Origin: a virus
Reading direction: 5' to 3' (one strand)
Length of the DNA: 40,917 nucleotides
IMG/VR virus record: IMGVR_UViG_3300021062_000008
Coordinates: 1-40,917 of that record
Of this stretch, positions 1-40,917 are shown piece after piece. Positions within the stretch are counted from its first letter, which is position 1; the number at the start of each line of letters is the position of its first letter. The notes beneath the pieces are model-generated. The model saw only the letters and a program-made list of their open reading frames with translations, was not told the DNA's origin and ran no database searches. The translations under genes and the position numbers were made by a program.

Positions 1-127
1 AAGTTTGCTACCCATTCCTTATTGATCTTGTCCCAAATCTTAAACTTAAGTACGTCCATTCGGCCCCCTAAATGAATAGCGAGCTATATCGACCCCCCCA
101 AGTATATATGCCCGTCGGGGCGAAAAG
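1..127. repeat. Terminal direct repeat, left copy
   Basis: These 127 bases are identical to the last 127 bases of the window. A perfect overlap of exactly this length is the usual sign of a circular or circularly permuted genome assembled with a k-mer of 127, so I read it as an assembly overlap and not as a biological terminal repeat. The copy carries the N-terminal codons of the YopX-like gene whose full copy lies at the right end. Confidence 0.95.
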
Positions 128-159
128 AACCGCACAAGGTTCCGAATCATATAGGACAT
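46..159 (-). CDS. Small basic protein, 37 aa, first ORF after the structured leader
   Basis: Read leftwards, ATG at 159 is preceded by AAAGGTGGAAGCC, the same Shine-Dalgarno variant used by several sure genes of this phage. The product begins MSYMIRNLVRFFSPRRAY and is rich in Arg and aromatic residues. Its last codons overlap the start of the next leftward gene, the YopX-like protein (ATG at 59, equal to 40849), by 14 bases, as expected for coupled operon genes. It follows the roughly 300-nt folded leader, so it could also be a regulatory leader peptide. No family is recognised. Confidence 0.55.
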   Translation of the reverse strand: MSYMIRNLVRFFSPRRAYILGGVDIARYSFRGPNGRT

Positions 160-466
160 GGCTTCCACCTTTCCCGTAGTAGGCGGGCTTAAAGGGTACG
201 AAGTCTTTAAGCCCAACTACCACGATCGTACCTAATAAATAAAGTCCAAGTCGTACCAGCTAGGACGGGGCAACCCTGACACCCTATCGGGTGGGGAACC
301 GTGGGATAAGGAGGGGGAACTCCCACACCCCACCAGGCAAGATGCCAGGGTTGCTACCTAACTTCCACTGATCAGATCGGCTTTTAAATATTACCGTGCT
401 GATTAGGTTCCGCTAGGGTGTTTTCGTGCCACTTGGCCAGCTAAGGGCTTCAGCAGTCGCGATGAC
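160..466 (-). ncRNA. Long structured 5' leader (or ncRNA) of the leftward operon
   Basis: No ORF with a ribosome site is seen here, and the promoter at 473-502 would start transcription near 466. The stretch folds strongly: 270-278 pairs with 346-354 (GCAACCCTG/CAGGGTTGC) and encloses 290-296/328-334 (GGTGGGG/CCCCACC), 301-306/321-326 (GTGGGA/TCCCAC) and 336-339/343-346. 280-284/289-293 (CACCC/GGGTG) is an alternative to the second stem. 356-361 pairs with 403-408. A separate hairpin, 185-194/205-214 (GGGCTTAAAG/CTTTAAGCCC), sits just before the ribosome site of the 37-aa ORF. No U-run follows that hairpin, so it is not a plain terminator. It may be a cis-regulator, a processing site or a phage RNA; no known family is recognised. 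Confidence 0.6.
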
Positions 467-472
467 ATTACT

Positions 473-502
473 ACTATAAACCCCCTTAAAGATTGCTGTC
501 AA
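473..502 (-). promoter_or_regulatory. Leftward promoter with operator in the spacer
   Basis: On the minus strand TTGACA (502-497), an 18-bp spacer and TATAGT (478-473) form a near-consensus sigma70 promoter. The spacer ends with GGGGGTT directly before the -10 box; this G5 core (485-481) with its AA/TTTA flanks is the shared operator motif. The -35 box lies inside the 3' end of the 64-aa gene, so leader transcription can be uncoupled from that gene. Confidence 0.8.
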
Positions 503-680
503 GGGGCTGTTCGCACTTCTGTTTGCGACGTTCTTCAGCAGCCTGCTTCCTAGCGATTGCTAGTTCTTCCACACGCTGCCGCTTTTCTTCTTCAGTTTTT
601 GAATACCAAGATTTCAAGCCGCCTTTGCGTCCGAAATTCTTAAAGTCTTCGATGGTGAGGATTTTTTCTTGTGTTTCCAT
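486..680 (-). CDS. Small charged protein, 64 aa, leaderless early gene
   Basis: The start is placed at ATG 680 (METQEKIL) because the -10 box of the promoter at 687-715 ends six bases before it; an in-frame ATG at 686 would lie inside the predicted start of transcription. No Shine-Dalgarno sequence is present, so translation is probably leaderless. The protein has an FGRKGGLKSW segment followed by a Lys/Glu/Arg-rich predicted helix ending in many basic residues, loosely recalling small KGG-type nucleic-acid-binding proteins. As the first leftward gene beside the divergent early promoters it is a candidate regulator, but no helix-turn-helix can be named. Confidence 0.7.
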   Translation of the reverse strand: METQEKILTIEDFKNFGRKGGLKSWYSKTEEEKRQRVEELAIARKQAAEERRKQKCEQPLDSNL

Positions 681-686
681 GATCAT

Positions 687-715
687 ACAATATCTTATTA
701 ACCCCCTTTATTCAA
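687..715 (-). promoter_or_regulatory. Leftward promoter with operator, driving the 64-aa gene
   Basis: On the minus strand TTGAAT (715-710), 17 bp and TATTGT (692-687) precede ATG 680 by exactly six bases. The spacer contains AAAGGGGGTTAA, the shared G5 motif (core 706-702). Confidence 0.7.
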
Positions 716-868
716 GGTTGTGAATTCTAATAATGTGGTTGCCTGCCCTACCCCGTATAGTAAGATCAATCGATGATTTGAGAGCCAAACGTCGAGAGAA
801 TGACAGGCTAAATCTGTCGACACCTGCTAATTGTGCCATTGAACCCGCTAGTTTTACGGCTAGCGGGC
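716..868. other. Intergenic spacer between divergent early promoters, with a perfect hairpin
   Basis: No credible gene is seen. A perfect 8-bp stem CCCGCTAG/CTAGCGGG (844-851 with 860-867, loop TTTTACGG) lies immediately before the -35 box of the rightward promoter. Without a T-run it may be a protein-binding site or a roadblock between the divergent units. Confidence 0.5.
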
Positions 869-897
869 TTGACTTTAAACCCCCTTTATGTTACAAT
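869..897 (+). promoter_or_regulatory. Rightward early promoter with operator in the spacer
   Basis: TTGACT (869-874), 17 bp and TACAAT (892-897) make a strong promoter. The spacer holds TTAAACCCCCTTTA, the best palindromic copy of the shared operator (C5 core 880-884). The transcript would cover the small membrane gene and stop at the terminator at 1091-1112. Confidence 0.85.
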
Positions 898-918
898 AGT
901 TGCAAGATCAGTTAAGTC

Positions 919-1077
919 ATGAGGTACGACATGACCAAGAAAAACAAACGATCGCATAAGGAGGTACGACCTATGCGTGGACACATGAAGAAACAAGACC
1001 TTAAGGTATTAATCGCTAATCTGGCTTTCTACGGTTACATGTTATGGTTCGCAGTGCGATTAATCCCAGTTAAATAA
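919..1077 (+). CDS. Small single-span membrane protein, 52 aa (or 34 aa from an internal start)
   Basis: The frame opens at ATG 919 and also has ATG 931 and ATG 973. The ATG at 973 has the strongest ribosome site (AAGGAGGTACGACCT), giving a 34-residue form MRGHMKKQDLKVL. The C-terminal half is one hydrophobic helix (VLIANLAFYGYMLWFAV) ending in a short basic tail. The ten-base string GAGGTACGAC occurs twice, at 921-930 and 961-970, each followed by an ATG, suggesting a duplicated start region. It is the only gene between the early promoter and a terminator. It could be an immunity, exclusion or holin-regulating peptide; no family is recognised. Confidence 0.6.
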   Translation: MRYDMTKKNKRSHKEVRPMRGHMKKQDLKVLIANLAFYGYMLWFAVRLIPVK

Positions 1078-1090
1078 CCACTACACTAGC

Positions 1091-1112
1091 AGGCCCTTCG
1101 GGGCCTGTTTTG
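1091..1112 (+). terminator. Intrinsic terminator after the small early membrane gene
   Basis: AGGCCC-TTCG-GGGCCT followed by GTTTTGTT: a 6-bp GC-rich stem with a stable UUCG loop and a T-rich tail. Confidence 0.85.
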
Positions 1113-1144
1113 TTATCCCCAGACTTATCCCCCACTGTGGACAA
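1113..1144. other. DnaA-box cluster, candidate origin or DnaA-responsive region
   Basis: Three DnaA-box-like 9-mers lie within 32 bp: TTATCCCCA (1113-1121), TTATCCCCC (1125-1133) and, inverted, TGTGGACAA (1136-1144, complement TTGTCCACA). They sit directly before the promoter of the replication initiator gene, suggesting host DnaA acts in origin opening or initiator expression. Confidence 0.6.
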
Positions 1145-1149
1145 TTAAA

Positions 1150-1183
1150 GGGGGTTTAAAAGCATTATGGCGTCTGCTATGCT
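1150..1183 (+). promoter_or_regulatory. Promoter of the replication gene, with operator at the -35 region
   Basis: TTTAAA (1155-1160), 17 bp and TATGCT (1178-1183) give a plausible promoter. TTAAAGGGGGTTTAAA (G5 core 1150-1154), the shared operator, overlaps its -35 box rather than its spacer. Confidence 0.6.
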
Positions 1184-1227
1184 GTGTCTACAGCCTCAAA
1201 ATGACGCAATTGACGTATAATCTTATC

Positions 1228-1266
1228 GTCCCACTGGTCATTAAGGCTGTCAGTGGGACCTTTTTT
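1228..1266 (+). terminator. Intrinsic terminator/attenuator before the replication gene
   Basis: GTCCCACTG (1228-1236) pairs perfectly with CAGTGGGAC (1251-1259), followed by CTTTTTT. It lies between the predicted promoter and the ribosome site of the initiator gene, so it probably attenuates that transcript. Its leader lacks the AACTAR/GAGAACC boxes of the four late leaders. Confidence 0.8.
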
Positions 1267-1290
1267 ATTCATAAGCAAGGAGGTGGTGTA

Positions 1291-1830
1291 GTGGCCAACC
1301 GACGAATGTTCTCAAAGGACGTAGTAGAAACCGACAAGTACCTGGATATGCCAGCGACTAGTCAGAACCTATACTTCCATCTGGGTATGGAAGCTGACGA
1401 CGATGGATTTGTTACCCCGCGCCGAATTATGCGCATGATTGGGGCGACATCAGACGATCTGAATGTCCTAATCTCACGCGGCTACCTGCTAGCCTTCGAA
1501 GATGGCGTGGTTGTCATCGTAGACTGGCCTAGCAACAACTATATTCAGTCGGACCGTTACCGACCGACTATCTACCAACAGCACATTCAAACCTTATGCA
1601 TCGGCGAAAATAAGCGTTATGTTCTATCTTCAGAAGGGGTATGTATACGAGATGTATCCAAACCGTATCCGCAGGTTAGGTTAGGTAAGGTTAGGGAAGG
1701 TAAGGATAGAGATAGACTTACTTCTAAGGAAGACTATATATACAATAAAGACGAAAAAATTAATTTAGAAATAAGTGATGAAGACATGAAAGCGATAGAT
1801 GCGGTCCTAGACAAAGAAATAACAAGTTAA
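1291..1830 (+). CDS. Phage replication initiator (replisome-organizer N-terminal domain), 179 aa
   Basis: GTG 1291 is chosen because AAGGAGGTG stands at proper distance; an ATG at 1201 in the same frame would put the terminator hairpin inside the gene. Residues 1-90 carry the hallmark of Gram-positive phage replication initiators: a RxMFS segment, MPATSQNLYFHLG, MEADDDGFV and a following helix RRIMRMIGA, a winged-helix DNA-binding domain. Residues 90-120 (WPSNNYIQSDRYRPTIY) also match that family. The C-terminal third is polar and low in complexity, where other members carry a helicase-loader contact region. It likely binds the phage origin and recruits host helicase; no phage polymerase is present. 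Confidence 0.85.
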   Translation: MANRRMFSKDVVETDKYLDMPATSQNLYFHLGMEADDDGFVTPRRIMRMIGATSDDLNVLISRGYLLAFEDGVVVIVDWPSNNYIQSDRYRPTIYQQHIQTLCIGENKRYVLSSEGVCIRDVSKPYPQVRLGKVREGKDRDRLTSKEDYIYNKDEKINLEISDEDMKAIDAVLDKEITS

Positions 1831-1850
1831 AAACGCCGCGAAAGTGAAAG

Positions 1851-2015
1851 ATGGAACTTAAAAACAATCCCAGCAAGCTTGACCAAGCACAGGAAGCACT
1901 GGAAAGGGCCCACGTTGCTCACGCCTTTGGTTCTGGCCATAAGGCTACCCCAATCTATATCCTGGTTAACGTGCTTCAACTCCTCATTCAATATTTGAAA
2001 GAAAGGGATCGATGA
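1851..2015 (+). CDS. Small helical protein, 54 aa
   Basis: ATG 1851 follows AAAGTGAAAG, a weak ribosome site, and the TGA overlaps the next start (ATGA at 2012-2015). The product begins MELKNNPSKLDQAQEALERAH and ends with a Leu/Ile-rich amphipathic segment. It may be an accessory of the replication module; no family is recognised. Confidence 0.65.
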   Translation: MELKNNPSKLDQAQEALERAHVAHAFGSGHKATPIYILVNVLQLLIQYLKERDR

Positions 2016-2236
2016 AACGACTTACTAAACAAACAACCCCATTGTCATCTGTCTGGCAATTTCGCATATTCGGTTATGATTTCGTGTGGGGCTATATCAA
2101 AATCAAAGAAGCTACCGAAATCGCTCGCTATGGCGGCGAAGATGCGGTGAATGATGTGATGGCTCGAAAGTCTGGCGATGCCCATCACCCAATCAACTTT
2201 ACGCCGAATGTAGTAGACGATGAAAAATCTAGCTGA
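2012..2236 (+). CDS. Hypothetical protein, 74 aa
   Basis: It starts at ATG 2012 after GAAAGGGATCG and overlaps the previous stop by four bases. It is aromatic-rich at the N-terminus (VWQFRIFGYDFVWGYIKI), then has a charged helix and an acidic end. Position suggests a replication-module accessory; no function can be assigned. Confidence 0.65.
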   Translation: MKRLTKQTTPLSSVWQFRIFGYDFVWGYIKIKEATEIARYGGEDAVNDVMARKSGDAHHPINFTPNVVDDEKSS

Positions 2237-2492
2237 CATTTTCGCCAACCGCCCTATCCCCCATTCGCCGGAAAAGCCTAAGCGCAAGACAAATGAATAT
2301 TGGGCGAAGGCCGAAGAAATCGCAAAGTCGATTGGCAATGACAAAGTGAATGACATACGCCGCATCGCGGGTGAACTCAAAAAAAATGAACCGATGGTCA
2401 TGCGTGCATTGGCCGAAATAAAATCACGGTCGGACATTAAAAACAAAATGGGCTATTTAATTAAGCTACTCAAAATCTATAAAGCGCAGTAA
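2220..2492 (+). CDS. Hypothetical charged helical protein, 90 aa
   Basis: It overlaps the preceding gene by 17 bases and lacks a strong ribosome site, so it is probably translationally coupled. Residues 25-85 look fully helical and Lys/Glu/Arg-rich. No Cys cluster, signal or membrane span is seen. Confidence 0.65.
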   Translation: MKNLADIFANRPIPHSPEKPKRKTNEYWAKAEEIAKSIGNDKVNDIRRIAGELKKNEPMVMRALAEIKSRSDIKNKMGYLIKLLKIYKAQ

Positions 2493-2501
2493 ACTAAGGG
2501 C

Positions 2502-2798
2502 ATGGAAGTTGCCTTTGCAATCGCGATGATAGTCTTTGCCGCAGCGGTCCTACCGGACCATGCTTTTTTATTTGCGGCCTACCCACTGTATATTTTCGCG
2601 GACATCTTCGCGGGCGTTGGCGCACAGACTTTACGCGACGATGCAGACGCTAACGGCCAATACTACGACCCACCAAAAGCGGTCAAAGACTTTACGAAGT
2701 GGCTGATCAAATTGTTTGGCTGGGTCTCAAAGTTTGTCGACAATGTATTCAATCCCCCACCCCCACAGCCCAAACCACGCGTTAGGCGGAAGCTATGA
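2502..2798 (+). CDS. Membrane protein with N-terminal hydrophobic segments, 98 aa
   Basis: Residues 3-40 form one or two hydrophobic spans (VAFAIAMIVFAAAVL, then FLFAAYPLYIFADIF). A polar stretch and an amphipathic WLIKLFGWVSKF segment follow, and a Pro/Arg-rich tail (PPPPQPKPRVRRK). Start spacing is poor (AAGGGC directly before ATG). It is paired with the next membrane gene; family unknown. Confidence 0.65.
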   Translation: MEVAFAIAMIVFAAAVLPDHAFLFAAYPLYIFADIFAGVGAQTLRDDADANGQYYDPPKAVKDFTKWLIKLFGWVSKFVDNVFNPPPPQPKPRVRRKL

Positions 2799-3007
2799 TG
2801 GCCTATGTATACACCGCCGGCTACCTACTTGCGGCAGCTGGCGTTATTCTCTTTTTAGTCGCCTACACATTCGCAGCGATCAACGTATTCTACGCGTGGG
2901 TCCAGTCCGAAAAAGCAGACTTACACATGTACTATTTGGCATGGGGACCACTACTTTACTTAATAGGGCGATTATTGATGTCTTTCGCTGATAAATTCGC
3001 TGGTTAG
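2795..3007 (+). CDS. Two-span membrane protein, 70 aa
   Basis: Two adjacent ATGs (2795, 2798) follow AGGCGGAAGCT, a variant of the ribosome site common in this phage. Hydrophobic spans cover residues 4-31 and 44-64. It is coupled to the previous membrane gene by a four-base overlap and is the last gene before the repeat-rich non-coding stretch. Confidence 0.7.
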   Translation: MMAYVYTAGYLLAAAGVILFLVAYTFAAINVFYAWVQSEKADLHMYYLAWGPLLYLIGRLLMSFADKFAG

Positions 3008-3271
3008 GCCTGTAAATCGGCATATTTTGAAGGGCAAGGCAACATATACTACCACTCCCCTACCGAAAATTTCCCCAAAAACGATTTTGAACCTGTAAAG
3101 ACCACTCCCCTATCGCGTAAAAAAGGGGTGCTGAACCAAGAAGGGTATGTCCCTAGGCTTCGATAGGGGACTACACATACGCGTGCAGACCGGTTTACAA
3201 ATTAGTTTCCAATCACACAAAAAAGTTTCCAAATAATTAGCCACTCGACTAACTATTTTTCGACCAACCAA
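3008..3271. other. Repeat-rich AT-rich intergenic region, candidate replication origin
   Basis: No gene is seen over about 300 bases (to 3306 including the promoter). Short repeats: ACCACTCCCCTA at 3051-3062 and 3101-3112 (50-bp period), CCTGTAAA at 3009-3016 and 3092-3099, ATTTTGAA at 3024-3031 and 3084-3091, AGTTTCCAA at 3204-3212 and 3224-3232 (20-bp period), and the inverted pair CCCCTATCG (3107-3115)/CGATAGGGG (3161-3169). The right half is AT-rich. Repeats on helical periods plus an AT-rich flank suit an initiator-bound origin, but this is inference. Confidence 0.5.
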
Positions 3272-3300
3272 TTGCTAATTTTAAACCCCCTTGATAAAGT
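3272..3300 (+). promoter_or_regulatory. Rightward promoter with operator; predicted leaderless start
   Basis: TTGCTA (3272-3277), 17 bp and TAAAGT (3295-3300), followed by six bases and ATG 3307. The spacer contains TTTTAAACCCCCTTGA, the shared operator (C5 core 3286-3290). It would drive the long train of small genes through the terminase genes. Confidence 0.75.
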
Positions 3301-3306
3301 AAATTT

Positions 3307-3516
3307 ATGGCAGAACCAAAGATCAATGAAAATCTCGTCCAAATTATGGGCGGCAGAAAGTGCGTCATTCACATTGATGGCCCGCTTCGCATGGACCAAG
3401 ACTACCGACTATACATCGATGGGTCAGTGGCCGAAATCGTGGAAGTCTCAAATAACGATGGGACGGTCGACCGCATTCATAAATTTCGCGGCACGTATGC
3501 GGAAGAATCAAAATGA
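3307..3516 (+). CDS. Hypothetical protein, 69 aa, leaderless
   Basis: The start codon lies six bases after a -10 box and has no Shine-Dalgarno sequence, so the mRNA is likely leaderless. The sequence alternates strands and turns (CVIHIDGPLRM, YRLYIDGSVAEIVEV), suggesting a small beta-rich fold. It overlaps the next gene by ATGA. No family is recognised. Confidence 0.7.
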   Translation: MAEPKINENLVQIMGGRKCVIHIDGPLRMDQDYRLYIDGSVAEIVEVSNNDGTVDRIHKFRGTYAEESK

Positions 3517-3851
3517 GCGAAGTAAAAGTCCATGTCTATCGTGACCCAGCCAGCGGCGCAATCGCACTGTCGTTTGTTAAAAGCGATGGGGGACAGCGCT
3601 ACATTGCAAAGCCCATCGTGTTTGAATGGCAGCCACTCACCGAAGGCCAACTAACCCAACCCACGCTGACATTACCAAATTGGGAAGGCGAAGAAATTCT
3701 ACACAAATTGGCTGACCAGCTAGACAGTTTTGGCGTTAAGACGGACACCGATCATCGCATCGCAGGGACATTAGAAGCTACTCGCGCTCACTTAGCTGAC
3801 TTACGAAAACTATTGAAAATAGACGATAGGGGACACGATGGTCCAGCATGA
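3513..3851 (+). CDS. Hypothetical protein, 112 aa
   Basis: Coupled by ATGA to the 69-aa gene. The N-terminal half is beta-like (VKVHVYRDPASGAIALSFVK); the C-terminal half is helical and ends with THLADLRKLLKI-like heptads, typical of small phage proteins of unknown function. No catalytic motif is visible. Confidence 0.7.
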   Translation: MSEVKVHVYRDPASGAIALSFVKSDGGQRYIAKPIVFEWQPLTEGQLTQPTLTLPNWEGEEILHKLADQLDSFGVKTDTDHRIAGTLEATRAHLADLRKLLKIDDRGHDGPA

Positions 3852-3984
3852 AGAACAAACTGACCGCATGATTGCTTACGAATATTTCGTCCGCGCACGT
3901 AAGCCAATTCTTAAGCAGCTTTTATATTTCTTCTTCCCCAGCTTGATGATGAAAGACTTTGAAAGGCAGTACGATGGAAACTAA
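3838..3984 (+). CDS. Small amphipathic protein, 48 aa
   Basis: ATG 3838 follows AGGGGACACG. The gene overlaps both neighbours. The C-terminal half has a hydrophobic stretch (ILKQLLYFFFPSLMM) that may touch the membrane. Family unknown. Confidence 0.6.
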   Translation: MVQHEEQTDRMIAYEYFVRARKPILKQLLYFFFPSLMMKDFERQYDGN

Positions 3985-4429
3985 AACGAATGATATTGTG
4001 CGACATAACGAGATTGTTCCACAGACTGTTGAAAACACTGGGGATAACTTACAAGAGTTTACAGAAACGGAAGATCGTAAATGGTCTAAGCAACAACTTT
4101 TGTATATGGTGATCCTAGCTGATCCATTTGATGAACGGACCGAAGAAGAAATCAGTAAGGACATTGGTGTTAGTCGCATGACGATGTGGAAGTGGCGACA
4201 AGACGAAGACTTCAACGCAGCAGCTCATGACATGTTGATGAAGTTTCTTAATGGGGAACTACGCAAGGTCTATAAGGGATTAGTTAAACGCGCTGCCCAA
4301 GGTGAGGTAGAACAGGCCAAGCTAGTCTTCGCCCAGCTGGATAAGTTAAAAGAAAACGCTGGCGAGGTCCATAAACATGCCCACTTACACAAACACTTTT
4401 CCGATGAGAAGGAAGAATTCGGTATATGA
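3974..4429 (+). CDS. terS: Terminase small subunit (TerS), 151 aa
   Basis: ATG 3974 with GAAAGG upstream is preferred over an in-frame TTG at 3959. After an acidic N-terminus, residues 38-78 hold a helix-turn-helix (EEEISKDIGVSRMTMWKWRQ) followed by FNAAAHDML and a long helical oligomerisation region (GELRKVYKGLVKRAAQGEVEQAKLV broken only by turns), as in TerS proteins of the phBC6A51/HTH type. TerS binds the packaging site and loads the large terminase, encoded 2 kb downstream in the same direction. The ending is rich in His and Glu. Confidence 0.8.
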   Translation: METKTNDIVRHNEIVPQTVENTGDNLQEFTETEDRKWSKQQLLYMVILADPFDERTEEEISKDIGVSRMTMWKWRQDEDFNAAAHDMLMKFLNGELRKVYKGLVKRAAQGEVEQAKLVFAQLDKLKENAGEVHKHAHLHKHFSDEKEEFGI

Positions 4430-4566
4430 AACGCTTCTTAGTCGCGCTGATAGTCTTATTGGTAATTGGTATCCTGATATTGCTACATAGAATCGGTGCG
4501 ATGGCTACGTTTATGCAGTCGCAACCCCAACCCAAACAAGAAAAGCAGATGATTCACTTCCTATGA
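4426..4566 (+). CDS. Single-span membrane peptide, 46 aa
   Basis: ATGA overlap with TerS. Residues 3-21 form one hydrophobic helix (FLVALIVLLVIGILILL), followed by a polar Gln/Pro-rich tail, so the expected topology is an anchored peptide. No lipobox is seen. Function unknown. Confidence 0.65.
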   Translation: MKRFLVALIVLLVIGILILLHRIGAMATFMQSQPQPKQEKQMIHFL

Positions 4567-4739
4567 CTACTGAATTAACACCTGATCAAATTCGCCGCAA
4601 ACGGGAATGTGAAGCTCATGGCCACTGGTGGGAATTAAAAAGCACCCAACGCGTTATGACGATGGAAGGGGATTCAACAGTTTATAAGACCTTCGTCTGT
4701 AGTAACTGCGATGATAGTAAAGTCGTAAAGGAATCATGA
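4563..4739 (+). CDS. Small putative zinc-ribbon protein, 58 aa
   Basis: It overlaps the previous gene by ATGA. One knuckle is CEAH near residue 16 and the other is CSNC near residue 47, arranged as a one-zinc ribbon with a WWEL turn between. Such proteins are common in phage early operons and may bind nucleic acid. Confidence 0.65.
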   Translation: MTTELTPDQIRRKRECEAHGHWWELKSTQRVMTMEGDSTVYKTFVCSNCDDSKVVKES

Positions 4740-4740
4740 T

Positions 4741-4971
4741 TTGCCTAAAACAGCCAACATAGAAGGGGTAATTGTCCAGTTCACCGAATACAACAAGTCA
4801 GTTCGGGTCCAATTTGAATACGAAGGCAAACAGTTCGACGAAGTCATCTGGGAATCGCCAACCGAAGTCGTTAAGCAGGTAACGCACCTAATCCATCGTA
4901 TGAAACGCTACGATCAAGAAGTAACTAAACGAATTGATGGCATTTACGCCAGATCGAAAGGCTTACTATGA
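4741..4971 (+). CDS. Hypothetical protein, 76 aa
   Basis: The likely start is TTG 4741, seven bases after AAAGGA. The N-terminal half is beta-rich (IEGVIVQFTEYNKSVRVQFEY); the C-terminal half is a basic helix. It overlaps the next gene by ATGA. Confidence 0.65.
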   Translation: MPKTANIEGVIVQFTEYNKSVRVQFEYEGKQFDEVIWESPTEVVKQVTHLIHRMKRYDQEVTKRIDGIYARSKGLL

Positions 4972-5150
4972 GCTGTAAAGAATGTGACGCGGTCCAAGAA
5001 TCTGATGTGGTGGCCGCTTATCGGTGGAAGAACGCCAACATTGTAATGTCTGGGTGCGGTAAACACCTACGCGAAGTAATGGAAAGCTTGAATAAGGTTC
5101 AATCGGGGGAATATACTGAAGCAGAAGGTGAGGGGCAGAAAGATGAGTAA
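4968..5150 (+). CDS. Small Cys-containing protein, 60 aa
   Basis: MSCKEC at the N-terminus and a later CGKH could form a C-x2-C/C-x2-H zinc site; the segment between is a strand-like YRWKNANIVMSG. It ends acidic and joins the next gene through TAATG. Confidence 0.6.
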   Translation: MSCKECDAVQESDVVAAYRWKNANIVMSGCGKHLREVMESLNKVQSGEYTEAEGEGQKDE

Positions 5151-5713
5151 TGTACAATCCCAACTACGACCCCATGACGTACCCACACCAGCAGGTGAAC
5201 AGCGATAAGGTCTTCGCTAATAAACACCTACCAGCTTTAGCACGCATCTTAAAACAAAACGCCATGCATCTTATCAAGATTAGCGTAGCAGCGCCGGCCG
5301 ATGACTTCGAACGGGCCACCGACTTAGTAATTAAGGTCAAAGGTGGTGATGTAGCAGTTCGTATTCGTCGGGCGAAGTATGCCTATCGCGATCTAACCAT
5401 TCGGACCAGGACCATCACCGGTATGAAGACCGAACGGGATAAGATCAAAGAAGGCTTTGCCAGGTGGTACATCTATGGCTGGTTAAAAGACGACGACACG
5501 GTAGGGGATTGGATATTAGTGGACGTCGACAAGCTACGGGCTTCGAAGCTACTGGATACTACCGACGAACGGGTGAACAAAGACGGGTCCAAGTTCATCT
5601 GTATACCGTATAAGGTTCTCGAAGATAAAGGCTGCATCATCGATAGCAACATGCGGCCGCAACTCAATCTATTTAGTCAGGTGGAAGCAGATGGCATATC
5701 ACGACAAGAATGA
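5150..5713 (+). CDS. Conserved-type phage protein, possible nuclease-like fold, 187 aa
   Basis: The middle part (ATDLVIKVKGGDVAVRIRRAKY... then DLTIRTRTITGMKTERDKI, then FARWYIYGWL) resembles hypothetical phage proteins that I recall only by pattern. The order Asp, then a strand with an acidic or basic core, then a helix would suit a PD-(D/E)xK-like or Holliday-junction-like fold, but no complete catalytic set is certain. It joins the neighbours by TAATG and by a 23-base overlap with the zinc-ribbon gene. The nuclease idea is weak inference. Confidence 0.7.
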   Translation: MYNPNYDPMTYPHQQVNSDKVFANKHLPALARILKQNAMHLIKISVAAPADDFERATDLVIKVKGGDVAVRIRRAKYAYRDLTIRTRTITGMKTERDKIKEGFARWYIYGWLKDDDTVGDWILVDVDKLRASKLLDTTDERVNKDGSKFICIPYKVLEDKGCIIDSNMRPQLNLFSQVEADGISRQE

Positions 5714-5924
5714 TAAGTTTTGTGGGCATTGTGGGACCGAACTAAGAAAGCGATTAGTCCCAAACGATTACGATGTTCATAGCGGGAAGCAGAACACGGA
5801 AAAGTACTGCCCAAATGTAACTTGTGAGCTGGGCTGTGGGGATAACGGCGGCCACAAATACCGCTGGTTCAACCAAACGAACTGCACCCGATGTGGCCAC
5901 GTATCAGTCGACATCTTTTACTAG
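5691..5924 (+). CDS. Zinc-ribbon protein, 77 aa
   Basis: ATG 5691 follows AGGTGGAAGCAG, the phage's frequent ribosome-site variant. Cys pairs are CGHCG (residues 11-15), CPNVTC with CGDNGGH (about 43-57) and CTRCG (about 67-71), enough for two zinc sites. Probably a nucleic-acid or protein adaptor. Confidence 0.75.
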   Translation: MAYHDKNDKFCGHCGTELRKRLVPNDYDVHSGKQNTEKYCPNVTCELGCGDNGGHKYRWFNQTNCTRCGHVSVDIFY

Positions 5925-5931
5925 GAGCTTC

Positions 5932-6081
5932 ATGGATACCATCACCGCAGTAATCTTAATCACTCACGTTGTTTCAATGACCCTTAATAGTTTCTTAATT
6001 TATATGCTGTGGCGCGAATGGCGCTATGAAAACCATTCAGAAAGGGAACACTATGGCAGACGACGCAACCAAATGGAATAA
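5932..6081 (+). CDS. Small membrane protein, 49 aa
   Basis: ATG 5932 follows TAGGAGCTTC; an upstream start at 5824 in the same frame would run inside the zinc-ribbon gene and is not used. Residues 4-28 form a hydrophobic helix, followed by a Trp/Arg-rich cytoplasmic-type tail. It overlaps the next gene by 29 bases. Confidence 0.6.
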   Translation: MDTITAVILITHVVSMTLNSFLIYMLWREWRYENHSEREHYGRRRNQME

Positions 6082-6265
6082 GGACCGGATTAACTTCATC
6101 AGTGATCTATCGCGGATCGCGGGTCACTTACAGGGTTATTCTGATGTTCTGGAACAAACAGTTGAATTCGATCGCGACGCTTTGATCGAAGGGCTACGGG
6201 AAGATTCAGCTACCCTTCAGGGTATTGTTGATCAAGCACTGGATAAAGATAAGCCGACTGAATAG
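6053..6265 (+). CDS. Small acidic helical protein, 70 aa
   Basis: ATG 6053 has AGAAAGGGAACACT upstream, better than the in-frame 6026 start. The product (MADDATKWNKDRINFI...) is helical with no cysteine and ends just before the tRNA. Function unknown. Confidence 0.65.
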   Translation: MADDATKWNKDRINFISDLSRIAGHLQGYSDVLEQTVEFDRDALIEGLREDSATLQGIVDQALDKDKPTE

Positions 6266-6275
6266 GTCGGTTCAT

Positions 6276-6351
6276 CTGGGTATGGTGTAGTGGTTAACAT
6301 GCTGGTCTTGGGTACCAGTGACCGTAGGTTCGAATCCTACTGCCCAGACCA
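6276..6351 (+). tRNA. tRNA-Pro (anticodon UGG)
   Basis: A full cloverleaf can be drawn: acceptor CTGGGTA/TGCCCAG, D stem GTGT/ACAT, anticodon stem CTGGT/ACCAG with loop CTTGGGT (anticodon TGG), five-base variable loop, T stem GTAGG/CCTAC with loop TTCGAAT, discriminator A and encoded CCA. It sits between a small gene and the large terminase gene in the late-direction train. UGG can read most Pro codons; phage tRNAs often supplement host supply. No integrase is nearby, so an attachment-site role is unlikely. Confidence 0.95.
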
Positions 6352-6372
6352 AAAAGTCGAGAGGGGACTTGT

Positions 6373-7182
6373 TTGAACGAAGGTTACAAGAAATTTATCG
6401 AATCACGATTGGAACTGGTCGACAAAGAAGGCCGTGACGTTCCATTTCGATTGAACAAGATTCAGGACCGCTTCTTAACGCAAGACTGTACAGGTCGTGA
6501 CATTATACTTAAAGCCCGACAGCAAGGGTTCTCGTCTTTGTGTTTGGCCAGGTATACGGCCGATTTTATTCTTAAGCCCAACAGTGTGAACGTAGTGGTA
6601 GCTGATGAATCCGAAAACGCTGAATCCTTACTGGATCGGGTTAAGGGTTACATTGCTGCCTATGAGTACCAAACTGGGAAGAAGGTCCCGCTTAAGTACA
6701 ACAGCAAATCGTCATTGGTAAACGAGATGATGAACAGCAAGTACACGATCGGGACCGCAAAGAATACTGAATTCGGTCGGTCCAAGACCATTACTAACCT
6801 TCACTTATCAGAAGCAGCGTTCTACCCACACTTCGAAAAGCTCTTAGCCGGCGCACTCCAAGCCGTGACCCCTAATGGTTCGGTAGTCATTGAGACTACG
6901 GCCAATGGATACAATGAATTCAAGACTTTCTGGGACGATGCCAAGCGTGGGGGGAATGGTTTCAACCCGTTATTCTATAAAGCTTCGGACTTCTACCTAC
7001 CGGAATTCTTAGAAGCCAAGAAGAGAGAACTAAAGCGACTGTTTAAGCAGGAATACCCCGAAACTGACGTCGAGGCTTTCTTAACTTCGGGCGATTCATA
7101 CTTCGATATGCAGGCGCTTATGTCTTACATGGAAACCATGAAGGACCGAATGCCGCTAGAACAGGGGATATATGCCTTATAA
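6373..7182 (+). CDS. terL: Large terminase, ATPase half (split TerL), 269 aa
   Basis: TTG 6373 follows GAGGGGACTTG. Residues 47-55 (KARQQGFSS) are the Walker A-like motif of P22-type large terminases; 143-150 (LHLSEAAF) are Walker B with catalytic Glu147; IETTANG near 172-178 is the coupling motif; SGDSYFD near 236-242 is the usual end of the ATPase domain. The protein stops there, whereas TerL proteins normally continue into an RNase H-fold nuclease, which here is the separate gene at 7527-8207. The stop overlaps the start of an intervening ORF by 11 bases. The two halves presumably assemble into one motor. Confidence 0.9.
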   Translation: MNEGYKKFIESRLELVDKEGRDVPFRLNKIQDRFLTQDCTGRDIILKARQQGFSSLCLARYTADFILKPNSVNVVVADESENAESLLDRVKGYIAAYEYQTGKKVPLKYNSKSSLVNEMMNSKYTIGTAKNTEFGRSKTITNLHLSEAAFYPHFEKLLAGALQAVTPNGSVVIETTANGYNEFKTFWDDAKRGGNGFNPLFYKASDFYLPEFLEAKKRELKRLFKQEYPETDVEAFLTSGDSYFDMQALMSYMETMKDRMPLEQGIYAL

Positions 7183-7534
7183 CAAGAACTTCCAAACCCG
7201 CCACAATGGTAAGGTGATCGATCTGTTCGATGATGCTGGCCGTTGTGTGATGATTATGTGCTTCGCCCATGGTAAACGATGGAATGAAGTAGAAGACTTC
7301 GACATCTTTGGTGGTTCAGCCTGTTCGAAGTGTTGTGATTATTCAGCTCGTAACACTACAAAGATTGGTAACGATACTTACTTCTTCCAAAGCAAGGGTA
7401 TTTACGTCCTTAACGGCACTGACCCAGTAGAATACTATTCAGGGCTTATCGATAATCGAGAAATACCGATGTTGAAGGGCCTTAAGATCAACCCTAAAGG
7501 CGCAATTGTAAAACGAAGGGGCATACGTGGCTGA
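7172..7534 (+). CDS. Intervening ORF between the terminase halves, 120 aa
   Basis: ATG 7172 is preceded by AGGGGATAT, and the stop overlaps the nuclease-half start by eight bases, so all three ORFs are in different frames yet tightly coupled. The protein has a compact Cys cluster (ACSKCC near residues 49-54), a beta-rich YYFQSKGIYVL-like centre and a basic end (KGAIVKRRGIRG). It lacks terminase motifs and any complete HNH, LAGLIDADG or GIY-YIG signature. It may be a decayed homing-endonuclease passenger, a domain inserted during the split, or a new subunit linking the halves. Confidence 0.7.
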   Translation: MPYNKNFQTRHNGKVIDLFDDAGRCVMIMCFAHGKRWNEVEDFDIFGGSACSKCCDYSARNTTKIGNDTYFFQSKGIYVLNGTDPVEYYSGLIDNREIPMLKGLKINPKGAIVKRRGIRG

Positions 7535-8207
7535 AAAACTACCCGAATGGCGACAATATAGGGACTTTGAACCTAATGAATTCATTTTAGTTGCGGCTGA
7601 CCCCGCAGCAGGCGGTGGCGACTACTGTGCGGTCCAGTTTATCAGTAAGGATAAGATCGATGTGCCGCTGGTCTACCACAGTAATAAGATGGCTTCGTTT
7701 ATGACCAATGAATTACTTCCGGTGCTTGAGCGAATCCATGATATTACTGGTGTCCGTCCTGTTGTTGCCTATGAGCGGGCCAACGGTGGGGCCTTTGAAG
7801 CTGAACGCCTAGCCTTACTGAACCGTGCCGGTAAGTTTGATGTCTTTAAGATGCCTACTATGGGTGTGGACCATTCAGCTCGTAAAGAAGGTGAACCACC
7901 GCCGGTCAAGTATGGGTGGGACACCAACAGCGCGACTAGACCCCACATGCTAGGTCAATTAAAAGACGCGATCGATAATAAGCTTCTGACTGTCTACGAT
8001 GTCCCGACGATCGAAGAAATGTATTCCTTTGTTGTTACCAGAACCAGTAATGCCTGGAAGGCCCAAGCGGAAACTGGCGCGCACGATGATCTGATCATGG
8101 CTCTCGCCATTGGCTGGCAGCTGTATCAGATGTGCGAAAAGCCACAGATGCACTGGGCTCACCAAGGTCGAAGGCCAGAAATAGCCGATCATGACATCGG
8201 TATCTAG
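7527..8207 (+). CDS. terL: Large terminase, nuclease half (split TerL), 226 aa
   Basis: GTG 7527 follows AAGGGGCATAC. The chain opens EKLPEWRQY and reaches AADPAAGGGDY with Asp25, then VVAYERANGG with Glu83 and GAHDDLIMALAIG with Asp187/Asp188: the acidic metal-binding set of the RNase H-fold terminase nuclease. It has no ATPase domain; that half is encoded upstream. All residues for DNA cutting seem present, so it is more likely an active subunit than a broken fragment. Confidence 0.9.
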   Translation: MAEKLPEWRQYRDFEPNEFILVAADPAAGGGDYCAVQFISKDKIDVPLVYHSNKMASFMTNELLPVLERIHDITGVRPVVAYERANGGAFEAERLALLNRAGKFDVFKMPTMGVDHSARKEGEPPPVKYGWDTNSATRPHMLGQLKDAIDNKLLTVYDVPTIEEMYSFVVTRTSNAWKAQAETGAHDDLIMALAIGWQLYQMCEKPQMHWAHQGRRPEIADHDIGI

Positions 8208-8217
8208 GAGCAATAAC

Positions 8218-8484
8218 ATGACACCAGAACAAATTATGGCCCTTGTTAGCGAAGAAATGCCGGAACTGTATTCAGTCTACGAAGCGATGAAGACGTCACG
8301 GGTCCCAGGCGAAGTCCTATGTGACTTCATGTGTGAGGTCCAGATCGTCCGCACTAGGGGGTGGGGAAGTGTGGTAGCTGATATTCAGCGCCATCAACTC
8401 ACTCGTATCGAAGGGCGTAGTCAAAAACTCTACGCAATACCCAAATATGAGCCAAAAGAACAACAGAATCGCTACGCAGCCTAA
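8218..8484 (+). CDS. Hypothetical protein, 88 aa
   Basis: ATG 8218 follows AGGAGCAATAAC, preferred to an in-frame 8191 start inside terL. The N-terminus (MTPEQIMALVSEEMPELYSVYEAM) is helical and the rest basic. Position between terminase and portal suggests a packaging or head accessory. The stop lies two bases before the -35 box of the portal leader. Confidence 0.65.
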   Translation: MTPEQIMALVSEEMPELYSVYEAMKTSRVPGEVLCDFMCEVQIVRTRGWGSVVADIQRHQLTRIEGRSQKLYAIPKYEPKEQQNRYAA

Positions 8485-8485
8485 G

Positions 8486-8580
8486 TTGCAAAACGGACAA
8501 GTTCGGATTATGCTTGAATTAATTAACTTACCATTCAAGAACTGAAGGAAGTTGCCACATTTTTCGGTAACTTCTTTTTT
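8486..8580 (+). promoter_or_regulatory. Late leader 1: promoter, conserved boxes and terminator before portal
   Basis: TTGCAA (8486-8491), 17 bp, TATGCT (8509-8514); six bases later AATTAA (8521-8526); AAGAACT (8537-8543), 22 bases after the -10; then the hairpin GAAGTTGCC/GGTAACTTC (8548-8556/8566-8574) with TTTTTT. The same order recurs at 11444, 20488 and 23792. The portal ribosome site (GAAAGGG) follows directly, so the terminator must be read through for portal expression. Confidence 0.75.
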
Positions 8581-8591
8581 GAAAGGGTCTT

Positions 8592-10628
8592 ATGTCAGGA
8601 AAAAAGACGAAAGAAGCACGACGGGAACGTCAAAAGTTTTATACTGAACTCTTTGCCCAGTACCAAAAGGCCCAGCAGGAAGGCGAACTGCGCAAACAGC
8701 ATAAGGAATCTGGTTGGGACGAGATGGATAAACTGTATCGGTCCAACATCAACGCGGCTAAGTGGCCATTTTCTTCACGTATCTTCATGCCGGTTGCTTT
8801 TTCGTCCTTAATTAAGAAGGATACCCGTCTTATCGCCACCAAAATGACAGGCCGATTGGTTCCAACCGAAGATGGTCAGGAACTAGGGGCGATGGTAGGT
8901 ACGGAATTGCTTCATGCGCAATGGGACGACGTGGACCACCACGAATCTGAACCAATGCTTATGAAGATTTTCCGATGGTCACAGCAGGCCCGTCGCTACG
9001 GTGGGGCCTATGTCTGGGCTGGCTGGAAGAAGGAACGCGGCTTTGATGGTCCAACTATGCAGGTCTATGAGCGTAAGCACGTTCTGACCTTATCAGGTTC
9101 AACCAACGTCCAAGAAGGCGTCTTCCTTATCGACTTCCCGATGATTTCTGAATTCTTTGACGTTAATGACACCGCCCAGTCAGGTCCGATCTACAACCCT
9201 GACACATTAGCTAAGATCGAAGCCATGGGTCAGACCACTGATGACACCAGCAATAGCGTAGCTCGTGAGCTTAAAGGCCTGGGGACTCGCTTAGATGACG
9301 CCAACACTGGGACCACCGGCCGTATGCGCCGCGTAACCCGTGTGAAGTACCGATCCCAGCGCCGTTGGATTGATTTCGTGCCTAATGCTGGCGACGAAGA
9401 AGGTTCGACCCCTATGTTTATCCTTCGGGACATTAAGAACCCGTATGATCATGGGCAAGTGTCCTTAGTTCCACTTAACTACTACCCAATTGATGATGAT
9501 GTTGATGGTGTATCTGAACTTGAACCTGTACGAAGCTTGATGAAGGCCTTAAACGCCTTGGTCTGTAACTTCATGGACAGCGCCAACATCGAACTGTTCC
9601 CAATTCTTAAGGGCCACCCAACCAATGTGAACTGGTCCACGATTGACTACCACGCTCGCGCCCAATGGTTGATGCAGAACCCTGCCACTGACCTGGTTAA
9701 GCTTGAGCATAGTAATAGTGGTCTTCAGAAGTTCACCGAAATCTACAAGATGTTGGTCGGGGCTATCAATGAAGCCTTGGGTGAGTCTACCGGTGAAGGT
9801 TCCACTGCCAATCCATTCGCAGGGGATAAGACCGCGACCGAAATCAAAGACACTGCTTTACTACGATCGGCCCGTGACAACTTCAACAAGCTGGCTTTGT
9901 CTACTGCTTTGCAGAAGGTCATGTACTACTGGTGGGAAATGGACAAGCAGTTCCTTACTAACGACAAAGTTATCCGCGTCGTCGGTAAAGAAGCCATCGA
10001 ATACTTCACCCGCGAAGGTTTGCATGACTATGAGCTGTCCGAAGAAGGTTATGAGCTGATCCAGACCTACATGGAAGAAAACCCAGGCGTTGAATTCGAT
10101 CTAGCCTATGAAGCCCTACGTGAGCAAGGTGCATTAGAAGAATACGCTGTCCCACTATTCGGGGTGGACCGTGAAGATGGTACTGGACCAAAGCTTCAAC
10201 TGGACCGATCAGGCAAGACTGGCTTCTTGACTGTTTCCAATGACGATCTATCTGGTAAATTCCGCTACGTCCCTGACATTGAGTCGATGAGCCTACCAAA
10301 TGACACTGAACAAGCCCAGGCAATGATGGGTCTGATGGATAAGATCATCGCCGTCAAAGAAGACCTTATGCAGACAGGGGACACACCTAAATTTAAAGAC
10401 TTACTGGTTGATATTGCCGCTAAAATGCGTATGAGCAACGCCGAACAGTACTTCGGTGCAGGTGATGGTATGGGCGAAACGTCCCTAACCCCAGAACAGC
10501 AAGCGGCTGAACAAGGTATGGACCCAATGGCAGCCGCCGGTGGCGCACCAATGCCAGGTCAACCGATGACAATGGCGAACCTACCGGTCCCACCAGTTGG
10601 TCAACCCGCCGAACAGATGGTACAGTAA
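8592..10628 (+). CDS. Portal protein, P22-like, 678 aa
   Basis: Size, position after terminase and sequence style fit podovirus portals: a helical N-terminus with ANAAKWPFSSRIF-like segment, SSLIKKDTRLIATKM near residue 75, a central NYYPIDDDVDGVSELEPVRSLMKALN region corresponding to stem/wing helices, an EALGESTGEG segment around 396-405, and a disordered Gly/Pro/Met/Gln-rich tail (residues 620-678). It forms the dodecameric DNA gate at the capsid vertex to which the terminase docks. The first gene behind late leader 1. Confidence 0.85.
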   Translation: MSGKKTKEARRERQKFYTELFAQYQKAQQEGELRKQHKESGWDEMDKLYRSNINAAKWPFSSRIFMPVAFSSLIKKDTRLIATKMTGRLVPTEDGQELGAMVGTELLHAQWDDVDHHESEPMLMKIFRWSQQARRYGGAYVWAGWKKERGFDGPTMQVYERKHVLTLSGSTNVQEGVFLIDFPMISEFFDVNDTAQSGPIYNPDTLAKIEAMGQTTDDTSNSVARELKGLGTRLDDANTGTTGRMRRVTRVKYRSQRRWIDFVPNAGDEEGSTPMFILRDIKNPYDHGQVSLVPLNYYPIDDDVDGVSELEPVRSLMKALNALVCNFMDSANIELFPILKGHPTNVNWSTIDYHARAQWLMQNPATDLVKLEHSNSGLQKFTEIYKMLVGAINEALGESTGEGSTANPFAGDKTATEIKDTALLRSARDNFNKLALSTALQKVMYYWWEMDKQFLTNDKVIRVVGKEAIEYFTREGLHDYELSEEGYELIQTYMEENPGVEFDLAYEALREQGALEEYAVPLFGVDREDGTGPKLQLDRSGKTGFLTVSNDDLSGKFRYVPDIESMSLPNDTEQAQAMMGLMDKIIAVKEDLMQTGDTPKFKDLLVDIAAKMRMSNAEQYFGAGDGMGETSLTPEQQAAEQGMDPMAAAGGAPMPGQPMTMANLPVPPVGQPAEQMVQ

Positions 10629-10646
10629 TAACAGAAAGGTGGAAGC

Positions 10647-10979
10647 ATGGCAGAACTTACCCCCGAAGAAGCAAAAGAACTTGAATATTGCCAAGAGATT
10701 AAGGGATTTTTGGAATCTGACGCTTATCGTGTCTACGCCTACCCCCAAATCATGGGCTTATTAGGAAAAGAATTCCCAGACCCGAAACAACCAGGGTGGG
10801 AAGAAGCTTACGTCAAGGCGTTTTCGCTAACCCAGGCAGCGCAAACTATCCATAGCACCTTCGAAAGCCTGGCCCGAAAGGGCGAATCGTTACGCCGTAA
10901 GTCTATGGAAGAAGAACTTGACGACACGATCGCAGGTCGACCAAACAAATATAGTGAGACTGACTTTAATGAGGCATAG
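10647..10979 (+). CDS. Hypothetical head-region protein, 110 aa
   Basis: ATG 10647 follows AAAGGTGGAAGC. The chain is helical and charged (EEAKELEYCQEIKGFL) with a conserved-looking LARKGESLRRKSM segment. It lies between portal and scaffold; a head accessory or packaging protein is possible. Confidence 0.7.
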   Translation: MAELTPEEAKELEYCQEIKGFLESDAYRVYAYPQIMGLLGKEFPDPKQPGWEEAYVKAFSLTQAAQTIHSTFESLARKGESLRRKSMEEELDDTIAGRPNKYSETDFNEA

Positions 10980-11242
10980 TGGAATGGCCAAAATTAATAC
11001 TTATATCCGCAATCTGTTTCTGGTTCTTAAAACAGCCTTGGCTTCGGGTTGGCGACGACTACGACCCTAGCTGGTGGTTTCCCAATTGGGTCATCGAACT
11101 TGTTAGGAGTATCTTCCCATGGCTGAAAACGAACAACCGGAATCGCAGGAACTACCGCCTACGCACGACGCAGTGGCAGACATTCCAGTCGAATTTGCGA
11201 AGGGTCCAGAAACCACGCAGGTCCTACCGCACATACCCGTGA
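10979..11242 (+). CDS. Possible membrane-anchored protein, 87 aa, overlapping the next gene
   Basis: GTG 10979 follows GAGGCATA and overlaps the previous stop. Residues 4-18 are hydrophobic (PKLILISAICFWFL), followed by a Trp-rich segment. The last 40 residues are read in another frame of the next gene and are low-complexity basic, so the coding stretch may be shorter in function. The uncovered 140 bases between genes favour it being real. Confidence 0.45.
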   Translation: MEWPKLILISAICFWFLKQPWLRVGDDYDPSWWFPNWVIELVRSIFPWLKTNNRNRRNYRLRTTQWQTFQSNLRRVQKPRRSYRTYP

Positions 11243-11391
11243 CGGAATCTCGTGGTTGCGCTCACTACTTTGTGCGTAAAAGCGATACAGAAGCAGAATG
11301 CCGTAACCCTGGCTGTAAGTTAGGTCTCTTTATTAGTCCGTCCGAACTCATTATTGACGGGCAACTGCCTGATATGCGACAATCAGGATAA
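11119..11391 (+). CDS. Small zinc-knuckle protein, 90 aa
   Basis: ATG 11119 has AGGAGTATCTTCCC upstream. The N-terminal 45 residues are acidic and disordered; residues 47-70 (CAHYF...CRNPGC...LFI) form a C-x-H/C-x4-C zinc-binding motif often seen in small phage proteins. Located before the scaffold gene; function unknown. Confidence 0.7.
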   Translation: MAENEQPESQELPPTHDAVADIPVEFAKGPETTQVLPHIPVTESRGCAHYFVRKSDTEAECRNPGCKLGLFISPSELIIDGQLPDMRQSG

Positions 11392-11415
11392 CCGCGCGTA
11401 CCTTATCTGCACAAG

Positions 11416-11437
11416 CCCCTGAACACCAGGGGTTTTT
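11416..11437 (+). terminator. Intrinsic terminator ending the portal transcript
   Basis: CCCCTG (11416-11421) pairs with CAGGGG (11427-11432) across a five-base loop, followed by TTTTT. It is directly before the promoter of late leader 2. Confidence 0.85.
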
Positions 11438-11443
11438 GTGTAC

Positions 11444-11582
11444 TTGACAACCGATTAAAGGGTAGCTTACACTAAGGACAACTAGGTATTGTTTGGAGAA
11501 CCCAACGCACCGAAATGTTTGATCAACATTGGTGCGTTTTTTAGTTTCCCCAACACCCATATTCGTACTTTCTACCTAGTTG
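11444..11582 (+). promoter_or_regulatory. Late leader 2: promoter, conserved boxes, terminator and alternative pairing
   Basis: TTGACA (11444-11449), 18 bp, TACACT (11468-11473); six bases later AACTAG (11480-11485); GAGAACC (11496-11502), 22 bases after the -10; then AACGCACC/GGTGCGTT (11504-11511/11531-11538) with TTTTTT. In addition CAACTAGGTA (11479-11488) is a perfect complement of TACCTAGTTG (11573-11582) beyond the terminator, so the conserved box could pair in a second fold. It precedes scaffold and capsid genes. Confidence 0.8.
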
Positions 11583-11620
11583 CCCGACCCAGGGGTTAAT
11601 CGATGGCGAAAGGACACATT

Positions 11621-12469
11621 ATGGACGAAGAAGTCCAAGACGGCGTATTAGACGCAGACGACACTGCGGACGTGGAACCCACCACAACCGACGATGCCCC
11701 AGGCATTGCCGAACAAACGGTCGACGAAGACGTTGTTTCTGACGACGATGATGAAGTCGATGATCTGGACGCGGACGGGATTCCTACGGATTTACCGGAA
11801 GACCCCCAGAAGCAGAAGGAAGCGTTCACCAAAATGCGGTTGGCATTGAAGAAGGCCCGTAGGGGTAATACTCAACCAGCTGCCGACGAAGATGCCGATG
11901 ACCAAGTCGATGCAAGTCAAGATTTTGACTTTCGCATACCGGCCCCTATCAACTACACGGACCAGGACCTTCAAGACCCTGTGACCGCTGCACGGATTCA
12001 GGCCGCCGACGCCCAGCGTCAGGCTGCTATGACCCAGGCACAGTTAGAAGATATGGAAGCGGAAAGTCGTTTCCCTCAATTGGCGAAACGATCCGGCCAG
12101 TATGATCCTGTGTTCGCCAAAATGGTGAAGCGGTCATACACCCACGAAGTGGTGCAGGCAATGCACACTAATCGGCCGAAACCACGACTTGCCCAGGTAG
12201 CCGCGATGGTGGCAAAAGACCTTAAAATTTCACAAGTACGGACTGAAAAGTCCACGCTCGTAAAAGCACAACAACAATTAGCAGCTAAAGAACAAGCAGC
12301 TTTAGATGCCCGCGGTAGTTCAGTTAATTACGAACCGCCCGCCGAACAAAACAAGGCGCGTATCCAGAAGATTCGCAGCGGCAGCCGACAGGCGTTAGCC
12401 GACGAACTCTTGGACATTGAAGTAAGTAAATACTCGAACCAAGACCTAGGCTTCTACGGCTACGATTAA
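11621..12469 (+). CDS. Scaffolding protein, 282 aa
   Basis: ATG 11621 (MDEEVQDG) is preferred, with GAAAGGACACATT upstream; ATG 11603 in frame is possible. The first 60 residues are almost purely acidic and disordered, then a Pro-rich linker, a helical coiled-coil region and a basic C-terminus (ARIQKIRSGSRQALADELL). This acidic-to-basic layout directly before the capsid gene is typical of internal scaffolds whose basic end grips the capsid protein during assembly. Confidence 0.8.
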   Translation: MDEEVQDGVLDADDTADVEPTTTDDAPGIAEQTVDEDVVSDDDDEVDDLDADGIPTDLPEDPQKQKEAFTKMRLALKKARRGNTQPAADEDADDQVDASQDFDFRIPAPINYTDQDLQDPVTAARIQAADAQRQAAMTQAQLEDMEAESRFPQLAKRSGQYDPVFAKMVKRSYTHEVVQAMHTNRPKPRLAQVAAMVAKDLKISQVRTEKSTLVKAQQQLAAKEQAALDARGSSVNYEPPAEQNKARIQKIRSGSRQALADELLDIEVSKYSNQDLGFYGYD

Positions 12470-12481
12470 TAGGAGTAACAA

Positions 12482-13393
12482 ATGGCCCAGTTAACAGGTG
12501 TGCAACAGACATACCAGGACAAGACGCGGAAAGAAGACTTGATGGACAAGATTTATGACATCTCACCAGATGCCAATATCTTGACCACCATGCTCGATCC
12601 GGTAAACGTAGACAACACATTCCACGAATGGCTGGAATACAACATTGCTCGACCAACTTCAAACAGCATCACTGTTGAAGGTGACGACAATACCTATTCT
12701 GACCTGACCCAATCAAGCCGACTTAACAATATCTGCCAGATCATTAAAGAACCGTTTTCTGTTTCCGGTACTATTGAGAAAGTCGACAAAGCCGGTCCAA
12801 AGGGCGCTTATGCTCGTGAGATGGCTTGGGCAATGACTCGTGTTAAGAACAAATGGGAATATGCTACCCTTCGTGGTACAAAAGCTTCCGGTGCGTCCGG
12901 CGTAGCCCGTGAAATGAACGGTCTTATCGCTGATGTTATGAGCAACGGTCGCGCTACTGCCCGAAACAGTGGTACTTCCTTCAGCCTCAACGAATTTAGC
13001 GACATCAACATGGAATCATGGAACCAGACTGATGAGTACATGATCAACATGCTTCTCATGCACGGTTTCACCAAAACTGCTGTCGGTCGATTCTTCACCA
13101 CGTCAACACCACGAACCGTTGATATGAGCGACAAGCGTCTTACCCAGGCACTTGAAGTCATCGAAAACGATTTCGGTCAACTCGTAATCCTCAAGGCGCA
13201 CAAAGACATGCCTACTAACGCTGTCCTTGGTATCCGCCATGAGTTGTGCCACACTGGTATTCTTCGTCCAGTTAAGCACGTTCCTAACGGCGTAACCGGT
13301 GATAACATCAAGGGTCACATCGTTCTGGAAGCTACTACGCAGGTTGATAGCGCACGCGCTATGGTCTACCGTTCCGGCTACTTGACGAACTAA
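12482..13393 (+). CDS. Major capsid protein, SU10-like/DUF5309 family, 303 aa
   Basis: ATG 12482 follows AGGAGTAACAA, 12 bases after the scaffold gene. The N-terminus (KEDLMDKIYDISPDAN, then FHEWLEYNIA) is the recognisable opening of the DUF5309/SU10 major capsid family, and the middle has the usual ISRAMN-like and WEYATLRGTKASG segments before a long beta-rich C-terminus. HK97-fold shell protein. The following hairpin at 13439-13463 probably limits read-through, fitting a highly expressed gene. Confidence 0.85.
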   Translation: MAQLTGVQQTYQDKTRKEDLMDKIYDISPDANILTTMLDPVNVDNTFHEWLEYNIARPTSNSITVEGDDNTYSDLTQSSRLNNICQIIKEPFSVSGTIEKVDKAGPKGAYAREMAWAMTRVKNKWEYATLRGTKASGASGVAREMNGLIADVMSNGRATARNSGTSFSLNEFSDINMESWNQTDEYMINMLLMHGFTKTAVGRFFTTSTPRTVDMSDKRLTQALEVIENDFGQLVILKAHKDMPTNAVLGIRHELCHTGILRPVKHVPNGVTGDNIKGHIVLEATTQVDSARAMVYRSGYLTN

Positions 13394-13438
13394 TAGCCAG
13401 TCGATACAGTAGTAGTAAGGAAGACTATATAGGGATTG

Positions 13439-13463
13439 GGGTCCTCCTCGTGGGGACCCTTTT
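13439..13463 (+). terminator. Weak intrinsic terminator after the capsid gene
   Basis: GGGTCC (13439-13444) pairs with GGACCC (13454-13459), followed by TTTTCC. The short T-run suggests partial termination, lowering expression of downstream genes relative to capsid. Confidence 0.65.
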
Positions 13464-13486
13464 CCAAACAGTTAGGTGGAAGCAAC

Positions 13487-13879
13487 ATGTCCGAAATCTA
13501 TGTCACTAAAAAAGGTACTGTCGTTAATGAGGCTCAGTCTCAAGCGGCGGACCTTCTTTTAAAAATGCACAAGACAATGGAAAAATGGGCTTTCATCGAC
13601 GAAGTCGTTAAGTTCTGGAAGATGCAGCACCCTGACAAATGGGCGTCGTACACCAGCGCTTACGAAAACCTGCTGTCCCGCGGCGAACTGTTAAACGAAA
13701 AGACTGGGGCGGACCGTACTGGGTCGATGCGGCGCATAGGACAATTACCAACCGAACTATACACAGTGTTGGAATTCTTCTACCCCCAAGAACTAACAAA
13801 CCCAAAGGCACAGCACGAGTTTCTAACTCGCTTCCTTAATGCATATCCAATGTTTAGAATCCCTAGCAACAGGGTCTAA
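13487..13879 (+). CDS. Hypothetical head/neck protein, 130 aa
   Basis: ATG 13487 (MSEIYVTKKGTVV) follows TTAGGTGGAAGCAAC; an upstream in-frame start at 13436 would run through the terminator and is rejected. The chain is mainly helical with basic and aromatic residues and ends FLNAYPMFRIP. Its place after the capsid gene suggests a head-completion or capsid accessory; no family is recognised. Confidence 0.7.
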   Translation: MSEIYVTKKGTVVNEAQSQAADLLLKMHKTMEKWAFIDEVVKFWKMQHPDKWASYTSAYENLLSRGELLNEKTGADRTGSMRRIGQLPTELYTVLEFFYPQELTNPKAQHEFLTRFLNAYPMFRIPSNRV

Positions 13880-13892
13880 GAAAGGAACTATT

Positions 13893-14189
13893 ATGGCTGA
13901 CGAAGAAGTCCAGGACCAACCGGCAGAACAACCGGAAGATACCAACAGATCAATTGCGAATATCGAAAAACAAGCTAAGGGTGGCTTTTTAAATGCTATC
14001 CAGAAGCGCTACATCGAAAAGTATGCCGACGACACCATTAAGATGTTGTCCGAATACAAAGCCCTTAAGCACGCCCTTAAACAGTATGACGCGTGGATTA
14101 AACGTGTAGATGCTGGCGACATGACCGCCATCGACGAATACAAAAAGAAGCGAATCCGACTTGAGGACGAAGACGGATATGAATTCTAA
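13893..14189 (+). CDS. Hypothetical helical head-region protein, 98 aa
   Basis: ATG 13893 follows AAAGGAACTATT. An acidic disordered N-terminus (residues 1-25) is followed by helices rich in Lys, Tyr and Glu (FLNAIQKRYIEKYADDTIKM). No motif for a known function. Confidence 0.7.
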   Translation: MADEEVQDQPAEQPEDTNRSIANIEKQAKGGFLNAIQKRYIEKYADDTIKMLSEYKALKHALKQYDAWIKRVDAGDMTAIDEYKKKRIRLEDEDGYEF

Positions 14190-14514
14190 TGAAGCAGCAA
14201 AGTTTTTAAAAAAGGTTCACGGCGCGTCTACCCCTCTTGGTCGGGCGGCCCAGGCTGCTTATAGCGCTGCACGCAATCAACAGATTGATGCTGTAAATCG
14301 TCAGTTGAATCAAGCTGATCTTTTATACCGGAACCAGGGCTTAGGTCAATCTAGCCAGGCCGGACAGCTTCAGAAGCTTTTAGAAGAAGCGCGAAATGGT
14401 AGAAAACGAAAATTAACTATAGTACAGCTGGTTTTAGGCGTGAAAAGACGCCGCCCTATCCCCTCTTTAGGTCGGGCCGTGACTGGTATGACTAGTATGG
14501 CAATGTTTATCTAG
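14179..14514 (+). CDS. Small Ala/Gln-rich protein, 111 aa
   Basis: ATG 14179 overlaps the previous gene by 11 bases; an upstream in-frame TTG at 14161 is less likely. Residues 1-75 form an Ala/Gln/Asn-rich helix (AAQAAYSAARNQQIDAVN), then a basic, Pro/Gly end (KRRRPIPSLGRAVTGM). It may be an internal head or ejection protein. Its stop touches the pseudoknot element. Confidence 0.6.
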   Translation: MNSNEAAKFLKKVHGASTPLGRAAQAAYSAARNQQIDAVNRQLNQADLLYRNQGLGQSSQAGQLQKLLEEARNGRKRKLTIVQLVLGVKRRRPIPSLGRAVTGMTSMAMFI

Positions 14515-14578
14515 GTGGAAGGTCGTTTTGGCCCCACTAGGTCTAGTTTTCGGCTTCCACCGGCTAGCCTAGTGGGCC
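14514..14578 (+). promoter_or_regulatory. Pseudoknot-like RNA element before the glycosyltransferase operon
   Basis: GGTGGAAG (14514-14521) is complementary to CTTCCACC (14554-14561), and GGCCCCACTAGG (14530-14541) to CCTAGTGGGCC (14568-14578, one bulge). The order A-B-A'-B' is the topology of an H-type pseudoknot. GGTGGAAG is also this phage's usual ribosome-site variant, so the fold could mask or mimic a ribosome site. It ends 13 bases before the first sugar gene and has no T-run. Confidence 0.65.
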
Positions 14579-14591
14579 TGAAAGGATATGA

Positions 14592-16895
14592 ATGGCTAAA
14601 TTAGCCTTATCTGTAATTACAAAGAACAATGAAGAAACCATCGGCCGCCTACTGGCATCAGTGGCGAAGTATGTCGATGGTATTTTTATTACTGATACCG
14701 GTTCAACTGACAATACGATCGAGATTGCCAAGCAGTATGGGGCCGTGATTAGCGAATTTAAGTGGATTGATGACTTTGCGGCAGCGCGAAACTTCGCTTT
14801 TGCCCAGGTCCCAGAAGAATTTGAATATATTTTATGGGCTGACAGTGACGATGAGATTGTTGGGGCTGAAAATCTGCCCGATATTGTCGAACAGATGGAA
14901 ATGCAGGACATTACAGCCACCTTCTTCCAGTACAACTACACTATTGACCCTGTTAGTGGCCATGTTTTGGTCAAGCACGCCCGTGAACGGGTGGTGAAGC
15001 GCGGTAAGTACGAATGGAAGGGCCGACTGCACGAAACCTTGATCCCCAAGGGTCAGGATAAAGGTGTGTTATCTGATTTAGTGGAAGTGAACCACTGGCC
15101 TACCCAGGAATCGATTGTCGATAACGAACACCGCAACATGCGTATCCTAGAAGCCCAGTATGAGGCTGAAGGTGAGAACAAAGACCCTAGGACCGAATAC
15201 TATTTGGCCCGTGCCTACTTTGATGCCGGTGAATACGCGAAGGCGAATAAGATGTTCCAAGACTACCTTGAGCATTCAGGGTGGGACGAAGAACGCGCCA
15301 TGGCCTGGAACTACGTCGGTGAAATCCATAAGCAGTTTAACGACTATGAAAGCGCCCTGACCGCCTACTTCGAAGCTTTACGTGAGCGACCCGACTACCC
15401 TACTTGGTATGTGAACATCGCCATGACCTATGCCCTTATGGAAAAATGGGACTTCTCTAAGATTTGGATTAAGAAGGCCTTAGCAGTACCGGCTAAAGAA
15501 AAAACCGCTATGGTCCTGAACCCTAAAGACGATATGGCTAGGGCTATGGAAACCTTATTCATGGTGTCCTTCCACGAAGGTGAGCTTGACGAGGCGTGGG
15601 CTGCTGCCCAGAAGCTTGCCCAGATGTTCCCTGATCAACCTGAATTCAAAGAACGGTTCGAATCTGTCACCAAGCTACGCCGCTGGAACAAGATGACCAA
15701 GAACGCTATCGAAATCGCCCAGGAACTTCAGGCCTTAAAGGAAGACTATAAGCTGGAAGCTTTTATCAATTCCCTACCCCAGATCATCATGGGCAACCAG
15801 AACATGACCAACTTCCGTCACACCGTCCTACCGCCCAAGACCTGGTCCGATAAGTCCATCGTCTACTTCGCTGGTAAGGCGTTTGAAAAGTGGGACCCTG
15901 ATTCCCTAGAAAAAGGGGTCGGTGGGTCTGAAACTGCCGTAATCTATCTAGCTAAGGAATGGGCCGCCAAAGGCTACGACGTAACCGTCTACGGCTGGCC
16001 ACATAAGGAAGGGGTCTACGATGGCGTCAACTACCTCTACTGGTGGCGATGCAACTTCACCGACAGGTTCAATATCTTCATTTCGTGGCGGAACGAACAA
16101 ATCTTTAAGCTGGGCATCGAAGCTCGAATTAAATTGCTGGACTGCCATGATGTTCTTAACCAGGCCGACATTCTTGAGGTGGATAAGGACATTGATTTTT
16201 ACATGGTCAAATCGAATTATCACCGAACCTTTCTACCCGACGTCCCAGAAGACCGATTTAAAGTTATTTCAAACGGTATCGATCGGCCAACAGGTCTACG
16301 AGGTGCCAAAGAACTTCCGCGAAATCCGTTCCAACTCGCCTGGGTATCGTCTTATGATCGCGGACTCGAACATCTACTTAAAATGTGGCCAAAAATTAAA
16401 GAAGCTGTCCCCGAAGCTACCTTAAAGATCGCCTACGGCTGGAACTTATTCGATACCGCTTGGAAGGGCAACCCAGAACGCCAGATGTGGAAGAAACGCA
16501 TGGTAGAACTAATGCAACAGCCTGGCATTACAGAAGTCGGACGACTATCTAAGAAGGCCCTGCATGAGCTTCACCGCGAATCGGCTATTCTCGCCTACTA
16601 CTGCCACTTTGAAGAAATTAACTGTATTTCCGTCCTAGAAGCCCAGGCCAACGGGTCTGTTCCCGTCACCACGGCTTACGCCGCCTTAAATGAAACCAAT
16701 GAATTCGGCATTAAGGTAGCCGGCGATCCGTACGCCAAGACCACCAAGGTGGACTACGCCAACGCTTTGATCAACGCCCTTAAGAATCCCCCATCAGACA
16801 AGAAGCGTCTCGAAATGGTAACGGCTATCCGCGAAAAGTACGACTGGGTCAACATCGCCAAGCAATGGAAGAAGGTGTTCGATGGCAAAGCCTAA
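14592..16895 (+). CDS. Bifunctional glycosyltransferase: GT2 domain, TPR-like region, GT-B domain, 767 aa
   Basis: ATG 14592 follows AAAGGATATGA. Residues 1-190 are a GT2 (GT-A fold) domain: LSVITKNNEETIGRLL, a TGSTDNT nucleotide-sugar segment and a DSDDE metal motif at 84-88. Residues about 195-375 are helical repeats resembling TPRs (AMAWNYVGEIHKQFNDY, then YPTWYVNIAMTYALM). Residues about 400-767 are a second, GT4-like GT-B domain with VGGSETAVIYLAKEW, ISNGID and EINCISVLEAQANGSVPV near the donor site. Two sugar-transfer steps could be joined in one chain. It leads five coupled sugar genes inside the virion operon, so the acceptor may be a virion protein, though host surface glycans are possible. 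Confidence 0.85.
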   Translation: MAKLALSVITKNNEETIGRLLASVAKYVDGIFITDTGSTDNTIEIAKQYGAVISEFKWIDDFAAARNFAFAQVPEEFEYILWADSDDEIVGAENLPDIVEQMEMQDITATFFQYNYTIDPVSGHVLVKHARERVVKRGKYEWKGRLHETLIPKGQDKGVLSDLVEVNHWPTQESIVDNEHRNMRILEAQYEAEGENKDPRTEYYLARAYFDAGEYAKANKMFQDYLEHSGWDEERAMAWNYVGEIHKQFNDYESALTAYFEALRERPDYPTWYVNIAMTYALMEKWDFSKIWIKKALAVPAKEKTAMVLNPKDDMARAMETLFMVSFHEGELDEAWAAAQKLAQMFPDQPEFKERFESVTKLRRWNKMTKNAIEIAQELQALKEDYKLEAFINSLPQIIMGNQNMTNFRHTVLPPKTWSDKSIVYFAGKAFEKWDPDSLEKGVGGSETAVIYLAKEWAAKGYDVTVYGWPHKEGVYDGVNYLYWWRCNFTDRFNIFISWRNEQIFKLGIEARIKLLDCHDVLNQADILEVDKDIDFYMVKSNYHRTFLPDVPEDRFKVISNGIDRPTGLRGAKELPRNPFQLAWVSSYDRGLEHLLKMWPKIKEAVPEATLKIAYGWNLFDTAWKGNPERQMWKKRMVELMQQPGITEVGRLSKKALHELHRESAILAYYCHFEEINCISVLEAQANGSVPVTTAYAALNETNEFGIKVAGDPYAKTTKVDYANALINALKNPPSDKKRLEMVTAIREKYDWVNIAKQWKKVFDGKA

Positions 16896-17685
16896 AGTTC
16901 TATTCGTCTACGATCATCAGTACCCTGACCTATGGCGCGATGGTCTGTGGGCTGCCCTTAAAGAATTAGAAGATGATTTCGACATTACGTGGTGGAACCT
17001 AGCTAAAGATGAACTGATGGCTAAAACGGACCAGGACTTTGTGTTAGGCTGGGGCGGTTTCAATTCTTTTGTCGACGTTACCTTGCGTGAACAGATGTAC
17101 GATCGCAAGAAGGGGCTATGCATCGGCGGCAACGCCTTTCCCCCTGCCCACACTGACCAGTACGACGTTTTGTTCTACGAAACTGAATGGTATCGGCCAC
17201 AGATTGAACACCACCCTAATCCTATCCACGCCTTCGGGGTCAACACTGACATCTATCGTCCCTTAGAAGCTTCAAAGCACGTGCGCATTTTCGACTGGCT
17301 AACCGTTGGGGCTTTTGCTGACTGGAAACGCCAAGAGCGTATACTTAATAAGGACGGCATCAAAATGGCTGTTGGCGAAATCCAGAAAGGCAACCCAGAT
17401 GAATCTAACCGAATCGTCACCACTTTACTTGCTGGCGGCTGTGCTTGTTCTGATATGGTTAATCCCGAAACTCTTGCGTATCTTTATAATTTTAGTCGTC
17501 GTGTCTATATCCCTGCCGATCTTAATGGGGGCGGCGAACGGGCGGTCCTGGAAGCAAGAGCTTGCGGGGTACCAGTCGAAGTTGAATCCGATAACCCAAA
17601 GCTTCAAGAATTACTTACCAGTCCTATCTGGTCACATCACTACTACGCTGAACAGCTTAGAAAAGGAATAGAATCATGCCTATAA
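16882..17685 (+). CDS. Glycosyltransferase, GT-B (GT4-like), 267 aa
   Basis: It overlaps the preceding gene by 14 bases, with AAGGTGTTCG before ATG 16882. It opens KPKVLFVYDHQYPDLW; the second half has a Rossmann-like region ending NGGGERAVLEARACGVPVEVE, the donor-binding signature of GT4 enzymes. The single-strand length is short for a two-domain enzyme (usually over 350), so the N-terminal acceptor domain is reduced. Confidence 0.75.
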   Translation: MAKPKVLFVYDHQYPDLWRDGLWAALKELEDDFDITWWNLAKDELMAKTDQDFVLGWGGFNSFVDVTLREQMYDRKKGLCIGGNAFPPAHTDQYDVLFYETEWYRPQIEHHPNPIHAFGVNTDIYRPLEASKHVRIFDWLTVGAFADWKRQERILNKDGIKMAVGEIQKGNPDESNRIVTTLLAGGCACSDMVNPETLAYLYNFSRRVYIPADLNGGGERAVLEARACGVPVEVESDNPKLQELLTSPIWSHHYYAEQLRKGIESCL

Positions 17686-18230
17686 GACTGAACATAGGCT
17701 GCGGTCCCCTACCGCTACACGACCAACACAAGAAGCTGATGGACCAGTATGGTGACGGCTGGATTTTAGTCGACAAGTACGTCAAAGACCCTGCAATCGT
17801 AGATTACGATGCGGCTAATCTACCTTTCGAAGCTGGTAGCGTAGACACGATCTACTGTTCCCACTTACTTGAACATATTCCTTTCGGTGAAGTCCCCAAC
17901 TTGGTGAGACATTGGCACGACCTCCTCACAAGTGGGGGTGAGCTGGTGATTAATGTCCCTGACTTTGAATGGGTGTGTGAAGTCTTTATGGGTCGTACTG
18001 TCCCCCAGACCAACTACTATAAGGCTAGCCTTGAGTTTACCGACCCTGTCCATAACCTACAGGCTATCATCTATGGCAATCAGGACCACGAAGGCGAATA
18101 TCACAAGTCTGCCTACGATGAGCATTCCCTTTATAAGCTACTGGACCAAATGGGATTTGAAACCATCAATATTGAACGGGTCTACGAAGCGCATGACATG
18201 GGCTGCCTACTAGCAAAGGCGGTCAAATGA
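17676..18230 (+). CDS. SAM-dependent methyltransferase (class I, type 11-like), 184 aa
   Basis: AAAAGGAATAGAATC precedes ATG 17676. Motif I is LNIGCGP (residues 5-11), followed by VDKY (acidic residue for the ribose) and DAANLPFEAGSVDTIYCSHLLEHIP around 50-73, as in type-11 methyltransferases and predicted SAM-dependent enzymes of polysaccharide loci. Within the cluster it likely methylates a transferred sugar, but a protein or nucleotide target cannot be excluded. Confidence 0.8.
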   Translation: MPIRLNIGCGPLPLHDQHKKLMDQYGDGWILVDKYVKDPAIVDYDAANLPFEAGSVDTIYCSHLLEHIPFGEVPNLVRHWHDLLTSGGELVINVPDFEWVCEVFMGRTVPQTNYYKASLEFTDPVHNLQAIIYGNQDHEGEYHKSAYDEHSLYKLLDQMGFETINIERVYEAHDMGCLLAKAVK

Positions 18231-19225
18231 AAGTTCTAGTTACCGGTGGCGCTGGCTTTATAGGGTCGCATCTTGTTGATCGATTACTAGCCCAAGGTCA
18301 CGAAGTTTATGTCCTAGACGACATGTCAGGCGGCTACAGTGAAAACTTACCCCAAGAAGCCAAGGTCATCGTGATTGATCTGCGTAACGCCCGCCGCGCT
18401 AAGGTCTGTATTGAACAGATCAAACCTGAAATTATCTACCACCTTGCAGCAGACGCGGCAGAAAACAAAGCCCAGTTCTCACCCATCGAAGTGACTTCCC
18501 GCAACTGGAATGCCTTCATTAACGTACTGACCCCCGCTATTAACAACGGGCTTAAGCGATTCATCTTTACCAGTAGCATTGCGGTCTACGGTCACGGCCC
18601 TAAGTGGGGCAAGAAGCCATTTCACGAAAGCGACTTCTGCCAGCCGGCTGACCTTTACGGGATTACGAAGCTAGCCTGTGAGGAATCTTTAAAGGTTTTG
18701 TCCAAGGTCCACGGCTTTGAATACGTGATTGTCCGACCACACAACGTCTTTGGCCCACGTCAGAACATGCGGGACCCTTACCGAAATGTCGTCACGATCT
18801 TCATGAACGCGCTTTTAAAGGGTGAGGCGTACAATATCTATGGGGACGGTGAGCAAGTCCGAAGCTTCACCTATATCGATGACCTAGCTGACCCCTTGGC
18901 GAAATGTGCTTACCTTGCTGCGGCAAAGAACCATACCTACAACATGGGGACCGACACCCGACTGACGATCAATGAACTTTCCAAGCTAATTCAGGAAGTA
19001 GCCGGTAAGAAAATTAAACCCCACTACCTCCCCTCTCGCCCGCAGGAAGTTCACGAAGCAGTGTCTAACCATTCGCAGGCAGATCAGGTATTCGGCGTCT
19101 ATGCCACCCCCACCAAAGAAGCTTTGAAACGAACCTGGGAATGGGTGGAAGCCCAAGGTCCACAGGACGCTAAGTACCAGAAATTAGAAATTAATAGCCC
19201 ATTAATACCGGAAAATTGGAAATGA
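18227..19225 (+). CDS. NAD-dependent epimerase/dehydratase, extended SDR, 332 aa
   Basis: ATGA overlap with the methyltransferase. GGAGFIG at residues 7-13 binds NAD; YHLAADA near 77, the TSSIAVYG Ser region near 122 and YGITK near 145 complete the Ser/Tyr/Lys triad of GalE-like nucleotide-sugar epimerases. It probably makes or changes the sugar donor used by the neighbouring transferases. Length matches the family. Confidence 0.88.
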   Translation: MKVLVTGGAGFIGSHLVDRLLAQGHEVYVLDDMSGGYSENLPQEAKVIVIDLRNARRAKVCIEQIKPEIIYHLAADAAENKAQFSPIEVTSRNWNAFINVLTPAINNGLKRFIFTSSIAVYGHGPKWGKKPFHESDFCQPADLYGITKLACEESLKVLSKVHGFEYVIVRPHNVFGPRQNMRDPYRNVVTIFMNALLKGEAYNIYGDGEQVRSFTYIDDLADPLAKCAYLAAAKNHTYNMGTDTRLTINELSKLIQEVAGKKIKPHYLPSRPQEVHEAVSNHSQADQVFGVYATPTKEALKRTWEWVEAQGPQDAKYQKLEINSPLIPENWK

Positions 19226-19758
19226 TAAGTGTTATAATCCCCTACTACGAATCCGACGAAGGCAAACCCGCTATTCTTAAGCGGCTGGTTGATTCCTTAA
19301 ATGGCTACGATGAACTGATCGTGGTCTGGAATGACAAGATGGGTTACGCCAAAGCCATCAATAAGGGTCTAGCCCTGGCTAAAGGCGACCACATGATCGT
19401 GATGAATGATGATCTGATTATGCAGTCAGGTTCCTTACGGGACCTACCTAGCGATCGCGGCGTCACGTCCCCTGTCGTTAATGACCGAATGCAGCCCTTC
19501 TGGGGTTGCTGCTTCTGTATCCCCCGCTGGGTCTACGAATCTGTTGGCGGGCTGTATGAAGGCTATCGAATCAGTTACTACGATGACGATGACTATATCC
19601 AGCTGCTTAAAAAGGGCAACGTCCCGATGGACTGTGTCGACAAAGTTAAGTTCTCGCACCCTGAAGGCGGCCGGACTTTGCACACTTTCCCCGACCACCC
19701 TGAATTCTTTAAGGAAAACCAAGCAAAATTCAAAGAAAGATGGGGTTTCATACCATGA
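19222..19758 (+). CDS. Glycosyltransferase family 2-like, 178 aa
   Basis: ATG 19222 (MISVIIPYYES) overlaps the previous TGA. SVIIPYYES, VWNDKMGYAKAINKGLALAKGD and a MNDDLI metal motif are typical of GT2 GT-A folds. A YYDDDDYIQLL segment lies where acceptor-side acidic residues are found. It is shorter than usual (about 240) and probably a minimal catalytic domain. Confidence 0.8.
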   Translation: MISVIIPYYESDEGKPAILKRLVDSLNGYDELIVVWNDKMGYAKAINKGLALAKGDHMIVMNDDLIMQSGSLRDLPSDRGVTSPVVNDRMQPFWGCCFCIPRWVYESVGGLYEGYRISYYDDDDYIQLLKKGNVPMDCVDKVKFSHPEGGRTLHTFPDHPEFFKENQAKFKERWGFIP

Positions 19759-20507
19759 ATATATCTGTTATTACGCCCACGGTGAGACCAGAAGGACTAG
19801 AATTGGTTGCGAAGGCCCTTTCACGGCAAACCTGGGACGATTTCGAATGGTTAATCTGTTCGCCCGCTGAACCAGAACCGGTATTTATCGAAGGAATGGC
19901 AGGGCGCTGGATACCAGACGACTTCGAAGGTGGGTTTTGGTCCCTTAATCGGGCCTACAATAAATTATTCAAAGAAGCACAGGGCGAATTGATTGTCAGT
20001 TTACAGGATTGGGTCTATGTTCTACCGGAAGGATTGGAAAAGTTTTGGTATCAATATAATGCGACTGGTGGCGTTATTACTGGTGTTGGCGATCAGTATG
20101 ATCGGCTAGGACCAGACGGAAAACCCATCAACAAAGTCTGGGAAGACCCACGCAAAACCGATAAGTATGGGTCATTTTACTTGTGTAACTGGGAAGACAT
20201 CGAATGGAACTGGGCTGCTATCCCCCGCGAAGCGATCTTCGAAGCCGGCGGTATGGACGAACAGCTAGACTTCCTGGGATATGGTGGCGACCAGCTGCAA
20301 CTGATGGAACGCATCAACGCCCTACGCTACAAGACCTATATTGATCAGTCGAATGAATCCTTTACCCTACGTCACGACCGGTCCAAACATGGCGGCGAAG
20401 CGAAGTGGAATGCCAACCATATTCTGTTTAACGGTGAATACGACAAACGTAAGAAGGAATTAATAGAAGCCGGTACATGGCCACGGCTTGATTACCTAGC
20501 GAATTAG
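19755..20507 (+). CDS. Glycosyltransferase family 2-like, 250 aa
   Basis: ATG 19755 overlaps the preceding stop by ATGA. It opens ISVITPTVRPEGLELVAKAL, the classic GT2 start, and has FWSLNRAYNKLFKEAQGELIVSLQDW, where LQDW replaces the common DxD/DDD site, and a later GGMDEQLDFLGYGGDQ matching the C-terminal acidic motif of galactosyltransferase-like GT2 enzymes. The end of the gene contains the -35 region of late leader 3, so the sugar block is closed by a new promoter. Confidence 0.8.
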   Translation: MNISVITPTVRPEGLELVAKALSRQTWDDFEWLICSPAEPEPVFIEGMAGRWIPDDFEGGFWSLNRAYNKLFKEAQGELIVSLQDWVYVLPEGLEKFWYQYNATGGVITGVGDQYDRLGPDGKPINKVWEDPRKTDKYGSFYLCNWEDIEWNWAAIPREAIFEAGGMDEQLDFLGYGGDQLQLMERINALRYKTYIDQSNESFTLRHDRSKHGGEAKWNANHILFNGEYDKRKKELIEAGTWPRLDYLAN

Positions 20508-20580
20508 TCTTACACTAAAACTAACTAAGCTTACTTTCGAGAACCGAAGAAGCTGCCTATTAATACAGGTGGCTTCTTTT
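20488..20580 (+). promoter_or_regulatory. Late leader 3: promoter, conserved boxes and terminator before tail genes
   Basis: TTGATT (20488-20493), 17 bp, TACACT (20511-20516); six bases later AACTAA (20523-20528); GAGAACC (20539-20545), 22 bases after the -10; then GAAGCTGCCT/AGGTGGCTTC (20549-20558/20567-20576, two G-T pairs) with TTTTT. The ribosome site TTTAGGTGGGAT of the adaptor follows. Confidence 0.8.
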
Positions 20581-20594
20581 TATTTAGGTGGGAT

Positions 20595-21257
20595 ATGTCA
20601 ATAAAACTAACCAAAGATCAAATCTTTCAGCGGGCAGCAGCTACCGTAAACGGTGAAGCAACGGCCCCCGATACGACGGATACCGAATACAGCACCTGGT
20701 CGGAATTCTTGGAAGAATCGAACCAAGAATGGCCCCTAGTTTTCCCTTTTAGGGCGCTTAACAAGACGTTTAACGCAACGGCGAATCAGTCCGGCACTAG
20801 CGTGGCTTTACCTAGGGACTTTCGAAAGTTCCGTGGCTTCCCTACCTTCGATGGTGCTGAACTTCAAGAAGTACGTGAAGAAGAAACAGGCCTGTTCAGG
20901 GGTCAAAGCTATGTAGTTCCCAAGATCAACGCTTCCCATATCCCCTACCTCCTTACCACCCCACTACGTGGTACAGGTGGTTCGTTCGTGGCAGCGGCTA
21001 TTCCTTATGTCAGTAGTCCTACCCATATGGCCACTGGTTCTTCTGTGTCCCCTTGCCCAGACGACAGTTTCCTGGTGAATCGATTAAAGGAAAAGATTCT
21101 AAAGCAGCGCGGCGACCCCGCCTTTACGCTGTATCAAGAAGAAGCTGACGCAGTTCTATCACGCATGATCGAAGACGAAGTGGTCCAGTTCAACCAGTTG
21201 GACAGTTCCACCAAGTCGACATTCTCGCACGGCGGCTTCACAATCGGACAAGATTAG
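20595..21257 (+). CDS. Head-tail adaptor (gp4/gp11-like), 220 aa
   Basis: Size, position directly before the nozzle gene and the pattern of a helical start (KDQIFQRAAATVNG), a WSEFLEESNQEWPLVFPFRAL segment and a long C-terminal helix pair fit the podovirus adaptor ring that links portal to nozzle. Sequence identity to P22 gp4 or T7 gp11 cannot be shown by eye, so the call rests on context and layout. Confidence 0.65.
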   Translation: MSIKLTKDQIFQRAAATVNGEATAPDTTDTEYSTWSEFLEESNQEWPLVFPFRALNKTFNATANQSGTSVALPRDFRKFRGFPTFDGAELQEVREEETGLFRGQSYVVPKINASHIPYLLTTPLRGTGGSFVAAAIPYVSSPTHMATGSSVSPCPDDSFLVNRLKEKILKQRGDPAFTLYQEEADAVLSRMIEDEVVQFNQLDSSTKSTFSHGGFTIGQD

Positions 21258-21267
21258 GAGGGCGCCA

Positions 21268-23256
21268 ATGCCACAAATCCGACGTAACCGACGCCCCTAT
21301 AAACCACCGAAGCTAGCCAATATTGAGTGGAATAGTTTTCGCCGTGGCGTCAACAACCTACTTTTAGACACCGAACTAGGCCCTGAAGAAGTGAAGGAAC
21401 TGACAAACCTTCAGATTACTGGTAAAGGTATCATCGAACCACGTCCTGGAACGGGTTTCTTTCACAAGGCTGCCGCTTCTGGCCGTATTCGTGCCTTAAA
21501 GGGCTTCTATGGTCAAAACAGTACCCTAGCATCGGGTGCGAATGAACTTTTAGCTATTTCTGACGCTGGTTTCCTAACTAAAAAGAACGGGGCCAGTTAT
21601 TCGATTATTCAGGGCTTTTCTTACCCTTCAGGGTATAACGCTGAACTGTCCCAGCTTAACGACCTGGTCTTTATAAGTAACGGTAAGTCGAACCTAACCC
21701 GCTACAATGGGGCCACTATCCAGACCTATGGCTTTATCGGGTCCCCTTCCATGCTGTCCATCACCAAGTCTTCAGGAACTACGACAGGAACCTTCACCCG
21801 AAGCTATCGCGTATCCGCTGAATCTGACGTTGGTGAGACTTTAGCCGCCCAAGCGATCTCATTGGGCAACTTACCTGAAACTTTGAACACTACCGGCTTC
21901 CTAACGATCAACTGGGCTGCCCCATCGGCCGCTTCTGGCGCGATTAAAGGTTACGTCATCTATGGTCGTAACCGTGGCGATGAAGCGTACCTAGCGCGTG
22001 TATCTGGCGAAACGACTAGCTGGGTAGATACCGGCACTAGTAGCCCGTCCTTAGTCACCCTACCCCCAACGTCCAACACCACTCAAGGCCCGATTGCTGC
22101 TTACCAGATCGTTCACCAGGAACGCTTAGTCCTACTTAAATTAGAAGGCAACGTCTGCCGCGTGGCTTGGTCCGGTGGCGGTACGTATGTCGACAAGTTC
22201 CACTACTCAAAAGGTGGTGGCTACCGTGACATCAACTTAAACGCTGGCGAAGAAATTACTGGCGGTATTAGCCAGGAAGACCGAATCATCGTCTTCTTTA
22301 CCCGTTCGATCTTCGAGATGCGCCTGACCTATAACGAGACCCTGGGCATCGTCGAACCAACCGTAAAGCGTATTTCTGGCGCTGTTGGTGCAGCCAGTCA
22401 TCGAACCATCAAGACTTCTGAAAATGAAATTGCCTTCATTGGCCGCCGTCCTGGTGGTGCTTATTCCCTTAACTTCTTGGGCTATGAGCCTAACTTTACC
22501 GCTTCGGTCCTTCGAACTTCTGAAATTTCCCCACGCATTCGTGCTTGGTTTGAAACCTTGAACGCCATGCGCATCGAAACCGACATGTGGTGTATCTACT
22601 ATAAGAACGCTTACTTCATGTTTGGTCCTGTTGGCGCGAATGAATGGTCAGTCATGGTCTACGATCGTGAGCGCCTGGCCTTCTATGGTCCGTGGACGAT
22701 TACCGATGCAGCTTGCGGCGAAATCTACTACGACACCAGTGAAGCTGAACACCTTCTGTTTGGTAAGACCGATGGTAACGTCATTGAGATGTCAGAACAG
22801 TATTCAACTGATGAAGGTGAAGAATACAGTGTTCGCTTCTTAACCAAGAAAGAAGACTGGAACGTACCATTTACCCTTAAATTCTTAAAAGATGTCTTCT
22901 TTGCTATTCGAAACCCAATCGGCAATATCACCCTTACCGTCTACATCGAAGAAAAAGACGGCCGGACCACTGCCGCGAAGAACTTCCCACTTAACAGTCA
23001 GGACCGCATCACGCCAGCTGGTTGGGGTTCCTTCGCTTGGGGTAGCAAGGCCTGGGGGTATAAGACGCAGGCATCGACAAATAGTACGTCCATTTCTGAC
23101 GTTAAGAAATACCTGTCCGTGTATAAGCCAAACGTCTTAACTGCCCAAATTGGTATCACTGGTACAGGTGTAGACTTTAAATTATTAGCCCTTAAAATGC
23201 GGGCGCAGATCGCTTCGGAAAACAATGTTCCTTCTAGCTTCCGATCTAACTCTTGA
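21268..23256 (+). CDS. Tail nozzle/hub protein with Fn3-like insert, 662 aa
   Basis: ATG 21268 follows AGGAGGGCGCCA. It has an ELTNLQITGKGIIEPRPGTGFF opening, repeated beta-blade-like segments (LLAISDAGFLTKKNG, LVFISNGKSNLTRYNG), an Fn3-like part around residues 170-270 (SVSAESDVGET-type turn, GYVIYGR) and a C-terminal beta domain. This order suits the beta-propeller nozzle of short-tailed phages (P22 gp10, T7 gp12). It probably forms the hexameric tail tip holding fibres and DNA. Confidence 0.75.
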   Translation: MPQIRRNRRPYKPPKLANIEWNSFRRGVNNLLLDTELGPEEVKELTNLQITGKGIIEPRPGTGFFHKAAASGRIRALKGFYGQNSTLASGANELLAISDAGFLTKKNGASYSIIQGFSYPSGYNAELSQLNDLVFISNGKSNLTRYNGATIQTYGFIGSPSMLSITKSSGTTTGTFTRSYRVSAESDVGETLAAQAISLGNLPETLNTTGFLTINWAAPSAASGAIKGYVIYGRNRGDEAYLARVSGETTSWVDTGTSSPSLVTLPPTSNTTQGPIAAYQIVHQERLVLLKLEGNVCRVAWSGGGTYVDKFHYSKGGGYRDINLNAGEEITGGISQEDRIIVFFTRSIFEMRLTYNETLGIVEPTVKRISGAVGAASHRTIKTSENEIAFIGRRPGGAYSLNFLGYEPNFTASVLRTSEISPRIRAWFETLNAMRIETDMWCIYYKNAYFMFGPVGANEWSVMVYDRERLAFYGPWTITDAACGEIYYDTSEAEHLLFGKTDGNVIEMSEQYSTDEGEEYSVRFLTKKEDWNVPFTLKFLKDVFFAIRNPIGNITLTVYIEEKDGRTTAAKNFPLNSQDRITPAGWGSFAWGSKAWGYKTQASTNSTSISDVKKYLSVYKPNVLTAQIGITGTGVDFKLLALKMRAQIASENNVPSSFRSNS

Positions 23257-23282
23257 CGAAGATTATAAAGGGGGTTTATAAT
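23253..23282 (+). promoter_or_regulatory. Promoter with operator in the spacer, driving the CAP-domain gene
   Basis: TTGACG (23253-23258), 18 bp and TATAAT (23277-23282). GGGGGTT ends the spacer directly before the -10 box (G5 core 23270-23274), identical in geometry to the promoter at 473-502 and that at 33525-33554. It is an isolated early-type promoter inside the late tail region. Confidence 0.85.
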
Positions 23283-23304
23283 TTAGTTAAGAAAGGTGGA
23301 AGCA

Positions 23305-23787
23305 ATGAAGTATCGAATCATGCCAGCAGTCGCAGCAATATTCCTATTGGGTGCGGTTACTGGCTTTTCGGTTTGTCACGTGGTTAAACCAACCCCGCTG
23401 ACAGAACCGGTGGTATCCCCTACCCCGACTGATGATCGGGCGGAACTGACGGTCGATAACGTACTCATCAGGTTCAACGAAAAGCGTCTGGCGGCAGATT
23501 TGCCCCAGTTGCCTACGAACCTTCAATACAACAAGGTCGCCGAACAGCGGGCTAAAGAAGTCTGCGCTGTTAATAAAGTCGACCACAGCGGATTGCGGGA
23601 AGCTGTAGAATCGGGTCAGTTGCCTAGCGGTAGCCGTGAGGTCATCGCCTTTGGTATCCCCAATTCGACCACGACAGTTGCCGAATGGATTAAGTCGCCT
23701 ACTCACCGCGACTTCGTGCTGTCAGACGACATAAAAGAAATAGGAATAGGTGTTTATCAGGACTGTACCGCGATCGTAGGAAAGTAA
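23305..23787 (+). CDS. Secreted CAP/SCP-domain protein, 160 aa (moron)
   Basis: ATG 23305 follows AAAGGTGGAAGCA. Residues 5-24 are a signal peptide or membrane anchor (MPAVAAIFLLGAVTGFSVC, where the Cys may or may not be a lipid site). Residues 50-158 are a CAP (YkwD/SCP-like) domain: RFNEKRLAADLPQL, VAEQRAKEVC, DHSGLREAV, and AEWIKSPTHRDFVL with the family His. CAP proteins act outside the cell; bacterial roles are poorly known. Own operator-controlled promoter and a downstream late promoter mark it as an independently expressed moron, perhaps altering the host surface. Confidence 0.8.
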   Translation: MKYRIMPAVAAIFLLGAVTGFSVCHVVKPTPLTEPVVSPTPTDDRAELTVDNVLIRFNEKRLAADLPQLPTNLQYNKVAEQRAKEVCAVNKVDHSGLREAVESGQLPSGSREVIAFGIPNSTTTVAEWIKSPTHRDFVLSDDIKEIGIGVYQDCTAIVGK

Positions 23788-23791
23788 TCGC

Positions 23792-23884
23792 TTGACCTTC
23801 TAGTAAGTCCGATCTATTCTATAAGTAACTAGCTTAGAATAGAAAACCTATCGAGCTGCCATTAATTCATGTGGCAGCTTTTTC
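23792..23884 (+). promoter_or_regulatory. Late leader 4: promoter, conserved boxes and terminator before ejection genes
   Basis: TTGACC (23792-23797), 17 bp, TATTCT (23815-23820); six bases later AACTAG (23827-23832); GAAAACC (23842-23848), 21 bases after the -10; then AGCTGCC/GGCAGCT (23854-23860/23873-23879) with a T-run. The terminator also ends the CAP transcript. Confidence 0.8.
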
Positions 23885-23904
23885 TTTGTTCAAAAGGAGC
23901 GTTT

Positions 23905-25332
23905 ATGCCAAAAATATTTGGTTACGACCTAGGCAAAGCGTATGACAATGCAACTACGCGTGCCGGTAATGTCTTTGCGGCCGGTGGTGGCAATTTGGAC
24001 GCGCTTGGCGCTTTCTTTACACCTAACCGTACAGTAGAAGGTAAGGCTTTGCATTCAACCTTGCCTACCCTGCCGCAACAGCAGCAGTACAACATCTTCG
24101 GTAAGGACCCAAATCTTAAAACAAGCACTACGACTACCCCAACCACAAAACCTACTACTAAAAAGACCAGCGGTGTCGGTTCTGCCGGCGTTACTTCTGG
24201 TGGTGGGGGTGGCGGCGTTGGTTCGGGTGCAGTTTCCAGCACAACCAGCAATACCCCAATGACTTTATCAATGCCTACTAGCGCCTATGGTCCGTCCCCT
24301 GCCGATAACCTTGGCGGTAATGCCCCAAGTCAGTTAGACCTTATCGAACAGGCTTACCAGACCGAAATCGGTGCTTTAGGTGAGCAAGAAAGCTTAGCTA
24401 ATAGTCAGTTCGGCCAGACCCAAGGTCTTCTTAGTGGTCAACGCGAAGGTGTTCTAGGCCAAATTAGCGCTGAAGAAGCTAACCGACGCGGTTCTGTTGA
24501 GTCTAGCGCCGTAAATGCCCGCAAGAACCTGCAAACCTCATACGATCAGGCCGCAGTAAACATTGCCCAGCAAAATGCCCAGCAAGAACAAATGCTTCGA
24601 CAGCTTCTAGGCGATCTTCAACAGCGTCAAATCGCTGGCATGTCGGTTGCTGGTAACTTTAATAGTTCAGTCCGTGACGCCGCGAATGAATCCTACGGTC
24701 GTCAGGCCACCCAGGGCGCTACCCAGATCGCCACTGGCCGACAAGAAGCCGAACAGGACATCAACAACCAGTTGGTTCGCGGGACCGGCGAAATCGAAGC
24801 CCAGAAGGCCGCTGAAATCGGCAAGATCACTGACTACTACGCTAAGACTCGTAATGACATCAATAACACCTACAATTCTTCGATGCTTCAGTTGGCTCAA
24901 CAGCGCGACCAGCGCCTTGCGGCTATTGCTCAAGCTCGCGGCGCTTCAGCTTCGGCTAAGGCTCAAAATACTGCCCAGGCTTGGAATGATTACCTTGCCC
25001 AGAAGCGAACTGTCGACATGCAAGCGTATGAGAACGCCCAGGCCCTTGATATGTGGAAGCAGCAAAAGGAATTCAGTCTTCAGCAGGCCGCGGCTTATAA
25101 CGCCCAGCAGATTCAGGCTGGTTCTGTTTCAGCGCCTAAAGCTCAATACAGCTTTACGACTGATGCTTACGGCAAACCTACCTATCGAACTAACAAATAC
25201 ACTGGCGAAGTGGAAGCAGTTAGCGCCGGTGGTGGCGCAGGTGGCGGCGGTGAAGAAGCCCTTCAGGTTGCTAGCGGTCTTGATCCAGCAATCCGCAGCC
25301 GAATTGATTCTATTTTGGACGAAGAAGAATAG
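23905..25332 (+). CDS. Internal virion/ejection protein, Gln/Ala-rich coiled coil, 475 aa
   Basis: ATG 23905 follows AAAAGGAGCG; an in-frame 23869 start lies in the terminator and is rejected. Residues 1-60 are compact, 75-130 are Thr/Gly/Ser low-complexity linkers, 140-395 are Gln/Ala/Asn-rich helices able to form long coiled coils, and the end is Gly-rich then acidic. Such proteins next to a giant LPD38 protein are ejected core proteins in short-tailed phages. No membrane span is seen. Confidence 0.65.
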   Translation: MPKIFGYDLGKAYDNATTRAGNVFAAGGGNLDALGAFFTPNRTVEGKALHSTLPTLPQQQQYNIFGKDPNLKTSTTTTPTTKPTTKKTSGVGSAGVTSGGGGGGVGSGAVSSTTSNTPMTLSMPTSAYGPSPADNLGGNAPSQLDLIEQAYQTEIGALGEQESLANSQFGQTQGLLSGQREGVLGQISAEEANRRGSVESSAVNARKNLQTSYDQAAVNIAQQNAQQEQMLRQLLGDLQQRQIAGMSVAGNFNSSVRDAANESYGRQATQGATQIATGRQEAEQDINNQLVRGTGEIEAQKAAEIGKITDYYAKTRNDINNTYNSSMLQLAQQRDQRLAAIAQARGASASAKAQNTAQAWNDYLAQKRTVDMQAYENAQALDMWKQQKEFSLQQAAAYNAQQIQAGSVSAPKAQYSFTTDAYGKPTYRTNKYTGEVEAVSAGGGAGGGGEEALQVASGLDPAIRSRIDSILDEEE

Positions 25333-25340
25333 GGGGCTGA

Positions 25341-28300
25341 ATGGCACTATCAGTCCTTAAGCCATTCAAAGATGCCTACGGACGGGTCAAACAAGCAGTT
25401 TCCAAGCTTCCATCAATGGCGAAGCAGACTGCCCAGAACGCTGGCTTTAACCAGTATCTAGGGCAGTCATTAAAAGAAACCGCTATGGCCCCTGTCCAGG
25501 CTGTACAGAAGCAGGTTGCCCCAGTTCGGCAAGCTGCGGTTAATCGTGTGGTTACACCAGTCCGAAGCACTGTTCAGCAGGCCGGTATCGCTACCCAGAC
25601 CGCGGCTAGGAACATGGTCAATTCAGCAGCAGATAAGACTTACGCCAATGTCGGCAAGCCGATGAACAGCTACTTTGCCCCTACCCCGAATGTTCGAACG
25701 CGTGATGTAGTCCGTGAAGTTGGCGCTACGGCTAAGAACTGGTTTATTGAAACCCCCGCTAGAACCGCAGTAGGCTTGATGAACTCAATGCCTGGCCCAA
25801 TGCGACAAGACGTCTACACGCCTGGCAAAGACCCTTCACTGATTCATTCGACAGCAGAAAAGTTCTTCTTAGGGACTGACCCAATCAAGTCGGCCCAGGT
25901 TAATGATGTAAACAAGTGGGGTCGCGAAAAAGGTCTATCCCCTGCCCAAGCTACCATGCTAGCTGGTGCAGCTATGTTTGGTGGGACAATCGCTGACGTT
26001 ACAACCGGCGGCGGTGGTAAGAAGCAGGCCGCGCAAGCAATCGCCAAGTCCACCGATGCTGCCCAAATCTTCAAGATTCTTAAGACCTTTAATACAGCCG
26101 GTGGGGACACTGCCTTAAAGCAAGCCGCGACCAAACTATCCAAAGTTACTGATCCTAAGATTGTACTCAAGACCCTCGACGCCATGGGTGAAGTCTCAAA
26201 GACGGCTAGCAAAGGCGCTAAGGCCACCAAGTCGCTTATTAAACAGCTTCCAGACATTGCCATGGAAGACCGCCAGATCATGACCAAATACATTGATGCC
26301 CAACGTCTTAAGGGCGATATTCCAGGCAAACTGTTCACCCCCGTCGGTCCCAACATGGAAAGGGACGCCCTTCGAATTGCTGAACATTACGGCTTGAAAC
26401 CAAAACCAGGCATGGGCCTAGCTGACACCTTCGATGATTATCTATCTACGGTCCGCGGTATCACTGGTTCTGATGCTGGCGTAGTTAAAGGTATGCCACG
26501 ACTCAAGGTTAAGGGTAGCAGCGTCTACGATGCCACTGGTAAAGAAATTGCCAAGCTATCCAGCAATGACCATGCTCTCGCCTTTAAACGCGTCCTAGCC
26601 CATGAAGGGGCCAAACCAGACCTTACCGAATTTGTCGTCCGTGGTAGCACGGTCGTAGACAATAAAGGTAAGACGATCGCCCAGTTGGACAGCCCCGACC
26701 TAGCTAAAGCCTTCCGACGCAGCTTAATGCAGGAATCAGATCGATTTAAGCGCATGATTCACGGCGACGAGTATGCTGCCCGTGCTGACGAATCTATTGA
26801 ACAGTTGATGGCTCAACGCGCCAAAGTAAAGGCTAATGAACTACCACTTACCCGTGAGACGGTGAACAGTGTTCTTAATGGCCGCCCTGCCCACCAGCAG
26901 ATGCTTGAAGAAGCGATTAATAAAGGCGACTACTTACGGGCAAAGAAGGTCATCGACCTTATGGACGATAGCGATCCGTTTAAGGATACGATGATAAAGA
27001 CCTTCGGTCCTGACATCAAAGAAGCCCTAAGACACCACCCTGCTACCTTAAATCAGGCCCAGCCGGCCTTCGGTGGCGTAGCTGGCTTCGAAGCAGAATA
27101 TGACGAGAACGGTAAAATTGTTGGCACGAAGTTTGATCCTACTAAGGCCGCCATGGGTATCGGGGCCATGTATACATACGGCAAAGTGAAGCCTGGACAG
27201 GCCCAAAAAGCTGTCAGTAGCACCGCCGATTACCTTGCAGAACTGAAGAAAACCCGAATGTTAGCCGAAAAGGGCGCGAAGCCAGGACTAGGCCAGCAAA
27301 TCTTTGATTTGGTTCGTGATTTCAAACGAAAACAGATTGACAGCGTATCCCCTATCGAAGATGCACTTCATACTGCTGCCAAAAAAGGCAAATACGAAAT
27401 CCTTCCAAGTAAAGACTTCTCTTTGCAGGTTGACCGTGTCTTACGAGCCGATAATCTGGCGGGTCAGTTCCTTAAGGATCACGGATTGGTTGATGTGGTA
27501 AAGAAAGTTGATGATCTTGATGCCTTAGATGAATACTTAATCGCCAAACAGGCAGTTCGGGTTAAGGAATTTGGTATTGAGACCGGCCGAAACCTTAAGC
27601 ATGACGCCCAGTTAATCAAAGACCTCGCCCCCCAGTATGAAGAAACAGCCCAACAAGTAACCAAATATTCCCAGACCCTTCTGGACTATGTCACTGATTC
27701 TGGCCTGATCAGTCCTAAGTTAGCCGCCCATCTCAAGAAGAAATATCCTGACTATGTGCCGCTTAACCGCATCATGGACGAAATCGACAATACCGTTCAG
27801 GGAACCAGTAAGGCCGTAGCTTCCCTATCAAAACAGACTGTAGTCCAAAAGCTCAAAGGTTCCGATCGGGTTATCCAATCCCCTGTTAAATCATTGTTTG
27901 AAAAGACTGTCGACGCTGTTACTCAAGGCGAAAAGAACCGTGCAGCACAGATGCTTGCTAGCTACATCGACCTACCAGGCAATCCACTAGGGCTACGCAA
28001 ATTAGGGTCCGGTGAACTTGCTGGCGGCAAGAATACCATTTCTGTTCTAAGGAACGGTGTCAAAGAAGTCTACGAAACAGCTGATCCCATGATCGCAGAC
28101 GCGGCGAAGAACTTGGGACGACAGCATCTTGGCTTCTTAGGCCAACTGTTTGCTGTGCCTGTACGGGCCGTTAAATTGACTGCTACCGGACTGAACCTAC
28201 CGTTCGTCGCTTCCAACTTAAGCAAAGACCAGATGGGTGCATTCATTATGTCGAATCGCGCCGCTTCCACTTCCCTACTCAACCCAGGCAACTTTATGAG

Positions 28301-29843
28301 AGCCTTCTGGTCTGCCTTGAAACACGACGATCTGTACGACGAAGTGGTCCGTAACGCAGCCGGTGGAACTAGCTTCGACCTTATGAGAAATAACGTCGCC
28401 CCAGCAATCGATAAGATTCGGGCTAGTAGAACCGCTGGTGGTAATATCGCCTACCACGTTACCCACCCAGGTGAATTACTACGGGCTATGGAAGACATCG
28501 TCGGACGATCAGAAGAACTAACCCGTATCCAACAGTTCCGCGGCACAAAGCAGGCCCTACTTAAAGAAGGCCGCACTGCTTCTGACGCTAGCTTATTAGC
28601 TGCTAAAGCTGCCCGTGATAACACCGTCAACTTTGCCCGCTTCGGTGACTGGGGACGCGTTACCAACCTGATAATCCCCTACCTTAACGCCGGCGTTCAA
28701 GGCGCCCGTCTTACTGTTCGAAACTTTGCCCAGCGCCCAGTTCAGACCACCGCCAAGACGGTAGTTGGGGTTATGACCCCACTAGCCGGCATCACTTACT
28801 GGAACCTATCTGACCCTAAGCGTCGACAGGTCTATAACGACATTCAGGAATTCGAAAAAGAAAACAACTTCATCATTGTTCCCGATAATCCAACTAAAGA
28901 TGAAAAGGGTCGCTGGAACGTGATTAAGATCCCTTTGGCCCAGGGCTTAACTGGAATTGCTTCTGTGCAGCGCCGCATGATTGAAGCCTCGCAGGGCATG
29001 GACGAAGTGAAGTTTAACGAAGTGGCCGGTCAGGTCATCAAGACCCTCACTTCGATCGACGTATCAGATAAATGGAAGGTCGCTTCAACCGTCACCCCAC
29101 AAGCCTTCAAGCCTTACCTGGAAAGCACCACCAACACCAACTTCTTCACTGGCCGCCCAATCGTCGGTCGTGACCTAGAAGGTTTGCCACCAGAAGAACA
29201 GTATTACGTTGGGACTAAAGATAAGCCAGGCACTTCTGGAACTGCTATCAAAGTGGGTCAGGCGATGGGTGTGTCCCCACGCCACGTTGAAAACTTTATT
29301 CGAACTAGTTTTTCCGGCGTTGGGCAACAGGTCCTTAACACTAGTGACCGCATCTTAGCTGGTACGGGCCAGATTTCCCCTAACCAAATCGGTGGCCAAG
29401 ACACAGCAGACGCAATATCCGCCCGCTTCAACAAAGCCCGTGGTGGTGCTGAAGCCGACCGGATTTATAAAGCTGGTGACGAGATGGACGCCGAAAAGAA
29501 AAGGCGGAACCGCGACATCAAAGCTAGACTTCAGGCTGGCGACCCACGAGCCTTAGACGGTCTAACGAAGAAGGAAGCCCAAGCACTGATCCGGTCTGTT
29601 CGGGAAAAGGGCGAACGCGACGCCTTAGATGGACCAAAACGGGCCATGTACGACGTACCGATTAAAGATCGGGTCAAGATCATTCAGAAGGCTACCGGCG
29701 CACCACCCAAACTGATCAAGGCCGCTCAAGTCATTCAGGAAGTACCAGCCGACCAACAAGAAGCTTATATCCGGTACTTAAAACAAAAAGGTGTTCTGAC
29801 AAAGCAAAATAAAAACCAATTCTATCGATTACTTGAATACTAA
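25341..29843 (+). CDS. Giant internal virion protein with LPD38-like domain, 1500 aa
   Basis: ATG 25341 lies eight bases after the previous stop. The long N-terminal third is basic and Ala-rich. Around residues 800-1170 it has AAHLKKKYPDYVPLNRIMDE, then ARDNTVNFARFGDWGRVTNLI and IPYLNAGVQGARLT, a pattern I associate with large polyvalent protein-associated domain 38 (LPD38) of phage ejection proteins. A transmembrane-like segment occurs near 1170 (VVGVMTPLAGITYW). The C-terminus is Lys/Arg-rich helix. It is probably packed in the capsid and injected with DNA to build a channel or early complex. A tape-measure role is less likely because no tube genes exist. Confidence 0.75.
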   Translation: MALSVLKPFKDAYGRVKQAVSKLPSMAKQTAQNAGFNQYLGQSLKETAMAPVQAVQKQVAPVRQAAVNRVVTPVRSTVQQAGIATQTAARNMVNSAADKTYANVGKPMNSYFAPTPNVRTRDVVREVGATAKNWFIETPARTAVGLMNSMPGPMRQDVYTPGKDPSLIHSTAEKFFLGTDPIKSAQVNDVNKWGREKGLSPAQATMLAGAAMFGGTIADVTTGGGGKKQAAQAIAKSTDAAQIFKILKTFNTAGGDTALKQAATKLSKVTDPKIVLKTLDAMGEVSKTASKGAKATKSLIKQLPDIAMEDRQIMTKYIDAQRLKGDIPGKLFTPVGPNMERDALRIAEHYGLKPKPGMGLADTFDDYLSTVRGITGSDAGVVKGMPRLKVKGSSVYDATGKEIAKLSSNDHALAFKRVLAHEGAKPDLTEFVVRGSTVVDNKGKTIAQLDSPDLAKAFRRSLMQESDRFKRMIHGDEYAARADESIEQLMAQRAKVKANELPLTRETVNSVLNGRPAHQQMLEEAINKGDYLRAKKVIDLMDDSDPFKDTMIKTFGPDIKEALRHHPATLNQAQPAFGGVAGFEAEYDENGKIVGTKFDPTKAAMGIGAMYTYGKVKPGQAQKAVSSTADYLAELKKTRMLAEKGAKPGLGQQIFDLVRDFKRKQIDSVSPIEDALHTAAKKGKYEILPSKDFSLQVDRVLRADNLAGQFLKDHGLVDVVKKVDDLDALDEYLIAKQAVRVKEFGIETGRNLKHDAQLIKDLAPQYEETAQQVTKYSQTLLDYVTDSGLISPKLAAHLKKKYPDYVPLNRIMDEIDNTVQGTSKAVASLSKQTVVQKLKGSDRVIQSPVKSLFEKTVDAVTQGEKNRAAQMLASYIDLPGNPLGLRKLGSGELAGGKNTISVLRNGVKEVYETADPMIADAAKNLGRQHLGFLGQLFAVPVRAVKLTATGLNLPFVASNLSKDQMGAFIMSNRAASTSLLNPGNFMRAFWSALKHDDLYDEVVRNAAGGTSFDLMRNNVAPAIDKIRASRTAGGNIAYHVTHPGELLRAMEDIVGRSEELTRIQQFRGTKQALLKEGRTASDASLLAAKAARDNTVNFARFGDWGRVTNLIIPYLNAGVQGARLTVRNFAQRPVQTTAKTVVGVMTPLAGITYWNLSDPKRRQVYNDIQEFEKENNFIIVPDNPTKDEKGRWNVIKIPLAQGLTGIASVQRRMIEASQGMDEVKFNEVAGQVIKTLTSIDVSDKWKVASTVTPQAFKPYLESTTNTNFFTGRPIVGRDLEGLPPEEQYYVGTKDKPGTSGTAIKVGQAMGVSPRHVENFIRTSFSGVGQQVLNTSDRILAGTGQISPNQIGGQDTADAISARFNKARGGAEADRIYKAGDEMDAEKKRRNRDIKARLQAGDPRALDGLTKKEAQALIRSVREKGERDALDGPKRAMYDVPIKDRVKIIQKATGAPPKLIKAAQVIQEVPADQQEAYIRYLKQKGVLTKQNKNQFYRLLEY

Positions 29844-29851
29844 GGAGCTAT

Positions 29852-30019
29852 ATGGCCAGAAAGAAACTAATCAAAATCCCAGTCCCCGCCCCTAAGAAGG
29901 CAAAAGCCCCCAAGATGTTGAAACCAAAACTTAACCTGTCTAAAGGAATGCAACGGCTCAAGGCCTCCACGTCTAGCACACCGCTGTACAAGGTCCCTAG
30001 CCTGAAGCGGAAAGGATAA
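29852..30019 (+). CDS. Very basic small protein, 55 aa
   Basis: ATG 29852 follows AAGGAGCTAT. The chain is Lys/Pro-rich throughout (KKLIKIPVPAPKKAKAPKML and repeats of similar type) with almost no acidic residues, like a protamine or a DNA-condensing virion peptide. It lies between the giant internal protein and the fibre gene. Function unproven. Confidence 0.65.
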   Translation: MARKKLIKIPVPAPKKAKAPKMLKPKLNLSKGMQRLKASTSSTPLYKVPSLKRKG

Positions 30020-30021
30020 TA

Positions 30022-31200
30022 ATGTCCACGATCAGTAATCTATTACCAGTCCCACCGGATAACTTTTCGACCACCCTTAACGGTTCCATTTCTGCTGCTG
30101 CGCTTTCCATCGCGCTTAACAGTGTGACTGGCCTACCAACCGAAGGTGTGGGGGTTATTTATAAGAAGGAATCAGACGGTACAGTCGACGCCGACACCGT
30201 TGAGTTTATCCACTGGACCAACATTTCAGGTTCCACCCTTCAGCTTACCGACAGCGGCGACCGTGGCGTAAGTGGTTCAGCAAACGGCGCACAGACGCAT
30301 GATTCGTCAGACACCTTCGAAGTCTGGGTCCATGCTAACAGCCATTACAAAGGAATCCGAACAGCAGTCTTGGCTGAACACAATGACAGTGGCACACATA
30401 AGGCGAACATCGCCCTGACTACCCCAACCCTCACTTCCCCAGTCTTTGCAGGTACACCAACAGGTGTCTTTACTGGTTGGATTGGCTACAGCACCGTCAT
30501 TCCTACGCGGCAGTCATCCGATGATCCTACCTACGTTCTTCGGTTTGCAGGCGTCGATCTTACCGACCGAATTGCTGTTGGTATGAAAGTTAAATTAACC
30601 CAAGCTAGTATCGAACGCTACGGTATCGTAACTGCGATTTCCTTCTCAACGAATACGGACGTTACGGTTCTTACCCGCTGTGATGACACATCGGTTAACT
30701 ACGACGTCCTAGATACTGCCAGTAATACGATTTCAGGCTTCGCTTATTCACCAGTTAAGAACCCTGTTGGCTTCCCAATGGACCCAATCAAATGGTCTGT
30801 TCGGGTTATCAACTCAAGTGACTACGCCCAAAACAGCCCTAGCGCCGGTACATGGTACAACCTCAACTCGTCACTCAAGATTGACATTCCTATTGGTTCT
30901 TGGCGCGTGAGCTATCGGGTGAATATGATGTCGTTTATTTCCGGTAGTGGCTACCACACCCCACGAGCTGCCCTATCAACCTCGACAAGTTCAGTCAGTG
31001 ACCAGGAATTAAATGTTGGTAGCGAGCAGAATAGTACCGACTATCTGTTGCACCTAATCGGTCGGGAAAAAGACTTACTGCTTGCTTCCAAGGCCACCTA
31101 CTACCTTATTCAGTCTGTGGACGGCGCTGGTGTCACAAATATTCAGCACCTTGGTTCACGATCCCGAACGATAATGGAAGCAGTCTGCAACTACCTGTAG
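30022..31200 (+). CDS. Tail fibre/receptor-binding protein candidate, 392 aa
   Basis: ATG 30022 lies three bases after the preceding stop, with AAAGGATAAT upstream. The N-terminus (DNFSTTLNGSISAAAL, then VEFIHWTNISGSTLQLT) has the style of phage fibre attachment regions, with a following THKANIALTTPTLTSPVF trimer-type linker and a C-terminal beta-rich domain. As the last structural gene before lysis it is the best candidate for host recognition. Confidence 0.65.
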   Translation: MSTISNLLPVPPDNFSTTLNGSISAAALSIALNSVTGLPTEGVGVIYKKESDGTVDADTVEFIHWTNISGSTLQLTDSGDRGVSGSANGAQTHDSSDTFEVWVHANSHYKGIRTAVLAEHNDSGTHKANIALTTPTLTSPVFAGTPTGVFTGWIGYSTVIPTRQSSDDPTYVLRFAGVDLTDRIAVGMKVKLTQASIERYGIVTAISFSTNTDVTVLTRCDDTSVNYDVLDTASNTISGFAYSPVKNPVGFPMDPIKWSVRVINSSDYAQNSPSAGTWYNLNSSLKIDIPIGSWRVSYRVNMMSFISGSGYHTPRAALSTSTSSVSDQELNVGSEQNSTDYLLHLIGREKDLLLASKATYYLIQSVDGAGVTNIQHLGSRSRTIMEAVCNYL

Positions 31201-31227
31201 TCATATTAATCTTTCGAAAGGAGCTTT

Positions 31228-31251
31228 ATGGGTAGATTCAAAAATACCTAG
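31228..31251 (+). CDS. Seven-residue micro-ORF after the fibre gene
   Basis: GAAAGGAGCTTT precedes ATG, giving MGRFKNT and TAG. The ribosome site is as good as those of real genes, but the frame closes at once, just at a DnaA-box-like string. It may be the start of a lost gene or a leader peptide. Confidence 0.3.
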   Translation: MGRFKNT

Positions 31252-31281
31252 TTATCCCCACAACAAAAAAACTTATCCACA
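31252..31281. other. Second DnaA-box pair
   Basis: TTATCCCCA (31252-31260) and the perfect consensus TTATCCACA (31273-31281) are spaced 21 bp apart in an A-rich stretch between the fibre and lysis genes. Confidence 0.55.
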
Positions 31282-31301
31282 AAAAACGAAAGGAATCCAC
31301 A

Positions 31302-31547
31302 ATGTATTCAGAAGGCACAAACCAAGCCATTGCCGAAGTCGTCGGCCAGCCATCACCAGAACAAATCGTCGGTCGCTTTGATCAAGCCATCAACGACCTT
31401 AACTCACAGATTCAATCAATCCGTGACCGCGCGCAGAACGAAATCATCGCCCTTGAGAATCGACGCGCAAGCTTCCAAAACTCACGCGATGAGGTCGCCC
31501 AAGCCCACGGTTTAAACCAGCCAACCGACGGCCCAGTAGAAGGTTAA
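31302..31547 (+). CDS. Small coiled-coil protein, 81 aa
   Basis: ATG 31302 follows AAAGGAATCCACA. Residues 20-65 form an amphipathic coiled coil (FDQAINDLNSQIQSIRDRA, then LENRRASFQNSRDEV). Lysis-module position; might be a regulator of lysis or a fibre chaperone. Confidence 0.65.
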   Translation: MYSEGTNQAIAEVVGQPSPEQIVGRFDQAINDLNSQIQSIRDRAQNEIIALENRRASFQNSRDEVAQAHGLNQPTDGPVEG

Positions 31548-31549
31548 TA

Positions 31550-31855
31550 ATGACGCAGGTTCTTACATTCCTTACTAACCACTTTCTAGTTCTTCAGGTC
31601 ATTCTGGGTCTGGTTTCGATTTGCTACATCGTGGTGAAGATAGTAGTGGAACTACTTCATCATAGGCATCGAATCCAGGCCCGTAAGAACCAAGCGCGCA
31701 TTGCCGACGCACTGGAACAACTAGTAATGTTAAATAACACCTACCTACCCTGGTCGTACGAACAACTATCCGAACAGGACAGGGCAATGATCAATACGGT
31801 CATTCCCACGCACCAGCAACTTAAAGAAAGGACTTTCGATGAAATTCCTGGTTAG
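31550..31855 (+). CDS. Single-span membrane protein, holin candidate, 101 aa
   Basis: Residues 10-37 are hydrophobic (HFLVLQVILGLVSICYIVVKI), followed by a charged HHRHRIQARKN helix. It directly precedes the amidase. One membrane span and a basic cytoplasmic tail would fit a class III-like holin or an accessory. Confidence 0.55.
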   Translation: MTQVLTFLTNHFLVLQVILGLVSICYIVVKIVVELLHHRHRIQARKNQARIADALEQLVMLNNTYLPWSYEQLSEQDRAMINTVIPTHQQLKERTFDEIPG

Positions 31856-31864
31856 GGGGCGGGT

Positions 31865-32611
31865 ATGAATTTTGATCAGTACCCTTCCCCCCACTTCACT
31901 AAAGGCCGACTATGGTTTTTCAAGCCGACCTTTATCGGTATCCACTGGATTAACGGTCCCCTAGCTGCCGCGGACGCAGTCTTTACGAACAAAGACTTAG
32001 GTAAAAAAGGCACGCCCTGGGCCAAAGAAAAACCACGCAGCGCCCACATTGGCGTAGGTGGTCAGTACGCCCACCAATACGTCGACTTCAAAGACACCGC
32101 CTGGACCCTTGGTCACTGGTTCGGTAATCTTCAGTCGGTCAATATTGAGTTAGAAGGTGGCGTTGACCTTCCGGTTAGTGATGACACGTACGACAAGGCC
32201 GGCGAAGCTATTTCTGAAGTCTGGCTACAGTGTCCTAGCATTCCTCGTAAACGCGAAGCACTACGGCCCCACTACCACTTCAAGAACACCGCTTGCCCTG
32301 GCAGCGTCAATATTGATCGTCTGTTCCAGATCGCCATGGCTCACTACGTTCGACGTACTGCCGCACCGAACCCACAGCCTCAACCACAAGTTGGCGGCGG
32401 TATGGTCACTGACGGCTTTCCTAAGACCGTTGTAGCCGTTGCAGGGGCCCGCAGACGGTCCGAAACCAACACCAGCGCCCAAATCTTCGAACAGTACAAA
32501 AAAGACACCAACGTGCAGGTAGTCGGTGTCGTACAGGGTGAAAACGTAAACGGTAGTACTGAATGGTACAACACCGGTTACGGCTACATCTGGAAAGGGG
32601 CTACAAAATGA
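31865..32611 (+). CDS. Endolysin: N-acetylmuramoyl-L-alanine amidase plus SH3-like domain, 248 aa
   Basis: ATG 31865 follows GGGGGCGGGT. Residues 20-160 are an Amidase_2 (T7 lysozyme-type) domain: zinc ligands His27 (FIGIHW), His136 (RPHYH) and Cys144 (TACPG) have the family spacing (His to Cys eight residues). Residues about 185-248 (VAVAGARRRSETNTSA, then VQVVGVVQGENVNGSTEWY) form an SH3-type wall-binding domain with the WYN-type end. It cuts the bond between muramic acid and the stem peptide. No signal peptide, so it needs a holin. Confidence 0.88.
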   Translation: MNFDQYPSPHFTKGRLWFFKPTFIGIHWINGPLAAADAVFTNKDLGKKGTPWAKEKPRSAHIGVGGQYAHQYVDFKDTAWTLGHWFGNLQSVNIELEGGVDLPVSDDTYDKAGEAISEVWLQCPSIPRKREALRPHYHFKNTACPGSVNIDRLFQIAMAHYVRRTAAPNPQPQPQVGGGMVTDGFPKTVVAVAGARRRSETNTSAQIFEQYKKDTNVQVVGVVQGENVNGSTEWYNTGYGYIWKGATK

Positions 32612-32901
32612 AATTGACTGATCCCCTTGGCCAAAAGTTCGGCACGGTCTTTTCCTTCGTCACAGTCATAGTCGTTACTGGCTGGGTCGCCATTAAGGTC
32701 ATGGAAGCCTATTCCCTGATCTTCCTAGGCCAACCAGTCCACTTCGACCAGAACCTTGATAACGCGGTCATTGGTTTGCTTCTTGGTTACTTCGGCTTCC
32801 GAAAGAACCAGAACGCCCAGATCGCTGAAAAGATCGGCGCTGAATTACGCAACCTAACAGACGACGAATCCACTAGAAAAACGCCAGAAGTTGGTGGATA
32901 A
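32608..32901 (+). CDS. Two-segment membrane protein, probable holin, 97 aa
   Basis: ATG 32608 overlaps the amidase stop (ATGA). Residues 11-36 form one membrane helix (VFSFVTVIVVTGWVAIKV); a second, weaker one is near 50-60 (AVIGLLLGYFGF). A basic, then polar C-terminal tail follows. This resembles holins encoded after the endolysin. Confidence 0.6.
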   Translation: MKLTDPLGQKFGTVFSFVTVIVVTGWVAIKVMEAYSLIFLGQPVHFDQNLDNAVIGLLLGYFGFRKNQNAQIAEKIGAELRNLTDDESTRKTPEVGG

Positions 32902-32933
32902 TTAGGCTGTCTGATTAGCAGACAAGGACGAAC

Positions 32934-32959
32934 AAACCCCTGTCCCCACGGGGGTTTTT
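32934..32959 (+). terminator. Intrinsic terminator of the late operon
   Basis: AAACCCC (32934-32940) pairs with GGGGTTT (32951-32957), followed by TTTTT. A second hairpin, TGTCTG-ATTAG-CAGACA (32909-32925), lies just upstream. Confidence 0.85.
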
Positions 32960-32977
32960 CGTGTTCAGGTTCAGCTA

Positions 32978-33006
32978 TTGACACCGCTTGCCCGCCAGGA
33001 TACGCT
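32978..33006 (+). promoter_or_regulatory. Promoter of the stand-alone RNA
   Basis: TTGACA (32978-32983), 17 bp and TACGCT (33001-33006). No operator motif is present in the spacer, unlike the early promoters. Confidence 0.75.
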
Positions 33007-33012
33007 AGTACT

Positions 33013-33252
33013 TGACGGGGCGACCTGCCGCGCTGGGAATACGGAAATTACCAGCAATTCACCTGCCGACTGTCCAATTCCGTTGTCGCAGTCATTGCCA
33101 GGCCCGCAAGGATAGGTCCTAGACCAAACGATGGCCACTAAGCCCCTAGGCTAGCAATAGCCGACCATGGTTTCGAAAAGTGTTACTAAGGAAACCCCGA
33201 AAATCCACTTCAGGAATCAGCAAAAAGGCCCAGTAGCAATACTGGACTTTTT
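33013..33252 (+). ncRNA. Candidate structured small RNA, about 240 nt, family unknown
   Basis: It has its own promoter (32978-33006) and intrinsic terminator (CCAGTA-GCAA-TACTGG, 33230-33245, then TTTTT) and holds no ORF with a ribosome site. Internal pairings: GCGAC/GTCGC, GCTGG/CCAGC interleaved with ACGGAA/TTCCGT (pseudoknot-like), GGCTA-GCAA-TAGCC (33160-33173) closed by ATGG/CCAT, and GGTTTC/GAAACC nested in AAGTG/CACTT. Two GCAA tetraloops are notable. tmRNA, RNase P and 6S landmarks were not seen. It may be a regulatory or anti-defence phage RNA. Confidence 0.6.
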
Positions 33253-33322
33253 GTTTACATAGAAAGTCGACATAGTTTCCGTTATGTTTACATAGGACCG
33301 GTACGACGCGAGAATACCGGTC
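33253..33322. repeat. Direct and inverted repeats downstream of the small RNA
   Basis: GTTTACATAG occurs at 33253-33262 and 33286-33295, and GACCGGTA (33296-33303) is a perfect inverted partner of TACCGGTC (33315-33322). The latter may act as the minus-strand stop hairpin for the 48-aa gene; the terminator at 33230-33252 also has T-runs on both strands. Confidence 0.5.
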
Positions 33323-33328
33323 CCCTAT

Positions 33329-33475
33329 TTAGTTCTCGTCACCTTCTTCGGGATTTTCCTGGCCGTCACCGCGTCCGGTAGCGGCAACAGTTGGAACCGG
33401 CTTCCCTTCTTCCTGGTTGTCTTCCGGCTGTTCTTCCACGGGTTGGTGCTGGTGGTCCATTTCTTCGTCTGCCAT
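33329..33475 (-). CDS. Small acidic protein, 48 aa
   Basis: ATG 33475 (MADEEMDHQH) follows AGGAGGCCAGCC; a longer in-frame start at 33538 lacks a ribosome site. The chain is almost entirely Glu, Asp, Gln and Pro, thus disordered, and could act as a DNA mimic or buffering peptide. Divergent from the zinc-finger gene at 33561; an extended -10 (TGTTATGCT) on the minus strand may drive it. Confidence 0.55.
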   Translation of the reverse strand: MADEEMDHQHQPVEEQPEDNQEEGKPVPTVAATGRGDGQENPEEGDEN

Positions 33476-33524
33476 GGCTGGCCTCCTATCAACTTCATGG
33501 TCCCCTAATTTGGGTAGCATAACA

Positions 33525-33554
33525 TTGGAAAAAATCATAAGGGGGGTTTATAGT
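33525..33554 (+). promoter_or_regulatory. Rightward promoter with operator; predicted leaderless start
   Basis: TTGGAA (33525-33530), 18 bp and TATAGT (33549-33554), followed by six bases and ATG 33561. GGGGGGTT ends the spacer directly before the -10 box, the same geometry as at 473-502 and 23253-23282. Confidence 0.8.
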
Positions 33555-33560
33555 GGAAGT

Positions 33561-33878
33561 ATGAATAAGCCTTTAGTAAGTCCCGAACGTATGTGCCGTT
33601 GGTGCAAACAAAAAGAAAAAGGCGTTAATGCCTTTAATTGGTGTGATGATTGTTACAAGAAGGATTTAGAAGAAGCCCAGCGCGGTCCTGCCCTTAAACC
33701 TTCAAAAGTCGCGAAGTTCGCGATTCCGCCGAAGCCCATTTCTGACGATATTCTTCAAAATTCCAAGCCGGAAGACGATCCTGACACGACTGAAAACCAG
33801 AATGATACAAAGCGTTCGATTTTTCCATGGCTAGATCGAATTCCGTCGTCCGAACCCCCAACGTGGGAATCGGAATAG
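33561..33878 (+). CDS. Small zinc-finger protein, 105 aa, leaderless
   Basis: The start lies six bases after the -10 box, so a leaderless mRNA is predicted. Residues 11-30 contain CRWC and CDDC, a treble-clef or ribbon zinc site, then a Lys/Pro-rich linker and a disordered acidic end. Its last 185 bases (33694-33878) run antisense to the end of the patatin gene. It could be a regulator or an early host-takeover protein. Confidence 0.65.
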   Translation: MNKPLVSPERMCRWCKQKEKGVNAFNWCDDCYKKDLEEAQRGPALKPSKVAKFAIPPKPISDDILQNSKPEDDPDTTENQNDTKRSIFPWLDRIPSSEPPTWESE

Positions 33879-34650
33879 TACGGGCAAAATCTGAATCTGT
33901 AATATAGCGTTGATCATGCGCTTCCATCATGGTCCCTACAATGGCGTGCAGCATCGACAGCGGGCCATTTATTTTGTGTGACTGATCTAATTTAGGGTCC
34001 ACTAATTTAAACCCAACTGTTGGGCAAGGTTCGTCTTTTTCGTCGAATATCCAAACTGGGTAGTTCGACAGCATTCCCCCATCGACAATATAGGACTGGT
34101 TCAATCGGACCGGTTCAAAAAAGTATGGAATCGACATCGACATGCGCACGGCCTTAGCCACGCTAAACTTGTCAGGATCAATCCCATAATCTTTTAAGGC
34201 TTCGGGTAGTACCAGCATGACACCACGGGTTATATCTGAAGCAATTACTTGTAATCTATATCTTTTCCTGGGATTTTGCGTAGACGCGTCCCAAACAAGA
34301 TCACCGAACGTCTTCACGCCCTTGGCCGCCAACAACTCCCGAAGCCAAGCTTCAAAGTAATTACCTTCATAAATCCCCTTTTCCCAAATTACGCTCAATG
34401 ATGGTCCCACGAGTGGTAGACGGTCTACCCAGTCTTTATCTTTGAATTTAAGGTACTCAATAGTTCGCATGATGTCAGTTAATTCATGGGCGTTATAGCC
34501 GGCTGCAATAAGGGCGGCAACGATCGCACCGGCAGATGTGCCAGCTACACGATCAAAGACGTAGTCCTGTTCAAAGGCTGAAGCTACAGCCCCAACTAGG
34601 CCAACACCCTTGACCCCACCACCTTCAAATACACCGTTAATTCTATTCAT
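33694..34650 (-). CDS. Patatin-like phospholipase, 318 aa
   Basis: All family motifs are present: glycine-rich oxyanion loop GGGVKG (10-15), nucleophile elbow GTSAG with Ser39, and DGG with catalytic Asp190 in VDGGMLSNYPVWIF. It is a Ser-Asp dyad acyl hydrolase predicted to cut membrane lipids or lysophospholipids. No signal peptide is seen, so it acts from the cytoplasm unless exported. It has its own leaderless-type promoter, divergent from the 116-aa gene. Similar enzymes serve bacterial CBASS systems as lipid-cutting effectors (CapV), but no cyclase is present here. A phage role could be host membrane attack, superinfection exclusion or vesicle release. Confidence 0.88.
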   Translation of the reverse strand: MNRINGVFEGGGVKGVGLVGAVASAFEQDYVFDRVAGTSAGAIVAALIAAGYNAHELTDIMRTIEYLKFKDKDWVDRLPLVGPSLSVIWEKGIYEGNYFEAWLRELLAAKGVKTFGDLVWDASTQNPRKRYRLQVIASDITRGVMLVLPEALKDYGIDPDKFSVAKAVRMSMSIPYFFEPVRLNQSYIVDGGMLSNYPVWIFDEKDEPCPTVGFKLVDPKLDQSHKINGPLSMLHAIVGTMMEAHDQRYITDSDFARTIPIPTLGVRTTEFDLAMEKSNALYHSGFQSCQDRLPAWNFEEYRQKWASAESRTSRLLKV

Positions 34651-34684
34651 AGGACTAGTATAGCTTGTTTGGTAAACTAGGAAA
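34651..34684. promoter_or_regulatory. Back-to-back divergent leaderless promoters
   Basis: Only 34 bp separate two opposite start codons. Leftwards, TATACT (34662-34657) lies six bases from ATG 34650 with -35 TTTTCC; rightwards, TAAACT (34673-34678, with TG-type extension) lies six bases from ATG 34685. The -35 zone of each overlaps the other's start, so the two promoters probably compete for polymerase. No C5/G5 operator is present. Confidence 0.7.
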
Positions 34685-35035
34685 ATGGCGCGTAAGAAAA
34701 CTGATACAATTGATCTTGAGGAACCTTTTATGCCTTTCCTAACCAGATTGCCAAGGGACGACTATTTTTATGGGGAAAAGCCGATTATCGGCCTCCCCTT
34801 TTTGGCTGTCTGCTACGAAGGCGTCCAGAAGCTTCGAACTGAACATCTGGCCCTAAGCCTGCCTAGCAGCGGGTTATCCTACGAAGAACGTAAGGCCCAC
34901 GAGCAAGCGGAACGTGAATGTTCTTGGGTTATTGACGGCATTATAAAGCTTCGCCATCAAATAAAGCCGTACAAAGACGGCGTTGTTTTAGACTTTCAAA
35001 AAGGTGTACTAGACGAAAAAACTAAGCGTTATTAA
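34685..35035 (+). CDS. Hypothetical protein, 116 aa
   Basis: Start codon six bases after a -10 box (AGGAAA between could also serve as a weak ribosome site). The protein has a basic start (MARKKTDTIDLEEP), a middle LPRDDYFYGEKPIIGLPFLAV and a helical C-terminus with Lys-rich end. Divergent to the patatin and convergent to the HNH gene (14-base tail overlap). Could be an immunity or repressor partner of the patatin, but nothing in the sequence proves it. Confidence 0.65.
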   Translation: MARKKTDTIDLEEPFMPFLTRLPRDDYFYGEKPIIGLPFLAVCYEGVQKLRTEHLALSLPSSGLSYEERKAHEQAERECSWVIDGIIKLRHQIKPYKDGVVLDFQKGVLDEKTKRY

Positions 35036-35390
35036 GACGTTCGATCTCTTTTTTCAAGTAAATACACAACATTTCCACATCGATCGGCGACTTGTCCACA
35101 TACATCGCCATCATTTTTAGGCGTTGCAGTCTTTGTGGCGGCAGTTTTTCTTCCAACCAATCTTTGGCTTCCATGGGGTGTTTGTGCCACCAAAACAAAT
35201 GACAGCCGTTGCACAGTGTCTTGATGTTATCAAGTTCGAACTCCATCTTTCGGTACTTCCCTTTCGGATATATATGGGAAGCCTGCAAGTAGTCAGTTCG
35301 ACCACACCGTAGGCAACGGCCGCCATCTCGTAGCAACATAGCTTCGCGCAGAAGCGCGTTTAGTTTGGCACGATCGGATTTTGAAATCAT
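35022..35390 (-). CDS. HNH/NinG-like nuclease-fold protein, 122 aa
   Basis: CLRCGRTDYLQASHIYPKGK (residues 26-45) and CNGCHLFWWHKHP (about 62-74) give the zinc pairs and the His-Asn-His-like core seen in NinG/Rap and HNH proteins: ASHIYP supplies the first His and DNIKTLCNGCH the Asn and last His. NinG proteins act in recombination of phage genomes, HNH nucleases cut DNA. It joins the previous gene by TAATG. Confidence 0.75.
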   Translation of the reverse strand: MISKSDRAKLNALLREAMLLRDGGRCLRCGRTDYLQASHIYPKGKYRKMEFELDNIKTLCNGCHLFWWHKHPMEAKDWLEEKLPPQRLQRLKMMAMYVDKSPIDVEMLCIYLKKEIERLNNA

Positions 35391-35629
35391 TAGTCAGCTA
35401 CAGTAGGACTGGCAGAAGGACTAACGGTAGCTTTTGGGCTAACGCTAGCAGCTGGGCTAGTGGTGGCTACAGGGGATACGCTGGGCGTAGCTTCCGTTGT
35501 AGCACTCACCGATGGGGTCGGGACTACTTCTGGTTGGTCCGCTGTGCGGCCCTTGAAGAAATAGATGACACCTGCGACCACTAAGGCCGCAACCAACGCG
35601 ACTACCAGTTTTGTGTTTTTGTCGGACAT
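35390..35629 (-). CDS. Membrane-anchored Ser/Thr/Pro-rich protein, 79 aa
   Basis: SD AAGGAGGGC precedes ATG 35629. Residues 8-25 form one membrane helix (LVVALVAALVVAGVIYFF); the outer 50 residues are Ser/Thr/Ala/Pro/Val repeats (SPVATTSPAASVSP type) like a mucin or cell-wall spanning stalk. It could be an exclusion, spanin-like or surface protein and is a plausible glycosylation acceptor, but that is inference. Confidence 0.65.
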   Translation of the reverse strand: MSDKNTKLVVALVAALVVAGVIYFFKGRTADQPEVVPTPSVSATTEATPSVSPVATTSPAASVSPKATVSPSASPTVAD

Positions 35630-35694
35630 ATAATGCCCTCCTTGCTTATGAATATCGACCTATCTACATAGACGATAGCACTGCAATTTGGCAA

Positions 35695-35793
35695 TTACCA
35701 GCCCAACTGGTTAGCGATTGAAACGTACAGAATGAACAGCATTACAGGAAGGGCAACGTAGTAAAAGCCCGTCGGTCTGTGTTGCTTTTTCAT
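35695..35793 (-). CDS. Small membrane peptide, 32 aa
   Basis: ATG 35793 follows AAGGGGGATA, a strong ribosome site. A basic start (MKKQHRPTG) and one span (FYYVALPVMLFILYVSIA) predict a short single-pass peptide. It fills the gap between the mucin-like and the Acb2/Tad1-like genes. Confidence 0.6.
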   Translation of the reverse strand: MKKQHRPTGFYYVALPVMLFILYVSIANQLGW

Positions 35794-35805
35794 TATCCCC
35801 CTTGA

Positions 35806-36228
35806 TTAGTTTGACCAGGTAGCGGCTTTGACGGCCCACATTTGAGCGGTCTGTGCTTCGGTGATAGCAATAGACATCATTCGTTTTACTTCTGGATCAA
35901 GTCCTGGTGTAGCGTTTCGGTGAAAGTCGCACAGATCAATAAATTTTGCAGCGGCTTGTTTTAACTCGTTTACCATCTCATTGTTTGAGGGATTAAAGGT
36001 CAGACCGACTGCCTTTTCGCCGTAGGTTAGTTCGCGTTCTTCCATTATGTTCCTTTCTGGGGTGTAATCCCCTTTTATTAGCTTGAAGTGTTGTAAAGGG
36101 GTTTGTGCCTTAAGCACTGGTCCCCTGCCGTCTTTTTGGAAATACCAATCAGTGTTGCTATTGATCTTTACTATTTCCAGCCAGGCTTGAAAGTAGTCGC
36201 TCCAGACCAAATCACCTACCTTAGCCAT
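35806..36228 (-). CDS. Acb2/Tad1-like cyclic-nucleotide sponge candidate with N-terminal extension, 140 aa
   Basis: Residues 62-140 match the pattern I know for Acb2/Tad1 hairpin proteins: ELTYGEKAVGLTFNPSNNE, then LKQAAAKFIDLCD, then MSIAITEAQTAQMWAVKAAT. Known members bind cyclic oligonucleotides or gcADPR and block CBASS or Thoeris signalling. Residues 1-61 form a separate beta-rich unit (VGDLVWSDYFQAWLEIVKI). An internal ATG at 36045 with AGAAAGGAACATA upstream would yield the 79-residue sponge domain alone. Either two in-frame products or a recent fusion of two genes. It is coupled to the prohibitin upstream by one base. Confidence 0.7.
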   Translation of the reverse strand: MAKVGDLVWSDYFQAWLEIVKINSNTDWYFQKDGRGPVLKAQTPLQHFKLIKGDYTPERNIMEERELTYGEKAVGLTFNPSNNEMVNELKQAAAKFIDLCDFHRNATPGLDPEVKRMMSIAITEAQTAQMWAVKAATWSN

Positions 36229-37052
36229 TATTTATTCATAGGGATACCGAAGACGTTGTTCGCACCAACAACAGTCGGCATGACCCCGTTCCACTTTTCG
36301 ATAGCCATCTTCTGAAGGATTTCAGCAGTCAAGCTTTCGCGTTGTGCCTGTTGAGCTTCGGCTTGCTTACGTGCGCGTTCCAATTCATAGCCTGCCCGTT
36401 CGGCTTCCTGTTGGGCGACCTGCTTAGATTCGATTGCTTTGTTGAATTCGTCAGAAAATTGGAAGTTCACAATCGACAAATCATCTAGGACAATACCCCG
36501 TGGTTCCAGGCGATCAGCAAGCAACTTCCGTGCCACTTCTTTTACTTCCGCCCGCTTAGTTAGCAATTCAGCGGCGTTAAACTGGGCGGTACTGGCCTTA
36601 AACACTTCTTGGACAGCCGGATCGATGATCCTATTGCGATAGTCTGTTCCTAGGTTCTGGAAGATGTGACCGACTTTACCGCGTTCCAAGTGATAGTTGA
36701 CGGCTAGTTTTGCTTTGACGTCCTGTAGGTCTTTCGTGGCGGCTTGGGCTTCCGCTTCTTCCTTCTGGACCCGAATATCAAAATCCGTCACAGCTTCAAA
36801 GGGATACGGGGCTTTAATGTGAAGACCTGGTTCCATCTCGCGTCCGGTTACTTTTCCGAAGCTGGTTACAACCCCGACAGTACCCGTCCCTATCCCTGCG
36901 AACATGGTAGAAAGCCAAAACAGGCCAATGATTCCAAGAACCCCTGCGACGATCATGCGGTTGTAGTGGTAGACCCGTTCAATCCCTTCAACTTCCCCGT
37001 CCTGGTCATAATCGTACTTTTTCGTTTTGTAGTCCGTATAAAATAATCCCAT
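36228..37052 (-). CDS. Prohibitin/SPFH-domain membrane protein, 274 aa
   Basis: A membrane helix (residues about 33-55, RMIVAGVLGIIGLFWLSTMFAG split by turns) is followed by GTVGVVTSFGKVTGREMEPGLHIKAPYPFE and the SPFH core to about 190 (DDLSIVNFQFSDEFNKAI), then an Ala/Gln/Glu/Arg-rich coiled coil of ring-forming SPFH proteins and a short end. Host SPFH proteins organise membrane microdomains and FtsH. A phage copy may protect phage proteins from FtsH or remodel the envelope. Confidence 0.85.
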   Translation of the reverse strand: MGLFYTDYKTKKYDYDQDGEVEGIERVYHYNRMIVAGVLGIIGLFWLSTMFAGIGTGTVGVVTSFGKVTGREMEPGLHIKAPYPFEAVTDFDIRVQKEEAEAQAATKDLQDVKAKLAVNYHLERGKVGHIFQNLGTDYRNRIIDPAVQEVFKASTAQFNAAELLTKRAEVKEVARKLLADRLEPRGIVLDDLSIVNFQFSDEFNKAIESKQVAQQEAERAGYELERARKQAEAQQAQRESLTAEILQKMAIEKWNGVMPTVVGANNVFGIPMNK

Positions 37053-37056
37053 GGTA

Positions 37057-37410
37057 TTACCTCAATGCACTTATTAATAACATTAGCCCTAGTAGCGCTA
37101 CGACAAACGCTACAGTCGCCTTACCAAGATAGCTGTCGCTTTCCATACTGGCAATCACTTGCTTGGCTGTTTCAGCTTTCTCAACAGGTGCGTAGGCAGC
37201 CATTTTACGCATTTCCATATCGTCCTGGATTGATTCGATGGCTGGTGTTGGTAATAAGTTGGCCTTTTCCCGTGCGACCAGCGTCTTGTGATCGTCTAGT
37301 TCGAACTCACCTTTTAAGTCTTCCGGTTCTACTTCCACCATTTCCGCTACTGGTGTAGCTTCTACGTCGGCCTTACGTCGCCGTCTGGCTGTGGATTTTC
37401 TTCTAGCCAT
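37057..37410 (-). CDS. Tail-anchored membrane protein, 117 aa
   Basis: ATG 37410 (MARRKSTARRRRK) follows AGGAGGTCAAAA; the longer 37461 start runs into the next gene. A very basic N-terminus and an acidic centre are followed by a single C-terminal span (VAFVVALLGLMLLISAL) ending in Arg, so the body faces the cytoplasm. It ends four bases before the prohibitin start, suggesting a shared membrane complex. Confidence 0.7.
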   Translation of the reverse strand: MARRKSTARRRRKADVEATPVAEMVEVEPEDLKGEFELDDHKTLVAREKANLLPTPAIESIQDDMEMRKMAAYAPVEKAETAKQVIASMESDSYLGKATVAFVVALLGLMLLISALR

Positions 37411-37715
37411 TTTTGACCTCCTGATGTTTTCCATTGATATTCGATTATGTTGCCCTTCCAAGCTTCCATACCGTTTATCTGGAACAGGACGTCTAGCGAC
37501 TTATGGCCGTGGTAGGCCCAGGCTTCCATGCCATGGACCAGGGCGTTGCCATATATCCCCTTCAGATACGGGTGAAACAAACACAGCTTGTAATGTTCGT
37601 TATTGATGATGTTATCGTTTGGCGCGCCAACAAAAAGACGTTTTCGTAGATGGCCAGCCAGCATTGCGCGGGCTTCCATGATGCGTAGCTTTTTTATTGG
37701 CTTAAGGTGTTCCAC
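37362..37715 (-). CDS. Hypothetical protein, 117 aa
   Basis: The first ATG at 37715 lies in a run of overlapping genes; it overlaps the tail-anchored gene by 49 bases. The middle has HPYLKGIYGNALVHGMEAW and a repeated GMEAW string. No motif or membrane span is evident. Confidence 0.6.
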   Translation of the reverse strand: MEHLKPIKKLRIMEARAMLAGHLRKRLFVGAPNDNIINNEHYKLCLFHPYLKGIYGNALVHGMEAWAYHGHKSLDVLFQINGMEAWKGNIIEYQWKTSGGQKWLEENPQPDGDVRPT

Positions 37716-37905
37716 TGTTGGCCTTTGCTAAGGCTTTCTTTTGGCAGTCAGGATTATCATTGCAGTATTTTAGGTTGCGATCCGCTTCCCCACCTAAGTC
37801 CCGCCACTTTTCGAAACCTTTTAACGGATAAGTTAGGACGTTGATTTTGTCGTCGGGCCGAATCGACCTACATATTTCGCAGGGCCACGTTAATTCTTCC
37901 ACCAT
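37702..37905 (-). CDS. Small zinc-finger protein, 67 aa
   Basis: ATG 37905 (MVEELTW) follows GAGGAGGAAGCC; the longer 37950 start is less likely. CEIC (residues 9-12) and CNDNPDC (about 50-56) give a four-Cys zinc site, with IRPDDKINVLTYPL between, a pattern common in small phage proteins. Confidence 0.65.
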   Translation of the reverse strand: MVEELTWPCEICRSIRPDDKINVLTYPLKGFEKWRDLGGEADRNLKYCNDNPDCQKKALAKANSGTP

Positions 37906-37942
37906 TGGCTTCCTCCTCGCTTTGGGCCATAAGTAGCCCTGG

Positions 37943-38251
37943 CTAATCATTGAATAATTCCCGCATGATGCGCTTCATTTTTTTGCTTTCCATCATTTTG
38001 CTGTTTACCCCACTGATGATGTACTGGTGAACCTCAAGTTCAATCTTGCGCTTAATTTTCGGCAGCTGTTCAGCAAGGTCCCGCGGCTCAACGTCGTGAT
38101 CGGCCAAGGCTTGCATCAGGGCATCGTCATCGAAGTTGATCTTAATACTTTTAATTCTCATTCCGTCGAGAACCATTTGGTAATTTTTTTCCATGGCTTT
38201 TTCGGCCATCTTTTCCATCTTCTTCAACATTTCCAGTAAAGGATTTTTCAC
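37943..38251 (-). CDS. Hypothetical Lys/Met-rich helical protein, 102 aa
   Basis: GTG 38251 follows TTAGGAGGGACAAG. The first 30 residues are a helix (LLEMLKKMEKMAEKAMEKNY), followed by an IKINFDDDALMQALAD segment. Function unknown. Confidence 0.6.
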   Translation of the reverse strand: MKNPLLEMLKKMEKMAEKAMEKNYQMVLDGMRIKSIKINFDDDALMQALADHDVEPRDLAEQLPKIKRKIELEVHQYIISGVNSKMMESKKMKRIMRELFND

Positions 38252-38261
38252 CTTGTCCCTC

Positions 38262-39092
38262 CTAATACAATCGGGTTTGGTTTACTGATTGTGCAAAATT
38301 GACTACATCTTCTAGCTTTCGAAGATATTCTTTGGTGCTGCGCTGTGGCTGGATAACGATTCCTGAACTGCGAAACTTCTTCATCAGCAGATCATGGTCC
38401 ACTTTCTGGTAAGCAACATTTAAGGCAACGATCCAGTCACGACTACGCCAAGTGGTTTTGAAAATACCACGATCATCGATATGGGGGCGTAAGTCCATTA
38501 AGCGATCAGCCATTTCGTACGCATTATCCTCATCTTCAATCACAAACTCACCACGCTTAAAGGTTGTTAAATTATTGCGGTCCCGTCGTCCCCCACTCAT
38601 CAGGATCAATCCAGTCGACACTGGGAAACCATACTCGTCGATAAATTCTCGTAACTTAATGTAGTTCTTATTCCCTTGGGCTGCGTAGAAGTTCAAGAAA
38701 TCACGCATTTTCCAAGGTTCGTTGTTGTAGTTCAACAGCTGCATATCGTTAAGGCTGGTGTTGGGAACAACTACGTATGAAATCGGTAGATGTAGCCGTC
38801 GGGCGGCTTCTAGGCGATGTTGACCGTCGATGACTTCCATCTTCGGGGTGACTAATATTGGATTCCAAGGCAGCAGGTTATGCATTGAAATGGACGCCAT
38901 GATTTTGTTGACGTGTCCGGCTTGCAACTTGCGGTTTGACTCAATGGTCTTGAACTGCGAATAGTCTTCCGTGGTCTGAATTTTCACCCCTTCTTTTATG
39001 GCTTTCCGTTCAAGCGCTACGCTGTCTAACAGTGAGTTTGCCATAGGAACCTTTCGTGCCACCTCCTTATTGATTATTGATTTTATTTGCAT
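38262..39092 (-). CDS. ParB/Srx-like domain protein, 276 aa
   Basis: ATG 39092 (MQIKSI) follows TAGGTGGAAGCA. Around residues 88-95, VIDGQHRLEAARRL with IPISYVVV-like strand after it is the ParB/sulfiredoxin-fold signature (D-GxHR). N-terminal DYSQFKTIESNRKLQAGHVNKIMASI matches similar phage proteins. It may bind DNA or act as a nuclease or NTPase; ParB-like CTPase motifs are not complete. Region 200-276 is basic and helical. Confidence 0.7.
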   Translation of the reverse strand: MQIKSIINKEVARKVPMANSLLDSVALERKAIKEGVKIQTTEDYSQFKTIESNRKLQAGHVNKIMASISMHNLLPWNPILVTPKMEVIDGQHRLEAARRLHLPISYVVVPNTSLNDMQLLNYNNEPWKMRDFLNFYAAQGNKNYIKLREFIDEYGFPVSTGLILMSGGRRDRNNLTTFKRGEFVIEDEDNAYEMADRLMDLRPHIDDRGIFKTTWRSRDWIVALNVAYQKVDHDLLMKKFRSSGIVIQPQRSTKEYLRKLEDVVNFAQSVNQTRLY

Positions 39093-39109
39093 TGCTTCCA
39101 CCTATTGAA

Positions 39110-39424
39110 TTAATAAGTAAATTTTTCAGGGTCTAAGTGTGGGAAAAACACACACGCTTCGTCTTTGCTTAATTTCGCACCGTGGCGAGCTATTTGAATG
39201 GCGTCTACAGCCTCGTCTTTGCCCCCAGAAATGAGATTAAGGGCCAGCTCGTTACTTACATCTTCTGGAAACGCAACGTAGCGTACAGGGCCAATATAGG
39301 CCTTCCAGCGGTCTAATATGGTGTCGCGGGTAGCAACGATACCTACTGTGTCACGGCCAGCACGCCATTCGACGTCAATGATTTCGATGTGGTCAAAGTC
39401 AGGGTGTTTTATTGGCAGATTCAT
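39110..39424 (-). CDS. Hypothetical protein, 104 aa
   Basis: Strand-like N-terminal segments (HIEIIDVEWRAGRDTVGIVAT) and a small helical centre (ALNLISGGKDEAVDAIQI). It ends FFPHLDPEKFTY. Overlaps the zinc-ribbon gene by four bases. Confidence 0.6.
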   Translation of the reverse strand: MNLPIKHPDFDHIEIIDVEWRAGRDTVGIVATRDTILDRWKAYIGPVRYVAFPEDVSNELALNLISGGKDEAVDAIQIARHGAKLSKDEACVFFPHLDPEKFTY

Positions 39425-39741
39425 AGTGGTCTACCGTTTTCGTCGTATTCCCAGTCTTTGCCCTCAAGTGGATCGTCTTCATCTACAGGGCTTAAGCCGC
39501 GAACACAGGCTAGGCACATTTTATCGGCTTCGATGTAGTCTTTGGCATCGACAACCTGGCGACAACGTGGGCAGCGTACCTTGGTGGCGTCCCCTATTGG
39601 TCGGTTGTTCCACTCATCTTTTTTGCAGATGTAGCAAACGCGACCATCAACGCCTTCCAGCGTATTGCCGTAAGACCATTCACGGAAGGTTAGGACCTTG
39701 CCGCACTTCCCACATCGACCATAAGTGTCATTTCCCGTCAT
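39421..39741 (-). CDS. Double zinc-ribbon protein, 106 aa
   Basis: Two four-Cys units are visible: CGKC/CYIC (residues 10-13, 36-39) and CPRC/CLAC (about 57-60, 74-77). Likely a nucleic-acid or protein adaptor of the early operon. The end is acidic. Confidence 0.7.
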   Translation of the reverse strand: MTGNDTYGRCGKCGKVLTFREWSYGNTLEGVDGRVCYICKKDEWNNRPIGDATKVRCPRCRQVVDAKDYIEADKMCLACVRGLSPVDEDDPLEGKDWEYDENGRPL

Positions 39742-39743
39742 AG

Positions 39744-39941
39744 TTAGCCTTTCGCGATTTCTGCCATCTTATTCAAAAGCTCAAGTAAGCCTTCGATGAC
39801 AGTGTTCTGGCTGTCGCGGGATTTTTCCAAGCTTCTGATGCGGGCTTCCAGCATTCGTACTCTCTTTTCCAGCCCTTCGTCGGTTTCTTCTTCTTCCGTG
39901 TCGTAGTCGTTATCTGTTGGGGTTTGGTTGTATTCAGCCAT
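39744..39941 (-). CDS. Small coiled-coil protein, 65 aa
   Basis: Residues 1-22 are acidic; 25-60 form regular leucine heptads (KRVRMLEARIRSLEKSRDSQ), a dimeric coiled coil. Ribosome site AGAAAGGAATCAAA. Possibly an SSB or transcription partner. Confidence 0.65.
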   Translation of the reverse strand: MAEYNQTPTDNDYDTEEEETDEGLEKRVRMLEARIRSLEKSRDSQNTVIEGLLELLNKMAEIAKG

Positions 39942-39957
39942 TTTGATTCCTTTCTGA

Positions 39958-40506
39958 TTAGATGTTTAACTCGTCTAAATTAATTTCATCACTGACCGGT
40001 GTTGTAGGTGCTGGCGGTGGTGTAGCTGGTTTGTGGCCAAACTGGGCGGCTACTTCTTCGGCGGTCATCGAAACGATTACTTTGCCGTTATTGAATTGGC
40101 CAAAATAGGTTGCGACCTGAAGGATATGTTGACCCTGCATTTCTTCCATAGCTTTGGCGTATTCTTTGTTGGCTAGAAGGATATTGGCTTTAGTGGTGCA
40201 GTACTGGATCGCGTTCGTTAGGGCGTTCTGTCGCTCAATACTTGCTTGCTTTTCTGGGCTTTCACCTTTGCCCCAATTTCCCCCACCCCCACCACGGGCC
40301 TTATTGAAACGTGGTCCGTAGTTGGTCATCTCAATGTCGCCCTCAACTTCCCCGCTGGGTACTGGCTGGCCTTCGAAGACGGAAAATTCGGCCATTTCTT
40401 CTTTGCCGGTTTCGTCGACAAAGGTACACATGTATTTGTTCATTGTTTTACCGGCCTTCGTAGTGAAGCTGCCGGTAGGCGCTGCTAATTTAATTGTATA
40501 TTTCAT
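39958..40506 (-). CDS. Single-stranded DNA-binding-like protein, 182 aa
   Basis: The N-terminal 60 residues are beta-rich (KYTIKLAAPTGSFTTKAGK, then KYMCTFVDETGKEEMAEF), as in OB-fold proteins, followed by a Gly-rich loop, a helical middle and an acidic C-terminal tip (SDEINLDELNI) like that through which SSBs recruit partners. Overlaps the YopX-like gene by 17 bases. Family identity is inferred. Confidence 0.6.
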   Translation of the reverse strand: MKYTIKLAAPTGSFTTKAGKTMNKYMCTFVDETGKEEMAEFSVFEGQPVPSGEVEGDIEMTNYGPRFNKARGGGGGNWGKGESPEKQASIERQNALTNAIQYCTTKANILLANKEYAKAMEEMQGQHILQVATYFGQFNNGKVIVSMTAEEVAAQFGHKPATPPPAPTTPVSDEINLDELNI

Positions 40507-40849
40507 AATTTTCTTCTCCCGTTAATTCGGGGTTATCAAATCTATTGCCAATTACTTTGGCGAAGGCCTTCATGCCTTCCGAAGTGAAATTGAAATGATG
40601 GTTTCTATCACCGAATCCGCTATCGGTCCTAATAATTCCAATTGGTCGTAAACCGCTAAAGTCCACGTAGTCACCTTCGAAGATGTCGTTTCCGTCCATA
40701 TCTACCCAACCGGTCCACTGGACTAAAACCCCCTCATCATGTTCGATGACTATTTCCAGTACCCCATCTTCACTACTGGCACCTAGTTCAAAGTTTGCTA
40801 CCCATTCCTTATTGATCTTGTCCCAAATCTTAAACTTAAGTACGTCCAT
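40490..40849 (-). CDS. YopX-like protein, 119 aa
   Basis: It matches the YopX pattern: KFKIWDKINKEWV at the start, VLVQWTGWVDMDGNDIFEGDYVDF in the middle and VIGNRFDNPEL at the end. YopX proteins are frequent in phage early operons of Gram-positive hosts; the function is unknown. ATG 40849 follows TTTAGGGGGCCGA. The first 59 bases are repeated at the left end of the window because of the circular overlap. Confidence 0.85.
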   Translation of the reverse strand: MDVLKFKIWDKINKEWVANFELGASSEDGVLEIVIEHDEGVLVQWTGWVDMDGNDIFEGDYVDFSGLRPIGIIRTDSGFGDRNHHFNFTSEGMKAFAKVIGNRFDNPELTGEENYEIYN

Positions 40850-40917
40850 TCGGCCCCCTAAATGAATAGCGAGCTATATCGACCCCCCCAAGTATATATG
40901 CCCGTCGGGGCGAAAAG
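40791..40917. repeat. Terminal direct repeat, right copy
   Basis: Identical to 1-127. Treat 40,790 bp as the circular unit; gene order runs on from here to the 37-aa ORF and the structured leader at the left end. Confidence 0.95.

Follow-up and report, generated by a model that had tools for sequence, protein, structure and literature searches.

Why should a phage place an intrinsic terminator directly behind the promoters of its virion operons? The question is raised by the window, a 40,917-base IMG/VR virus record from an uncultured phage, in which a sequence-only reading had described four such leaders, each with a promoter, a box AACTAR, a GAGAACC-like motif at constant spacing and a terminator, and had suspected a common RNA or DNA signal of the N/Q or put type. 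The four leaders, at 8486, 11444, 20488 and 23792, are real. The pattern TTGN3-N16-19-TAN3T-N5-7-AAYTAR matches only at these places on both strands of the 40.9 kb, where it measures specificity and gives no independent p-value, since it was derived from the four sites themselves. Folds and T-runs confirm that in each case the promoter is followed by an intrinsic terminator and then by an ORF, whose start lies roughly 10-80 nt 3' of the terminator (Table 1).

Regarding the genes behind the leaders, a profile search of the window proteins identified an SU10-type major capsid protein (PF17236, E 8.9e-51) and a DnaD-like helicase loader. Among the operon names, capsid is thus borne out by its profile; the portal, scaffold, adaptor and ejection proteins gave no match in Pfam or PHROGs, and these putative functions are assigned by homology and position.

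Table 1. Features of the four leaders, the genes behind them and neighbouring elements in the window.
Feature	Position	Strand	Remarks
Leader 1 (portal) promoter, TTGCAA-17-TATGCT	8486..8514	+	then AATTAA at 8521-8526
Leader 1 putative antiterminator	8524..8554	+	UUCA/UGAA; loop AGAAC 8538-8542; lower stem UAACUU/AAGUUG plus CC/GG; overlap rank 1 of 22
Leader 1 intrinsic terminator	8545..8580	+	overlaps antiterminator 3' arm
Portal protein gene (putatively controlled by leader 1)	8592..10628	+	homologue of the gene directly 3' of leaders in 48 loci; function from context
Separate terminator 5' of leader 2 promoter	11413..11440 (terminator given as 11413-11435)	+	fold
Leader 2 (scaffold/capsid operon) promoter, TTGACA-18-TACACT	11444..11473	+	then AACTAG at 11480-11485
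Leader 2 putative antiterminator	11485..11511	+	UUGG/CCAA; loop AGAAC 11497-11501; weak lower stem GGU/ACC; overlap rank only 14 of 22
Leader 2 intrinsic terminator	11504..11542	+	fold and T-run
Scaffold-like gene	11621-12469	+	by position and homology; in 11621..13393 behind leader 2
SU10-type major capsid gene	12482-13393	+	PF17236; in 11621..13393 behind leader 2
Leader 3 (adaptor operon) promoter, TTGATT-17-TACACT	20488..20516	+	then AACTAA at 20523-20528
Leader 3 putative antiterminator	20528..20554	+	UUCG/CGAA; loop AGAAC 20540-20544; lower stem AGCUU/AAGCU; overlap rank 2 of 22
Leader 3 intrinsic terminator	20546..20581	+	fold and T-run
Adaptor-like gene (putatively controlled by leader 3)	20595..21257	+	orthologue behind leaders in G001, G002, G003
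Leader 4 (ejection-like operon) promoter, TTGACC-17-TATTCT	23792..23820	+	then AACTAG at 23827-23832
Leader 4 putative antiterminator	23830..23858	+	AUAG/CUAU; loop AAAAC 23843-23847; lower stem UAGCUU/GAGCUG; overlap rank 2 of 22
Leader 4 intrinsic terminator	23853..23885	+	fold and T-run
Ejection/internal virion protein-like gene (putatively controlled by leader 4)	23905..25332	+	orthologue G001 5394-6593 also behind AGAAC leader
Small DUF2292-like protein gene	8218..8484	+	just upstream of portal leader; speculative factor candidate

Important insight can be gained from the relatives of this phage. Searches with the portal protein led to 80 viral loci, of which 72 were examined. INPHARED contained no cultured phage with a matching portal. 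In 48 of the 72 loci the same type of leader, with promoter, antiterminator hairpin and terminator, lies before the portal gene; the portals of these relatives are 28-45% identical. These 48 distinct leaders were counted by strict automatic criteria, with the terminator directly before the portal gene, and part of the portal loci that lack a leader by these criteria do so from misplaced starts. Upstream of the terminator, an extended -10 was found in 26 of the 48 leaders (4.9 expected, sd 2.0) and an A-rich pentaloop hairpin in 22 (2.8 expected, sd 1.5). In closer relatives, leaders also precede scaffold, adaptor, ejection and fibre genes (a fibre-like gene in G001 and G004), and the genes they would control are orthologous. 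The suspicion of a common, antitermination-linked signal, most likely in the RNA, is therefore supported by its retention at orthologous late genes.

The DNA pattern around the promoters gave a different picture. Within the window, the box holds at all four sites as AAYTAR, at about +1 to +6, and the distance from the end of the -10 to ARAAC is 23, 23, 23 and 22 in leaders 1-4. In relatives of the same loop class, however, this distance is mostly 14-21, with one of 34, and AACTAR is missing at that place, the single exception being a chance-like AATTAA. The box and the 22-23 nt spacing are specific to this genome, and AACTAR as a conserved signal was rejected. This bears on a Q-type mechanism, in which a phage protein would bind promoter DNA and load onto polymerase paused near +16, with AACTAR as the pause element. 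The place of the box, the constancy of its spacing and an architecture resembling lambda pR'-tR' would suit such a mechanism within the window, but a promoter-proximal DNA signal at fixed spacing, as conserved in the lambda Q type, is confined to the window and differs in relatives, and the feature that is conserved is an RNA hairpin. Moreover, Antiterm (PF03589), the one Q family searched for, was absent from 10 records, with a positive control in E. coli. Altogether, a Q-type signal appears highly improbable.

What the leaders do share is a structure. The hairpins had been taken to be different by the sequence-only reading, which missed that GAGAACC is the apex of a covarying hairpin with a 4-bp stem and a pentaloop AGAAC (AAAAC in leader 4). 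The four stems in the window are wholly different, and all of them pair. In its commonest form, this hairpin carries the conserved pentaloop on the upper stem, one 5' bulge underneath and then a lower stem, and it occupies about 25-30 nt of the leader. A descriptor that is partly independent of the above pattern (TANNNT, then a stem of at least 4 bp around ARAAC, then a T-run) returns these four leaders and nothing else in the window, compared to a mean of 0.05 in dinucleotide shuffles. Among the 22 leaders of the AGAAC class, 98.9% of cells were paired versus 63.9% in shuffled ones, and the covariation score was 1.044 versus 0.312 (sd 0.054) in shuffles (0/500), a comparison that may be inflated by relatedness, yet stems differ between leaders even within one genome. 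All four upper-stem pairs vary on both sides in these 22 leaders, and sliding the partner abolishes the covariation. Regarding Rfam, no family reached its gathering score for the leaders, the only such match in the window being a tRNA; leader 3 gave weak matches far below the cut-off.

In contrast to the stems, the loops tend to be shared by the leaders of one genome (AGAAC in G001, G002 and G003) and vary by clade, including AGAAC, AAAAA, AACAM (AACAA/AACAC), GAAAA, AGCAA and others. In the case of G011, the similar loops AACAA, AACAU and AACAC sit on different stems. Loop sharing is imperfect, as dissimilar loops occur among the leaders of G005 and of G007. A loop that is common within a genome and differs between clades suggests a loop-binding trans-acting factor that co-evolves with it. 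Such divergent, small A-rich pentaloop hairpins, including GAAAA in L073, L112 and L113, could also be boxB-like sites, at which a small phage peptide of the lambda N kind would bind the pentaloop and ride RNA polymerase in processive antitermination, so that polymerase would pass both this terminator and those further downstream, with any overlap with the terminator being secondary. GAAAA is the loop of lambda boxB. However, no boxA-like sequence (GCTCTTWA with at most one mismatch) was detected in any of the four leaders, the count in the window being at chance level, and the presence of a single leader at each operon points to local action. As this model has no need for the consistent complementarity of leader and terminator arm described below, we consider it unlikely.

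This complementarity links each hairpin to its own terminator. The nucleotides that open the terminator's 5' arm also form the 3' arm of the lower stem. Leaders 1, 3 and 4 show strong pairing here and leader 2 weak pairing; the overlap is weak in some relatives as well. As both structures need these nucleotides, the two are expected to be mutually exclusive. When terminators were swapped among the 48 portal leaders, the gain was -4.44 kcal/mol for matched and -2.72 kcal/mol (sd 0.26) for swapped combinations (0/20000 permutations), and in the AGAAC class -4.77 versus -3.10 kcal/mol (sd 0.41; 2/20000), with several test designs and some test terms set after inspecting the leaders. Since the lower arm matches the terminator of its own leader and not swapped ones, an analogy to N, Q or put, as proposed earlier, is not the best fit. 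The same matched complementarity would be left unexplained if the terminators were constitutive insulators or 5' mRNA stabilisers, the small hairpin having another role (mRNA stability, translation or protein binding) and no regulated antitermination taking place. A terminator between gene blocks is able to insulate, but these terminators lie 3' of the promoters, and leader 2 is already preceded by an insulating terminator of its own, which makes the one behind its promoter unnecessary for ending upstream transcripts. We therefore hold constitutive insulation to be very unlikely.

Altogether, the leaders are likely to be transcription attenuators, probably acting as an early/late switch. Read at the level of sequence, they combine promoter-like and terminator elements, a covarying hairpin, its overlap with the terminator, conservation at orthologous genes and loops shared within genomes; from this, we infer activity in cells and the timing of the switch. 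Host RNA polymerase would start at the sigma70-type promoter and soon reach the intrinsic terminator. The terminators are strong, at about -14 to -17 kcal/mol with T-runs next to them, compared to about -5 to -8 kcal/mol for the hairpins; being far more stable, they are expected to keep the virion operons off by default. The small hairpin would form first and draw the opening nucleotides of the terminator's 5' arm into its own 3' arm. As the hairpins fold only weakly (about -3 to -14 kcal/mol, most above -10), stabilisation is assumed: a presumed trans-acting factor, probably encoded by the phage, would bind the apical loop and stabilise the hairpin. The terminator stem would thereby be shortened and parted from its U-tract, so that polymerase could read into the virion genes. 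It is well established that protein-stabilised antiterminators can act by shortening the terminator stem (PMC3369936), and the anatomy of factor-dependent antiterminators has been described for the LicT and ANTAR systems (PMC3369936; PMC8934654).

Regarding the identity of this putative factor, known families were searched for in the window and related records. CAT_RBD (PF03123) was found neither in the window nor in 9 related records, some of them possibly incomplete, with control genomes positive; a host-encoded protein is possible. A specialised NusG paralogue (PF02357) was likewise absent from 10 records, with the control positive in 10 genomes. In the case of the ANTAR domain (PF03861), the search gave zero matches, in control genomes as well. 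The detectable homologues common to the window and records with the same loop come down to genes for the virion, for packaging and for glycosylation, together with a handful of small late genes and one HNH-like protein. The small DUF2292-like protein stands out because it is located outside the attenuated operons. Its similarity to DUF2292 is sub-threshold, and profile matches occur in 94 loci with at most one per locus. With its AlphaFold2 model (pLDDT 92, H-H-H-E-E), Foldseek found nothing in PDB or BFVD at E<=0.001, and the best VIA-align match reached only Z 2.1, with no RNA-binding fold found. As the protein also occurs in L022 and L065, records without a detected portal leader, its role as the factor stays a guess, and a rather doubtful one.

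On thin evidence, the host is probably a member of the Patescibacteria. A first genome scan gave no match and a second led to a single MAG contig, binned as Candidatus Moraniibacteriota (Patescibacteria), whose capsid protein is 52% identical to that of the window. At the adaptor-like gene of this contig, inspection by eye revealed a leader built like those of the window, with TAGAAT, AAAG[AUAAA]CUUU and GCAA/UUGC overlapping a terminator.

We see about an even chance that these leaders represent a clade-wide, previously undescribed control of late genes in uncultured podovirus-like phages, which perhaps infect Patescibacteria: each main virion operon would have a RAT-like mini-attenuator, and a phage antiterminator of a new family would bind the loop and co-evolve with the pentaloop. 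No description of such leaders was found in the literature, where the search covered open-access papers. If true, a whole phage clade would run its early/late switch neither by a new sigma factor nor by a phage polymerase or Q-type protein, but by RNA attenuation through an element of ~30 nt at each virion operon. This would open a first way into the gene regulation of phages that possibly infect candidate-phyla bacteria, and many small, mutually orthogonal antiterminator/factor pairs could be drawn from it. Because the loops differ between clades, the search for the factor lends itself to direct tests.

Comparison with known systems places the leaders as follows. Like lambda nut boxB, the target of N, they have a small A-rich pentaloop hairpin in nascent RNA that differs between phages; unlike nut, they have no boxA, the hairpin overlaps the terminator, and every late operon has one at its promoter. 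With lambda Q and pR'-tR' they have in common a late-gene promoter followed by a terminator and, as proposed here, late control by read-through, but the signal is an RNA hairpin and not DNA, there are several leaders per genome and no Q family protein was found. HK022 put, which acts without a protein, is an RNA of larger size and strong sequence conservation. The leaders resemble it in that the antitermination signal lies in the RNA, close to the promoter, but their hairpin of roughly 30 nt has divergent loops and overlaps the terminator; a put-type signal was rejected, the leaders being too short and divergent.

The closest likeness is to the RAT of BglG, LicT and SacY, where a hairpin with an internal bulge overlaps and excludes the terminator's 5' arm and would be stabilised by the bound protein (PMC3369936), the overlap being weak in leader 2. 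In contrast to the two asymmetric internal loops of the BglG/LicT RAT, the phage hairpin is short, with a conserved pentaloop and commonly one 5' bulge; furthermore, no CAT_RBD protein was detected, and phage virion operons would be controlled, with one copy per operon. With the ANTAR leaders (EutV, NasR, AmiR) they share the overlap with the terminator, several leaders per genome, as in the eut system with four ANTAR leaders in one genome (PMC3369936), and the loop-specific recognition proposed here, but ANTAR leaders have two tandem hexaloop hairpins with A1 and G4, and the phage leaders a single pentaloop hairpin. In conclusion, the logic of these leaders, as predicted from their nucleotides, is that of a RAT/ANTAR antiterminator, after the manner of the BglG/LicT-type RATs.

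The 13-bp motif TAAAGGGGGTTTA, whose first copy reads TTAAGGGGGTTTA, is repeated in the window at likely left-end promoters and upstream of the gene at 23305. It is placed within or adjoining the -35/-10 spacer, and is possibly an operator or activator site.

The large terminase is split over two ORFs, with ATPase-like and nuclease-like parts separated by a 120-aa ORF, and a two-ORF large terminase was also detected in three related records (G002, G006 and G011). Further genes lie between the virion genes. The Cys-rich protein is conserved in the related records G001, G002, G004 and G006, and the block of sugar- and methyl-transfer-like genes is partly retained in relatives. Of two minus-strand genes towards the right, judged by sequence alone, one resembles a patatin-type lipase and the other an SPFH/prohibitin-type protein.

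Features of the window
Feature	Position	Strand	Location
13-bp motif	489, 888	-
13-bp motif	1145, 23266	+
tRNA-Pro (TGG)	6276-6351		directly 5' of terminase gene
Large terminase, two ORFs	6373-8207
120-aa ORF	7172-7534
Small Cys-rich, zinc-ribbon-like protein	11119-11391		between portal and scaffold genes
Glycosyltransferase-, methyltransferase-, epimerase-like block	14592-20507		between capsid and adaptor genes
Patatin-type lipase-like and SPFH/prohibitin-type-like genes	33694-34650 and 36228-37052	-

The promoter-hairpin-terminator order of the window leaders was also encountered in L136 (10120-10210), a MAG contig binned as Candidatus Moraniibacteriota, where it sits 5' of the contig's adaptor-like gene and carries the pentaloop AUAAA.
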